Shown here: positions 1 through 64,000 of the stretch, piece after piece
How positions within the stretch are numbered: position 1 is the stretch's first letter
Layout: the number at the start of each line of letters is the position of its first letter
DNA from: Watersipora subatra
Lineage: Eukaryota; Bryozoa; Gymnolaemata; Cheilostomatida; Watersiporidae
Assembly (NCBI RefSeq): GCF_963576615.1
Contig: NC_088717.1
Coordinates: 14,576,108 to 14,640,107, forward strand
Length of the DNA stretch: 64,000 nucleotides
Direction: 5' to 3'
Notes under the pieces: generated by a model
Told to the model about the DNA's origin: nothing
Databases searched by the model: none
What the model saw: the letters and a program-made list of their open reading frames with translations, nothing else
Translations under genes and position numbers: made by a program

Positions 1-1439
1 CCGCCCACATGAGAACGTGCGGCGGTAACAACCTGAAATTTTGTGACAACACTCCAGAGATGTTTCCCGGCAAACGCTGCAATAGGTTTTTCCATCATGC
101 AAATATGCGAGTGTATACAACTCCATTCCGGGAACTTTTGGATCAGACCTCGTATACTTTAAGTAAATCAGTTAGTTCTATAAGTATCTTTTTTCAGCTG
201 AAGTATTAAAAGTTTGTGTCAGCCTGCAAAGAATTTATCTATCTATAATACAATAAGTCAGATTATAATCTACCAACAATGGCATCACTGGTTAAAATCT
301 AGCAACAAGAGAAGATGATTGTAAAATTGTAAGTATTAAGCTCATCCCTAATCAAAATATTAAACTGGAGTAAGAAAGCTACCTTTGAACTTAATAGCTA
401 TCTTTTTGGTTCTATTTTGCTGTTTAGACAGGTTCGAAGGTTGAGAATTCTGCCGAAAGCCATTGGTCGGGCTTGAGTATGTATCAAAATTGGAAACCCT
501 ACTAGTACTCATAACGATATCAGCTGTTCAATCGTGTCATTGATATATCAGAACCACTGTCTTTGATGTACGGTGAAGAACTATAGAAACCTACAAACAA
601 GAAAATGCATGTCAACATATACTATAATGCATTCAAGATTCATTATAATGCTTGCACAAAATTGTAGTAAATTATCAAAATGTATCGGTATTTTTCTATC
701 ATTTTCGGCTGTGTCGATGTTTGAGGTGATGTCAGGATGTTTCAGAAACAAAATCGACAAAACTTGATCGCGATCGATACACTCAGAGAAAAATGCTGAT
801 GCTAAACATATCCAAGCTGAAGGAGCCAGATTATTCTTAAAATTGAATCCTCTCACAAACTGGAGGCTAAATTGATGTCAACTTAAAAAGTCTGAATGTT
901 GAAGTCTGACAAACATTTTTATGATATACATGAAGTCTCAAAAAAACTACTAGAATGAATGCTCATCATATTCCCTCTAAGACAAGTTTTTTGTATGGTA
1001 GAGAAACAGAGCTTTCACGCTGAAGAGCTACTAGTTCTGAGTCAAATTTCTTTGGATAGAGTTCAGGAAGCATGTAAGCCACCTCACAACTGCATATGAA
1101 ATACCTTTCTTCATCATGCAGAAGCCTTTAAAATAGGTTATTAAGAAAAGAAAATGAAGCACCATATACTGAATTGCACAGCCTGAGTACACAAATAGTA
1201 CAAGAATATGAAAATTCTGATTATGGATACAAGTACAACGAACTAGACTATTCATTTCCAGTCTTTTTTCATCTTGGTAATGCCACTAATAATGGGCCAT
1301 AATTTACCACCATTGTTAAACTGTTAATAGAGATTTCTTGTAATAACTCTATCGCATGAGCTGCTACCGGAAAGAAACAAGCCTAGCTATCTAGCAAGTG
1401 CCTCAACCTTTACCAATAGGTAATACTGTATTTAAGCAT
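1..1439. other. No gene recognised
   Basis: AT-rich sequence with only short open frames. None has a recognisable domain or convincing splice signals. A stretch near 725-795 resembles sequence near 10060-10120 (both contain AAAACTTGATCGCG), which suggests a shared interspersed repeat. Confidence 0.5.
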
Positions 1440-2311
1440 TATAGTAGACGTTCCTATACCGTAAACCTCCTATTATGTAAATTCCAGATAACTTAAAACA
1501 ATATAAGCAGTTTTTGCTTCGTACTACGTAAAAAATTCCATATAACATTAAGTGTTAAGTAGGAGCTACTTCTCAAATTTGATTTAAACTATAACATATT
1601 TCGCCGCACCTGTGAGAGAAAAAACGATGTACGTCTAGCGTTCTATCTATTACGTATACAGCTTACATTATATTCTAGTTTGTTGTGATAAATCGTCAGA
1701 TGTGTCAACAAAACAGAGATTAGGGTAGCTGCGCAGCTGTTAATAAATACTTTGAGGCGATCGATTGGTGCAGGTCATACAGCGCCATCTACCAATCTGA
1801 ATGTCACGAGATGGGAGTATCGTCGAAAGTTATTTTTTATCCTAACCTTGAACCCTGGATATGAATAGGCGATGAACAAGTGGACACTATTATTTTTATA
1901 ATAAAATATCCTTTTGTTTTGCTTTATTGTAGACGTATAAATATTTGTTATTAGTTTTACTTTCCAAAATATACTTTGTTGTCTAAAAAAATGAACAAAT
2001 CGTTGAAAATGGACGTCGAATATGTGCGTTCCCCATCAACTTATTGTAAAATTACCGCAATCATTATCTATAAAACCAGTGAAATTGACCAAAAAAAAGA
2101 GGCAAGTTGTCGATGCGAACTAATAATATTACTGTTATAATACAGCCAACAAATTAAAGTTTTGCGATGTTTTTGTATGGTCAAAGGGGTGAGTTTGGAA
2201 ATATCTGGGAACGGATTAGGCAATTTACATGTATTTCGTATAGCATAAAATCCCTATAACATACAGGTTCTTGAAACGGATTCTTTACGCTGTAGGAGCG
2301 TTAACTGTATA
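1440..2311. mobile_element. Inverted-repeat DNA transposon, non-autonomous (CAGTAGACGCTCC family)
   Basis: The left end reads TAGTAGACGTTCCTAT and the right end GTAGGAGCGTTAACTGTA, which are imperfect inverted repeats of each other. The same terminal sequence recurs at 51700 and 54095, at about 43304, and in degraded form near 9115-9790. The interior (GATTGGTGCAGGTCATAC...) is also shared with the copies near 9516 and 52280. No transposase frame is visible, so this is a MITE-like copy. The ends are approximate to a few bases. Confidence 0.6.
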
Positions 2312-3888
2312 TAAAATTACTTTTTGTTTCAGTATTGTTTTATCAGAACGGTTTGAGCAACAGTTAGTTTTTAAACATATTTTGGTGCAGAGATGTAGAG
2401 CTGACTACATAGAACTTGCTAAAAGAATTATTCGACCGAAAAATCAACTATTAACAGCAAAAAAACTAGTCAACGACTTGGACTACACCATAATTTATTC
2501 TCTCAATAAAATGTTGTGCTTGTCCTTGATTTTCTACCGAACCTTAAAATAACTATCCATATTATGTCATTTTATGAGCAAAAATCAATGTTGAAGCAAC
2601 ACAAAGCCATAACGTTCTTGGACCATAGCAGTGCAAAATGAACATTGCAGGCTTGCAATAATTAAAGTAAACAATATAAAGCTAACAGAAACTTTCAATG
2701 GCAAGAACTTCCAAAAACTCATCATTAAACAAAGTAGATAACCAGTAGCACAATTTTTTATAAGTAGTGATCAGTCGCATAAGTGTATGCATATCCCGTT
2801 TCATGGTATCTTTAATAGTCCTACCATTTATTACAGAGTTGATGGTGAAGTAAAAAATCCACAAAATTGCAGACCTGAGATTAGCAGAGGTGTGCACTCA
2901 AGGTAACATATCTGCTCGAGTAAGCCTTATGGCTCACTTCACAAATTAATTGAAAAGAAATGATTTTCTGGTATCATTTACTTATATTCCCATGACCAAA
3001 CACAAGCGAAGCGATTGGTTTGGGAGATTTATGATAAATGCACATGTGCACACAACTCCCGAAAAATATTCATTAACGGCCGTCGCAAACCCTTGTACCG
3101 AAATCTCATCAACAAATTTAACCATTTTTGTGTAGAGCCGTTTAAATATAATAACGATACAAAACACATATAAACCTATTTAAATATGTTACCAAGTCTT
3201 TGAAAGGTTACCGCAAGACCCTAAAACTAACCCATTTGATCAGATTATACATAAATAAACAGATTAATTTGGCCAAAAATCGCGATAAAACTTGACAAAC
3301 TTGCTCTAATCAAAATTAAGACCGGCCAACAAAACGCCCATAAGGCCGTGCGGCAAATAGTAGAACTATTAAATCATGCGCATTTCATGAGAAAAACGTG
3401 CACATTTCACCAGTCTATAGCATTGTCTAATTGCCGAAGGTTTCTGTAATTAACGTAAAAGTACTGAAGTTATCGCTTCTTTTTGGCCGATTTTATTATT
3501 CGAATTAATTATTGGATTTTATAAAAAAATTGTTATAATATTTAATTATAAGAATAAATGTTAGAATTTACAACATTGAAGTATATAATGATTGCATTGT
3601 CTAATTGCCGAAGGTTTCTTTAATTAACATAGACCGTTTGAGGCGTAGACCGATTTACAGGTACGAAAATGTGGTACACAGTTTATCAACCTATGTTTTT
3701 TGTCCAATTACCGAAGGTAATTGGAACATTAGCCAGATTTCTTTACATCTTATCTACAAGCTAGCGCAGAACTACAATGCCCCTTTATGAAAAGAATATT
3801 TCTTTATTTTACTCCAATTTGCAGAAAACTTCCAGACGCGTTAATGCTAATGCTTGCTTTCTGTTACGTATCGCTGTCAAAACCATTC
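2312..3888. other. No gene recognised; one dispersed direct repeat
   Basis: No coding exon is seen. A 25-bp sequence beginning CATTGTCTAATTGCCGAAGG occurs at 3421-3445 and again at 3595-3619, with a weaker related copy near 3701. This looks like part of a degraded repeat. The open frame at 2271-2552 begins inside the transposon end and has no recognisable features. Confidence 0.5.
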
Positions 3889-5099
3889 TACCCTAGGACA
3901 CTTATATTTCGCTAGTATTTAGTTTCGTGAGTAGCATACAGAGTAAAATTTCGCTGCAACTTAATTTCGCAGCTTTGATGAGTGCGAAAATATAGTGATG
4001 TGAAAATAAATGCAGTGGAACAAACATTAGATTCCTCAGGTCCAGTTCACTGGTACGAAATATTTTTCAATTTGGGACTACCGTACTTTTTGGACTATAA
4101 ACCGCACCTCTATATAAGCTGCATCGGCTTTATTTTCCAAAAAACGATAATAAAACAATACATAAGCCGCACCTTAGTATAGGCCGCAGAACTGAGGACT
4201 GCTTTTTAACGTGGCAGCAACTTTGCCATTTAAAGCGGAACAGTGCAGAACGGCAAAGTTTCGTATTATCCGACGCTTTTTAACTTAGGGCCTAGCGGGA
4301 CAGTACCGTGAGGCATTGTTTCGTATTTTCTTTCACCGCTAGAAGCGCACTAATTGGAGATTCTCGTTAATGCGCCCAGCGGTGAAAGAAAAAGCCACAG
4401 ATTAGCCGCACCCTTATATAAGCTGCATGGCTCAAATCATCAGAAAAAAAGTAGCGGCTAATAGTCCGAAAAGTACGGCAGTTTGTATTTGTGAACCGCA
4501 GGTAGAAATGTGTAAGCGACATCAATAATGCAATTTGATCGCTTGCTGCCATTTGTCTTCTGGACTATCAATGACGTCAAGGTCCCTGCCGCAGTGATTG
4601 ATGTGGTACCAATTTTAGAATTCAAGCATTCATAGCACGCGGTGCCGCAGTGGCCATGACTCCGGGTTGTTATTGCTTTTGGTTGGTAATAAAATTCATC
4701 ACCACAATAATTATTATTCAATTTTATGACTTTCCCTACCAGACTGTCATCCTCATCAGTTACATATTCGATGAGTAAACTAATATCATCATCTTCCTCA
4801 TTTGTCTAGGCTTTTCCAAAAAAACTTCTTATCTTAATTTGTTTTGCCATGCTGCTCAGTCGGTGTATTAGCTATAATGAGTTTAGCAAAAATTGCCCAA
4901 TGAGCCAACCACACACGAAAATTGCCTGCATTTCTAATATGACGATTTTATTGTGAATATCAATGAACAAAGCCATTTAATTTCGCGTTTTCGCTCGTTC
5001 GTTATGATAGTTTAGTTTCGCTCATAAAATTTTCGCGAGAGGATGTTGCCGCGAAAATGCGAAAGGTAGATGCCGCGAATACATAAGTGTCCTAGGGTA
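3889..5099. mobile_element. DNA transposon with TACCCTAGGACACTTAT ends
   Basis: The left end TACCCTAGGACACTTATATT and the right end (read on the minus strand) TACCCTAGGACACTTATGTA are near-perfect inverted repeats about 1.2 kb apart. Both continue into TTCGC-rich subterminal sequence (for example TTTCGCTAGTATTTAG and TTTCGCGTTTTCGC). A second, unrelated inverted-repeat element sits inside it. No intact transposase is visible. The superfamily is not determined. Confidence 0.7.
4077..4482. mobile_element. Nested MITE with ACTRCCGTACTTTT ends
   Basis: The left end ACTACCGTACTTTTTGGACT and the minus-strand right end ACTGCCGTACTTTTCGGACT form long imperfect inverted repeats that continue through ATAAACCGC / ATTAGCCGC. 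The element is about 400 bp and lies wholly within the TACCCTAGG element, so it inserted later. It has no coding capacity. Confidence 0.7.
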
Positions 5100-5567
5100 C
5101 ATTCAACACAACCAACTTTCAACTTTCCAAAACAACTTTCAAACTGTGTATATCACACGGCAGCTTGCCATTTTACTTTTAATATTGCATTTCAGAGATA
5201 TAATAAACATATTTCATAATTGCTGTTGTTAGTTAAATTACGTACAGTAGGTTAGGCCTACAGCTTGAATTAATATTTATTTTATTGTTGTAAAACATAG
5301 GTTTGAGATAGTAGTAGATTAGGTCTGATTTGTATACAACCTTTTGTTTTGCATAATTGACCTTTTGAATTTTATTTCAAAACAACTTGATAACTACCAT
5401 GGAAATACAACCTCCCAGAACACCATGTCGTCGCACTGGCCATCCACGTGTCTCCCAATTATTACGGAAGAGGAGAAATAGAAGGTCCTCACAGCAACCA
5501 TCAACATCAAATGCTAATGTTCAACAACATGCTACTCAAAATAATAACAACAACTCATCTGATTCAG

Positions 5568-5623
5568 AGAATTCTTTAATAGATGTTGTAGGCGAAGCCT
5601 ACAACATTTAACTAAAGAATTCT
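5568..5623. repeat. Near-perfect hairpin, 26-bp arms, 3-nt loop
   Basis: The arm 5568-5593 (AGAATTCTTTAATAG..., ending TTGTAGGC) pairs with 5597-5623 (GCCTACAACA..., ending AAAGAATTCT) around a GAA loop, with only one or two mismatches. A further TAGAATTCT follows at about 5631-5639. It could be the folded end of a transposon or a foldback element. Confidence 0.75.
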
Positions 5624-7168
5624 ACTTTTGTAGAATTCTGACCTTTTGTAACTATTTTTTCAACAACCAGCAGTACCCTTTCTTTTTTCCATTTTCACTT
5701 TGGTCGTGGGCTGTATGAAAGGGGAATTTCTAGTGTAAATATACTTATATTTTACTGGAGTTGTAGAATTGTATTGACTCGGAGCATCCTACCAATAAGA
5801 ATTGAATTAAGTCCTTACGGTCACCATAGAGGAATCGACTCAATTCTCTATTTTCTATAATCAAAACAACCTGAGTCAAAATGCACCAATCCGTCCCTCT
5901 ATAATTACTGTGTTGATGGAAAACTATCACGGAGAGTGACGTGCTAAGTAACAGAATCTGTTACTTGACGTGCGCCAAAGCGAAGATGTCAGTGCAGTCC
6001 CATGTTACCACCCGCATATGTTTTTAAAAGACTTCGATAGCAGTGCATACATTTTATTGGTCAATAATATCTACTACGCACTAGCTTTATGGTTTACCTG
6101 CGAACTGACAATAGGCTTGTTTATAAGTTTTATAGCTGCTCAGGAATATTGTTCATACTACCGAAAAGCCTATATAACGACACGCTTTGTACCTATACAA
6201 AAACAATGATCACATATCACAGTCCTATCAGATCCGCCCAAAATTTTGCCACAATAAATTGAGCAAGTTAGGTTATCATGGTGCCAAAAACAAACCAGTT
6301 GCATAGTTTTTTCTTTATTCATGAAACAGCATAAAATTGTGGTTTCAGTTTTTTCTTTAATTTCCAGTTTTTTATGAATGAAATAAAATTTGGAAACAAT
6401 GACCTAAATACATTTCTACTATTAAAATCCTTCAACGCTGGATCAATGATATCTTTAGGTACTACATTTTTATATTACATAATGTGCGTCTGTGTTTTGG
6501 TCAAACTGCAAAAGCAACAACATTTTTTTGCAGCCAGTTTCCCTAAACTTAAAAATATTAAACATCTCTTTGGTTTTTCAAATGCGATGATTCGTGTGCA
6601 GAATTTTTTGCTGATTTTAAAAAACTGTAAATTGAAGTTATATGACAGAAACTTGCTTTTTCAGCAAAAATACTGAGCGCATTCCAGCAAAAAAAAGGTA
6701 GGCATGACTTAACTACACCTGAAAATGGAATAAAATCCCTAGTAAAATAGTTGATATTTGCTATAGAAACAGTCAATAGGCTGAGCTAATGCGTGTCGCT
6801 AAATTAGCAATTGCGGGTTAATGCTATTTTGATATATTATACGTCAATTTTTGTAAGAATTGACAGAGAATTGATTTTGTTTATTTGGCAGAACTGAATT
6901 GAGTCACTGAAGATAGGATAACTAAAGAATTGAGAACTGAATTGTGATGTTTTTGCTATGAATTGCGAATTGAATTGATTTATACATGACATATGATGCA
7001 AAAGAATTGGCAATTGAACAGTTGATATTTTGATGAGATTGAAATGAATCAAGTCACTTTTCAAAGTGGTATAAACATCTCTGGAGACTACTCAAAACAA
7101 TTTCTTCTGGGCAGATATTCCTATACCAGTCCTATGTAAAAAGTCCAGTCCTATGTAAAAAGTTCTGA

Positions 7169-7209
7169 ATATATATATATATATATATATACATTATATA
7201 TGCTAGTGT

Positions 7210-7271
<62 letters not shown>
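7169..7271. repeat. (TA)n microsatellite
   Basis: Pure TA dinucleotide runs interrupted once by ACATTATATATGCTAGTGTC. The flanking motif TGCTAGTGTC / TGCCAGTGTC occurs on both sides of the second run. Confidence 0.95.
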
Positions 7272-7274
<3 letters not shown>

Positions 7275-8528
7275 AGTGTCAAATAAAAAACTCAGTTTAT
7301 GTACTATTTAATGGATGAAAATATGTTCTGTTATACTAAGAATAGACGAATATGCCTATACTCACTTTCTTCGTTGGAAAAAGGCAATATTCAGACAATA
7401 GTCATGCTCATTCTTCCACCTACACTAACTTATAATAAAAATCTGATAGCTGATTCACTAAACAGTGTTTGTACACGAACTCGTGATAATGGCTACCACA
7501 TGCAGTAAATAGAAAATATTCACTTCAATCGTATGCCTATTTACCCCATCATACTGTTTAATTGCTAAAATTAAAATCCAACTAATTAAGAGGGTATTAC
7601 AGTATTATTATTTCTTCAACTAAATTTTTTTTTAACTTTAGCACAATTAAGTTAAAAGTTAAAATATATTAAAATGCTGTGGAAGATCCTAAAACATTGT
7701 CATTGCAATAAACATTCTTCGTACTTGAGGCACACATCGGTTACTACGAGTAACTTTTTATTTGTACTAAAACTTCACGCGTATCGCAGCAAACGAATCA
7801 TATGATACAACAGCTATACAGTGCTGTATTTTATGGGCTGCAACACCTACATGTATACAAACAAACACTACTCAAAACGGATCTACGCATGAAGCAATCC
7901 ATTGATGGAAAGCCGGATGAAGACAACATAGCCTGAGCTGAGGCGAAAATACACGGACTACTACATCGAACGCACGACTTTAAATCAGGCCGTGCAAGAA
8001 GGCTAATGACTAAACGTAGAGTTGTTCTTCATGGAGAAGTTACAACTCCTGCAGCAGCTTTATAAGATTGGTCACATAAACCATATCATTGTCTTACATT
8101 TACCTTTGCTGCATTTAAACTGGTTACCACAATTACTTTTGTTAACCAATGAGAAGCAAAGTGTACATTTTTAGAATACTATAGCCGAAATAATGAGCAA
8201 TTATTATTTATCTGTGACTTCATGGGGAACAATAAATAAGTTAACTTCCTAGCTTGCAGTCAAAATATTTTAGTGCTGAAACCATCCTCAGGAGATGGCA
8301 ACTTGCAAAATGCTATGATGCAATCAAGACCAAACTTTTTCAACCTTCATGTAGCTACGATATATCTTGATTAGACTTTGTTTGACCACTGCATGTAGCA
8401 GCTGTTTCATTCGACCACAAAATTACAAGTCAGGATGTTTAGATGTCATGATGTTGATGTCTATAAATAATCTTTCAGCAGAATTCTAGTAGCACAGAGG
8501 GCTAAGAGACAGGGTGGACTTTTAGATG

Positions 8529-8534
8529 TTTTAT
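8529..8534 (-). terminator. Polyadenylation signal of RPL21
   Basis: AATAAA on the minus strand, five bases after the stop codon, which would make a very short 3' UTR, as is common for ribosomal protein genes. It was identified by motif and position only. Confidence 0.55.
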
Positions 8535-8538
8535 TAAC

Positions 8539-8779
8539 TTAAGCAATGAATTCATATCGAATAGGCTCAACCATCTGCGGTGCATTGTTTTTGGCGCTGA
8601 CAAAATGTGCTGGCCTTGGTCCGACTGGCTGACGCTTCAAGTTAACCTGGCGACCTTCAGCTCTTGCTTGTGCCTTTTTCTCTTCGTTCTCTTTCATTCT
8701 CTTCAAAAAGTCCAGCCGACAGTTTGAATGCTTGACATGCTCAATTCTGAGATTGATTCGCTTAGGTAGAATTCGGCCT
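8539..8779 (-). CDS. RPL21: RPL21 last coding exon
   Basis: Acceptor TTTGTTTCAG/AGGCCG completes Arg81 and continues [18 protein letters not shown], then [16 protein letters not shown], ending EPIRYEFIA and TAA at 8541-8539. Confidence 0.97.
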
Positions 8780-11700
8780 CTGAAACAAAACGCAAGTAGC
8801 AATTAGGGCAAACCAAATCAGCTCCATTTATTACATGCATTGGAATGCCTTTGTGTTAGTGACACAGCTACATGTACAAATCATAAAATGCTGATAGACA
8901 CTGATTTCAAAACGTTTCAAAGGAGTCTCATGCTTAGTAGGCTATGTTTAATCTAATGTTACATGAGTCTATGAGCATTCTTAGTTGTGTCAGATATTAA
9001 TACCCCACAGTTACTAACATTCTGACAGAAAAATCCTTGATTGGTGCAGCTTTGGCCTTGGGTGAGCAAATGATACATTTTAACACTACAACATGTTGAG
9101 TATACATGTGAATGTACCGTAGACGCTTCTACAAAGTACATAAATTATCAATTTATGTACATTGTAGACTGAACAGTAACTGTGGTATTAATGGTTTGTA
9201 CAAGCAACTTTACTATTTTTCTTATCACTTTGGGTTGTTTCAGGGTGGATGATTACTGTAAGTTTGCGTTAAGCTAAGGAGCGTGCAAGCCTTCCTTGTC
9301 AATTTAAATGAGCTTTTCCTTTTTTAGACAGCAAGGTCTATAATGGGAAGAAAAAAATGCGTCTGTGAAAAATAAGTCGAGTAAAACGAAAATGTATATT
9401 TCCTATTGAAAGAGTGGTGTCTGTCTGTTCATCCATTTTCTGAAGACAGGGTGAAAAGAATTATTTCAATAAGACTCCAATTCATGATATTCAGATTGAT
9501 AGACCAAGTTTAACACCTGCACCAATCGACCGCTTTCAAGTATTTTAGAATAAGTGTGCAGCTATTTATTCTCCCTGCTTTATGGGCACCATCTAACGAT
9601 CAGTCATGGCGAGCTAGACTGCAAGGGTGCCAGTATATGTAATAACGATACTAATATGGTTTACTCAGCCAAGTGCGGCAAAGGAGAAAACGATATTTTA
9701 TGGCTAACTATGGGACTATCGTTTGTTAAATCGACTTTGAGAACTGGCACCGACTGGACGCTTTACATTATATGAAATTTCCTACATAATACGAAGCTCC
9801 ACTTTCAAATTACAGTGAAACTCGGCTAACTCGACCTTCACGGGACCGAGAGAAAGTGTTCGAGTTATCAGAGTGTTCAAGTTATGAGAACATTGTCACA
9901 AGGGCATGTATTCATCAGTACATATACAAACTATATATAAATCAAAAGCATAGATTGCTTGTAGCAAGTTAAGGGGCCTCTCATGTAATGTTTTAACAAT
10001 TTTAATCAGAAAGTATAAATATTTTCCTATTACTTGAGATTTGTTTGTTTGTTTTAGGTGATGTGACTGCCAGGACGTTTTCAGATAAAAATAGGCAAAA
10101 CTTGATCGCGGTTGAAACGCTCAGTAAAAAAGACATATTTTTCTTGAGCGTTTTAACAAAAAACAATTTTACTGATTTTATCAAAGCGCTGATTTTATCT
10201 GAAGGTTACTTCGCTTAACCTTGCTTTCGGAAGGCTATTCTCAAGCGGATGTTTGGTAAAAGTTGATTTTTTGCAAACCGTTAGAAAAGTCGTTAACAAA
10301 AATATTTTGCCGATAGAGGTAATAATGACGCCTAAGAATTACTAAAAGTTGATGTTTATCTCTGTGGCTTGGAATAAAGTGATATTCTAAAGCAATAACA
10401 ACCGCCTCGGTAGCCGTTGGGCAAAAAACTGTTCGAGTTAACAAAGTTAAGGTCGAGTTATCTAAAGCAATTTATCATTGCGTGGGAACAGACCAAACAA
10501 ATCCATTCGGGTTAACCATTTGTTCGAGCTAACCGAGGGCGAGTTATCCGTGTTTCACTGTATGTGAGAAAATTAATTCCACTGAATGAAAAAATACACA
10601 TATTTTCAATTTCAAATGTAATTCACGTCATAAGGGGTTTACATTACAGGAGCAGAACACTCAATACCAAAGGAGTCATTTACATTGAAAAGCCATAAAC
10701 GTATGTAAACTTGATGTTATACCCAATAATCCTCACCTCACTCGCTTGTTTACGACCACTCCAACAGCATGCTTAGTTACATTAAAGACTCGGCCAGTTC
10801 GTCCATGATAAGACTTGTGCGGCATGCCTTTTTGTATCGCTCCATCTCCCTAACAGACATAACAGACCATTACCAATTTGCATCGCTCCATCTCCCTAAC
10901 AGACATAGCGGACCATTACCAATTTGTATCGCTCATCTTCCTAACAGACAGAGCAGGCCATTACCATTATCGGCACAGTACTACCACATATACTAAAATG
11001 ATAATTGAAAGTGTTTTAATATAATAATAACAAACAATGAAATTTTGACAGCCGGTTAATGATTGTTTGCTATGATACATGTTATTAACATTTGAACCTT
11101 ACGCCATCATCATCATAACTGAACACACTGTACAATTTTAACTAATATAAGAATAATATTAACATTTTGAAAATCAAAATTTTTGTTTACTTATTCATCT
11201 CGAACCTATAATGAACACTGACTAATTGAGAACTACTGTCAAAATTTCATGTTGGACCTGAATTGTGTGAGATGGCTAAACGGAGAAGAATCGAGTAAAT
11301 TAAACCAATATGCAAAGATGGAGTTTGGCAGTGCCAGCATTATATCCTTCCTAGCCTATTGCAGACTTAGATAGAGATATAAACTGTTGCGACCCAATTC
11401 TATGATGTAAAAAATTTCAACATTAATTAATTTATGTTTGCAACGCAAAAGTAAGTTTGGCTATCACCAAATTTTATATATAAGGGTTGCTAAAAATAAA
11501 CCTAGAAATCAAGAAAGTAATAGATTACAATTTGGTAGACAGAACAAATTATATGATTAGATTAATAATGCTGCTACAATTGAGTGCTGTTTACAAATTC
11601 AAAAATACTATTTAATGAGTAATACATTGCCTGCTTGATTAAATTACAAAGCATAATTTCAAACAATCTAGAGGTACCTTAACATCTACATAGTCTCCAA

Positions 11701-11812
11701 CTTTGTAGACTTTCAAATATCGCGCAAGTCCTGTGGTTCCATGTTTTTTGAAATTCCTGCTAAACATATACCGAGTTCCACGTCTATATCCTTTGGTGTT
11801 CGTCATCGTGAC
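8539..11812 (-). CDS. RPL21: 60S ribosomal protein L21 (eL21), complete coding sequence
   Basis: Structural protein of the large cytosolic ribosomal subunit. Three coding exons join in frame: 11806-11678, 10849-10737 and 8779-8539. They give 129+113+241 nt, which is 160 residues plus TAA, exactly the usual eukaryotic eL21 length. The start [17 protein letters not shown], the middle [19 protein letters not shown] and the end EPIRYEFIA are family hallmarks. Splice sites are TTTTGCAG/GTCACGATG, AAG/GTACCT, GTTAG/GGAGAT, AG/GTGAGG and TTTCAG/AGGCC. The acceptor six bases before the ATG means that a 5' noncoding exon lies upstream. It was not located; CTTTTCC on the minus strand near 12350 is a weak 5'TOP candidate. 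AATAAA lies at 8534-8529, just after the stop. The neighbouring USP46 gene points the other way. Confidence 0.97.
9110..9790. mobile_element. Degraded copy of the CAGTAGACGCTCC transposon family
   Basis: In RPL21 intron 3. GTACCGTAGACGCTTCTACA near 9115, CACCTGCACCAATCGACCGC near 9515 and GACGCTTTACATTATATGAA near 9760 match parts of the copies at 1440-2311 and 51700-54095. The ends are unclear. Confidence 0.45.
9811..10562. mobile_element. MITE with TACAGTGAAACTCGG ends
   Basis: In RPL21 intron 3. The left end TACAGTGAAACTCGGCTAAC and the minus-strand right end TACAGTGAAACACGGATAAC are inverted repeats 752 bp apart, flanked by TA. Both ends continue into repeated GAGTTA / CGAGTTATC motifs. 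The TA target duplication and the CAGT ends suggest the Tc1/mariner/pogo superfamily. No transposase frame is present. Confidence 0.8.
10737..10849 (-). CDS. RPL21: RPL21 middle coding exon
   Basis: Encodes residues 44-80 ([18 protein letters not shown]... to VVVNKRV) plus two bases of Arg81. The donor is AG/GTGAGG. The acceptor GTTAG/GGAGATGG is the first of three tandem copies of itself (see the 46-bp repeat). Confidence 0.96.
10831..10968. repeat. 46-bp tandem repeat, 3 copies, spanning an RPL21 splice acceptor
   Basis: On the plus strand the sequence TCGCTCCATCTCCCTAACAG begins at 10837 and again at 10883, with a diverged copy at 10929, so the period is exactly 46 bp. Copy 1 contains the real 3' splice site and the first bases of the RPL21 middle exon. 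Copies 2 and 3 lie upstream in the intron. Copy 2 repeats the acceptor motif unchanged. Confidence 0.9.
11678..11812 (-). CDS. RPL21: RPL21 first coding exon
   Basis: The exon starts at 11812 after TTTTGCAG. The ATG is at 11806-11804, and it encodes residues 1-43, ending GDYVDVK before donor GTACCT. It is phase 0 at the 3' end. Confidence 0.96.
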
Positions 11813-12845
11813 CTGCAAAATAATGCAAGCCAATAACTTTGAGGAACACACGTGTCGACAACGCGTACATAATGATGATTAGTTGCGTTGATGGCATTCA
11901 GTCACCACCAATATAACAGTCAAGCAGCTTTAGATAACTTCTCTTTTTAGGTAAACTAAACTAGACGAGATACCATGTGATCATACGAATTATTTGATTA
12001 GCACCATTTATAGACTCGTACAAGTCAATCCGTACTATATCACTTCTCCAATATGTTAACATAAAAATACCGCTTACAATAGCAAGTAAGCATTAGTGTG
12101 AATTTGTAATTCAATAAAACCGATTAAGCCGATCACATGTAAAAACCACATGGTATTATTGTAGACCACCAGATGCAGTTTGAATGCTAAACAAAATGAT
12201 AAAAATATAATAACTTTACAATGCTCAAAAAAAACTGGCAAGTATCAAATTATTTCAATGACACTTAATGAAAATAACAGAAAAAAGTCGGAAAAATTAA
12301 AAATAGCATATTTTACTAACCGGAATTCAATGGCAGCCACCTTGGAAAAGACAGAAATGCGTATTGACGCGAATATTCGTGGTTTGCTAAATACCACTAA
12401 AATGTATTAAAATGTGTAATTTTAAAAATATAAAAATTAAAATAACATTTTCAAAATTAATTTTGACGTATTTCGTAAATTTAATAATTGCCCTCTGGCA
12501 ATAACAACACTATGTAAAACGAATTCCGGTGTCCAATTTGAATCAGCACGGCCACAAAACGTTTTGTCCAAAGACAACTCGTCTTAATACACTACAAAAA
12601 TTTTTGATTAGCTAGAAGAAAGTATTATGGTATGCGTTTACTGAGCAAACATTTTGATTGATCAGCATAATTTGAATTACATCATCGAATTGAAGCAATT
12701 AAAAGCATTAATTGTTGGAATTTTAAAATAAAAATGTACCATATCATTATTGAAGGTTTGGTCACAATATCTGAAAAAATGCATCTCACATACATAGTTA
12801 GTTTGCTACAACTATGTGGAGTAAACAGCAATTTAATAAAACTGG

Positions 12846-13543
12846 TTTGGTGTGACTACAGACAGAATATATACTCATTTCTATATTCATTTTGAGTTGG
12901 TGTGACTACAGACACGATATATATATACTCATATCTGTACTCATTTTGAGTTGGTGTGATTACAGACAGGATATATACTCGTATCTGTACTCATTTTGAG
13001 TTGGTGTGACTACAGACAGGATATATACTCATATCTATTTATTTTGAGTTGGTGTGACTACAGACAGGATATATACTCATATCTGTACTCATTTTGTGTT
13101 GGTGTGATTACAGACACGATATATACTCATATCTGTACTCATTTTGAGTTAGTGTGACTACAGACAGAATATATACTCATATCTATTTATTTTGAGTTGG
13201 TGTGACTACAGACAGGATATATACTCATATCTGTACTCATTTTGTGTTGGTGTGATTACAGACACGATATATACTCATATCTGTACTCATTTTGAGTTAG
13301 TGTGACTACAGACAGAATATATACTCATATTTATATTCAATTTGAGTTGGTGTGAGTACAGACAGGATATATACTCATATATATTTATTTTGAGTTGGTG
13401 TGAGTACAGACAGGATATATACTCATATCTATTTATTTTGAGTTGGTGTGACTACAGACAGGATATATACTCATATCTGTACTCATTTTGAGTTGGTGTG
13501 ACTGCAGACAGAATATATATTCACATCTAAATTCATTTTGAGT
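12846..13543. repeat. 50-bp minisatellite, about 14 copies
   Basis: The unit begins GAGTTGGTGTGACTACAGAC, followed by AGGATATATACTCATATCTG and TACTCATTTT. Copies vary by substitution and by a shorter TATTTATTTT ending. It lies between RPL21 and USP46. Confidence 0.95.
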
Positions 13544-14595
13544 TGAATAAACGCTTCTTCACGTTCCAATTATCAGTCAGGAGTAAATGTTAATATTAAT
13601 TCAGGTTTTTTGCAATCGATTACATAGTTTGATGGCTGCATATTGAGCTACATGTATGTTACTTGAAGGCCAAAGAAAAAAACAAATTATGACAATGGAT
13701 ACAAAAATAAGAAAATCTAAATGATTGTTGCATTAACTTTAACGTGGCGGACAGCAGCAGATTGTGTTCAAATTATCAGCATATTGAAACCAAAAATTAC
13801 TGCCTGCATCAAAAACTCTTTTTGGCATTTTGACTATAAAACTAGCAGATTATAGACTTTTATTAAACTTCAGATTATATTAGTCTTTTATTAACCTGAT
13901 AATAATACTATTATATATAAAATAATATTGTATATAATTATAATACTATTATATACAGTATGTTAAACTATTACTAAACTGTTTTATTATCTTTTTTAAG
14001 TTTTCAAATAATAAATTGTATGAGGAGTGAGAATTACAGCAATCAAACTAATGCTGCTTTTTAAAAAATACTTAAAAGTGTTTTTAATCCTTTACACAAA
14101 TTATACAACCAAGAAGAATAATGATAATATAAACAAGTCCTAATCTGTGTGTTTATATTGGGAATAAACTGGTGTGTGCGCACATGATGTTTTATTGCAT
14201 GTAATTTATAGGTGAAACATAAAAATTAACAAAAATACAAAAAAAAGCAAAAATACTCTCTGATAGTTTGAGACTACCAGCAGGACAGCCTCGCTGGCAG
14301 TTTGCAGAACAGACACAGTTATGAGTGAGCACCAGTAGCACTCCTGTCATCGACCACTCACAAGCACTCCCCCAGCTTCACTTTTACAACACTTGAAGCC
14401 AAGTCATGTAAGTCAAATCAAGATTTATTGAATAGTTTAGCTGCAGTAAACAACATAAATTTTTGACCATCACTAGTTTTAAAGTATTGCTTGACTTTAA
14501 TCGGGTGCAGTAGCTGTGATCAATTATCATATTTTGAAAATCAACACCTTTAAAAACTTTGATAAATTGCAGTTTAAGCCGGAATTCAAATAGCA

Positions 14596-14740
14596 ACTCA
14601 CTAGCAATTCAATAGCGAATCACATAGCAATTCAGTAGCAAATCAAATAGCAATTCAATAACAGTTCAATAAAAATTCAATAGCAAATCAAATAGCAATT
14701 CAACAGCAGTTCAATAGCAATTCAACAACAGTGGTCACGT
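14596..14740. repeat. 11-12-bp tandem repeat (AGCAATTCAAT)
   Basis: About a dozen imperfect units related to AGCAATTCAAT / AGCAAATCAAAT in head-to-tail order. Confidence 0.85.
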
Positions 14741-15210
14741 ACAAAACTAAACTGTTGCACTCTATAAATCTATATACATTATACTATACAGCGAATACTT
14801 TTTTTAAGTACAGTATTTTATATGAAAACAACAATCTGCAAAAGGAAAATTTTAGTAAATGTATTTATAACTTAACAAAATGATGTTTTTCATTATATGC
14901 CAAAAGGAAAATAAGAAGGTAGAAATCAAGAATTATTGAGTGAGTTGAACAAAACTATTTTAAAAGTTGCTAATCTAATAATATTGCGGATGAGTTGGGA
15001 GAGTGAATTGTAGCTTGTGGTAAAAGAAAGTTCATAAACTACAGCATATGATGGTTGATGTAATATGTTGGTGTCATATGAGTGAAGCGAGAAATGCAAA
15101 TATTCTGGGCGTAGTTTATCAAGGATTTTGGAACTTGTGACGCAAGAGCGAGCAATTTTGTTCAAAGATTTTTTGATGTAAGTGGTACTACGATATTATT
15201 GGTTTGATAA

Positions 15211-15451
15211 TAGGTGTGTTAGTACAAGGTTATCTATTTTGTGATGTAAGTGTTAATATGAGGTTATCTATTTTGATGATGTAAGTGTTAATATGAGGTT
15301 ATCTATTTTGTGATGTAAGTGTTAATACGATGTTACCTATTTTGTGATGTAAGTGTTAATACGAGGTTATCGATTTTGTGATGTAAGTGTTAATACGATG
15401 TTATCTATTTTGTGATGGACATGTAAGTGTTAATAGAGGGCTATTTATTTT
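15211..15451. repeat. 34-bp minisatellite, about 7 copies
   Basis: The unit GATGTAAGTGTTAATACGAG plus GTTATCTATTTTGT is repeated head to tail with few changes, about 0.7 kb upstream of the USP46 start codon. Confidence 0.9.
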
Positions 15452-16184
15452 TTATGAAAACTAAAATTTGTGGCGCAAGGCAAGGTTTTTAGTATCTAAA
15501 TTACCTATTCATTTAAAGCTTGTTAATTTACTAAATCATGCTTATAAATTGTTTGTTTTTTAATTTCTATTGATTTAGAAACTTTATTAATGTTTTATTT
15601 GCTGTTTTAGTCGAGGCATGGCAGCTTTTGTGGTTGTAAATTCTGTCTACCCTCCCGACAAGTTACAACAATTCAGTTATCTGTAAATGTAAAGTTGCTG
15701 ACACTTGATGACACTCAAAGCTCCTTAATGATCATGATACCAAGTTCTCAAAAATAATTCTTAAATCGAAACTAAACTTTAATACTTCACTGGCTGATAA
15801 TACAATAACTGCAAACATAAATCAATCAATACCAATATTATTAACTAATCGAAAGTAGCTCAATATTAACACTGGTAGACTCTACTCTAACAATTACTAA
15901 CAATTGAAATATAACATGAACAAAAATCAATTTAAATATTCTAATTTTTAAAAACAGTTCCCCAAGCAAGTATATAAGCCGAATAATACTGTAGTTGTCT
16001 GTCCTTTTTTATTGATATCGATCGGCGAGAGCATCATCAAATGCTTTGTTGGACGCTCATAATTGTGGCCGAGTTATTTTAAAATTGCATGGGCGTGATC
16101 TTCAAACCAGGAGAGAAACAAAATATTAATTGCAACTGTGTTGTGCTTCGCAAAAAGGATTATATCTATTGTTAGTTTTCAGCC

Positions 16185-16187
16185 ATG
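16185..16187 (+). CDS. USP46: USP46 exon 1 coding part (start codon only)
   Basis: TTTTCAGCC/ATG is followed directly by donor GTACGT. An in-frame TAG lies 12 bases upstream. The family commonly has an intron directly after this Met, as seen in the human M/G junction. Confidence 0.8.
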
Positions 16188-19100
16188 GTACGTTTACTAC
16201 ATAGTAGTGTGCAGCAACTAGGATTCATCTTTTTATACATTTAAGATTCCATTTGACGATTTTTACACTTTTTAATGATGGAATGTTGTTTACAATTCTC
16301 ATGATTTCTCTTATTTTTGCTGTTTATAATACGTTATTATGGTAACTACAGGGTGCTGGAGCTTCTAGACTTGTAGATGACATTGGAGACCGATTTCCTG
16401 ACAACGAACATTTCTTTGGATTAATAAATGTATGTTTTATTTTGTTTTGGTGCCTGATTTTGTGGCTTCGGAACTGGTTTGCTAGGCAGTACGAAATATG
16501 TTCGTTTGGTGTTCGATGAGCAAAAAAGGAAATCTTCTATCATAAGAAAGCGATTTTTGTAGAGTTAGCGCCTTAAGAAATATGAGCATATGCATGCAAG
16601 ATATGGAAGCATAGGTAATCTTAGCCTACATTGTTTTCTGTGTTTATTTTTATTAGGGCAAAAGAGATGTGCATAAACAAAAATATGCTTGATTGCAGTC
16701 ACATATAGATCAAGCAAATGCATATATAGCTAACATATTGAAAACTTAACTCTATATTCTTCCTTAGTGCTTTTATCAGCATTGTACAATGCAACCATTT
16801 CCAACCACTAAAGCTTAGGCCTACAACCAGCTGTCATCTATCATCAGTTAGTTGTATAACAATAACAATAAGAATGGTTGTATGGCTATAAACATTTACT
16901 TTTGTCAATTCTTTTACCGCTAAACAAACTGGTGAGCAAAGTGGGAAATGTTTTTGTGAGTAGTATACTGTGTTTGTTACAGTTTGGGAACACATGCTAT
17001 TGCAATTCGGTATTGCAAGCCTTATTCTTCTGCCAACCATTCCGAGAAAGAGTGCTAATTCATAGACAGCAACAAAAGAGCAGCAAAAAGGAAAGTCTGT
17101 TATCCTGTCTATGTGACCTTTTTTATCTGATCACAACTCAGAAGAGAAAAGTTGGTAAAATCTCACCAAAGAAGTTTATCACCAAACTAAGAAAAGAGAA
17201 TGGTTAGTTATTTATGAAATTTCCATACGGCGATATGGTAGCGACACACCCCCACATGAGGCTGCAATGCTATCATGGAAACAGTTTTGTTGCTCTCATT
17301 CTATCGTGATTCAGAGCCGCTGTTCGGCAGGAAGCCCTCGTGTGATGCGCCATCTTTATCCCATGAAAACTGCCTTAGCGACCAACGACATCGAACTTGT
17401 GTGCGCGCATAGGTACGCTTTCCTGCTGCTTCATATGCAGACATATGCCTTGACCTAAAACTGTCGAATAGCCATCGCTACACTATAGAAGCATGATCTG
17501 CTTGTCAGCACAGCATGGCGCTTCATCACTGGCACACTCAGGTGTCACTATCCTATCACTATATAGAAACTTAGTGATAATATGCCTTCACTCTGCTTCG
17601 TTATAGAGAATATGATGGTGGCAAACTTAGGCATGCGCAAAATCAATTATGTGCACACAACTCCGTGTTAGTCTGGTATACCTGATTTTTCAGATAGTGG
17701 GCTTTACAGTTTCATCTAATAATACTACACATTAGATAGATGGCTCACTGATGATACTGATCTAAATCCTAGTGATTATCTATTGAAAAAAGTTTGTTTA
17801 GGGTCTGTTTTGCTATTTCGGTATATATCTCTGTTATAGCATTAAACAGCTGAGTGAAGTTTAGAACTGATGAATTCTTATTGAAACATGTTGTAGATTG
17901 TACAAGCCATAAATGCGTCATCTCAAATTAGCATCTAGCGCAGGATGTAACAAAAACACAAGATCTTACTACATAAGCTGTCTTAAATATTATTATATAA
18001 AAAAGTTATTATTGAACCATTGGAGGCAAATCTACGTATGTTTGGCTTAGTTATGAATGGAAGATGAAATGTCATTAAACTTTCTTGCTGTACCTCCTTT
18101 ACTGCTATATGATTTATAAAATATATAGTATAGCTCAGTTTCTTGCTAGCAACCTGCTGTGTAAAGTTGATAGATTTACTGTAGACATCAAGCACTAGCT
18201 AGACAATTTTATAATATTTTGCAGAGAGCTTTGATAACTTCATTCAACAAGATGCTCAGGAATTCCTCAATTACTTGCTAAACACCATAGCCGACACAGT
18301 GCAAGGTAGGAATACTGCACATGTTGATTTAAATTTCTATGTAATTGTATAATTCGATCATGTTCATGGTAATTAGGTGTTGTCTCTCCGATTAAAGGTA
18401 ATAGTGTCAGACAACTCTTCGCTAGCCAAGTTGCTCTCAGGATTACATGTGACAATTCAGCACAGATATGTACAGTCATACCTCAACATACCAGCTTAAT
18501 GCGCTCTGGGACTGAGCTTGTATGTCAATTTTCTAATATTTCAAAGCAATTTTTCCTCTATAAACTTACTAAATACAAAGTAATTCATTTCAATACTATG
18601 AAAAAACCACCTAAAACAGGATATTACGTTGAAAAAATGTTTTTCATTGTTGTAATTCAGTACCTGCGCTCACAAAGTAACAAATGCTTATTACGTGGTT
18701 ATAATCTGCAATAAAATTAAAATGTAACATTGCTATGTACAGTGCTGTATGGAGTTCCTACCTTCGAGACGGGCGTAGTGGCTAACCGTGGTGTGAGAGA
18801 GAGACTTGATAGCAACTTGTTTAGTACACTAGACTTTTGCGACGCTACGTAACATAAACTCTGAATTCGTCTTAATTTTTTATTATTAGTTTTTGGCTTA
18901 GCGCTTTTTGTCTTGCTTTCACTATAACTTTTAGCCAAACCTTTTAAAGCTTTTTTCAAACTGATTCGGCTGTTGTTTTCGAAAACGGCCTTTTGCATAC
19001 TTGGCCATTTAGTGGCCATCGAGAACTGGGTCATATCTTAAAGGTTTTTCCTATCTCAAGGCAAAAACGGCTCGAAATTTTTCTCGTACGTATAATAATA

Positions 19101-22100
19101 TTACTAGTTATAATAATCTGACCATTACAAAATATGCTAGGTAACTTTACTAAGCGAAGTTACTTGGGTACTAAATTAAAACTTTCGATGAATGAAAACG
19201 TTTTGATTATCTTTTCTAAAAAACAGATCAATTGTTTTTTTAATATATTTTGTTATTGTATAAAATTGTTATTATAATATGAGGTGGGATGTTATGAAAA
19301 CTAGTTGTTATCGCAGCACCTGGTCTATCTCACACAATCATTTAAACTAAAGCAATTATATGTATTCACTTCGGGGTTTTAAGGAGGTTCAAAGGACTCT
19401 GTCAGTAGCAAGCATGAAAGCAAACACGAAGTCAAAGATGATGCTGATGGTGGAACAAAGAAGCCCGAGTCTACGTGGGTGCATGAACTGTTTCAGGGAA
19501 CATTTACAAATGAAACTCGATGTTTAAATTGTGAGACGGTGAGTTTAACTGAACAATATGATGTTGCTGATCACTGAAACAGGTTTTATTAATATTATTA
19601 CTAGTACCTTGGCCGTGTGAGTGTGCCTCTAGTGTACCGTGAGAGCTCGTAATGAGTAATAAGTATATGCATAGTTAATTAGTGAAGTGGCAAGGTGCCC
19701 GAATGGTGTAGTAGTTAGGACGCCAGCCTGTAAATTGTAGTATCCGGGTTCAATCTTCTTGCGAGGCAATTTTTTTCGTGCGTTTAGCGTTTCTTTCATC
19801 GCACAGACATCAATTTTATTATAGGAAAGATTATCTGTTTTAAAGCTTTTCTGTTTTGCTAAAGGTACCTAACAGCATTTGGAAAGGTACCTCTTGCCAA
19901 TTTCCGAATTTGTTGAATTAAATTCTCAAGCTCCGAGTTTTTTGTTCAGCATTCAAAGAAATTATAGATTTGGTGTTCTAACTGTAATTTATTTCGAGAT
20001 CTGAGACGTTCAGCATTCAATGTTAAACTTCAATATTGCTTGTGTATGATTCAGTCAAGCGTTTACACGCACTTGCTAACAACCCTTGTAAGAATTTGTG
20101 TATATGCCTCAACTAATTCTGTAGGGATGGACATGGGAGTTGTTCGAACAGGTCACTTGATTTGAAAAGCTTGCTTCATTGCTCTAGTCTACCAGCCTGC
20201 TAGATAGCATACTTTTGATAGATGTAAGAAATTATATTGAGTTGTTTGGGTCATGTGGGGCTGGTTACTTGTTGCACCATTAGAGTTCAGCTGTGCCGTA
20301 GAGCTGTTCAACATATCTATGGGTGCGGTGACGAAGTGCTGAGTTGTAATGATGCTCGTATTCAGCCTCACTAGGGACTCAGTTAGGCTGCCTTGTGGTA
20401 CGAACGCTGCAGTTGTCAACCTTTGATTCTGTGCGAACAGTAGAAGTTTTAGTGAACTACTGTAAATCTGAATGTATGACTTACTAGGTGGTCAGTGGAG
20501 ATGATGTTATGTATGATATGATATGTTATGTACAGTTGATAGAGTGCGCTCTCATTATGTGAGTGTTTTTGTCGACATTTGTCAACAGGTGAGCAGTAAG
20601 GATGAAGATTTCCTTGACTTGTCAGTAGATGTTGAGAACAACACGTCCATAACACACTGTCTGCGGGGTTTCTCGAGCACAGAGACATTGCGTAGTGAAC
20701 AGAAATACTACTGTGAGGTCTGCTGTAGCAAACAGGAGGCGCAGAAAAGGTCAGTAGAACAGTTTCTACTTGTTTTCTTAAAGAACTGCCATTTAATTGG
20801 TGTTCATGTTCTAAAAGTTGGAGTTGGTTTAAAATGGAAAGTCTTGATATTAGTCGGTTTATACTGTTTTGCCGAAGCAAATTTTTGAATCACTCTATGA
20901 TGGCTCACTCTATGGGTTAATGAATGTTTTAAAGTGTAATAACTGTAGCGGCCACGCTTAAGCTGTATCAAGTTTGTCAGCACGGATTGCAGAATTCAAA
21001 AACTCAGCAATCTTTTTTTATTTTGTAGTTTTATGATTTATAGACACTTTTTTTTAGTTTTACGCACCATATTTATTGTTTTTTGTTGAATACTACACTT
21101 TGACAACAACCAGATCTAGCATTTGTGGCCGACTTTTCCATGAGCGTTCGTTTCTGGATATGGTCGATCTTTAAAATTTGCATAACAACATTTACTAGTA
21201 TATTGAAGCAACAATTAGCATTCCTTACTGACACATCAATCTATAATCGATATTCTAAGGCAGCAACATTTGGTTGATTAAAATTTCACTGTCAGTATTA
21301 GACTAGTTGATACATTGCATGATTTTTTGATAAGATTTGGCTGAAACCTTTGCGATGTAATATTTTGATAACTTTTATCACACTTCAAATAATTTTAGAA
21401 TGAGAATTAAAAAGCTTCCACAGATTCTTGCGCTGCACTTAAAAAGGTTTAAATACGTCGGACAGATACAGAGGAAGCTTTCATACAGAGTCGTCTTTCC
21501 ATTTGAGTTGCGTTTGTTCAATACAGTAAGTATACAATATCCATAGGAGTTGTCTGTTCAATACAGTATGTAATGCCCTTATAAGACGTCTGTTCAATAC
21601 AATGAGTATCTAATGCCTTAGGAGTTGTCTGTTCAATACAGTAGGTGTATGATGCCCAATAGTGCTGCCAGATAACTTGCATGATGTTACAATATCTTTA
21701 ATGAATTGGTTTTACTACATAAATTTAACAAAATCAATCGTCTTTTTAGTTTCTGTTGACAGTTCTATTAGCGCTAGGTTGACTCAATATATATTTGTAT
21801 GCTTTTTACATGTTAGTCTTAAGGTTTGGTATCTTTGTAGATTATCCATAGCGTATAGTGATGCGGGCTTATGTCAATAGTCTAGTCTTAGCATCAGGAG
21901 GATCGGTTCATGCTAAGTCAAGGCTTCTCTCAGTCAAATGGCATTATATAACATGGTACTTTTATGTTACAGTCTGATGACGCTTACAACCCTGAGCAGT
22001 TGTATGACCTAGTAGCAGTCGTAGTGCATTGTGGGATCAGTCCCAACAGAGGTCACTATATATCACTAGTGAAGAGTCACGGACTCTGGCTCTTATTTGA

Positions 22101-25100
22101 TGATGACACAGTTGAGGTATGTTGCTCTTTAATTAAATGCAAAGATAACTTTAATTTTAATTTAGGTTGTGCTACAGAATTACATAAATGCATTTTTATT
22201 TGTGTAGTTGCTGTGCAGGTTCTATACATAGTGCTTGAGCCAAGTTAAAACCGCTTTTTGGAAACGGTCGACCGAAAGTTTAAAAATTTTTGTCAGGTTG
22301 TAAAACTAACAGCCATGTTGAGTTGACAAAAAAATGTTTGCTGGACTCTTATGGATTTGTTGGAGTTGTTTGCTCTTCATTGCTATACGGGTAGAGAAAC
22401 ATTCGACATCTGTTGTGAAAAGTACTCATGCATCTGTGTGGTTATACTGAATGATTTTAAAGCTTGGTGCTTGAGCAAAAACAACAAAATATTGGTCTAT
22501 TGTGTAGCTTGAAATGTGTACTATATTACAGTACTAGATGAATGCCCAGGCTTGCTCGAGTAATAAAAGTCTTTGTGCAAGAAACATATTTTTATTTAAC
22601 ATATAACAACAGTTACCATTCTAACTTTCAAACTTCATATCATGAGAAAATTGTTTTGTGCAGTTCAAATGAATTAAGAAAAAAAAACAATGAGTACATG
22701 GAAGTGTGTGTAAAAAAAGGTTACAGTTGCAGCAGAAGCTCGTTATACTCAAAGTTTTGATGGACGATACTGATACAAACGTAAAAATGAGATATCAGAT
22801 TTTCTTTGTCTGATACTTTGTCTGACCGAATGGAAAGAAAATGTAGAGGCAATTCCTACTCCAGATAACACAATCGTCCACGTAAAATGTATTTAGCTTT
22901 TACAGATTTTCTAAACCCGGAAAGATGAGTGTAATGGCACATTTGAAATTGAAACGGCACATTTGAAAATTACAAATTGAAAAAAATCGGTGATGGTAAA
23001 AAAGACTTAAAAAACTTTCTTAAGAAAAACAAACGCAAAAAGGTAATATGAATTAATAATAGAAAGTGCATGTTCAGCGTGTTTGCTATGGCAATAAGGA
23101 TAGATGAAGAGCTTAGAATGTTAAGAATGACTTAGCTTGTGGTTCTGCGTGTTTAGTAGTAGACCAATGGTTTGAATGCCTTATGTGTTCAAATCCAGTA
23201 CAAAGGTGATTTTTCGTTGCTGTAATTTGATCGCTATAACTGGACAGACAGACAAACACTGAGGTTTATATAATTATATATAGATGTGCGTTTTATATGC
23301 ATTTATTCGCACTCATTTAAAACTATAGTCATCGTCATGTTAGCTTCGAACATTTTTATCGCGACTAAATCGGGTTTCGACTAGAAAATTTGAAATTTTT
23401 GCACCTCAGATTTTGAACAAAAATTGGGCTTTCGACTGAATCGAAAGAAGAATAATTTTTTATGTCATATTTAGTAAAAACAGAAAACAAGAAATTTTTT
23501 TGGCATCTTTTTTATTTCTTACAATCTTTGCTAGGCTACTTTACTGTACTCTTCCATTAGAGTGCTTTTAGATCATACTCTTATAGTGCGTTAGTCTTCG
23601 CTTTTTTATGTTTATATATATATCTATATATCTATATTTAATGTTTATCTTAAAATTGGTAAAAATACAACATGCAAAATGTTGATGTTTTTTCATGCTT
23701 TTTGATAGGAAATCATTTGTTAAAATAAAACACGCAGTATTTCTGCACTTTTTATTTATGGTATACTGTAGACAAGACTCTGAGTAAACCAGGCTGGGGT
23801 ACGAGTTGCTACTGATACAGCTCTACAGTCATAGACCTATTAACTATACTAGTATAGTTAAGTTACTAGTTACTAGTTTAGTTACCCTAATTGGTCTATG
23901 ACTGTCTACAGTACACTCCTCAATCTAGTCTATCAATAGGTTTCTTATTAGACAGTCACTGTATTTTGCGTATTACCTGTTGTTGTATTACATCTATTTA
24001 CAGATCATAAATTGGCCTTAAAATAGTTGTTTTCTAGACATGGAACTTTGTAGCAAAACTGCTCAGATTTAGAACAAATCGCTTTTCGAGCAGCCTTCTG
24101 GAACAGGTTATGGTCAAAAGCTGAAGCTTAGCTGTAAATGCAAGCAAGCTTTATACAGTTACATGTATTTGCCACTCGCACTAACCAGTTGTACAATCAT
24201 GAACACGCATTTCATCATCAACCACGTATCACACAGGTGCTCCCAGCTCATACGATGTATTGAATGTTAAACTAATAATGTAGATTTAGTAGCATGGGTA
24301 TTCCAGAAAAAATAATTGCTTGCAATCCTCATGTGTTATTCTAGGCTATCATTCTTTCCCATTATTCTTGCTATCAGCAGTGTGTGGAACTAGACAACGA
24401 CAAGTTGGAGTTGTCTTTCTTTTCAATCAAAAACTTCTCACCCCTTATTACAATTTTCACTTCTCTCTTTTTTTTTGAATTTTTTGTTTCTGTGAACAAA
24501 AATTGAATTTTTCTGTATAGTTTACCAGACTATGTCATCTGTCTTTCCTAGTTGTACACTTTATCTACATACATGCCTCGCATAGTGTGTGTCAAATGTT
24601 GGTTGATGTATGCGCACCCATGAACCAACATTTGATAAGTGAACACTCTTTTGATCTAGTAAGTATGCTGTCTGATTCCTTGTGCTGAGACAAGTTAAAA
24701 CCTCTTCGCACTTTTCAACAAAGTCTTTCTAATTTTTGGATGTTCAATTGAATTTTGCTACACTTTCAAGAGTTCTTATGCTTGATATGAGAAACTGACA
24801 GCATGCGTTGTTCATTCAGAAAAAGATTTCTTTGGCGGTTATATTAAGATATAAATTTACCTTTTGGATACAAGCATGTAGCTCAGGCATTGGTTTTGTA
24901 CATAGTCAATTTTACATCACCATTCCTAGAGTGGCTCTGTCATGTTAGTATCTTGCTACAACAATCGCTTGTTTCTATCATTAGCCAATAGGATGAGAGC
25001 TACTGTAAATACCAATACATGTCCTCGTTCTGTTAGTGCCCATAAAACTTCTGGTTACCGACTATAGCCAGACTTGGCACAGCTGCAAGTCCCACAAATT

Positions 25101-25335
25101 ATTCAGCGTTGCCCACAGATGTATTCGAGATGATCAAAATAGGAGAGCAAGCCAAGTCTAGAAAGAAGATCCTTGATTAAAAAGATTTTTGGAGTTGTTT
25201 CACCATAGAAAATGCTTTGCATTTTTGTTATAGAGGGTCGATGCAACGCAGCTAGAAGATTTCTATGGACTGAACTCAGATGCTCAAAAGAATACAGAAA
25301 CAGGATATATTTTGTTCTATCAGTCGAGGGAATGA
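16185..25335 (+). CDS. USP46: USP46/USP12-type ubiquitin-specific protease, complete
   Basis: Cysteine protease that removes ubiquitin from substrates. In animals USP12/USP46 work with WDR48 and WDR20. Nine exons (16185-16187, 16352-16429, 16983-17202, 18225-18305, 19384-19538, 20589-20749, 21399-21525, 21973-22116, 25234-25335) sum to 1071 nt, giving 356 residues plus TGA; vertebrate USP46 is about 366. The catalytic Cys is C32 in [10 protein letters not shown], the His is H303 in [10 protein letters not shown] and the Asp is D318 in [10 protein letters not shown]. Zinc-finger cysteines are C174/C177 (CLNC) and C221/C224 (CEVC). The stretch [19 protein letters not shown] resembles USP46 more than USP12, but most invertebrates have one gene ancestral to both. 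The start codon follows an in-frame TAG, and MGAGASRL matches the short N-terminus of the family. All intron phases agree. Confidence 0.97.
16352..16429 (+). CDS. USP46: USP46 exon 2
   Basis: Residues 2-27, [18 protein letters not shown] then EHFFGLIN, between ACTACAG and GTATGT. It matches the MGANASALEKEIG...NEHYFGLVN region of the family. Confidence 0.93.
16983..17202 (+). CDS. USP46: USP46 exon 3 (catalytic cysteine)
   Basis: Residues 28-100 plus one base. It begins [14 protein letters not shown] with catalytic C32 and ends [11 protein letters not shown] before donor GTTAGT. The acceptor is GTTACAG. Confidence 0.97.
18225..18305 (+). CDS. USP46: USP46 exon 4
   Basis: Encodes [20 protein letters not shown] then TIADTVQ (residues 101-127). 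The QQDAQEF stretch is the conserved USP box. The acceptor is ATTTTGCAG and the donor G/GTAGG. Confidence 0.95.
18473..19092. mobile_element. Truncated pogo/Tigger-like element in USP46 intron 4
   Basis: Begins TACAGTCATACCTCAACATA then CCAGCTTAATGCG, matching the left end of the element at 52399. The interior TAATCTGCAATAAAATT and CTACCTTCGAGACG are shared with the element at 50758. The right terminal repeat is not recognisable and sequence fades near CTCGAAATTTTTCTCGTACG. The reverse 105-aa open frame at 18717-19034 ([19 protein letters not shown]) is probably repeat-derived. Confidence 0.55.
19384..19538 (+). CDS. USP46: USP46 exon 5 (first zinc cysteine pair)
   Basis: A variable charged linker ([20 protein letters not shown]) precedes the conserved [20 protein letters not shown] and CET. 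The acceptor is TTTTAAG at 19383. AG three bases further on (start 19387) would drop one residue and keep the frame. Confidence 0.92.
19695..19768 (+). repeat. tRNA-derived SINE head in USP46 intron 5
   Basis: A tRNA-sized unit carries an A-box-like TGGTGTAGTAGTTAGGA and a B-box GGGTTCAATC. The acceptor and T stems do not pair well, so this is a tRNA-derived repeat and not a working tRNA gene. Confidence 0.6.
20589..20749 (+). CDS. USP46: USP46 exon 6 (second zinc cysteine pair)
   Basis: Residues 180-232, [18 protein letters not shown] to [12 protein letters not shown], between CAACAG and GTCAGT. Confidence 0.96.
21399..21525 (+). CDS. USP46: USP46 exon 7
   Basis: Encodes [20 protein letters not shown] to [10 protein letters not shown]. 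It appears two residues shorter than the vertebrate proteins between KRFKY and KLSYR (VGQIQR here). The donor ACA/GTAAGT is the first of four tandem copies. Confidence 0.95.
21515..21660. repeat. 36-40-bp tandem repeat, 4 copies, spanning a USP46 splice donor
   Basis: TTCAATACA occurs at 21517, 21557, 21593 and 21632. The first copy is the real exon 7 end with donor GTAAGT. Copies 2 and 4 carry alternative donors GTATGT and GTAGGT. The spacer GGAGTTGTCTG is also shared. Confidence 0.88.
21973..22116 (+). CDS. USP46: USP46 exon 8 (catalytic His and Asp)
   Basis: Residues 276-323, [20 protein letters not shown], then [20 protein letters not shown] and DTVE. It is phase 0 at both ends, between GTTACAG and GTATGT. 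Confidence 0.97.
22527..23290 (+). repeat. Interspersed repeat, copy 1 (homologous to 44018-44790)
   Basis: Starts GATGAATGCCCAGGCTTGCT then CGAGTAATAAAAGTCTTTG, continues through TTTCAAACTTCATATCATGA and GGCAATTCCTACTC, and ends TTTATATAATTATATATAGA. A matching series in the same order lies at 44018-44790. A B-box-like GTGTTCAAATCC at about 23186 suggests a tRNA-like module in the 3' part. Confidence 0.75.
23824..23906. mobile_element. Small palindromic MITE
   Basis: ACAGTCATAGACCTATTAAC on the left faces GGTCTATGACTGT on the right, with further palindromic ACTATACTAGTATAGT inside. A related unit is at 49606-49724. Confidence 0.7.
25234..25335 (+). CDS. USP46: USP46 last exon
   Basis: Residues 324-356, [20 protein letters not shown] then [13 protein letters not shown] and TGA. 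The acceptor is TTTTTGTTATAG. It lies 3.1 kb from exon 8. Confidence 0.96.
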
Positions 25336-28060
25336 ACCCATCTGTAAAGAATTTTTTATTTAAATTAATTGGGTGATGCCAAATTATTTTCAAAAGATTC
25401 ATATGGAGTTTGAGTATTACCTAAGGCTGGCTTGCCACTTTTATAAGCCATAAAATGTCTTTCTTTTCTATGTGGGGTGGATCTTTGTGATATGTATTCT
25501 CAAGGCCATTTCTCTTGACGCCCTACAGCAGGTATCTAAAGGTGTGCACCGACTTCCTTTAAAATTACTTACAGGATAAGTCTGCTCTGTGGTACGCACC
25601 AGTATCAAACAACAGCTTTGAAGGCGTTTTAGAATTTACCCATAATTCAATACCTCATCATTCTTTGTTCTAATGGAACTCTCACGTCTAATAGAATAAT
25701 CAAATAATAGTAATATATCATAAATATTTAAGTTTTTATTCAATTTTTTTCGTGATACAGTTTTCACCTCTGCAAAGTCACTACGATTTTGTGAGTGCTT
25801 ACTAAATATGTAGTTTGTTTCGTAAAGGCTTTTACAATTCCAGCCTGCTGTTTGATACCGTCATCTCTCTATAATAAGACAAACATTTCAATGTTTCTTA
25901 TGACATGCAATTTATTGAAATTTTTTATTTTCACAGATTTAAACTGCTGTAGTTCCTATGATACATATAGGATTGTATACGAGGCAAACATCTGCTGTAT
26001 GTGTATGTAAATATACCTGTTCTCTCACCTTGATTGAGGAATATCTTACTTCTCTTATTCAGTGGTGGTCTTGGGTGAAATTGTATCCTATCAGCTAATT
26101 CACTGACTTTTTTGATAAACTCATGTTCATTCGTTTACGACCCTTCACTCACTAGTCGTCTAATAGTTGACTATCTCGACTCATGATTTTTTTCGTCTAA
26201 CGCTTGTACTAATACCTATAGTATTTGTCTATAGCTGAACACTTATTCCATTCGATACTCGCCACATATTGCAATTTTCACTAAGCAATCATATTAGGAG
26301 TCGTTTTCTCACTATTGTTATCGTCACCCATAGCCTGTGTTAGGCCCTGAACCCTGGGGTATGTCTGCACCTCGGGATATGTGTATATCTGTTTTGTCTC
26401 ATCTGCTTAGAAGCAAAATATAAAGGGTTGGCGATGTCACAGCAGCAGAGTAATCTGAACCGGCAGTTCCTATGTATTCTATAAATTTTTAAACATCAGT
26501 TTGGCTCCGAGGTTTAATTCTTATTAGTTAATTCAATATGATCAGGTTGGATCATAGCTACTGGTTTATCTATATGCAAGTAGTACCCTGGCTGACCGAT
26601 GTGTCACGAGAAATTCTCCAGGTGCTGATAAACGACAATAGGTAGCTGTAGACAGCTTCAAATAATTGAAAGTGAATAATTATCACATTTAGCATGCCGG
26701 GCTGCTAAATTGAGTGTGGCGAGTTCAAATCCCATACAATGCAATATTTTTTTCTACTTCTAACCGTGTTGATGGACATGGCTGTTATTATAGTGCAGAT
26801 TATTTAGTAGGCCTAAAGTTAAGTCTGTCCTCAACTACCTATCAGCAGCATATTATGTGTACTAGTTGTGGTCGCTTACAGAAAACATGCGATTTATTGC
26901 TGAATGTGAATTCTTCATGTGTCACAAAAACTTTAGAATGTTTGAACACGTAGCCTTGCATAGTCTATATGCAATCAAGAGGTTTCTCTAAGCATTTTGT
27001 ATGTACAATCTTGGCATATTTCATCAGCAATACCACCCATTGCGCAATATCTTGAACACTAGCAGTGAGGCAGGCTATGTCCAAGATTTGTTATCAATCA
27101 GATAGCTTGAATGTGTGTTTAAGAGGCTGTTTTTCAGGAGCGGATAAAGTTTTATTAAAGTCAAAATGTTTTAGCGACCTGGCGAAAGGCACGGAAAATT
27201 TGTGTGTGAGATTAGGAGCTAATTGGCCAAAAAATGTAGAAACTTAGCCTTTACGCAGACTAACAGACAGACATACCATAACAGAGTGAGATTTACTAAT
27301 ATATATTTATCATGAAGTTGTCACTTACGATTTAAAAATTCATTCATAATGTATAAATTATGGATATTTGAGGGATTGTTGTTTCATGTGCATCTTTCTT
27401 CAGTGACATGTAGTTTGATTCAGTATGCATACAATATTTTAATTTTCTCAATTGCCATTATGTTAGAAGTTGATACGTATGATGCCACATAATGTTAATT
27501 GTTTTTCTGTCAGTGTAAGGGACATACACATGACCATTGAGCAGCAAGGAAGGGTCTACTAATTGTAAGGGTTATGGAAATAAACTGACAAATTTTCTTG
27601 AATTTAGTAGAGCAATCCTATAGCTATATCTCCCTTATTGATAAGGTTGTAGGGTGTGTTCACCACACGTTATATGGGCGGTAAAGCCAATCAACTTGAG
27701 CTGATAGTTCAAGTCATCGGTACACCTTCGAGGAGATGCCCCAACAGATTGATGGTCCTTTGAATGCAGCAACATAGATAGATGGATTTTTATCCAGTGT
27801 CCGTTATGTGAATAGGGACAACTAATGAAGACTTAGGTATACCTACAATAAGGTTGTAGTAGTAGACCTTTACTACATACCTTAATTTTTAAGATCAGAA
27901 TAATTGAGAAAATAATGCAAAAACTATATTTATAACAAGAGAAGGACGTCTTAAGTTATATAACATTTAGTACACAATTTGAGTATTCCTGAATGCCCCT
28001 ATCTGTCCGTCTCCCCTCATGTTCTATATACAAGAAGACTCAGTAACATGTCCTACCCTC
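25336..28060. other. Intergenic region between convergent genes
   Basis: USP46 (plus) and the secreted-protein gene (minus) end towards each other across 2.7 kb. A SINE-like unit is near 26690-26745, with B-box-like GCGAGTTCAAATCCC. A repeat end ACAGACAGACATACCATAAC is near 27262-27310. No exon is recognised. Confidence 0.6.
26690..27310 (+). repeat. SINE-like repeat remnants
   Basis: A B-box-like GCGAGTTCAAATCCC at about 26720 follows CATGCCGGGCTGCTAAATTG. Near 27270 the ending GACAGACATACC and GAGATTTACTAATATATAT resembles the 3' ends of the repeats at 23290 and 44790. Boundaries are approximate. Confidence 0.4.
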
Positions 28061-28335
28061 TCAACAAGATACCAGATTCTCATGGTTTAGTCCACAAATT
28101 GAAACATCAAACAATGTTGCCGGTGCAACACGCTGGGGCTTGAACACAATGTTCATTCCTAGCCATTCCATTCGGAAGACCGTGCAGTTCCTGAAAACGT
28201 GGTATCTTATTCCACCAGCGTCGCAGTAACCTGAAGAAGATCCCAAATCTCCATCTATGTCATCGATACTTCCATCATCGTTTAAATCTTTCATTTCCAC
28301 CGAGGGAATCTCTACATTCCTCGTACAGAGCAGGG
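28061..28335 (-). CDS. Secreted protein last exon (calcium loop)
   Basis: Acceptor TTTATTCATAG. Encodes residues 158-248 with the DLNDDGSIDDID loop, then YCDAGGIRYHVFRNCTVF and the end SICGLNHENLVSC, TGA. Confidence 0.87.
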
Positions 28336-31300
28336 CTATGAATAAACAGAGGCATTACAAGTACATGTACGTGTAAGATACACATAAGGACTAAATGTTG
28401 CACTTGAAACCTTTTCTTATGAGAACAACGTAGAAAACCCTTTATAAGTAATGTAAAAAATCTATTCATTATAAATACGTCCTTCTAACATTATTAAGCC
28501 AATTCTTCCAGGAGAAGACAACTTTATTAATATTCTGATTTATACACTCGCACTTCTTCACAACTGAAAATACTGAACTAAAGGTTTGGCTGAAGGAAGC
28601 CAATAAAAAGCTTATGGGTACTTTTTTAAAAACCCAATCACATACCCACAATTCCTACGGATAGTGAGCATGTGATTGGGTTTTTACAATTTTACGACAA
28701 ATGCTGTAGTTTTGCTATGACTGGCTTACCAAGACGGGTAGGCAATGTTGACAGTGATTAATCCATATGCATGGCTATGTTATCGGCGAAAACCACAGCC
28801 GAAGATCTTAATAACTATTTTGATATTTTAGGCTACGTTAACTTACGGCTTGTCATATAACAAATGCGTGCAGTGTATGGTAAAATGATTGTACCAGATT
28901 TGTTTGCAGACTTGGCATTGTGTCGGTCACATCCCTAAAGGACACATTTGACGACAACTCCAAATTTGTGCATATGTGAAGGATTGAATAAATGTTGATT
29001 AAATAGCCCATGGCTTGATAAATTTTTTGACAATTTGCCACATAAATCCCTCTAGGGTACACTACTACACGTGTAGAACTCGAAACATCACTAAATGTGA
29101 AGATGAATACAAGTGAAATGATGAATTGGAAGGATTTTATTTGTAGAGATGCTTTTGATACTTTATAATAGGTAACAGTACTAAGGTCTATAGGGAAGCT
29201 GTGATATAACCTGTTAATACCTCTTCACTGTTATTGCCATCTGAAATCAAATTCTAAATCAATGCTACTCAGCCGACAGTTAAAGGAAGTATGAACTTGA
29301 AGAAAAAGAAAATTAGGCATTTATTACGTAAGCCACATTCTTTACGATAATTTTTGCTGTAATAAGAGCCGTAATGTCTGTCCGTTTGTCCAAAGACACG
29401 GTTGAAAATCGGAAAAAATTACGTAATTTGAACTCACGATTTTTAGCATGGTAGACTAGCACTAATAACTGTGCCTGCATACCATAACAATTGTGCGTAT
29501 AGTTATTACACCTGATGATCACTCACGGTACACAGTACTTGCAAGGTACTGGTAACTATTACGGCACTCACGGTACACTGTACTTGCAAGGTACTAGTAA
29601 CTATTATGGCTGTGAGCAAAGGAGAGTAGAAGCTTACCTCTGGTGCTGTTGACAATCCTTTCATGCCAGTCAGCAAAATAGCACGGGCCTTCACCTACTT
29701 CCAATTCCAAGTTGACACACTCAAGGAAGGCTAGATAGGCCTGTTGGCTGAAGCAATGCAAACAGATATTTTAACATAATGGCAAATTTTTGCTCATAAG
29801 AGAAAGGCATCAAAAAAGAATGATACTAAAAGGTAAAGCTTGATAGATAACGAAATGAATTAAACAGAAATATGCATAGATGATGGTTTTTTGATACCAT
29901 AATAGGAGACCCCTTCACCCAAATGTGTATGGATGCTTGCGTTTGATATCACATACATGCTCTGGTGGTGTCAAAAGATATGCTGGTATTTGGCAGATTT
30001 ACCAGCACCAATCTACAACCACTTGACACAAGAGAGTGCTGGTGACACTACCACATCTGGCACTGAAATGGCTGGTAGAACTAACATAGGCGTGTAAAGC
30101 ATTCTTCATCTGGCATGCATTGTGTTATGGTGATTACTGGAGGGCCCTTCAACATTAATAAACCTGATCCTAAAGAGTTGGTAGGCAGCCAGAATCATAA
30201 AAGATTATGAGCAGGAATTCTAGCCTGGTCAGTCATCGGGAGACGCAAGGGCTAAGCACCATGCTGTCGACAACTGAGCAATAGCATAGTTCACACGAAA
30301 TGATCTCCTTAAAGCTGTCATTAAAATATTAGCAAAATTCCAGAGCTCAATATTTGACCTTGACATGGACCAGCATCTAAATACCCTTAATGCTGATGAG
30401 CTAAATGTGTTCAGAGATATTTGATGTCCAAAATACTCAGATCACAGCTCCAATCTGCCTGACCGTCCATTACATTCCTACTTCCTCAGAAACCACTACA
30501 CCTTATACCAGACACCAACACTTTTCCAATCCACATTATAAAACAACGTTATTTAAAAAAAGTTTTTTTCAAATGTTCATAATTTTCCTTTACTATTATT
30601 TATTATTCTTTGTCTTATGGTACCATTTGCTTTGAATGGCCTTGACCAGTGATAATAAAGTTAATATCGATCTACCTATCTATCTGCCTACCAATTGACA
30701 ATAAAATGCCACATACATGTAGATTGTAAATTGACCAGTGTAGATCACAAAGTTACTATCTACCTATCTTTCTACCTATCCATCCATCTATCTATCTACC
30801 TATCCATCTATATATCTATCTACCTATCTAGAAAATATGTACTTATCCATCTATTTATCTTTCTATCTATATATCTATTTACCTATCTACATATCTATCT
30901 ACTTATCCATATATCCATCTACCTATCCATCTATCTATCTACCATCTACATATCTATCTACCTATCTATTATATACCTATCTACCTACCTATCTATCCAT
31001 GACTGTTTGAATAAGATAAAAAAACTTTCTAGCAATGTTTGTCCGAAGTAATAGCTTCAGTTCTCCCATTGAAATCAATTTGCATAAATTGTGTGACATT
31101 TGGCGAAAGACTGAAGGAGTTTAGTTCTTGTGAATGCTAGACCTACCTAGCTCAAGGGGAAGAGAAATGCGACCTCGTATGTGACCTTATGCAAATCAGC
31201 ATGAATCACAAGTGATGTAAGGTATACAAACAGCTATAAACAAGTTAAAATTGGGTCAGCATTAACTCACTTGCAAGTGACTGTTAGATCAGACCCTTGA

Positions 31301-34300
31301 CCTTCTGTTACAAGGTCAAGGCAATCAAAGAAATCGTCTCTGCACATGTTGTTGAACTCCTCTACAAAGCAGTGAAGATACTGATCAGTATTTTGGTTTC
31401 GGTTGTGGAGTTGTCAAACTTTTCCAGCAGCAACCAAGATTTTACTGTTGCCTCCTGAGTTCATGGCACAAAGACGTAAAACATACACTATATCTGATTG
31501 GATTCTTTCTAATAGTAGTGTTGTCCAACTAGAGCATAAATTAAATTATAGTTTTCTACGTAGATTTTAAGCTACTTTTAAACTATTGAATACATGAAGT
31601 AACATCTTCACACTTTAAAATGATTATTTGTTCTATATGGTATATACGCCGTTTAAAAAAAAAGAGAAAACTTTTGCGATGTTTCCAATAAATTAAATGA
31701 TTTATGCAGTGTCTAAAATGGAAACAACTTATGCAATGTCCTAAATAAGGTAAAACTTCTTTGCAGTGTTCCAAATAAGGTGAAAAAATGCTTAAATAAT
31801 ATTGAAATGTTTCAATCTTTACTATGAGTGTGCCTGTCCAAAGACATAGTTTAATGTTAGGAAAAAAGATTACATCATTTGTGATTCGAACTCATAAAAC
31901 ATAATACGAAAGCTTATAAAAACCTCTATATGAGCCTTGTACCTTTGTTCATTCTAGCATTTGTTTTTATATATTTTGTTTGAAGTTATCTTTCATGACA
32001 ATTTAGTGATACATTTAAAAGAAAACCTTCAAAAACCAATTTCTTGTTCTTTAAACCTCAAGACATTCTAAGGTTACAAGTAGCAGGCAAGATGGTGTGA
32101 TTTATACATTATTAGTCCATTTTAGCCACAAATATATCATGAATGTTAGCTCAAACACATAATCAAATAACTCAGTATGTGATGGATAAACTATTCTCCT
32201 ACACCTGTCAGTGTTGGTTACGATACTTTTACCAGTTCAAAGTTCACACAAATTCACAAGTGAGTTGTTCTCTAACTAATCAGTTCTCTCTACGATTCTG
32301 CATCCTTTGTTACACATCTGATGACGCTTTACAAATGAAAATTGCACAGAGAAAGGCTATATAAGTAGATGAGTGTGATATTGATGCGATGCTTGATATT
32401 CTTGGTTCCAATGTTCAGTGGAGTTCTTCATCAGTACCTGACTACCTAATAGCTACATGAGTACTTATAACTCAAAACTGAAAGAAACTATTAACCAAGA
32501 AATGGTAATTTGATTAATCAATACAAACTAGCACATTAGCATGTTAGCAGGAATGACTTCGCCCTTCCTTTGTAGAGTCCTACTACGCCTCTCACAAGCA
32601 CTTTAACCAACACATATTCTATGAGATGCTACAATACTAGAACACATCCACACAGGGATGCTACAGTACTAGAACACATCCACACAGGGATGCTACAGTA
32701 CTAGAACACATCCTCACGGGGATGCTACAGTACTAGAACACATCCACACAGAGATTCCGCATTGCAAGAACACATCTTCGCCGATATTCTGCAGAACAAG
32801 AACACAACCTCACTGGGATTCTACAGTACAAGAACACAACCTCACTAAGATTCTACAGTACAAGAACACAACCTCACTGGGATTCTACAGTACAAGAACA
32901 CCTCACTGGGATTCTACAGTACAAGAACACATCCTTGCTGGGACTCTACAGTACAAGAACACAACCTCGCTGAGACTCTACAGTACAAGAACACATCCTC
33001 GCTGGGATTCTACAGTACAAGAAAACGTCCTCACTGGTATTCTACAGTACATTCCATATTGTTATACCATTCAAGTCACAATTTTCTTGCTCAAATAGTT
33101 CCATAATGGCCACCATAGTTTGTAGAGTGGTTTCCATGGACCTCAGGTTATTTCTATTAACATCGGTGTCCACATAGCACTGTGAAAACTCATCCATCCT
33201 AAAAGCAGAGTCCACACATGAATGACAAACAAAATGATTGAAACCACTGTCACATACTTGTCACAGGTAAAACCGTTGTCACATACTTGTCACAGGTAAA
33301 ACCACTGTCATATATTTGTTACAGGTAAAACCATTGTCATACATTTGTCACATGCAAAACCATTGTGATAAACTTGCGAGTTCACAGGCATCAGTGAGCA
33401 GCATGCGAATTCCAAGTATCATACTCCTACCTAGATGTACTTAACTCTTGGAATGTCTTTGAGAATATACCATGGTGTGCTCAGTTTGTCACCACATCAA
33501 ACTGAAAGCTTTTCTTATTGTCCACTAAAGGATTGTTCTTGTAATGCTCAATCAGCTCTAAGATCATTTGGAAACGGTGCCAAAATTGTTCTAGACACTG
33601 CCAAGATACTTATAGGTTGCATTGCAAGTACTAACCACGCTGCACTAGAGGTACACGTAGGATACTTTCTATACTGTAAGTAGTACATATGTCACTCTGG
33701 ATATACGTGTAGATTGTACCTTGTGCTGTAGGTACTATTTTAACTTAGAAATGTTTTCAGGTTGTATCCTGTACTGTAGATACTGTCACTTTAAAGATGT
33801 GTAAGTACAATTTCATGGTAGCAACAGATGTGGCCTATAATCTACACCATAATACTGCATATTACAAATACATACAGGATGAATTCTGTTTTAGATACGA
33901 TTATTCTGGAAGTACATGTGGCTTGTATCGGATGTACAGTAACTGGCACTTTTGATAAACGTTTAGTTTGTAGGCTATCACCTTGAGATTATGGTAGATT
34001 GCATCCCTTATACTAGTCCAGTGGTAAATATCATAAACTTACATATCACACATTCTTTTGCTGTTGTCCTGTGTTACCACATCCAGCAATGGCACTATAC
34101 AGCTTTCTGTCGGGGGTTTGTCCTGCGTGGACCCCAAACTAACTGAAATGGTGACATTATCCATTACCTTGCTACTCAATAGATAGAGAAGGTACAGATA
34201 TACTACCTTTTGTTGGATTTATATTAGTTCGCCAGTTAATTAAAACATTTCTACTTGGTCTGCAATGGTATACTAATCAGCAAATAAGCAGCAAGACATT

Positions 34301-34577
34301 GGCTCTCATAAGGTTACTTCCTAATTTGTTCTACAAAAATCTCTCTATTGTTAGTTTTAACATTTCTCTGTAAGGGAAAAGTAGATTTTAATAACAAATA
34401 TAATTATGAAAGATTAGTTAAAAATAGCAAACACAATAGGCAAACAATAATTTTTACAAATGCAGTTATGAAGTATCAGTTAAAAATAGCAAACGCAATA
34501 GGCATACAATAATTTTTATATAAATGTACATACATACCTGTAGTGAATATTATGGCAAGGACGTATGTATAAGCCAT
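28061..34577 (-). CDS. Secreted cysteine-rich protein with dockerin-like calcium loop, family unknown
   Basis: Six exons (34577-34538, 34142-34043, 33198-33068, 31361-31271, 29747-29638, 28335-28061) sum to 747 nt, giving 248 residues plus TGA. All phases agree, so the gene model is internally strong although the family is not recognised. Residues 1-18 (MAYTYVLAIIFTTVSLGS) look like a signal peptide. The mature part has 14 cysteines, sequons at N154 (NST) and N207 (NCT), and DLNDDGSIDDID at residues 174-185. This last has Asp/Asn at EF-hand loop positions 1, 3, 5 and 12 and Gly at position 6, as in dockerin-type loops. Exon pairs 2/3 and 4/5 have the same phases (1 to 2, then 2 to 1), and each pair joins just after a Cys-x, which suggests a duplicated helical disulfide domain. 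An extracellular role is inferred. Confidence 0.85.
29400..29450 (-). repeat. SINE-like fragment
   Basis: The reverse complement carries a B-box-like GAGTTCAAATTAC and the flank CGTGTCTTTGGACAAACGGA shared with the unit near 31840. It lies in intron 5 of the secreted-protein gene. Confidence 0.35.
29521..29610. repeat. 45-bp tandem duplication
   Basis: Two copies of ACTCACGGTACAC(A/T)GTAC then TTGCAAGGTACT(G/A)GTAAC, at 29521 and 29566, lie 28 bp inside intron 5 of the secreted-protein gene. Confidence 0.9.
29638..29747 (-). CDS. Secreted protein exon 5
   Basis: Acceptor CATTGCTTCAG/CCAACAG. Encodes NQQAYLAFLECVNLELEV, then PCYFADWHERIVNSTR. The donor is G/GTAAGC. The alternative acceptor CAACAG would meet a stop in this frame. 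Confidence 0.85.
30120..30690 (+). mobile_element. LINE 3' end remnant
   Basis: The open frame at 30405-30635 contains TSSETTTPYTRHQHFSNPHY then KTTLFKKSFFQ. This resembles the C-terminal tail of animal LINE reverse transcriptases, a basic stretch before SFFPxTIxxWNxLP-like endings. It is followed by GATAATAAAGTTAATATCGA and then a simple-repeat tail, as in many LINEs. It is interrupted and incomplete. Confidence 0.5.
30668..31001. repeat. (CTAT/CTAC)n microsatellite
   Basis: A tetranucleotide array with a unique 60-bp island near 30690-30750 whose end repeats TTGACCAGTG...AAAGTTA from the LINE 3' end. The array also produces a false 118-aa open frame rich in Tyr-Leu-Ser. Confidence 0.95.
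31271..31361 (-). CDS. Secreted protein exon 4
   Basis: Acceptor CACTGCTTTGTAG/AGGAG, with a possible branch site CTGAT about 25 bases upstream. Encodes EFNNMCRDDFFDCLDLVTEG then QGSDLTVTC, with donor AA/GTGAGT. Confidence 0.82.
31825..31965 (-). repeat. SINE-like fragment
   Basis: The reverse complement contains GAGTTCGAATCAC (B-box-like) and AACTATGTCTTTGGACAGGC, sharing the flank with the unit at 29400. It lies in intron 3 of the secreted-protein gene. Confidence 0.4.
32623..33056. repeat. 32-bp minisatellite, about 14 copies
   Basis: The unit ATGCTACAGTACTAGAACAC plus ATCCACACAGGG grades into ATTCTACAGTACAAGAACAC units. It stops about ten bases from the exon 3 donor of the secreted-protein gene. 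Confidence 0.95.
33068..33198 (-). CDS. Secreted protein exon 3
   Basis: Acceptor TCTGCTTTTAG. Encodes MDEFSQCYVDTDVNRNNLRS to ELFEQENCDLN (residues 48-90), with donor G/GTATAA. A 32-bp minisatellite begins about ten bases past the donor. Confidence 0.85.
33239..33384. repeat. 29-bp minisatellite, about 5 copies
   Basis: The unit AAAACCGTTGTCACATACTT plus GTCACAGGT lies in intron 2 of the secreted-protein gene, about 40 bp from exon 3. Confidence 0.9.
34043..34142 (-). CDS. Secreted protein exon 2
   Basis: Acceptor CATTTCAG. Encodes VSLGSTQDKPPTESCIVPLL then DVVTQDNSKRMCD (residues 14-46) and ends in phase 2 at donor GTAAGT. Confidence 0.85.
34538..34577 (-). CDS. Secreted protein exon 1 (signal peptide)
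   Basis: ATG at 34577-34575 encodes MAYTYVLAIIFTT plus one base. The donor is CAG/GTATGT. Confidence 0.85.
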
Positions 34578-34643
34578 TGTTGTAGAATGATACACGTGTG
34601 AACGAATGTCACCAATGAAAGATCAACTGTATAGATTAACTGG

Positions 34644-34692
34644 TTAAATACCATTAAGTAGTCTACGCAAAGAGGCAACTCACACTGATTGG
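34644..34692 (-). promoter_or_regulatory. Putative core promoter of the secreted-protein gene
   Basis: On the minus strand GACCAATCAG (CCAAT box, around 34690) precedes TATTTAA (TATA-like, 34650-34644). That places a start site near 34617 and a 5' UTR of about 40 bases before the ATG. The call rests on motif spacing only. Confidence 0.45.
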
Positions 34693-35348
34693 TCATCTGG
34701 TCTCGAGACTATATACTACCAAGTAATTCCTCACCATGACATAGTTGGATTCCAGCCAATCAGATGGGAGGATACTAATTCACAAGATCTTGCCAACAAT
34801 CTTTGTGCATTAGCAATAAATTTCAAGGAATGGTGAGTAAATTTCAAATTTAAAGCAGTCTACTATTCAGTGAATGCAACAACAAACATCACACAAATGA
34901 AATACAGAAGTAAGTCTGTATGGGTGATAAAAGTGATGAATCAAATCATTACTTAAAAGGCAGTTAAAAAGCCAAGAACCTATCATGAGTGTCACAATTT
35001 AAGTGGGTGGAAAACAACAGAAAGTGGGTGTATCACAAATATCTCTTTTTCCTCTTTGACTAGATTTGACAAATATTACAAATATATTTCCGATAGAAAT
35101 TTATCATAGCCTGATGCAAGCATTAAATCACTGTGTCGACGCACCAAAACGTTTCCAAAAGCTACCACTTTGACGTAGACAATCCACGCCATGAGTCAGC
35201 CAGCCACGCTAACAGCATCCATATCAGAAGCTACCCGGTGACACTCGCTTCATTAAACGAGACAATTAGTCGGCCCAACGAATATCCACACACTCTGCCG
35301 AAGACATTCAGCAATCACATACAGGATGTATGTAGTTGTCTGCACTTG

Positions 35349-35465
35349 TCAAGTCTTCAATAGATTGCTTGCTACTATTGCACCGAGGAAGATAAGTCCA
35401 AGATTTCTGTTAGATTTAAACTTTTTGAGACAGTCATCTGCATCATTCAAGTTTACAGAATAGAT
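35349..35465 (-). CDS. COQ2: COQ2 last exon
   Basis: Acceptor AATCTTTCTTGCAG. Encodes [20 protein letters not shown] then [18 protein letters not shown] and TGA at 35351-35349. It matches the family's ...[20 protein letters not shown]. Confidence 0.96.
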   Translation of the reverse strand: MYSVNLNDADDCLKKFKSNRNLGLIFLGAIVASNLLKT

Positions 35466-38400
35466 CTGCAAGAAAGATTACTAAAGTATAACAGAAACAA
35501 CAAAAGCGTTCTAACATTAATTGGTAAAAATTCTTCCCATGGTTACTTCTGTTCTTAACTTGTATATGTGTGAGCAATAGCCCGAATACCATGAGTGCTG
35601 CCTGCTTAGCAGGAACTGTACATGTTTTTAAGAGTACTTTTGCACAAACAATGTTTATGATATTGACTGAACATGTCGGAGTCCGAGAGAACCTCGATGA
35701 CTGGAGATACGCCTAGTTATATCAATGATATACAGCCCCCCAAGGGTAGCCGACGGCTCTCATATGGGCGGGGTTTAATGATGGAGCTCTGTTAGGATTG
35801 TGTATTAGGATTAGGGGGCTGTATATCATTGGTTATATAGAGCAATTAAAAGTTGAATGTCCTTCCTGCCACCACCAGTTGCCTTTTTTTAGGAACTGAA
35901 CCCCAACCTGTGGTTTGCAGGTCAGGAGTTTTAGACCATTAGGTGATAGCTGATCAACTTACAAGGAATTCCCTCCCTCCCCCCCCCCCTCAACCCTTCC
36001 CCCCCCCCCCCCCCCGCCATTTATGAGTTGACATACAAAGTCAACTCATAAACTAAAACCTTCATATCTTAGAGCAAATACTTGGATATTCAGAAATAAC
36101 TCTCTGCTTACCAGATACTCTGATACTGTAGTTCATCACACACAGTGTCAAAACAAACATTATATACAACTATGAGAAGAAATAACTATAAAAAACTAAA
36201 TTATTAAAGTAATGATCAATGAGAGTTTATTATCACTTTTAGCTTAAGAGATGAGTGTTGGCTGTAGGTACGCAGGTAGAGGTAGTTATAGAGACATGCT
36301 GTATAACTTACTATAATAAAGACTAGGTGAATAAACTAACTTACCATGATACTTTTTATCATTTATACAATATTCTGGATTAATTATCACAAGCCTCTTC
36401 TCGTTCAATGACAAAAATGCAACACTTCAAAAAACTGCAAACGTTCATATGTATAGAGGCAAATACTTGCTGGAATTTTGTACCACATGTTGGAAAATTA
36501 GTATGCCGAGGTGACTATATGCACATATCAGTCGTTCCATTTAGTAAATGAGCCATGGTTGACATATCTAAGCACAAACCAACACAGCGCATTACTTAAA
36601 AAAATACTTTGAAAAACTTTAGTTCAACAAAAGCAAAGGCAAACTGCTAGCACATTCATATTCAAACACAGCGATGGCATATGACCTCCATATGACCTTA
36701 GGAGGCGTGACTGACTGCAATATTCATTTGACCATAGGAGGTGTGACTGACTGCAATATTCATAAGCGATTCTCCCCTAGACTTTCCTTCAATCATTTAC
36801 CACTAGTCTTGTATAGAGAAATCACCTTAGCATGTAATCATTAGTTACCTGATGTGACAGGTGGGTTATGACCCCAACGACCCCCAGATAATACGGCCAA
36901 GTCTGATTAGAATAGATGCCTGTCATGATGAGCCCAGGGATCATGGCAGCTGTGAAACCGCTCAGCCAAAGCTTGCTGTTTTCCCCAAATCGCAGTGCTG
37001 TCGACTTCACACCTACTTTAACATCATCTTCCTTGTCCTGAGTAATAGCAAAACTACATCTTACATGTGATGAAGTTCATATATGAAATATATTAACTTT
37101 ATTTGACATAAAATATGTACATGATATATAATTAATATATAAATATATATTATAGGCTATAGGTATTGACATATAATATATATATATATCATATACATAT
37201 ATAATATATAAATATATATTATATACGAGTTAACATATAATATATATCAATATTTATCCACTAAAATGACCAACATAAAAACAAAACCAGTTTGTTTATC
37301 AAAAAAGAAGTCTGCGGTGAGCGACTAAATATCTCTGGCCATTGGCTAATCTATGTGACATTCATACAAGATCACACTGGTCACCTCTGGCAGCTATACA
37401 GAACAGCATGGATTGTCACTCGAGTACTACGGGTATAATAGCGGTTTGCAAGCCGTTGCAAAAATCAGAGGGCTACTACATCCACAACTACATGTCACAA
37501 TACTGATTGCACACACATGCTGGTATATACCTTCTGAAAAGGTCACTTTGAAAGAAACAGACACTAAGAAAACACCAGTAGCAGCTGTAACAAACCTTCA
37601 AATAAATGGTATGCTAAATGTAGCCGCCCACTCATGTCTTTGATCATTTGTTAGAGATTACACTATTTATCTAGCCAATGAGCCAAACCAATCACTCTAC
37701 ACAACATTGCAAAGAAACTAGCCAAAATATATGTATATATAGATGTATATGGATTCAAGTTGGCAGATTCCACCCATGACAAGCATAGCTAGCCAAGCGT
37801 ATATTATATATTTCTTAGCAAGCATTTCATTAAAATGCAGGTCATTAATGATAATCAAAGCAACAGTATGACTTGAGACAACGATGCTCTATTAGCATAC
37901 CACTCAGAGGAAAAGGAGTAGCCAGAATTTTGGATATTATACACTTATACTGAATAATGTAACAGGTCCAGTTTTGGCATTTTTTGAATCAAGGTTGAAG
38001 TTTCATTGAAATGCTTCATTTTAAGCTTAATGAGACTAGCAGAGGCAATAAGAGGTCAAGGATTTCTAGGAAAGAACATTGTTAGAGAGCAAACTGTATG
38101 TTGTATGGTAGAACACGGCTAAATCAAATATCTATTTATCTATGGAGTTCGATATAGCTGCGGTTCGCTCTAGTGAATGTCTGCATATTCAAATGATATC
38201 GGCACTTGTTTAAAACTATAATCTATCTATGCATGTGCTTGCGATAGCTTTAGTATACTGTATTAAACATAATAGATGAGGTTGTCATTGAACTGTCTCC
38301 TTATTCATTAGGTATTGGCTACAATTTTTGGCTCTTAGGCGGACGTGGTGCAACGTTGAGGTTTCACATGAAAACCTATTTTAACATCAATCAACCAATC

Positions 38401-41400
38401 TCAAAAGTTTGGCAAGATTAATTCCACTGACAGCAGAGGTGAGACAACTCGCACTGCCACCAAAAATATGCTACAACTTTGCTGACTATGATTTCATAGG
38501 TAAAGGATTGCCTGGACAATACAAATCGGAAAATCACCAGTAAATCAGTCAAAAAATGCTCAGTTACCGGATACGACACTCTTTAGACCTTGGATGATGT
38601 GTGATGAGATGATATTCCACGATCATCAGCGATGCATAAGATAAATTCCACAAGATGATCTTTACGTGTGATGAACATTAGAATGGTGAAGAACAAGGTT
38701 GGATGTTTGATGAACTTCATTTTGAGTTATGAAAAGATACCTATGCACTTTGCCATAAACGATTTTGATTTATGAGTTTTTTTGAACAGCTGAATTTCCT
38801 GTTAGACACATGATGAAAAGTTCCATAGCCGTGTGGTGAGACAGATTTTGTGTCAAAGTTTCAACACTGTGGAATTTAATGTACGAAAGCTTGTCTAATG
38901 TCACCAAATCTCCAAAACAAAAAACCTGGCAGGAAATAACAGCTCAGCTTGACATGGCGAACAGCTCATTGCTAAGCTAGCTTCTGATTTCTAGGACAGC
39001 AAATGTTTTGATGTCCTGCTTCATCAGCAACAGGTTTAAGAGTCTTAATGATTATTACATTGAAAGGCTAATTAACTGCCCGTGATCTATCTCTATGATG
39101 CCACCTGTTATCTTTCTGTCACTACGCACTTGACTTGTATTTAATGATGCATATATAATGCAGCCCCTTAGCTGGGCCCTGAATGCAAACCATACAAGGC
39201 GCAAGGCTCTGAGCACATCAGTCTTTGGAGAAACGATCAACAAAGCTTTCAACTGCTTTTGTGTGTTTTGGAGACAGTTGCGAAAGTTAAAACCATAATC
39301 CGTTATCCGAAGATCAGCTAAAATCCATTTAATCTTATCTGGAATTAAGACGATGCTTTGTGATTGGCCCACTAAAATATTTGTTCAACAAGAGCTTCTT
39401 CGCATGCTGATACTGCAGTTTCTAATCTTCAAGAAAAAAGCGGTAGAACCATGATTGACCTACCACTATAGGTATTTCTTAGGCAGTTCAAAGGATAGGA
39501 TTATAGACAGCTGTAATATGCAGCAAATGTATCCCGCACCAAAAGCTATCATTAATACTGAACTTCAAATAAGTTAAAAATGCTGAAATTGAAATAAATA
39601 CTTTATATATCAATTGTGGTGTGAACGCAGGTAACTTCATTGTTTTGGTAGAATGGTCAAAGATTAGGCAGGAGAATAAATCATATGAAGCCATGCAGAT
39701 GCTGGCCAGCCCATGCTAATAGCTGCTCGTGCCTGGTTTACACCGGATGCTATTTGAACTCGGTTTGAAGGAAATCATCATCTCTGGCAGCAAAAAACAA
39801 TACTCAGACACCCACACAGCTTTTATCGCTGCCATTATCTACACTCTGTCCCTAACAACAGTTTTGGCACAAAATATTAGGTGAAGGTCATCACAATGAC
39901 TCATTTTCCAAAATCAATTATTTTGTTCACAACCAGAACATACACATATATTACAGCTATATTACAGCTATATTACAGCTATATTACATCTATATTACAG
40001 CTATATTACATCTATAGTACAGCTATATTACATAGATAGCTGATGGTGCTTGTATGGTGAAATAGACAGCCGTTGATCAATATTCCCTATATACACAAGT
40101 TTTTATAACAAATGAAATTTCATAAATACTAATTTGTCAGACGTACTGCATTATTGATATTATTTTACCTTGACCATTTTAGGTCCAATTAAATAACTTT
40201 ATGGCGGCATCCAGGCCCAATTAATCAATTGGCTGCTCACAAGTCATAGACTCGGCTTACTAAATCGCTTGTATCTCATTTTCTAATAATTTTGTTTCCA
40301 TTCTGTTTTTGTTTTCATTCAGTTTGTAGAACAAACTTCAAGCTATATGTCTATATTGAAATAATGTAACTATGTGCAAAGAAACTTTTTACGAGCAAAA
40401 TAAAAAAACATGAAAAAACCCAAACTTGGCCAGCTATGAGTTTAGTTTGTAGGTACATTTGCTACCGTGAACAGTAAAAAATATGAAGATCCATGCACTA
40501 TAAGCTGAGATAATTGTGATTATGTAAAACATGCCTGGTCAACTTCTGATTGTATTCAGCCGCTATTGAGTAGTTATTATTTACAATATGAACAACTTCA
40601 GCAGCAAGTAGTAAGACTGCTTGAAAATAAAATCTTACTCCATCAAAGTTTACTCAATTCGTAACAAAAACTACTATGACAGCAGTCAAACTCAGTCAGA
40701 TAGTAGAAACTACCGTTATTATTTGACGTCTTGCTCAGCTTTTATTCAAAGTCTAGTATTTAGGAATATCTGTAAGTAAATTTTATAATTACATCTGCTT
40801 TTGAGACTTATCTTGAGCTAGTGGTTAAGTGATGAAACTGTAGAGTTGGAATATAATATTGAAATTAATTTTCAAATTATAATGATACTACTGAAAAAAA
40901 CAAACAATCCTCAGATGGGTGATACGGTGAACTGTTCTAACACCGATTTGAGTGACAAAGCCTTATTAGCTCATTTTACGAGCTCCAACAAATAGCAAAC
41001 TGGTACACAATTAAAAACTGAGAATGTTTACTTTCGGAATATGGCAGTAGAATTACAACATAGCAAACGACATTTGCACAAACCGCTTAAAAAATCACTC
41101 CCGGAAAATTCAGGATTCGGCCCAGGAGGGTAACGAACTTCTTCTCGAATAAATCGATATTCGGAATGAAAAGGTTAAGCTAGTTGCATGACCAGCTGAG
41201 TATTGGTAGACCATGAACTATAACAAATAATTAAATTGAAAATTTTATAACCATTTTATAAATACATTTTCAAACAATTTGAATGTTTAAGCTTCATTTT
41301 AATATAGCAAATACATTGTAATTTTTAATACAGAGACAGTCCGATAACATCAAGGTTAACATCAGTAAAGCGAGGCAGAAATGTTCGACCTAGAACATTT

Positions 41401-44400
41401 CTGAAGAACATACTAAAGAAAACGTATTTTCTTTAGTATAGTAAAACATGCATAGGTCCACTACACTAATGTTGATGCGCAAGGCCCGTAAGTTTTCCTA
41501 TTACCACTGCATTCAGACCGCATTCAGTATAAACTAGCCTAAAACCTGGTTTCCATATATGCCGCAAGCACCGGCGACAGCACCGCAAGCTATCAGCGGT
41601 GAAATGTGAACCAATGCGCCGGGTGCAGGCGCTTTTAAATTTCGCGAAGAGCCGCAGGCAAAACCTTCCCAAAAGGCGCTGTACAGGTGAAGGTCAGCCT
41701 TATCAAAAGGGCATGGCAAGCAAACATTTTTATGTGATTATTGGCAATGCAGTTTTATGTGAACAGAAGCCGCCGAGCCTAGCGTCGCAAGTGTTTTGCT
41801 GCACAAGATTACCGCCGGGGTCTCACAATCGATATGGAAACCAGGCTTTGGACTATCTATCAGCAGCTATTTTAGAACAGTGTAGAAACTTCCTCTTATG
41901 TTTCCAAGAAGCGAAGCTGTCAACTGTACAGTTGACAGCTTTATGAGAGAATATACGTGTATACCAAATTACAACACAAATCAAAGACAGAATCACAGAA
42001 AGAAGCAGGAAGAGCCTCGCGATGAAAAAGTGTAAACTGGCATTGAAGACATAGAAACATCTGAAGAGGACATGGAAACATTCTAGAGAGGACAGAAGAC
42101 ATGGAAACATCCTAGAGAGAACGGTGGACATAGAAACATCCTAGAAAAAACAGAGGACATAGAAACATCCTAGAGAGGACTTGGCAGAGAAAAGACAGCT
42201 AGCCTGATTGTACTAATGACGAACATGAGGTCTACAGGAAGCCAGGAAGTGCTCTGAGCATAATAAGAAAAGGGAGTAGCAATTGTTGCTTGTTAGCCTA
42301 AAAAAGTTAAGATAGGAAGTCTGGGAGTCTAGCGAGGAAAGGACTAATCAGCTTGCGGAGCCCGTATGATGAGTCAGCAACCAACACCATTGTTTAAAGT
42401 CAGAGAGATCTTCAGACGAAGACTTGAATAGAAACGGTATTAATCAGAATTGAGTGGCAGAGTGTATGAGCTGGACTGCCATGCAAGCTAGCCAAGAAGT
42501 TTACCTGATGTGAATAGATTGTATCAAATATCATTGTCCATAATACAGCCGAAACGTAAAGTGGTAGCACTTCTGGCCAATCACAATAGCCATTCACTGC
42601 GGAGCTGCCCAGCAGCACGCCATAGTTAAGGGTTATGCCTAAACAAAGACCATTGCTCGGTTACATTGGGTGAAGATTCTCAAGTGGTTTTTTAGAGGTA
42701 CAAAAGGAGTTGCCCTACCCATACATGCCAACAAAAATGTCAATAATTTGAGTCTTTCCCAGTTCCTCCGCCACATTAGGTGCTGCATTGATCACATGCG
42801 CACAGTGAATTTAGGACAACACCGGACAATTTCAGATTCACCAAGACAAAGGGCAGAGCAGTCAAATCCTCGGTATTCTTTAAAAGAATCATATGAAGTA
42901 GATCGGACTGTACATTCAGGTGGTCCTCTGGTGTATACGCGGTATGACAAAGAATTTCAGCTACTATTCGTGTGGCAGAGTGGTCATCTGACTATTAGAC
43001 CAAGACTACTACCGACGCAGGTAACAAGTAGTAGGCAGGTACTTCGAGTAGTAACCATGAGAAGAGCTTGTCAGTATGAACTTGTCAGTAGGAGTTACAG
43101 CTATGACCACACAAGAGATGACGGTAATTTGATACATACTTTTCTTAATGCATAAACAATCTTGAAAATAAATTATTGAAAGGGAACATTGTGATTATTT
43201 TTGAGCTAGTTAAATATGCAAAAAATATATTCTTGACCAAAAATACTTAAATAATTCAGGCAGCCTTAGTAAGCGCACACTGCAGTTATATATACATGTA
43301 TACAGTAGACGCTCCTACAACGTATACCTAGTATATAATGTTACATTTTATTGCTGATCATAACCATTAAATACACTAAATACAATAAAGTTACTGTAGG
43401 TAACTATAGAGAACTAAGATTGACATACTGTTTTATCACTAATTTTGAATATGCACTGCACTTTTATGAAACTTTAACAATTGTTACCAGGGGATGTTTG
43501 CATTATGTAATTACAATGGTTTCTATACCCCTACATACAATTTTTTCACCATACGATGCCAACCTTGGAACGAATCAAAATCGTATCCTGAGAATGCAAT
43601 GTATATATAATTTTATATACATGTATGCTATACCTATATATATATCTCAAAATTTGTGTGTCCTTCGGTTTGTCCGGCTGTAGCTATAAAATATTAGAAT
43701 GAAAAATCCGTACCGCAAAGGATTTAATCCTGGAACCTCCCACTCACCAAACAAATTCCTTACCAATTAAGCTACGTGAGATTGATGGATTCATTGGGCG
43801 ACATATGTCACTATGCAGGTTAAAATAAGTCATCACTGTCTGTTACAGCGCAATTTAATTTTATGCTTGCTCTCACGGCTTTTATTAGTAAGTTTACTAG
43901 GTTGCTCAAATTAGTCTTTGGCAATGTGCCAGGCTAATGGCAGGCAACTACATTAACTGTCACTGTTTATAAGCCGATTTTTAATTACCTGTGCAACGCC
44001 GGGCTTTCTGTCAGTATAGATATATAGTACTGAATGACCGGCGTTGTCCGAGTAATAAAAGTCTTTGCACAGAAAAAATTTTTTATTTAACGTATAGCAA
44101 CGGTTACTATTCAACTTTCAAACTTCGTATCATGAGAAAAGTGTTTTGTACAGTTTAAATAAATTAGGCGAATAAATAAAACAACTGTAAAGGTTTCAAA
44201 CTTTGTCAAGCAACCGAAACTTTTAGACTTCATATCATCAGGGAAATTTTTTGTGCAGGTCAAATAAATTAAGAAACAAAATAAAACAACTATAAAAGTG
44301 TTTAAATGTAAATGTGAAACAATTAGCAAGTAATAACTAAATTAAGTTTTTTGCTATGATTACAATAAAAGATGATTTGGTAATGACACAATTAATACGA

Positions 44401-47400
44401 GCTAAGAGCACAAAATAAAAATCGTGAATAAATTGAATTAATAATAGAAGTACATAGAAGTGTATGTATAAAAAAGATTACTGTTCCAGCAAAAGTTATC
44501 CAACAAAACTTTGAATACGACGATACTGGTATCTCTCGATACTGGTACAAATGTAAAAAGGAGATATCGGACTGTCTTTGTCTGACCTAACAGAAAGCGA
44601 ATGTAGAGGCTATTCCTACTCGAGATAGTACTATTGTCTGCATGAAAAGCCTTGACCGGCTTTTGCAATTATGTGAGCTTTTAATTCCAAAATTTTAATA
44701 GATATAACCGGACATACCTAAGGTCATATCTAAGGTCATACACACACATGACAAACTTTGAGATTTATATATAGATATATATCTTATAATATAAAATAAA
44801 TAAATACTTAGCTTTATGTCAATTCACTACAAATTCATTTCAAACACCTAAAGAGTGCCTTTTGTACAAAATTCTTTTTAGATAGCGACAGAGGTAGCAT
44901 AGCACTGCCAGAGGTAGCGCTGTCAGAGGTAGCGCTGTCAAAGGTAGCGCTGTCAGAGGTAGCGCTGTCAGAAGTAGCGCTGTCAGAGGTAGCGCTGTCA
45001 GAGGTAGTGATGGCAGAAGGAATGCTGTCAGAGGTAGCACTGACAGAGGTAGCACTGACAGAGACAATGCTGTCAGAGGAAGCGCTGTCAGAGGCAGCGC
45101 TGACAGAGGCAATGCTGTTAGAGGTAGCACTGACAGAGGCAATGCTGTCAGAGGTAGCGCCGACAGAGGCAATGCTGTCAGAGGTAATGCTGTCAAAGGT
45201 AGCGCTGTCAGAGGTAATGCTGTCAGAGGTAGTGCTGTCAGAGGTAGTAATGCAATGAAACCAGAGTTTTGGTAACTTGTTCAAGTATACCTTGCAAACA
45301 GGCCAAAGAGGTAGCGGTAAGGTGCCAAATTGGATTATCTACCTATATCCCGTTTAGTCATTATGTGCATGCGTCTCTGTTGGTGAGTTCACATAAAAGC
45401 CATGAATTTCCCTTTTTTGGCCGATTGCATCCAAACTGCACACGCATATGATCCGTGTCTTATGCAAAGTCTTTAAAACAGTTTGGTTTCAAAACTCCAT
45501 CTGGTCACAGAGAACCAGCCTCCTAAACACTCACTAGTGGGCTATCACCGCGCATACTGCTAATTAACTATACGACAAAGTACCTGATGGGCGTAAATAG
45601 TGTCATATGCAAGGGTCCACATAATACTTGACATGTATAGGGGTAGAACAACTCCCAAGTCTATAGAATTATTTACTGCAGTCCAGCCTAATATAGCTCC
45701 CCAATTGAATGTTAAACCTATAATCATAAAAACACCAACAATCGCCTTGCACAAGCATAAATACATCCACAGAATAAACATAACAAAATTTGAGAAACAC
45801 CTCAAAACAAGGCCAACTGTATAACTGCAATAAACCAGGAAATGTGATGGTAAAATTTTTTTATTTTCCAACAGTCTTAAATATTTACTGCAGGCCAATT
45901 ATTTCTGGAATAACCCATTGATCTCTATATCTCAAACTCCCTAAATATCTATAGTAAAACATTGATCTCTGCAGTAGTCAGTCAAAAATGCTTCCATGAT
46001 TGCGTAATAAACTGCCCGCAACTAGATTAGGATGCATATCTTTCAGCTTAAAGCTACATGTATTATGCAACCAAAACCCAATATACAAGGTTCATTCGTT
46101 TCAAGATCGCATGTTGGCTCAAAAATTCCAAAAAAAGAATCTCCCGTAGTTCATTAAATTCGCTGCAATACCCAAAATTTACATAATAGATACTGCAGGA
46201 AATTATACAGAATGTATAAAACAATTAAATTAGTCAAACAACCAATAGAAGACACTATCATGGTTAGTTTCAACTCACAGAGGTAGATACACTCGGATGT
46301 GCTGTACATACACAGCACAACTCAAACTAACTTCAACACAATTAGCTTAAACTAACTTTGCTTTTATATTTTTTGCTATTTATAGGGTTTTTACAAACTT
46401 TTCCTTACAAAATAGCGATGCTTTGAGGATCTGTGAAAGTTGTCTGTAGAAAATTACTTCAGACAGGTAAAATACTCGCTCTAATGTTACATATTTGCAG
46501 GAAAATTCGTATGCTGAGGTGATGATAAATATAGCTTCGATGGTATCATACTAAGCCAACCAAAAACAAGACAGTTTTATTGTTTGCTATCACACTGCCT
46601 AAATAACATCTTTTGAGAAACAGCTGTATAGAAAGCCTCTAAGTGCAGACAAATCCCATTGAATAGTTTCTATAAAAATTAACCATGATACCCTTGCAGC
46701 AAGGACTGTTAGATTGAAAGAACAAACCTAATGCTATCTGTGGCCAGTAGGTTACTCTTTTGAAGAGAGGGTAAGAAACCACAAAGGCAAGAGAACTCGC
46801 TCCTACCACAATGCTACAAAAGAAAAGAGATATTTTTTCAACTTCCAGATGATACGCTGGCTGTAGATTGTCTTGTCATAGGCTAAGGCTCTGCAACAGA
46901 AGTATCTGTTAGCAAGAGTGCCGCATCAGATGTTCTTACTACAGCCAACAAAGTCAGACCTCAACATACAATGCTAATCCCCGCCGACATATTCTTTGTA
47001 TCTCAAAATTAATGTATTTTAGAGCAAAAATTCTGATACAAATACACTGTATTTCGCTTACTTTGTTGCACAGCTCAAGAACTTGATGACAATCACTTCA
47101 AGTAAATATACACGTATTTAACATGAAAACCAATGCACTATATAGAACTTCATAAAAACTCAATGTAATAAATTTTAAGTAAGAAATAATAAACCAATAA
47201 TCAACAAAAGAAAGATTTTATTGTCGCTCATCGGGTGAACGAATGCGTAATCTTGGCAAGACAGGAAGTGGAAGGCGAGTAGGTAAGGTTGGATGAGTGA
47301 TGAATGATGAGAGAGATACTAAGTTAGTTGGCCTTGAATGCATGTATGTGAGCCATAAATTAACATAACTTATTTTTGTACCTAATATTTTTATTTTTAT

Positions 47401-50400
47401 CTTTAATTATTAAGTCCAACTTTCACATTTTCATTCATTTCAGACTTTTTGTTCTTACATCACCTTCACTTCCTCATGACAAAAACTAACTAGACAACTT
47501 AGTTAATATACTGTAAATGTAATTTGAATACTATTGAACAAAAATATGCTAAGGGTTTCAACAAGATCCTCCTCGTGTTCTTTAATAAGTAAAATAATGA
47601 ACATTTGTCAGCAAGCAAAAACAACACCAAGTAAGTCAGGTGTAAGTGAAAAAACAGAGCAACACAACTTCGTAACAAAATTCATATTCTAATAAAGGTC
47701 CATTCGCAACTCTATAATGATTTGTACAGACTTACAAAACTGCCAGTTTTAGGATTCTGCAAACGCCACATGTCGGAAATAATGTTGGAAATAGATTAAT
47801 TCCATCTGTAGGTTTAGACGATCTAATGCTGAGTGGAACCAAATTTAACAAAAGACCAAAACACTAGTTACCTACATATCTTGCACAACGTTTACATGTG
47901 GAATGTCAAATGTTACGAAAACAATTCATATAGAGAAACCTGTGTCAATATATTTAAAATACATGTGATGACATAAAGATAGATAATATTGCAGTCCGAC
48001 CTTGATCTAAAATCATCTTAACATACAATTTTTACGATGCAGAATGTAAAACCTAAACAAATCTTTGAGGTGACATTCTAAGTAATTTCAAACATACGGC
48101 ATACAAAGTTTTGAAAATCAGTATATACATGTAGGTACGTATGCAGTATATACATGTAGGTACGTATGCAGTATATACATGTAGGTACGTATGCAGTATA
48201 TACATGTAGGTACGTATGCAGTATATACATGTAGGTACGTATGCAGTATATACATGTAGGTACGTATGCAGTATATACATGTAGGTACGTATGCAGTATA
48301 TACATGTAGGTACGTATGCAGTTGACTTTTACATATTTGGTTCTAGAATGCTCCGCTAAAAAGGGCTTTATACCTTCCATAATAGTTTTGCAATCATGCA
48401 TACCAAGGAGAGTACTGCGAGTGGTAGTAGCGGTGAAGAAGGAAGAACATGCTTACCATAGAATTAAAATACTGTGATAAATATCAAATACAAAAATATA
48501 TAAACAAGTTATGCTAAGTTCACGTAATCTAGGTTTGACTAACTCTATCTCTACTGTTTCCTGTAAGGCTAAAATTATACCTTCGTTATCCTGTCATTAA
48601 CATAATGAAAAAGCGACAACAAAAATCTCTTGCTATTTGATATTACTCTATAAGTTTAGTTGTTTACAGAATATTACAATTACATTTGGGTTTTTCATAT
48701 GCCTTTATATAATAGACTACTATTATTTTATATGTTACATATAACTACTTGAAATATCACCAAGTTTTTAAACTATGAAATGAAATCAACAAACTTTTAC
48801 TCAAAAGTTATGGTTTTGGAGCATGAAGAAAATGTCATAACAGTTGAACTTCCTAATGTACAGGTTTGACCTACTATGAATGTACGTATATAGTTATCAT
48901 GCTTGCTTATTGATTTCAAAGTCACTGAACTGACAAGTACAATAACTCAAATGACTAAAACAACTCAAGTGACTAACACTACAACTCAAGTGACTAACAC
49001 AACAACTCACATGACTAACACTACCACTCAAATGACTAACACTACAACTCAAATGACTAAAACATCTCAAATGACTAACACAACAACTCAAATGACTAAC
49101 GCTACAACTCAAATGACTAACAATACAACTCAAACGACTAACACTACCACTCAAGTGACTAACACTACAACTCAAATGACTAACACTACAACTCAAATGA
49201 CTAACACTACTATTCAAATGACTAAAACATCTCAAATGACTAACACAACAACTCAAATGACTAACGCTACAACTCAAATGACTAACAATACAATTCAAAT
49301 GACTAACATTATGACTCAAGTGACTAATACTACAACTCAAGTTACTAACACTACAACTCAAATGACTAACACTACAACTCAAATGACTAACAATACAACT
49401 GAAATGACTAACACTACAACTCAAGTGACTAATACTACAACTCAAGTGACTAACACTACAACTCAAATGACTAACACTACCATCTTTGCACCACTAGTAT
49501 AATTGATTTGTTCAGTTTTAATATCAGTGGTTTCTACTAGAATAATTTATCCCATGCAGAAAAAACAGTTAGTTGCCTATATTAGCAATGTTCTTTTCAA
49601 TAGTGTAGTCATAGACATATTAACTATACTAGACTGGGCAATGCAAGGCCACAGTGTCCTACTAATAGTTAATAGGTGTCCTACTAATGTCCTGTTAATA
49701 GTTAATAGGTCTATGAGTGTAGTAGCCGAGTATCACTAGCAAATTAACAAGACTAGTAAACTTGGGTCACATTGGTTGCTATTCACACAAAAAATGATAG
49801 GTAACTGAAACCTCTGAGTGGACATTGGTATGAAAGACTCATGATACAAAGGGCGATGTTCGCTTAGCTAAACTTTACTTTAGCTTTACCATTGTGGCAA
49901 GTGAGTCACGCCTTGGCAAATGAAACCTGTAAGACTTACCCGTAAATATGGAACCTCTAGGACTTACCTGTAAATGGGTAACCTGTAGGACTTACCTGTA
50001 AATGGGTAGCCTGTAGGACTTACCTGTGAAAATTAAGCTGAAGCAGACAAGCCAAACCCGCAGTGAGCTGCAAGGCTAGATATGTCCATGCTTGGCTTAT
50101 ATGTACTTCTCCACTGGCCAGTGGACGAGACTTCGTCCTTGCCACCTGTAACAAAATAATTCTATGAAATTACAGTGTATTCTAGTCCAAAATTATCAGT
50201 TAGTAAAAATATGGAGATACAAAAAGTCAATCAGGAAATAGAAGCTTTCCGAGTCACTTAGAAAAGCATCTGACTAGTTATCATAAAGGTGTAACTAGTT
50301 GATATACATTTGTGTACATAACAGTTTTATATTAGAGAGCCAGCCCTTTTAAGCCTGGGCCTCTAATAATATAAGGAGTTGTTTTCCCATCAAATTCTTT

Positions 50401-53400
50401 GCCTGAGAAAACAACACCTCATAGCTTCGCTATGCATTCGCCTACTTACAGTTTAAGTAGTAATCTTGTTTGTTTTGTGCTTGAGACCTTCTCAGTATAA
50501 TTCTGAAGGTGCAAGTTCATTAAACTACTAGTTCATAAGATATCACCGAACTACTGAGGGTATTTCAAACAGACCTAAAAATGAAAAATGGCCGCTAACA
50601 GGGGATTAGTTTTTATTAACACGCTAGTTGAAATCTTTGATGATGAAAGCTGAGAGCCAGACTCAAATAGTGATCCAGGTAGGTGGTTGTAGTTCCAACA
50701 TTCACACTAGGTTAGAGCCTACTGCTGTTGCTACTGTACACTGAGAAAATCATTGTACAGTGCACCCTCAGGATACGATTTCGATCCGTTCCAGGGTTGG
50801 CATCGTATGGTGAAAAAATCGTATGTAGGAGTATAGAAACCATAGTAATTATATAATGTAACCACCCCTAATAAAAGTCTTTAAAATGTTATAAGTGCTG
50901 TACATATTCAAACCTACGGGTAGTAACAAAATAGTATGTTAACCTTAGTAACTATAGCTACCAATAGTAATTTTATTGTATTTAATGGTTGTGATCTGCA
51001 ATAAAATGTAACATTATAATGCAGGGAGTTCTTACCTTCGAGACAAACCTATGTATAATATAAACTTTGAATTCACCCTAAATAAGTTTAGCTTACTAAA
51101 CACACACGCTTAAAGCCAAGTTTTAGCATTTTTTTTAAATATTTTAGTGAATTTCAACTGTTTATCACTAAAATTTTATTGTTCATCAGTTTCTGTTTTC
51201 GTTTCAACTACAACTTTCAGCAGACGTGTGTAAAACCTTTTTCAACGTAATTCGACAAGACAACCCAAACGATGCTGTTTTTGTGGTGAAGTGGATTTTT
51301 GTTAGCAGGTTAAGAGAAGTTGTCTGACCACTGATTTCTTTGAAGAAATCACAACTCCAACTTTGCTACTGGTTTAAAAACAAAATAGTGAGAATTGCTG
51401 AATGAGAATTGCTGAACTTAGAGAAAGCGGTCAATGTGTCTTTTCCAAGCATTGTGAAAATGTTTTCGATGAATAGCATTTGGGCGTCTTTTTTATTTTG
51501 CATACGTAATAAGCACACCGACTGCCAAATTTGTACTCGAGTGAAAATTTTGTCGAATTCGTATGGTGAAATAAGATTTGTATGGTGAGGTGAAAAAAAT
51601 CATCATGTTCCACTTCGTAAGGTGTAAAAATAGTATATCAGGGTAATCGTACACTGAGGGCGCACTGTGTATGTATATATATATATGTACAAGTGTATAC
51701 AGTAGACGCTCCTACAATGTAAATAATCCGTTTCAGGAACGTTGAAGTTATATGGAATTTATGTAAGAAGAACAGTAAAACACATGTAAATTGCCTAATC
51801 TGTTCCAAGATCTTTTCAAACTCAACCCTTTGGCTATGCAAAAAGGGAAAACTTGGCTTACCTCTTCTAATTTGTGGGCTGTACCCTTACTGTACCATTA
51901 CCATGTTACTGCAACATTATTGGTTTATTGGTTTGCAACTTTTCTCCTTTTTCTGATCAATCTTACAGGTTTTATAGGCTATGGTTGCGGTAATTTTTAC
52001 AGTAATCAAGTTGATGGGGAGCAAACATCTTCGACGTTCATTAATGATGATTTGCTTAATTTTTTCTAAACAGCAAAGTCTATTCTGCAAAGTAAAATTA
52101 ATAACAAATATTTTATACCTCTACAATAAGGTAAAACAACAAAATATTTTTACTATAAAGAGTGGTTCTACCTGTTCGTCATCTATTTGTACCCATTGCT
52201 CAAGGCTAGGATAAAAGAGAACTTTTGACGATACTCCAACTCGTCACATTTACATGTAGATTGGTAAACCGACGCTGTAGCACCTACACCAATCGATCGC
52301 CTCTGTATTTATGAACAATTGCGCAGCAGCTGTTCTCTGTTTTGTTGACACATTTGACGACCTATCACGACGGACTAGGATGCTGCGAAAGTTGTATACA
52401 GTCATACTTCAACTTACGAGCTTAATGCGTTCCGGGACTGCGCTGGTATGCCGATTTACTCGCATGTTGGTGCAATTTATTTATATATAGAACAATTAAA
52501 TATATATTGATTGGTTTTCATACTCTGAGAAACAAACAAAAACACTTAAAACAAGATACTGTGACAAAAAAAACATGTTGGTAATTGTCCTAACTTACCA
52601 CATGCTTTCAAAAAGCAACAAATAAAAAATAATCCAAGAAAATGTGGTTAATTAAAATGTAAAATTAAATACATACATGTACAATCCTTTGTTTTGTCGT
52701 GACGTCATTTTATCGTTGTCGGCCATCTTTATAGACAATTTTATCGTTAAAAACACGAAGCTTTTGCAATGGTAATTTGAAAACGATGTTTTTGTTTGCT
52801 ATTTTTTATTATAGTATCAAAACAACATCTGAAAGTACTAGTAAATAAAAGAAAAACGATCGTCTTCTACCAATATGGCGGCTTTTTCGTGAATGAGCGC
52901 ATGTACAAACGACTTGATGGCTTAAAAAAACGATGGATAGCAGCTAACGCCAGTATTTGCCAAAGAAGGAGAGAAAGGTTATCCTTCATTACAACATTTG
53001 ACTTTGATAAATTTGGATTCTGATGCACAGACTTGAATGCAAACTTTTATTTTTAAACTTAACGTAATTAAAATTTTTTGGCGTTCATAGTTTTAAATTT
53101 CTTCTCATGGCTTATCTAATTTTTCCTTTGTTTCACTCTCACAATCAGCCGGTCGTTTTAAGAGAAACCTATCTAAGGACGTTTGCCTTTGTCGCCCTTT
53201 CAACATGTTGCGAAAAGGACGAACACAGATGTCGTCAAGGGCGAATGCACTACCACTAGCCAACTTGTCTAAATGTCTATGTTTATAGTCTTGATAGATA
53301 GTACCGGCCTTTACACATAGTATCGTTTCAGTGATGCTGTTGCCGGCTAATTGTTTGTCTTTTATCCAAAGCATGAGCAGTCTCTCCATCTCGACGTAAA

Positions 53401-55719
53401 GACCGCTATGCCGTTTGGAAACTATGGTTACTCCTTTTGCAGGCTTAATGCCCTTAATATTATCCTTCTGTTTGATAATTGTGAATATTGTGGATGTATT
53501 TCTGTCATATTGGCGAGCCATCTCAATCACACGTACACCTTTCTCATATTTTTTCAATAATTTCACGTTTAATTTCAATTCTTATCATTCGATCATTCGC
53601 TTATTCTTTGCATTATCCATTATTGTACCGGTTAACTTTCAGTCTATGCACAGTTCTTTTAATTCACATAATTCTACACTGAAAACGCGCACAAAAAACA
53701 CGATGCAAAAGTATAACCTGAGCAGTTAAAAAATACAGAGTGATGCTGTTCTCATGAAGACACATCCGACATACTTGGCCACTGACTCACGTGCTCGTAT
53801 CTCAAACATGGTTCGTATATTAGTGCTAAAACTTGCTCAAGAGCTGGCTCGTATCTCAAGTTTCTCGTATGTTGGGGCACTCGTAAGTTGAAGTATGACA
53901 GTATATAATAGGTATAGCTTTATACGAGCATCATTTTTCTCTCGCAAGTGTGATAAGATTGAGTAACATTCCAATCGAATTTGAGAACTTGCCTGACTTT
54001 AAACATTACGTTATATGGAATTTTTTACGTAGTAGGAAGCAGAAACTTCACCAAAATTCTTTGTTACTGAAATTTAGTGATAGAAACGTCCACTGTATAC
54101 ATATAGCTGTAGTGTGCACTTACTAAGGCTACCTGAATTATTTAAGTATTTTTGATCAATAATATATTTTTGATCATAGTTATTACACATGACCATATCT
54201 CACAGCACATTGGACTACCAGGGTACCAGTAAATATAATTATACACAAGATTTAAAGAGGCCACCACCTGTTTTTGGAATAAAAAATATCCTCCAAAACA
54301 GAAACAGTGTAAGTAAACTGAGTGGAACAACCAAGGCAGTGAGTGTATCAAAATACCTGAGAGTCAAAATCTCTATCCCACATATCATTAATGGTGCAGC
54401 CAGCACCTCGCATTATAATAGCTCCACAACCAAATAAGGAGAGGAGATAGAGATCTGGTAGGCAGCCAGGGGCAGCGGCAAGTGATATACTCCATGTGCA
54501 AGGAAGGTAGAGCAGCCAGGTGCCTACAGCAATATTAATATATAAGATACAACCATGGAAACCTTACTCCTCGAAACCTCGCTTACAAACTCCAGGTGTG
54601 AATAATTATGTATTCTTATCAGAAAACTAATAAACACTACGAAGCCATCCTAAAATATTTTGCGTGTAACAGCTTAAAATAGTGACTATTACTATTGTAG
54701 TAAAAGTATTATTATCATTATGATTATTAAAATATAATATGTACTCTTCACTATAATAAAAATCATGTCTGTTCGTCTGTACGGAGCAATGCTCAGAGTG
54801 TTAGGAAAAACACTTTCAACAAGATTCGAACTCATGACTTTCAGCTTAATAGACCAATACTGTAACACCTGCGCCAATCAACCATCTTGCTGTTTTTTTG
54901 GAATAATTGTACACCTAGTTATTACACTAGACAATCTCTTACGATGCGCCAGAGTGCCAGAATAGGTACCATTAAAATTATTATAATGGTGGTAATTGCA
55001 TGTGCCAATGTCACAGCATTGCATGAAAAGAAAAAACTGTTGGAACTGCACAGAAACATAATAGGTGTCCATGGCATTTGTATCATTTAAACTAGTTGAG
55101 GGGTTCACAGTTAGAAGTTACACATTTATCTTCAATTTAAGGCTGAATAAACACGTGTACAACAGTAAGTTTAGGTACAATATAGCAAAACTACAACAAA
55201 TTATGCATACTTGGTTTTTGCAAATTAGTCAAAAAATATTAAAGTAAATTTTAAAACTATCAATACATTGAATAACTGCTTTGATTAGAAACTTGTTCTG
55301 ACTAAGGCATAGTATTATTTCACCTCCAAGGTAAAATATAATTGAGTTCTTTTTACAAAGTCAAATCTTATGAAATCATTAAAAATAGCCTGACTTGGAC
55401 AGCGTTAAGCAGTGAAATGTACATCCACAAGCCTACCTATCGGCCGATCAAGTCGACTCAGCTGTAAGTATGGCTTTAGTGAAGGTGGAGACTTGTCTAT
55501 AAGGCTCTTTGCAGAAATGCTGGCCCTGTTGCCTAATGAAAGTTCTCGCACTTGAGTGTAGCTCCACAAGGTGAAGGATAAAGCAGGACAGGTACTTCTT
55601 AAAATTGCGACATTTGTCGATACAAGAGAGGGAGTGTTTAAAGAGAAGCAGGGTAGGCATGTGGTGCATACCACTTGCTTCTGCAGCAATTTAAATCCCA
55701 ACCTCCTGAATCCTGACAT
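35349..55719 (-). CDS. COQ2: 4-hydroxybenzoate polyprenyltransferase with mutually exclusive exons
   Basis: UbiA-type integral membrane enzyme of the mitochondrial inner membrane that joins the polyprenyl tail to the quinone ring precursor. Coding exons: 55719-55437, 54523-54357, 50145-50024, 46813-46728, then either 45717-45584 (form a) or 42638-42505 (form e), 37037-36849 and 35465-35349. Each form is 1098 nt, 365 residues plus TGA; human COQ2 is 371-421. The N-terminus ([15 protein letters not shown]) is basic and suits a mitochondrial presequence. The first aspartate motif is NDMWDRDFD (140-148) and the second is DTIYAHQDKEDD (258-269). The ATG follows an in-frame TAG. The gene spans 20 kb and its introns are full of satellites and transposons. 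It ends 0.8 kb upstream of the secreted-protein gene on the same strand. Confidence 0.97.
35722..35850. mobile_element. Short MITE with AATGATATACAGCCCCC ends
   Basis: Left TATATCAATGATATACAGCC and right GGGGGCTGTATATCATTGGT are inverted repeats about 120 bp apart, flanked by TATA-like sequence. It lies in COQ2 intron 6. Confidence 0.75.
35967..36016. repeat. Poly-C / poly-pyrimidine tract
   Basis: Two long cytosine runs (about 11 and 17) lie inside CCTCCC-type sequence. The minus strand is the sense strand of COQ2, so the intronic RNA carries G-runs that could form a quadruplex. Confidence 0.9.
36694..36765. repeat. 36-bp tandem duplication
   Basis: Two copies of GACC(T/A)TAGGAGG(C/T)GTGACT then GACTGCAATATTCAT, in COQ2 intron 6 about 85 bp past exon 6. 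Confidence 0.9.
36849..37037 (-). CDS. COQ2: COQ2 exon 6
   Basis: Acceptor GCTATTACTCAG. Encodes [20 protein letters not shown] to [13 protein letters not shown], completing the second Asp-rich motif. It is phase 0 at both ends, with donor GTAACT. Confidence 0.97.
37100..37255. repeat. AT-rich TATATA low-complexity stretch
   Basis: Runs of ATATATAA / TATATAAT with internal duplication (AATATATAAATATATATTAT occurs twice) in the intron between COQ2 exon 5e and exon 6. Confidence 0.85.
39948..40034. repeat. 11-bp tandem repeat, 8 copies
   Basis: ATATTACAGCT repeated with occasional ATATTACATCT variants. Confidence 0.92.
41540..41850. mobile_element. MITE with CCTGGTTTCCATAT ends
   Basis: Left AAAACCTGGTTTCCATAT and right ATATGGAAACCAGGCTTT are inverted repeats about 310 bp apart. 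The interior is richer in GC than its surroundings (GCCGCAAGCACCGGCGACAG, AAGGCGCTGTACAGG). Overlapping 60-115-aa open frames inside are not gene-like. Confidence 0.8.
42048..42180. repeat. Minisatellite based on GACATAGAAACATCCTAGAG
   Basis: Four to five imperfect units of about 28-33 bp containing GACAT(A/G)GAAACATCCTAGAG, some 325 bp past exon 5e in the transcribed direction. Confidence 0.85.
42505..42638 (-). CDS. COQ2: COQ2 exon 5e (rhodoquinone-type alternative exon)
   Basis: Acceptor GGTCTTTGTTTAG, donor CAG/GTAAAC, 134 nt, the same phases as exon 5a. Encodes [20 protein letters not shown] then [19 protein letters not shown] and TIYSHQ. It is identical to 5a at 23 of 44 full codons. 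Phe223 becomes Leu (TLNYG) and Ala262 becomes Ser (YSHQ). The exon has no stop and sound splice sites, so it does not look like a decayed copy. Confidence 0.95.
42670..43155 (+). other. 161-aa open frame opposite COQ2, doubtful
   Basis: The longest non-repetitive single open frame in the window (begins [17 protein letters not shown]; middle [20 protein letters not shown]). It lies antisense in the intron upstream of exon 5e. No domain, splice context or promoter is recognised and base composition is only slightly richer in GC than its flanks. It may be chance or repeat-derived. Confidence 0.2.
43300..43601 (-). mobile_element. Fragment of the CAGTGCACCCTCA transposon family
   Basis: Read on the minus strand, GAATCGTATGG-type sequence at 43487-43601 (AATCGTATGGTG equivalent, GGTTGGCATCGTATGGTGAA) and AATGGTTATGATCAGCAATA near 43350 match the left part of the element at 50758. 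A CAGTAGACGCTCC end adjoins at about 43304. Confidence 0.6.
43690..44017 (-). repeat. tRNA-derived SINE-like unit
   Basis: The reverse complement contains GTAGCTTAATTGGTAAGGAA (A-box-like) and GGTTCCAGGATTAAATCC (B-box-like) in a tRNA-sized block at about 43716-43784. The flank GGCAATGTGCCAGGCTAATG recurs near 59030-59290, and GCCGGGCTTTC introduces the adjoining repeat. Confidence 0.55.
44018..44790 (+). repeat. Interspersed repeat, copy 2 (homologous to 22527-23290)
   Basis: TGAATGACCGGCGTTGTCCG then AGTAATAAAAGTCTTTG, CAACTTTCAAACTTCGTATC, GAGGCTATTCCTACTCGAGA and a TTTATATATAGATATAT end follow the same order as the USP46-intron copy. The internal piece near 44165-44290 is itself duplicated. 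It lies in the intron between exons 5a and 5e. Confidence 0.75.
44895..45256. repeat. 15-bp minisatellite, about 24 copies
   Basis: The unit GTCAGAGGTAGCGCT, with ACAGAGGCAATGCT variants, lies in the COQ2 intron between exons 5a and 5e. Because 15 is a multiple of three, both strands show long open frames (Ser-Asp-Ala or Ala-Leu-Pro-Leu-Thr repeats) that are artefacts of the array. Confidence 0.95.
45584..45717 (-). CDS. COQ2: COQ2 exon 5a (ubiquinone-type)
   Basis: Acceptor TTTTTATGATTATAG, donor CAG/GTACTT, 134 nt. Encodes [17 protein letters not shown], then [20 protein letters not shown] and Q. It is close to the ordinary animal COQ2 sequence ([12 protein letters not shown]...YDTIYAHQ) and keeps Phe223 and Ala262. 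Confidence 0.96.
45718..46727. other. COQ2 intron 4
   Basis: One kilobase of AT-rich sequence between exon 4 and exon 5a. Nothing else is recognised. The open frame at 45560-45898 is exon 5a read through its acceptor. Confidence 0.7.
46728..46813 (-). CDS. COQ2: COQ2 exon 4
   Basis: Acceptor TTTTCTTTTGTAG. Encodes [20 protein letters not shown] then VTYWPQIAL, and ends in phase 1 at G/GTTTGT. It matches YPLMKRISYWPQLALG of the family. Confidence 0.96.
48121..48320. repeat. Perfect 25-bp tandem repeat, exactly 8 copies
   Basis: GTATATACATGTAGGTACGT plus ATGCA is repeated eight times without a single substitution (200 bp). It encodes open Tyr/Cys/Ile/Thr-rich frames on the minus strand that are not genes. 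Confidence 0.98.
48936..49485. repeat. 21-bp minisatellite, about 26 copies
   Basis: The unit ACTCAAATGACTAACACTAC plus A is seven codons long, so a 199-aa Thr/Gln/Met/Asn frame on the plus strand and a 189-aa Ser/His/Leu/Cys frame on the minus strand both stay open. It lies inside COQ2 intron 3. Confidence 0.95.
49606..49724. mobile_element. Small palindromic MITE
   Basis: AGTCATAGACATATTAACTA on the left and GTTAATAGGTCTATGAGTGT on the right, with an internal duplication of GTCCTACTAATAGTTAATAG. It is related to 23824-23906. Confidence 0.7.
49922..50026. repeat. 28-bp tandem repeat, 4 copies, spanning the COQ2 exon 3 donor
   Basis: On the minus strand CAGGTAAGTCCTACAGGCTA plus CCCATTTA repeats. 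The first copy contains the real donor AG/GTAAGT. The next three reproduce GTAAGTCCTA or GTAAGTCTTA at 28-bp steps. Confidence 0.92.
50024..50145 (-). CDS. COQ2: COQ2 exon 3
   Basis: Acceptor ATTTTGTTACAG. Encodes [20 protein letters not shown] then [20 protein letters not shown]. The donor AG/GTAAGT is the first of four 28-bp tandem copies. Confidence 0.95.
50758..51667. mobile_element. MITE with CAGTGCACCCTCAG ends
   Basis: Left CAGTGCACCCTCAGGATACG and minus-strand right CAGTGCGCCCTCAGTGTACG are inverted repeats 910 bp apart. Subterminal ATCGTATGGTG motifs recur at both ends. There is no transposase. It lies in COQ2 intron 2. Confidence 0.82.
52399..53901 (-). mobile_element. Pogo/Tigger-like DNA transposon, internally deleted
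   Basis: Left CAGTCATACTTCAACTTACG and minus-strand right CTGTCATACTTCAACTTACG differ at one base and are flanked by TA on both sides, the target-site duplication of Tc1/mariner/pogo elements. The element is 1503 bp and contains a shortened transposase frame. Confidence 0.85.
53105..53578 (-). pseudogene. Tigger-like transposase missing its catalytic domain
   Basis: A 157-aa frame. Residues 1-50 ([39 protein letters not shown]) form a psq-like helix-turn-helix, and residues about 60-100 ([19 protein letters not shown]) are the start of a CENP-B-type HTH. After about residue 105 the frame jumps to a C-terminal tail ending [13 protein letters not shown], typical of Tigger proteins. The DDE catalytic core is absent. 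The product could at most bind DNA. Confidence 0.75.
54357..54523 (-). CDS. COQ2: COQ2 exon 2 (first Asp-rich motif)
   Basis: Acceptor TTGCTGTAG. Encodes [19 protein letters not shown], then [19 protein letters not shown], and ends in phase 0 at GTATTT. Confidence 0.96.
54760..54890 (-). repeat. SINE-like fragment
   Basis: The reverse complement carries GTCATGAGTTCGAATCTTGT (B-box-like) and ATTGGTCTATTAAGCTGAAA. It lies in COQ2 intron 1. Confidence 0.5.
55437..55719 (-). CDS. COQ2: COQ2 exon 1
   Basis: Residues 1-94 plus one base: the presequence and then [16 protein letters not shown], matching the family's QPYLRLMRLDKPIG. Donor G/GTAGGC. CTTTAGTTACAG nine bases before the ATG could be an acceptor for a 5' noncoding exon. 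Confidence 0.93.
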
Positions 55720-57840
55720 GGGAAGAGTCTGTAACTAAAGCGAACATATTGCAAGTAATCGAGCTCAAACTAAAAATCTGCATTCCCATTAATAGTACCA
55801 CAGAAATGGTAAGTACTTATGCGAAAGAATGGTTGAACCAACAATAAAAAGTTTTTACATTGGTTCAACCTCAAACCAAGAGCTATACTTCATTTAACCG
55901 TGCTAGCCAATAACCAAGCACAACAACTTGGCTAATTTTTTGTAATAGTCCAGTTTTGAAACTTATTAGTAAAGTGCAAATTATAGAGCAACTAGAAGCA
56001 GTAGGCCTACAACATGTATTGCTAGCAAACATTTTTACATTCAGTTTTTTCAACAGACATTTGGTATATTAGTGCACATATTGGTAACTGTTACTTGGGT
56101 ATTTTTGATTATTACCTAAAGGCATCCATAAAAAGGTACACTGCCACTCCGACAGCATGCTTTAAATACAGCACTAAATTAGCAAGTAATAATAACTGTA
56201 CTTTCCCTAGGTGATTTTTTCTTGTTTTCTATAGTTCAAAATATTTTATCAATCCTCAAGGCAACAGATTCACAGATTATTATTTATCGGCGATATTGTA
56301 AAACTATGCAATGGTCATTTGTCTGTTTTCTGTATTGTTTAGTGGGCGCTTATTAGTATTGCTGTAGTACATGTTTCTTCTTATGAAGCTCATACAATGC
56401 TTGTTCATGTTAGTGAACAACACTGAACAATCGTTTGCACTCCACATAACTTCTCTTGCATGTTTATAGCACTAGCAACATGTTGTTTCATTGATACAGG
56501 AGATTGATGCATTTCACATGTTATTGGTGTAACAAAAGTTGCACATTCCTTTCTGTCTTTTAAAGACTATTAAACAGTGTAAACATTTCTCATTGAGTGA
56601 GACCGCCAAAGTTTGGCCTAGCTAAGCAATATACTAGTCAAGCCATCAATAGGATAACTAAGGCACTCTAGGTTACAACTATAAAATAAAAATCATAAAA
56701 GACCCAATATAAATCAAATATTGAACTCTCTTACAAAAGCATAAGTAATTATTGGTGCTTTAACAATCTAGAGCTATTTTTCTTGGTTAATCCGTTTTTA
56801 AAAATATCGCGTTTATCAATTTGTTGCTTGCAGAGGCTAATCGCAAAAATTACTTTGAGACAGCTATTAAAGCAAGTAACGAAGCTAATAGCTATTCAAA
56901 AGCTATGAGTGAAATATCATTAGGACTACATGCTTGTTTACCTCCTATCAGTCGGCGTTGTATTCTGAAGCTAAAGAAGAAACAATCGTCGTCACATAAT
57001 AAGACTAGAATGTGATTTGTCAAAAAATTGTTTGATTACTGATGTGCTGGTTTAATACAGGTTAATATGGTCTCTGCTAATATTTTGTGACAAAAATCTT
57101 ATCTACTTGAATAACGACTTTCCGTTATAAATCCTACTTTCGCATACAGATTTATTGTAAAGCAACTATTACTACCAAAGTTAACAAATGAAGGTAAACG
57201 GTTGACAATCAATAAAAAAAAACAAGCAGCTCCGAGTCTGTTAGCAAAACGTAACAAATAGAAGTTATATGATGAGGTTAGGTTAATGAGAAGTTTTCGC
57301 AAAGCACGTACACACGAGGAGGGCTCACGTTTCGCAAATCGAAACCGCTCAATAAACACAGTTATTGATGCCTAAACATCGCGGACGTAAAAGTAATTGA
57401 CGATTCGCCTCCGCGCACTAAACCTGCCGATGTTAATTACAGTACTCGAAGATATACATAATACATGTACGTTCATGTACGCGCTCCTCAATAAATGATA
57501 ATTAATTAATTATAATGATAGCTTCCTTCCCTCGGTAGAACACCTCTTCCAGTGAGTGTAGGTAATATGAGTAAAATAACTCATATTCATTTAGCCATTA
57601 CTATTCCCAGTTCCAGCAGTGCCTGGTTGCTTATCACATAATAATTGAGATTTGGAGTTGCCGCCCCATGATTATATTGTTTGCCTAGTGACAGACAACT
57701 CACACTTGACAAGACAGTATAATAGCAAGTGCATTTCTTTTCCTTGGGCAGTCTATACCGAGATACTGAACAGACTACACCTCAGATAACATTATACCTT
57801 TACTTACTGTTAACGACAACCAGGAACATGTAATTCTATA
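55720..57840. other. COQ2 upstream region, no gene recognised
   Basis: Should include the COQ2 promoter. An 11-bp inverted repeat (GGTTGAACCAA / TTGGTTCAACC) is at 55831-55870. An open frame at 56821-57015 follows a good acceptor-like TTTGTTGCTTGCAG and reads ANRKNYFETAIKASNEANSY to ILKLKKKQSSSHNKTRM. It could be a last exon on the plus strand but nothing upstream supports it. Confidence 0.5.
55831..55870. repeat. Inverted repeat upstream of COQ2
   Basis: GGTTGAACCAA at 55831-55841 and TTGGTTCAACC at 55860-55870 are perfect inverted copies with an 18-base spacer, 112 bp upstream of the COQ2 start codon. Confidence 0.8.
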
Positions 57841-58169
57841 GTATACTAATCTAATATTAGCACTTACCCTAGTTATATAGAGGGAAGTGTTAAGGAGTGG
57901 AGAGTGAGATAGCTAGTGGTGAGCTAGGAGAAGATAGCTTCCAAGAAAGACAGACACTTGGCCACATGAAACCACAACTATTATAGAAAAGGACATTAAC
58001 TATATGCAGTAGTGGTCCTCCAAGCCACACAGACACTCGCCACAGAGAGAGACATATATTCGCCAAACTAGATTCACGGCAAGGACAAAGGACATCGCTG
58101 GGTCGTGCCCTACACATTATACAAAAGGTATGACTATTAGTTAAATAGAAACTGAACATTTGAATTATA

Positions 58170-58600
58170 TCATTAGTATGTGTCAAAGTCCGGCGTGATG
58201 GCTATTATGATGTCCAAGTAGAGCAATAGTGTCCCCCAATGTATGCCATGCAGTACAAGTTTCATTAGTCTCTGGAAAATGGCTGGTGTGAAACGTGAGT
58301 CCGAATGGCAAAACCTTCCACTCCCAATCGATCTCTCCTGGGCATTGGCATCCAATGGCACCTGCCAGTAGCCACTGACCAGATCCAGCTCGCTAAAGAA
58401 CTTGCTGCTAGAGAGGGTGTCGAGGCTGTCATCGGTCAGGGAAGGGGGTAGGCATCCTGCTTTGGGACTGCAATCAGCCAACGGTAGTCGACACAGAACT
58501 GTCACTTCCCATCCTTCCTTTAGACCAGCGCTACCGGGAAACTCCAAGTGCCTCCAGTGTGCTCGATGAGCTTCTTGTCAAAGAGATCTAGCACCTGTCA
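58170..58600 (-). mobile_element. Degenerate Ty3/Gypsy reverse transcriptase fragment
   Basis: One frame gives WEFPGSAGLKEGW, then SKFFSELDLVSGYWQVPLDA and LHGIHWGTLLLYLDIIIA; another gives QFCVDYR. These are the palm-domain motifs of Gypsy-type reverse transcriptase (FSxLDLxSGYWQV, LLYLDDIIIA). The frame is broken by stops and shifts, and the second Asp of the YxDD motif is missing, so it is inactive. No LTRs were identified with confidence. Confidence 0.8.
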
Positions 58601-59019
58601 TTCTGCCTTGGTTCCATTATCTGGTCCACGTTAGTATGGCGGTTGATGTATAAGCCAGGATCCCTATCTTAGTACAATGAAGCGTTTCTCCTCAGTAGTT
58701 TGACCCACGTCCCCTTCACCCTCATGAAAGTGAAGAATGTGCTGAATGTGCTCTGGTAGCACGGTAACCAGTTTGCTAACCGATCAGCTTGTCCCAGCTT
58801 CGTGCAACTCTTCTTGCCTGCCAAGAACAAGCCCTCCAGTTGGATTGGTTTATCCTCTATATACAGTATATACATGTATAGGAATTTTTCAAAGCATGTG
58901 TGTATGTGTGTATGTGTGTCCCTCCAGCTAAAGCTATTATTAGAATAGGGTAGCTGGACAATGCTGACACAACGTAATGGCGTACCGGTCATTAGAAGCC
59001 TATTAACTATCTTACTGGA

Positions 59020-59290
59020 AATTTCTATTGGCAATGTGCCAAGCCACTTGGCAATGGCCTGCCAGTTGCTAGAGAGTTGCCTGCCACTGCTAGAAGGCAA
59101 TTGCCAGCAAGTGGTAGGCAAAAATCAGCTTAAAGACAATAAGAAATTATGAGAGTTACTTACCACTTGCCATTAGCCTGGCACATTGCTAATGGAAAAT
59201 GGTATTAAAAATCAACTTACAAACAATGAGAACTAATAAGAGTTGCCTGCCAGCAAGTGGCCGGCAACTCTCATTACTTCTCATTGTTTA
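59020..59290. repeat. Imperfect inverted and direct repeats of TTGCCTGCCAGC motifs
   Basis: GGCAATGTGCCAAGCCACTT, GAGTTGCCTGCCA, GGCAACTCTCATTACTTCTC and related pieces recur in both orientations. The same motif occurs at about 43918-43960. Confidence 0.65.
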
Positions 59291-59354
59291 TAAGCTTATA
59301 TAAGAAACAATAAGCTTTATAAGATTTTTGACACCCGGGCGACACCAGGTAGCT

Positions 59355-59749
59355 AGTATATACACATATACTAGCCGAATGTTCAGCATTGCACGGGTAA
59401 TAGAATTATTGCCTAATTAATCTGAGTGACTTACTTGGAAAGCTAGATCTTAACTAAAATTTTGACTTAAATACTACCCACGTTTTGGGTCAGTTTAACA
59501 ATTGTTACACGTAACGGTCAACAGTGCTGGTTATTAACCCCAAACAAGCTTTTAAGTGTGAGTATCTTAACCAATGACTATTTACCCAATAAATCCATTG
59601 TATTCCGTGTATCTTAATGGGTCAATTCGCTGCCTTTAGATCTAGAGGTCTCGAGATCAAATCCCGCGCCGAGTGAATTTTTTATTGCTAGATTTCAATT
59701 AGGCCTACTACAACTGGACACAGGGTTTAACAAAAAGACAAACACTTAG

Positions 59750-59795
<46 letters not shown>

Positions 59796-60130
59796 CTAGC
59801 CGAATGCCAGGCATTGAATGGGTATTAAAACACTTTATAAACAGTGGCAGGTAATATAGTTGCTATTGGCTAATTTGAGTAAGATAGTATTTGTATTGCT
59901 AAACTTACTAATAAGAGCTGTGAGAGCAAGCACAAGTGACGCTGTGCGTAACGTAGAGTCGCTATGCGTACTTTAAACCTAGATAATGAATCATATTGCA
60001 CGATGAATACAATGCATTCCATGTAGCTTAATGGGCTAGCTTGTTGCCTTGTGAATGGGAGGTTCCGGGATCAAATCCTCATTAGTATGGATTGTTCATT
60101 GCCGACCCTAAGTTTTGGTATACCTACCAA
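59355..60130 (+). repeat. Two adjacent tRNA-like SINE units
   Basis: Each begins with CTAGCCGAATG..CAGCATTG and ACGGGTAATA-type sequence (59366, 59796). Each contains a tRNA-like block with GTAGCTTAATGGG or GTATCTTAATGGG (A-box-like) and GGTTCCGGGATCAAATCC or GGTCTCGAGATCAAATCC (B-box-like), at about 59606-59676 and 60022-60092. A TA microsatellite (59755-59793) ends the first. Confidence 0.65.
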
Positions 60131-62629
60131 AGTAATTCAGCTCCTTAGTTTAACACATACCGCAAAACATTTAATTGAACGCCATGGCGGTCTATTTTTC
60201 AACCCATCTTCTGTAGTGGGAAGAGTATAGTTCCTATTGGAAAATGTTTGTTTCCCGTTACAACGGTTCGTTAGTTGACTCGCTGTCTCTGCCAGCTGTT
60301 ATAGTTACCTGTAAACGCTATCACCGCAAAAAGCAAGCTGAATTGAAATTCGCTGTTACTAATCTTTTCTTATGATGTTAACTAATTGCTGTTTTTTTAA
60401 TAATAAATTAAAAAAAATTTAAATTAAATTTTTAATAATAATTAAAATAGTGTCCGCTACACTATTTTTGTTATGACGGCTTTCAATTTTAGAAAAAGGT
60501 GTTTGAGTAGTAAACCAAAAATACTTGGCTGGTTCCATGTACTGGGCTAAACAATAAGTTTAACAGGTTTCTGAAAGTAAAGGAGCTCATTTTATTTTGT
60601 AACAAAAAACTACTATATATGTTGTACTTATTACAGTAGTTAGTAACTTCGTACTAAACAGTAGTAGGTGTAAAACAACACAAAGTATGTGATAGCTATT
60701 CACAATTTTGTTTCAACACACAAAAGCAACATATTGTAACCATTTTTGTAACCCTACCATTTTTCCTTTGTACAAAAAATCTATGTGGTACTCATTAACA
60801 ATAGTAGGCGTACATCAAAACAAAGTATGTGATATATGTTCCTGTAGGTGTACAACGCAAAGTAAGTGATACTTGTAACATTTGACAGTAGATCTACAAC
60901 ACAGAGTACCGGTATGTGATACCTGTACACAATAGGTGTGCATACACAACACAGAGTATGTCATCACCATTTACGGTAGACATAGAACACAATGGATACT
61001 TATTAACAGTAGGTATATAAGACAGAAGATATGTAATCTGTTTCAGCAAGAAGACCAACATAAGAGTATAGATAAGAGACAATGACAAATCTGCCAAATG
61101 AAATGAAAACATGTACTTCAAGCACCTGTTCTTGTCAATATGGGTCTACAGAAATAACTATCGGTTAATTTGTTAGTGAAAAGGTGATGATATCTGTTGC
61201 CTTGAGAGTTATACATCTCCGGTCGTACCAGTTCTCGCAAGTACTGCACCGAACCATAGATATGCTATTCTACATTGTATAATAGTCATTCTCAAGCTGA
61301 TGCTTGTTCCATGGCCAGTGATACACAGTAAACCTACAACACAACAGGCATAAAATCTGGGAACCACACAAATAATCTCTCCATCTAGGGATTTCAAAAT
61401 GGATGCCATTGAGAGGCATGCGACATGCACACAAAGAAAAAAACTTTCAAGAGCAGTTCAACCTGCTCTTGAAAGATTCGAGAATATTTGAAGACCAGGT
61501 TGAGTTTTATTCACAATTGTCCTTCACTTGTCCTTCACTATGCTTTGGTCAGTGTAGAAGTTGAGGCCTTCCACTATCAAACACACAATGTAAGGCTGCA
61601 ACATCCTGACACAAATTAGACCAGTTTAGTGAACATAATACATGTATAAGAAATTGTATTATTTTGATACACGCAATCTACAAAGGGACAACAGAACAAG
61701 ATTAATAATACATTTATGAACATACTCTGAGCAAATGATGGCATATACGCATTATTCAACGTAAAATATACATGTAGATGTTCACAGTATTACACAATAG
61801 TTTCTTACCTATCTTTCAGCCTTGTATTTCATTTTCTGTTTTACATTCATATCTCTTCCATGCTTGCATTGGTATGTCTCGGTGCCTGTCACAGTTGTTG
61901 CCATTCCTTCCACAAATCTTTTTCCCATTTTTATCTTTTCTAGTCAAAGTCATGTTATTGAAATCTTGACAATGGGTAAGGATATAATAGTACAACTCTG
62001 AGTGAGGATAACAAGTTCCAGTACGTAAAAACAAAACTCATGCATTTAATACTAAAAAACCTCAGTCATAATTGTTTACTCTGGCGATTACTCTCTTGCT
62101 CTGAAAAAAAACAAAGATTGTACTGACTAATACAACAGTTTCTTTGGTCACTCATCAATACCCAGAGGTGTTGTAAATCATTTTTGTTGACCTAACAGGC
62201 ACAAACTTCCCCGTGTGTTCATTCTCATGTCTATTAACCACTGCTTTCACATCAATGAAAGATGATACTCTCGCAACTATCACCTTGCTTAAATAAAAAA
62301 TCTTTTCGATTAAGGAAGGAATAGTTTGCAGAGATATAAAGTGACTTATGTATGTATGATTGTATAGGCTACAGGTCTATATGCTAATCTCTCAAATAAA
62401 GGCTGGCAGAAACACATTTAAAAATCATAATGGTTCCTAATTAGTTTTGAAGTTCAAATGAAAGCTAAACAAGTTTGTTTACCCAGGTGTGTGTGTATGG
62501 GCATATTTTTAGACTTTACTGGATTTATAAACACTATTGTTCAGAAATTAAATGCCAACTATTTTAACTATCAAAAACGCTTCCTCTTTTGTTAAAACAA
62601 CTGCTTATTTGGTATTCGCTTGCCTTTAA

Positions 62630-63170
62630 TGGAGCACGTGTCAGAGATATGGAACCCTGATCTTAAATACTTAGTTGAGGACCTGGAGAAAATTAACCAA
62701 AAGGCTTTTAGATGAACATATATGGCTTTAGTTGACTTAATAATATTTCCTTTAAAATGATACGTAGCAACTGGCAATCCCTTGAACACAGACGAGAGCT
62801 AAAAGGTTTGCGCGCTTTTAATAAAATACAATGTCAAGATTTTAAAGTTAATATTCATCGGATTAGACAAACCAACTTTCAATATTTTACTAGACGCAAC
62901 AGCATATGGCATACTATAAATACTAATGCAATGAAAAGTGTGTTTTTAATCGAAGTATTAGAATTTTACAATTTATTTAACTTTTTTGCTTTATTTTTTT
63001 AGAATTAAACCATTTTATCTCCACAAGCTAACTAAGCTACCGGAGATACCCTACAGAGATAGACAAACTTTTAGTATCTACAACACTATTCACTCACCAT
63101 CCCTTCTTATTGCTTTCTCCTTTGCCTGCCAGACTTTCTCTGTCATCACTTATGCTGATTATGTTTAAAT
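62630..63170 (+). mobile_element. LINE reverse transcriptase C-terminal remnant
   Basis: Reads MEHVSEIWNPDLKYLVEDLE then KINQKAFR, a stop, a gap and MIRSNWQSLEHRRELKGLRA then FNKIQ. This follows the pattern YxSxVWxP...IExIQRRAARWV...LxWxSLExRRxxxRLxxFxKI at the end of many animal non-LTR reverse transcriptases. It is broken by stops, so inactive. Confidence 0.7.
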
Positions 63171-63539
63171 ATTATACCAGGTTCCTGTTGTATAGTTTCC
63201 AGATACTTAAACGGTAACTTTGGTTCACTACTCAGGCGAATATCTTAGATTCTCCGACAAACAGCAAGTCAACTAAAGAACCGTTGTAATGGGAAATGAA
63301 CTCTATATATCCAATAGAAACAATACTCTTCTTCCAAATAGAGGGTGGCACTCTATTTTTCAACCCTTCTCTCATAGTGGCTTTCAAACAGAGGTGGCTT
63401 TCATTTAGAGGTGGCATTCAATTAGAGGTTTTACGGTATCTCGGTTTGAACTTCGTATGAGCATAAAGTTAATTGCTTTAATGTAGTTTCTGCGAGCCAC
63501 ACCACAAATGTGTTTTTAAAAATGGGAGCCTGATCTAGG
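63171..63539. other. No gene recognised
   Basis: A short stretch between two retrotransposon remnants with repeated AGAGGTGGC / TTAGAGGT motifs (63345-63430) and otherwise nothing recognisable. Confidence 0.5.
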
Positions 63540-63970
63540 CAATGAACTTGCTTGGTCTTTTTGGTAATTTAGTTTTGGGCGGTTCGCTTTTGAATGGCTT
63601 CTTTTTCTAAAATTTCTTTACTTACTTCAGGTTTTGACAAATGGATTGGTGCCAATAAATTAGTGTCTATCATGCAGTCCATTAGCTATTCAGAAAGGAT
63701 GATATCCATTTCTAAAGAATACTTTTGTATACCAAAAGCTAGGTATGGTTCATTAGTCTTCTTCCACATTCCTTTTACTGTTTTTCTTGCTCTTTCCACT
63801 TCACCATTAATTTTTAAATGCAATAGAGAGTTGGTTGCGCCTGAAGTAGTAATGCTGAGTGAATTTGCAAAACTCTCTTTATGTATATTGAGGCACATAT
63901 TCGGTACTAGCACATTTGGTATATCATGATGCTGAAAGTAAACTTGAATATGTCTATTATTGTAGGTCAA
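63540..63970 (-). mobile_element. Ty3/Gypsy integrase fragment
   Basis: The minus-strand frame 63970-63686 reads HHDIPNVLVPNMCLNIHKES, then LKINGEVERARKTVKGMWKK and TNEPYLA. This matches the integrase pattern HGIPxxVxSDNG...SNGEAERAVKTxKxLLKK..DPYLALLAYR, including the third catalytic Glu. The next frame continues ELLMDCMIDTNLLAPIHLSK. The first Asp region is degraded and the frame shifts. It may belong with the reverse transcriptase piece at 58.4 kb. Confidence 0.75.
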
Positions 63971-64000
63971 ACAATAGAGCTTAGTGCACCTGGATGAGCC

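What the first reader, a model, noticed from the sequence alone, without database searches (positions are those of the whole stretch)
42505..45717. COQ2 carries two alternative fifth exons, one with the rhodoquinone-type signature
Seen: exons 45717-45584 and 42638-42505 are both 134 nt, have the same phases and sound splice sites, and share 23 of 44 residues. The first is ordinary COQ2. The second has Phe to Leu (TFNWG to TLNYG) and Ala to Ser (YAHQ to YSHQ), 39 residues apart. Known: in C. elegans, coq-2a and coq-2e arise from such an exon pair. The e form is needed for rhodoquinone synthesis, and the e-type exon has been reported only in rhodoquinone-making animals, including some annelids and molluscs; the two substituted sites are, as I recall, Phe204/Ala243 in the worm. 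Inference: this animal makes rhodoquinone and can switch its quinone by splicing to live without oxygen.
Basis: partly seen in the sequence, partly recalled or inferred. Interest (0 to 1): 0.93.

Follow-up and report, generated by a model that had tools for sequence, protein, structure and literature searches.

The report
Bryozoan COQ2 with rhodoquinone-type exon
A marine moss animal (bryozoan) carries, in its gene for making the respiratory electron carrier coenzyme Q, a second version of one exon that in worms, annelids and molluscs goes with making rhodoquinone for life without oxygen; if it is used, a further animal phylum would have this switch.

Summary
The window is chromosome 10 of the bryozoan Watersipora subatra. 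It holds a seven-coding-exon COQ2 gene on the minus strand with two alternative fifth exons of 134 nt (5a 45717-45584, 5e 42638-42505): same phases, GT-AG sites, 23 of 44 residues shared, and Phe-to-Leu and Ala-to-Ser at the two sites known from C. elegans COQ-2e. Either exon gives an open 365-residue protein; both or neither gives an early stop. No other candidate piece in the window matches 5a at more than 5 of 44. Leu/Ser occurs in 2 of 122 fetched COQ2 proteins, one a nemertean isoform, and in 0 of 79 parsed bacterial UbiA. The genome has TDO, kynureninase and an Ldh_2-type malate dehydrogenase; the KMO search did not complete. The mechanism is published for nematodes, flatworms, annelids and molluscs, so this is a new member of a known kind, in a phylum with no rhodoquinone paper in my search. 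That 5e is spliced in, or rhodoquinone made, is inferred. 5e also changes three almost invariant residues; a single ancient origin is favoured, not proven (81/84).

The parts
55437..55719 (-). COQ2 coding exon 1 (ATG at 55719, N terminus)
   Evidence: open frame joined to exon 2 in phase 1; whole 5a isoform identical to P0001
54357..54523 (-). COQ2 exon 2 (first Asp-rich motif NDMWDRDFD)
   Evidence: tblastn and splice sites
50024..50145 (-). COQ2 exon 3
46728..46813 (-). COQ2 exon 4
45584..45717 (-). COQ2 exon 5a, ordinary (ubiquinone) type: Phe223, Ala262
   Evidence: 134 nt, GT-AG; in RefSeq isoform X1
42505..42638 (-). COQ2 exon 5e, rhodoquinone type: Leu223, Ser262; also Tyr225, Ser231, Phe257 in place of Trp, Trp, Tyr
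   Evidence: 134 nt, GT-AG, open; 23/44 to 5a, 28/43 to the Lineus e exon
36849..37037 (-). COQ2 exon 6 (second Asp-rich motif DKEDD)
35349..35465 (-). COQ2 exon 7, ends at TGA
42480..42485 (-). TGCATG (RBFOX-type motif, function recalled) starting 20 nt downstream of the 5e donor; three more further down the same intron; none in the introns 4-5a and 5a-5e
   Evidence: found after looking at six motifs in three introns, so a lead only
44890..45260 (-). 15-nt minisatellite in the 5a-5e intron (bounds approximate), about 0.34 kb downstream of the 5a donor; units carry CTCTGACAG (12 exact)
   Evidence: bearing on splicing unknown

Best explanation
The bryozoan COQ2 gene encodes two enzymes through a choice between exons 5a and 5e. 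With 5a the prenyltransferase attaches the polyprenyl tail to 4-hydroxybenzoate and feeds ubiquinone synthesis. With 5e, core helices of the enzyme are exchanged, Leu and Ser replace Phe and Ala near the aromatic substrate, and the enzyme accepts 3-hydroxyanthranilate from the kynurenine pathway, leading to rhodoquinone, which lets complex II run backwards as fumarate reductase when oxygen is short. Shown here: the gene, the two exons, open frames, splice sites, the frame penalty for including both or neither, the Leu/Ser pair, TDO and kynureninase genes in the genome. Inferred from worm genetics: substrate change and rhodoquinone. Not shown: transcription of 5e, KMO, rhodoquinone, response to oxygen.
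For: Exon pair with equal length, phase and sites and far above chance. 5a+5e stops at codon 266, skipping both at codon 224. Constraint: differences by codon position 16/11/29; 15 of 23 shared-residue codons differ synonymously. Leu/Ser in 2 of 122 fetched COQ2 proteins (118 Phe/Ala, 2 Ile/Ala) and in 0 of 79 parsed bacterial UbiA of 80 loci (one of the six search patterns contained the Ala, so that sample is biased towards it). Bryozoan, Lineus and P0121 e exons also share I1, V7, M35; among the 120 other fetched animal rows these occur 0, 0 and 4 times, among 79 bacterial rows 1, 3 and 0. Kynurenine pathway: TDO, four exon matches, two over the cut-off; kynureninase, seven exon matches, none over the whole-protein cut-off, but three pieces put together match PDB kynureninase at E 2.6e-57, cysteine desulfurase at best 3.9e-7. 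A type-2 (Ldh_2) malate dehydrogenase is present; PMC8659336 (passage) reports an archaeal-like malate dehydrogenase in all rhodoquinone makers and no mammalian host; that this is the Ldh_2 family is recalled. The Lineus e-form is itself a RefSeq isoform X2. In the worm the two substitutions suffice for survival that needs rhodoquinone (PMC8659336 section 12).
Against: No RNA or quinone data. 5e differs from the other two e exons at residues 225 (Tyr), 231 (Ser) and 257 (Phe), held as Trp, Trp, Tyr by 120, 119 and 120 of 120 other animal rows, so its activity cannot be taken over unchanged. Aeropyrum UbiA, solved with 4-hydroxybenzoate bound, aligns with Leu and Ser at these two sites, so the pair does not by itself exclude 4-hydroxybenzoate. 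The TDO 'PLD' marker is present but PDB entry 4hka also has it, so it does not discriminate. KMO was not tested. The tree does not reject 5e as a sister of its own 5a (p-AU 0.38).
Confidence: 0.72

Rival explanations
1. 5e is an ancient e exon on its way out: still open, but rarely spliced in or with a damaged pocket, and the animal no longer makes rhodoquinone.
For: Three further changes at almost invariant aromatic positions; W. subatra is a shallow-water animal taken from marinas. The Alvinella paper reports siboglinids that keep the e exon although much of the kynurenine pathway is lost (passages).
Against: Frame, both splice sites and length intact; second codon positions most conserved; TDO and kynureninase kept.
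Confidence: 0.13
2. 5e arose in the bryozoan line by a separate duplication of 5a and reached Leu/Ser by convergence (compatible with a working rhodoquinone switch).
For: The tree in which 5e and 5a of the window are sisters is not rejected (p-AU 0.38); in print mrp-1 is an example of independently arisen exon pairs (PMC7434440 section 9 read).
Against: 5e is further from its own 5a (23/44) than from the Lineus e exon (28/43) or 15 other a-type animal exons (24 to 29 of 44); three extra shared residues; without the two diagnostic columns the three e exons still group, 65/79 and 81/84, below the tool's mark for a firm branch.
Confidence: 0.2
3. 5e makes a COQ2 isoform with another acceptor or a tissue-specific ubiquinone role, not rhodoquinone.
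For: Extra substitutions near the pocket; Leu and Ser also stand in Aeropyrum UbiA.
Against: The same two changes suffice in the worm and the three e exons seen here share them.
Confidence: 0.1

Closest known systems
C. elegans coq-2 exons 6a/6e (COQ-2a / COQ-2e), PMC7434440
   Same: Two 134-nt exons, 39 residues between the diagnostic sites, Phe/Ala versus Leu/Ser
   Different: Another phylum; fifth rather than sixth exon; three further changes near the pocket; no splicing or quinone data yet. The worm e exon sequence itself was not available to me as text
Lineus longissimus (Nemertea) COQ2 isoform X2 (P0122)
   Same: Leu/Ser plus I1, V7, M35
   Different: One residue shorter in the matching stretch (its gene was not seen); keeps both Trp and the Tyr that the bryozoan changed
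Annelid COQ2 a/e exons (Alvinella, siboglinids), PMC12403961
   Same: Tandem a and e exons in one gene (passages)
Aeropyrum pernix UbiA (PDB 4od4/4od5)
   Different: Archaeal, 21% identical in that alignment of structures, no exon choice

Membership tests
COQ2 / UbiA 4-hydroxybenzoate polyprenyltransferase | Scores above the curated family cut-off | tested here: met
   P0001 (= the 5a isoform) 378.6 bits against TIGR01474 cut-off 275.45; the Lineus and P0121 e-forms 375.8 and 358.5. The bryozoan e isoform itself was not scanned
COQ2 / UbiA 4-hydroxybenzoate polyprenyltransferase | Two Asp-rich motifs (recalled) | tested here: met
   NDMWDRDFD and DKEDD, both in shared exons
COQ-2a/COQ-2e mutually exclusive exon pair | Two homologous exons of equal length and phase in one gene | tested here: met
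   134 and 134 nt, same phases
COQ-2a/COQ-2e mutually exclusive exon pair | e exon with Leu and Ser where ordinary COQ2 has Phe and Ala | tested here: met
COQ-2a/COQ-2e mutually exclusive exon pair | Inclusion of both or neither is unproductive | tested here: met
   Stops at codons 266 and 224
COQ-2a/COQ-2e mutually exclusive exon pair | Both isoforms seen in RNA | not testable with these tools
   No reads held; RefSeq names the a-form 'isoform X1', which suggests at least one more, not seen
COQ-2a/COQ-2e mutually exclusive exon pair | e exons form one clade (common origin) | tested here: inconclusive
   Grouped 65/79 and 81/84 without the diagnostic columns; alternative not rejected, p-AU 0.38
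Animal rhodoquinone synthesis | Kynurenine pathway to 3-hydroxyanthranilate: TDO and KYNU | tested here: met
   TDO on C8, KYNU on C1
Animal rhodoquinone synthesis | KMO | not tested
   Search requested ten times, never answered
Animal rhodoquinone synthesis | Rhodoquinone present in tissue | not testable with these tools
   Needs LC-MS

The most novel reading that the evidence does not exclude
The bryozoan 5e isoform, with Trp225Tyr, Trp231Ser and Tyr257Phe on top of the Leu/Ser pair, has moved its acceptor specificity beyond that of the worm enzyme and makes a quinone precursor other than, or in addition to, that of rhodoquinone.
Probability: 0.07. Interest if true: 0.75.

Novelty: new member of a known kind. 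Interest (0 to 1): 0.5.

Why it matters
Rhodoquinone-type COQ2 splicing in animals was reported from nematodes, flatworms, molluscs and annelids, and whether rhodoquinone synthesis is ancestral or arose several times is stated as open in PMC7434440 (section 9 read). A bryozoan e exon, with a nemertean one beside it, adds two phyla for which my searches of the paper library found no rhodoquinone paper, and gives new rows for the exon tree that can decide the question. It also predicts anaerobic respiration in a sessile, invasive fouling animal, testable with public RNA-seq and LC-MS.

Tried and rejected
Clusters are made at 90% identity, and the a- and e-forms of this species are 94% identical, so e isoforms may be hidden in a-form clusters; absence from the lists means little. 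A viral-contig scan with P0121 gave no relative.

TDO 'PLD' loop as a rhodoquinone marker: the bryozoan has TPLDF, but PDB 4hka (insect, recalled) has it too, while 8qv7 and 8r5q (human, recalled) have TALDF; rejected as evidence.

Exon tree as proof of common origin: too few columns; grouping not firm. One search used 19 of 33 rows (14 bacterial rows of 43 letters dropped); one search used 28 rows: the window's two, the two other e exons, 11 animal and 13 bacterial ones that I chose. Alignments A1 and A2 hold 33 of 122 proteins. The 122 proteins are the 120 listed best hits (of 3403; capped list) plus P0121 and P0122; the named ones are nearly all vertebrates and many are unnamed, so this is no broad invertebrate sample. 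The 80 bacterial loci are a capped list too.

Intronic pairing as the cause of mutual exclusion: many of the inverted repeats in the 9.7 kb around the exons are AT-rich simple sequence; not pursued. U2/U12 incompatibility and steric hindrance: the sites are GT-AG (no U12 scan was run) and the introns are 1010, 2945 and 5467 nt, which speaks against both; the frame penalty is the only exclusion mechanism shown.

Window ORFs against Pfam: 10 hand-picked ORFs of 124 of at least 70 residues. AOX and ETFDH were planned and not searched. The model of the 5a isoform was not searched against structures.
Full report
What is there. The window lies on contig C10, 14576108-14640107, of a 783.7 Mb genome. 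The assembled ordinary isoform is identical to RefSeq COQ2 'isoform X1 [Watersipora subatra]' on a 61,084,640-base contig; the genome paper PMC12902671 (passages seen) gives 783.70 Mb and a chromosome 10 of 61.08 Mb. W. subatra is a cheilostome bryozoan. The COQ2 coding sequence runs from the ATG at 55719 to the TGA ending at 35349 on the minus strand in seven exons. A whole-genome search for the UbiA family gave seven matches at three places, on C9, C3 and C10, of which C10 is this gene; what the other two are was not pursued.

The exon pair. Exons 5a and 5e are both 134 nt with the same phases and GT-AG sites; 23 of 44 residues and 77 of 134 bases agree. Each gives an open protein of 365 residues; including both stops the frame at codon 266, skipping both at codon 224. 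A mechanical control found 27 pieces per strand of the window that are open, 134 nt, in phase and between AG and GT; apart from 5a itself and 5e none agrees with 5a at more than 5 of 44 residues. Between 5a and 5e the differences fall 16/11/29 on codon positions 1/2/3, and 15 of the 23 codons for shared residues differ synonymously, as expected if both exons have been kept as protein for a long time.

The signature. Phe223 becomes Leu and Ala262 becomes Ser, 39 residues apart, as Phe204/Ala243 in C. elegans (PMC7434440, section 6 read). Of 122 fetched COQ2 proteins 118 have Phe/Ala, 2 Ile/Ala and 2 Leu/Ser. Of 80 alphaproteobacterial loci, a capped list found in part with a pattern that contains the Ala, 79 could be parsed and all 79 have Phe/Ala; L031 was not parsed. 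The two Leu/Ser proteins are P0122, RefSeq COQ2 isoform X2 of the ribbon worm Lineus longissimus, and P0121, a JGI protein of unnamed origin. The three e exons also share Ile1, Val7 and Met35 of the exon, which occur in 0, 0 and 4 of the 120 other animal rows and in 1, 3 and 0 of 79 bacterial rows. A tree without the two diagnostic columns groups the e exons with support 65/79 (19 rows) or, with bacterial rows, 81/84 (28 rows); a tree with bryozoan 5a and 5e as sisters is not rejected (p-AU 0.38 in both). So a common origin of e exons is favoured, not shown.

The pathway. In the worm, TDO, AMFD, KMO and KYNU supply 3-hydroxyanthranilate (PMC8659336 section 9 read). The bryozoan genome has TDO: four exon matches on C8, two over the family cut-off, with further exons read out. 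Kynureninase: seven matches on the minus strand of C1, none over the whole-protein cut-off, six of them in collinear order and the seventh weak and overlapping; the same search also gave sub-cut-off matches in control genomes, so I read out three pieces and compared them with the PDB: three kynureninase chains at E 2.6e-57 to 4.5e-56, a fourth (1qz9) at 1.2e-19, cysteine desulfurase at best 3.9e-7. KMO was requested ten times and never answered. PMC8659336 (passage seen) reports an archaeal-like malate dehydrogenase in all rhodoquinone-making animals and in no mammalian host; that this is the Ldh_2 family is recalled. An Ldh_2 gene in five exon matches, two over the cut-off, lies on C4, and its best piece matches PDB malate dehydrogenases 1v9n and 3i0p. 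How common this gene is in animals without rhodoquinone was not tested. The TDO active-site proline that the same paper links to rhodoquinone users is present but also stands in PDB 4hka, so I give it no weight.

How it most likely works. A choice between 5a and 5e swaps core helices of COQ2 and turns it from 4-hydroxybenzoate to 3-hydroxyanthranilate; productive mRNA needs exactly one of the two. The worm evidence is strong: deleting exon 6e leaves essentially no detectable rhodoquinone (PMC7434440, passage), and F204L;A243S in COQ-2a restores recovery from cyanide (PMC8659336 section 12 read). For the bryozoan every functional step is inference. A TGCATG motif (RBFOX site, recalled) lies 20 nt downstream of the 5e donor, with three more in that intron, about 1.7 expected from the window's own rate; it was found after looking at six motifs in three introns and is only a lead for how 5e is chosen.

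Known or new. The mechanism is published; the papers seen name nematodes, flatworms, annelids and molluscs. Searches for rhodoquinone with bryozoa, nemertea and brachiopod returned 0, 0 and 1 paper, the last being the Alvinella paper; in a search for rhodoquinone or Watersipora, which lists papers with both first, no paper with both appeared. The library holds open-licence papers only, so a report elsewhere is possible. I therefore file it as a new member of a known kind: the first e exon I know of in Bryozoa, with a nemertean one found on the way. RefSeq may already hold it as an unremarked isoform of the Watersipora gene, since the a-form is named X1.

Noticed in passing
window 44890-45260: 15-nt minisatellite in the 5a-5e intron whose units carry CTCTGACAG, a branchpoint-plus-acceptor-like string; 12 exact copies of it on the minus strand, no other in the window on either strand.
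   Followed up: partly
window 42480-42485: TGCATG starting 20 nt downstream of the 5e donor; four in that intron, none in the introns 4-5a and 5a-5e.
   Followed up: partly
window 16872-17204 and 21952-22245, plus strand: Exons of a ubiquitin carboxyl-terminal hydrolase (PF00443), USP12/46-like from memory.
   Followed up: no
window 8542-8802, minus strand: Exon resembling ribosomal protein L21e, weak score below cut-off.
   Followed up: no
window 53108-53581 and 58176-58577, minus strand: Weak, sub-cut-off matches to a Tc5 transposase DNA-binding domain and a reverse transcriptase, probably transposon remains.
   Followed up: no
window 48894-49499: Long minisatellite, read as a Thr/Asn-rich open frame, in the intron between COQ2 exons 3 and 4.
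   Followed up: no
P0122, Lineus longissimus COQ2 isoform X2: A nemertean e-type stretch, one residue shorter than the bryozoan one; no rhodoquinone paper mentioning nemertea found.
   Followed up: partly
G000:C4:37913321-37926620: Multi-exon type-2 (Ldh_2) malate dehydrogenase gene in the bryozoan genome.
   Followed up: partly
L092:8562-8618 (G000:C8): Bryozoan TDO has the TPLDF loop that PMC8659336 links to rhodoquinone users, but PDB 4hka (insect, recalled) has it too, so the marker may be wider than that.
   Followed up: yes
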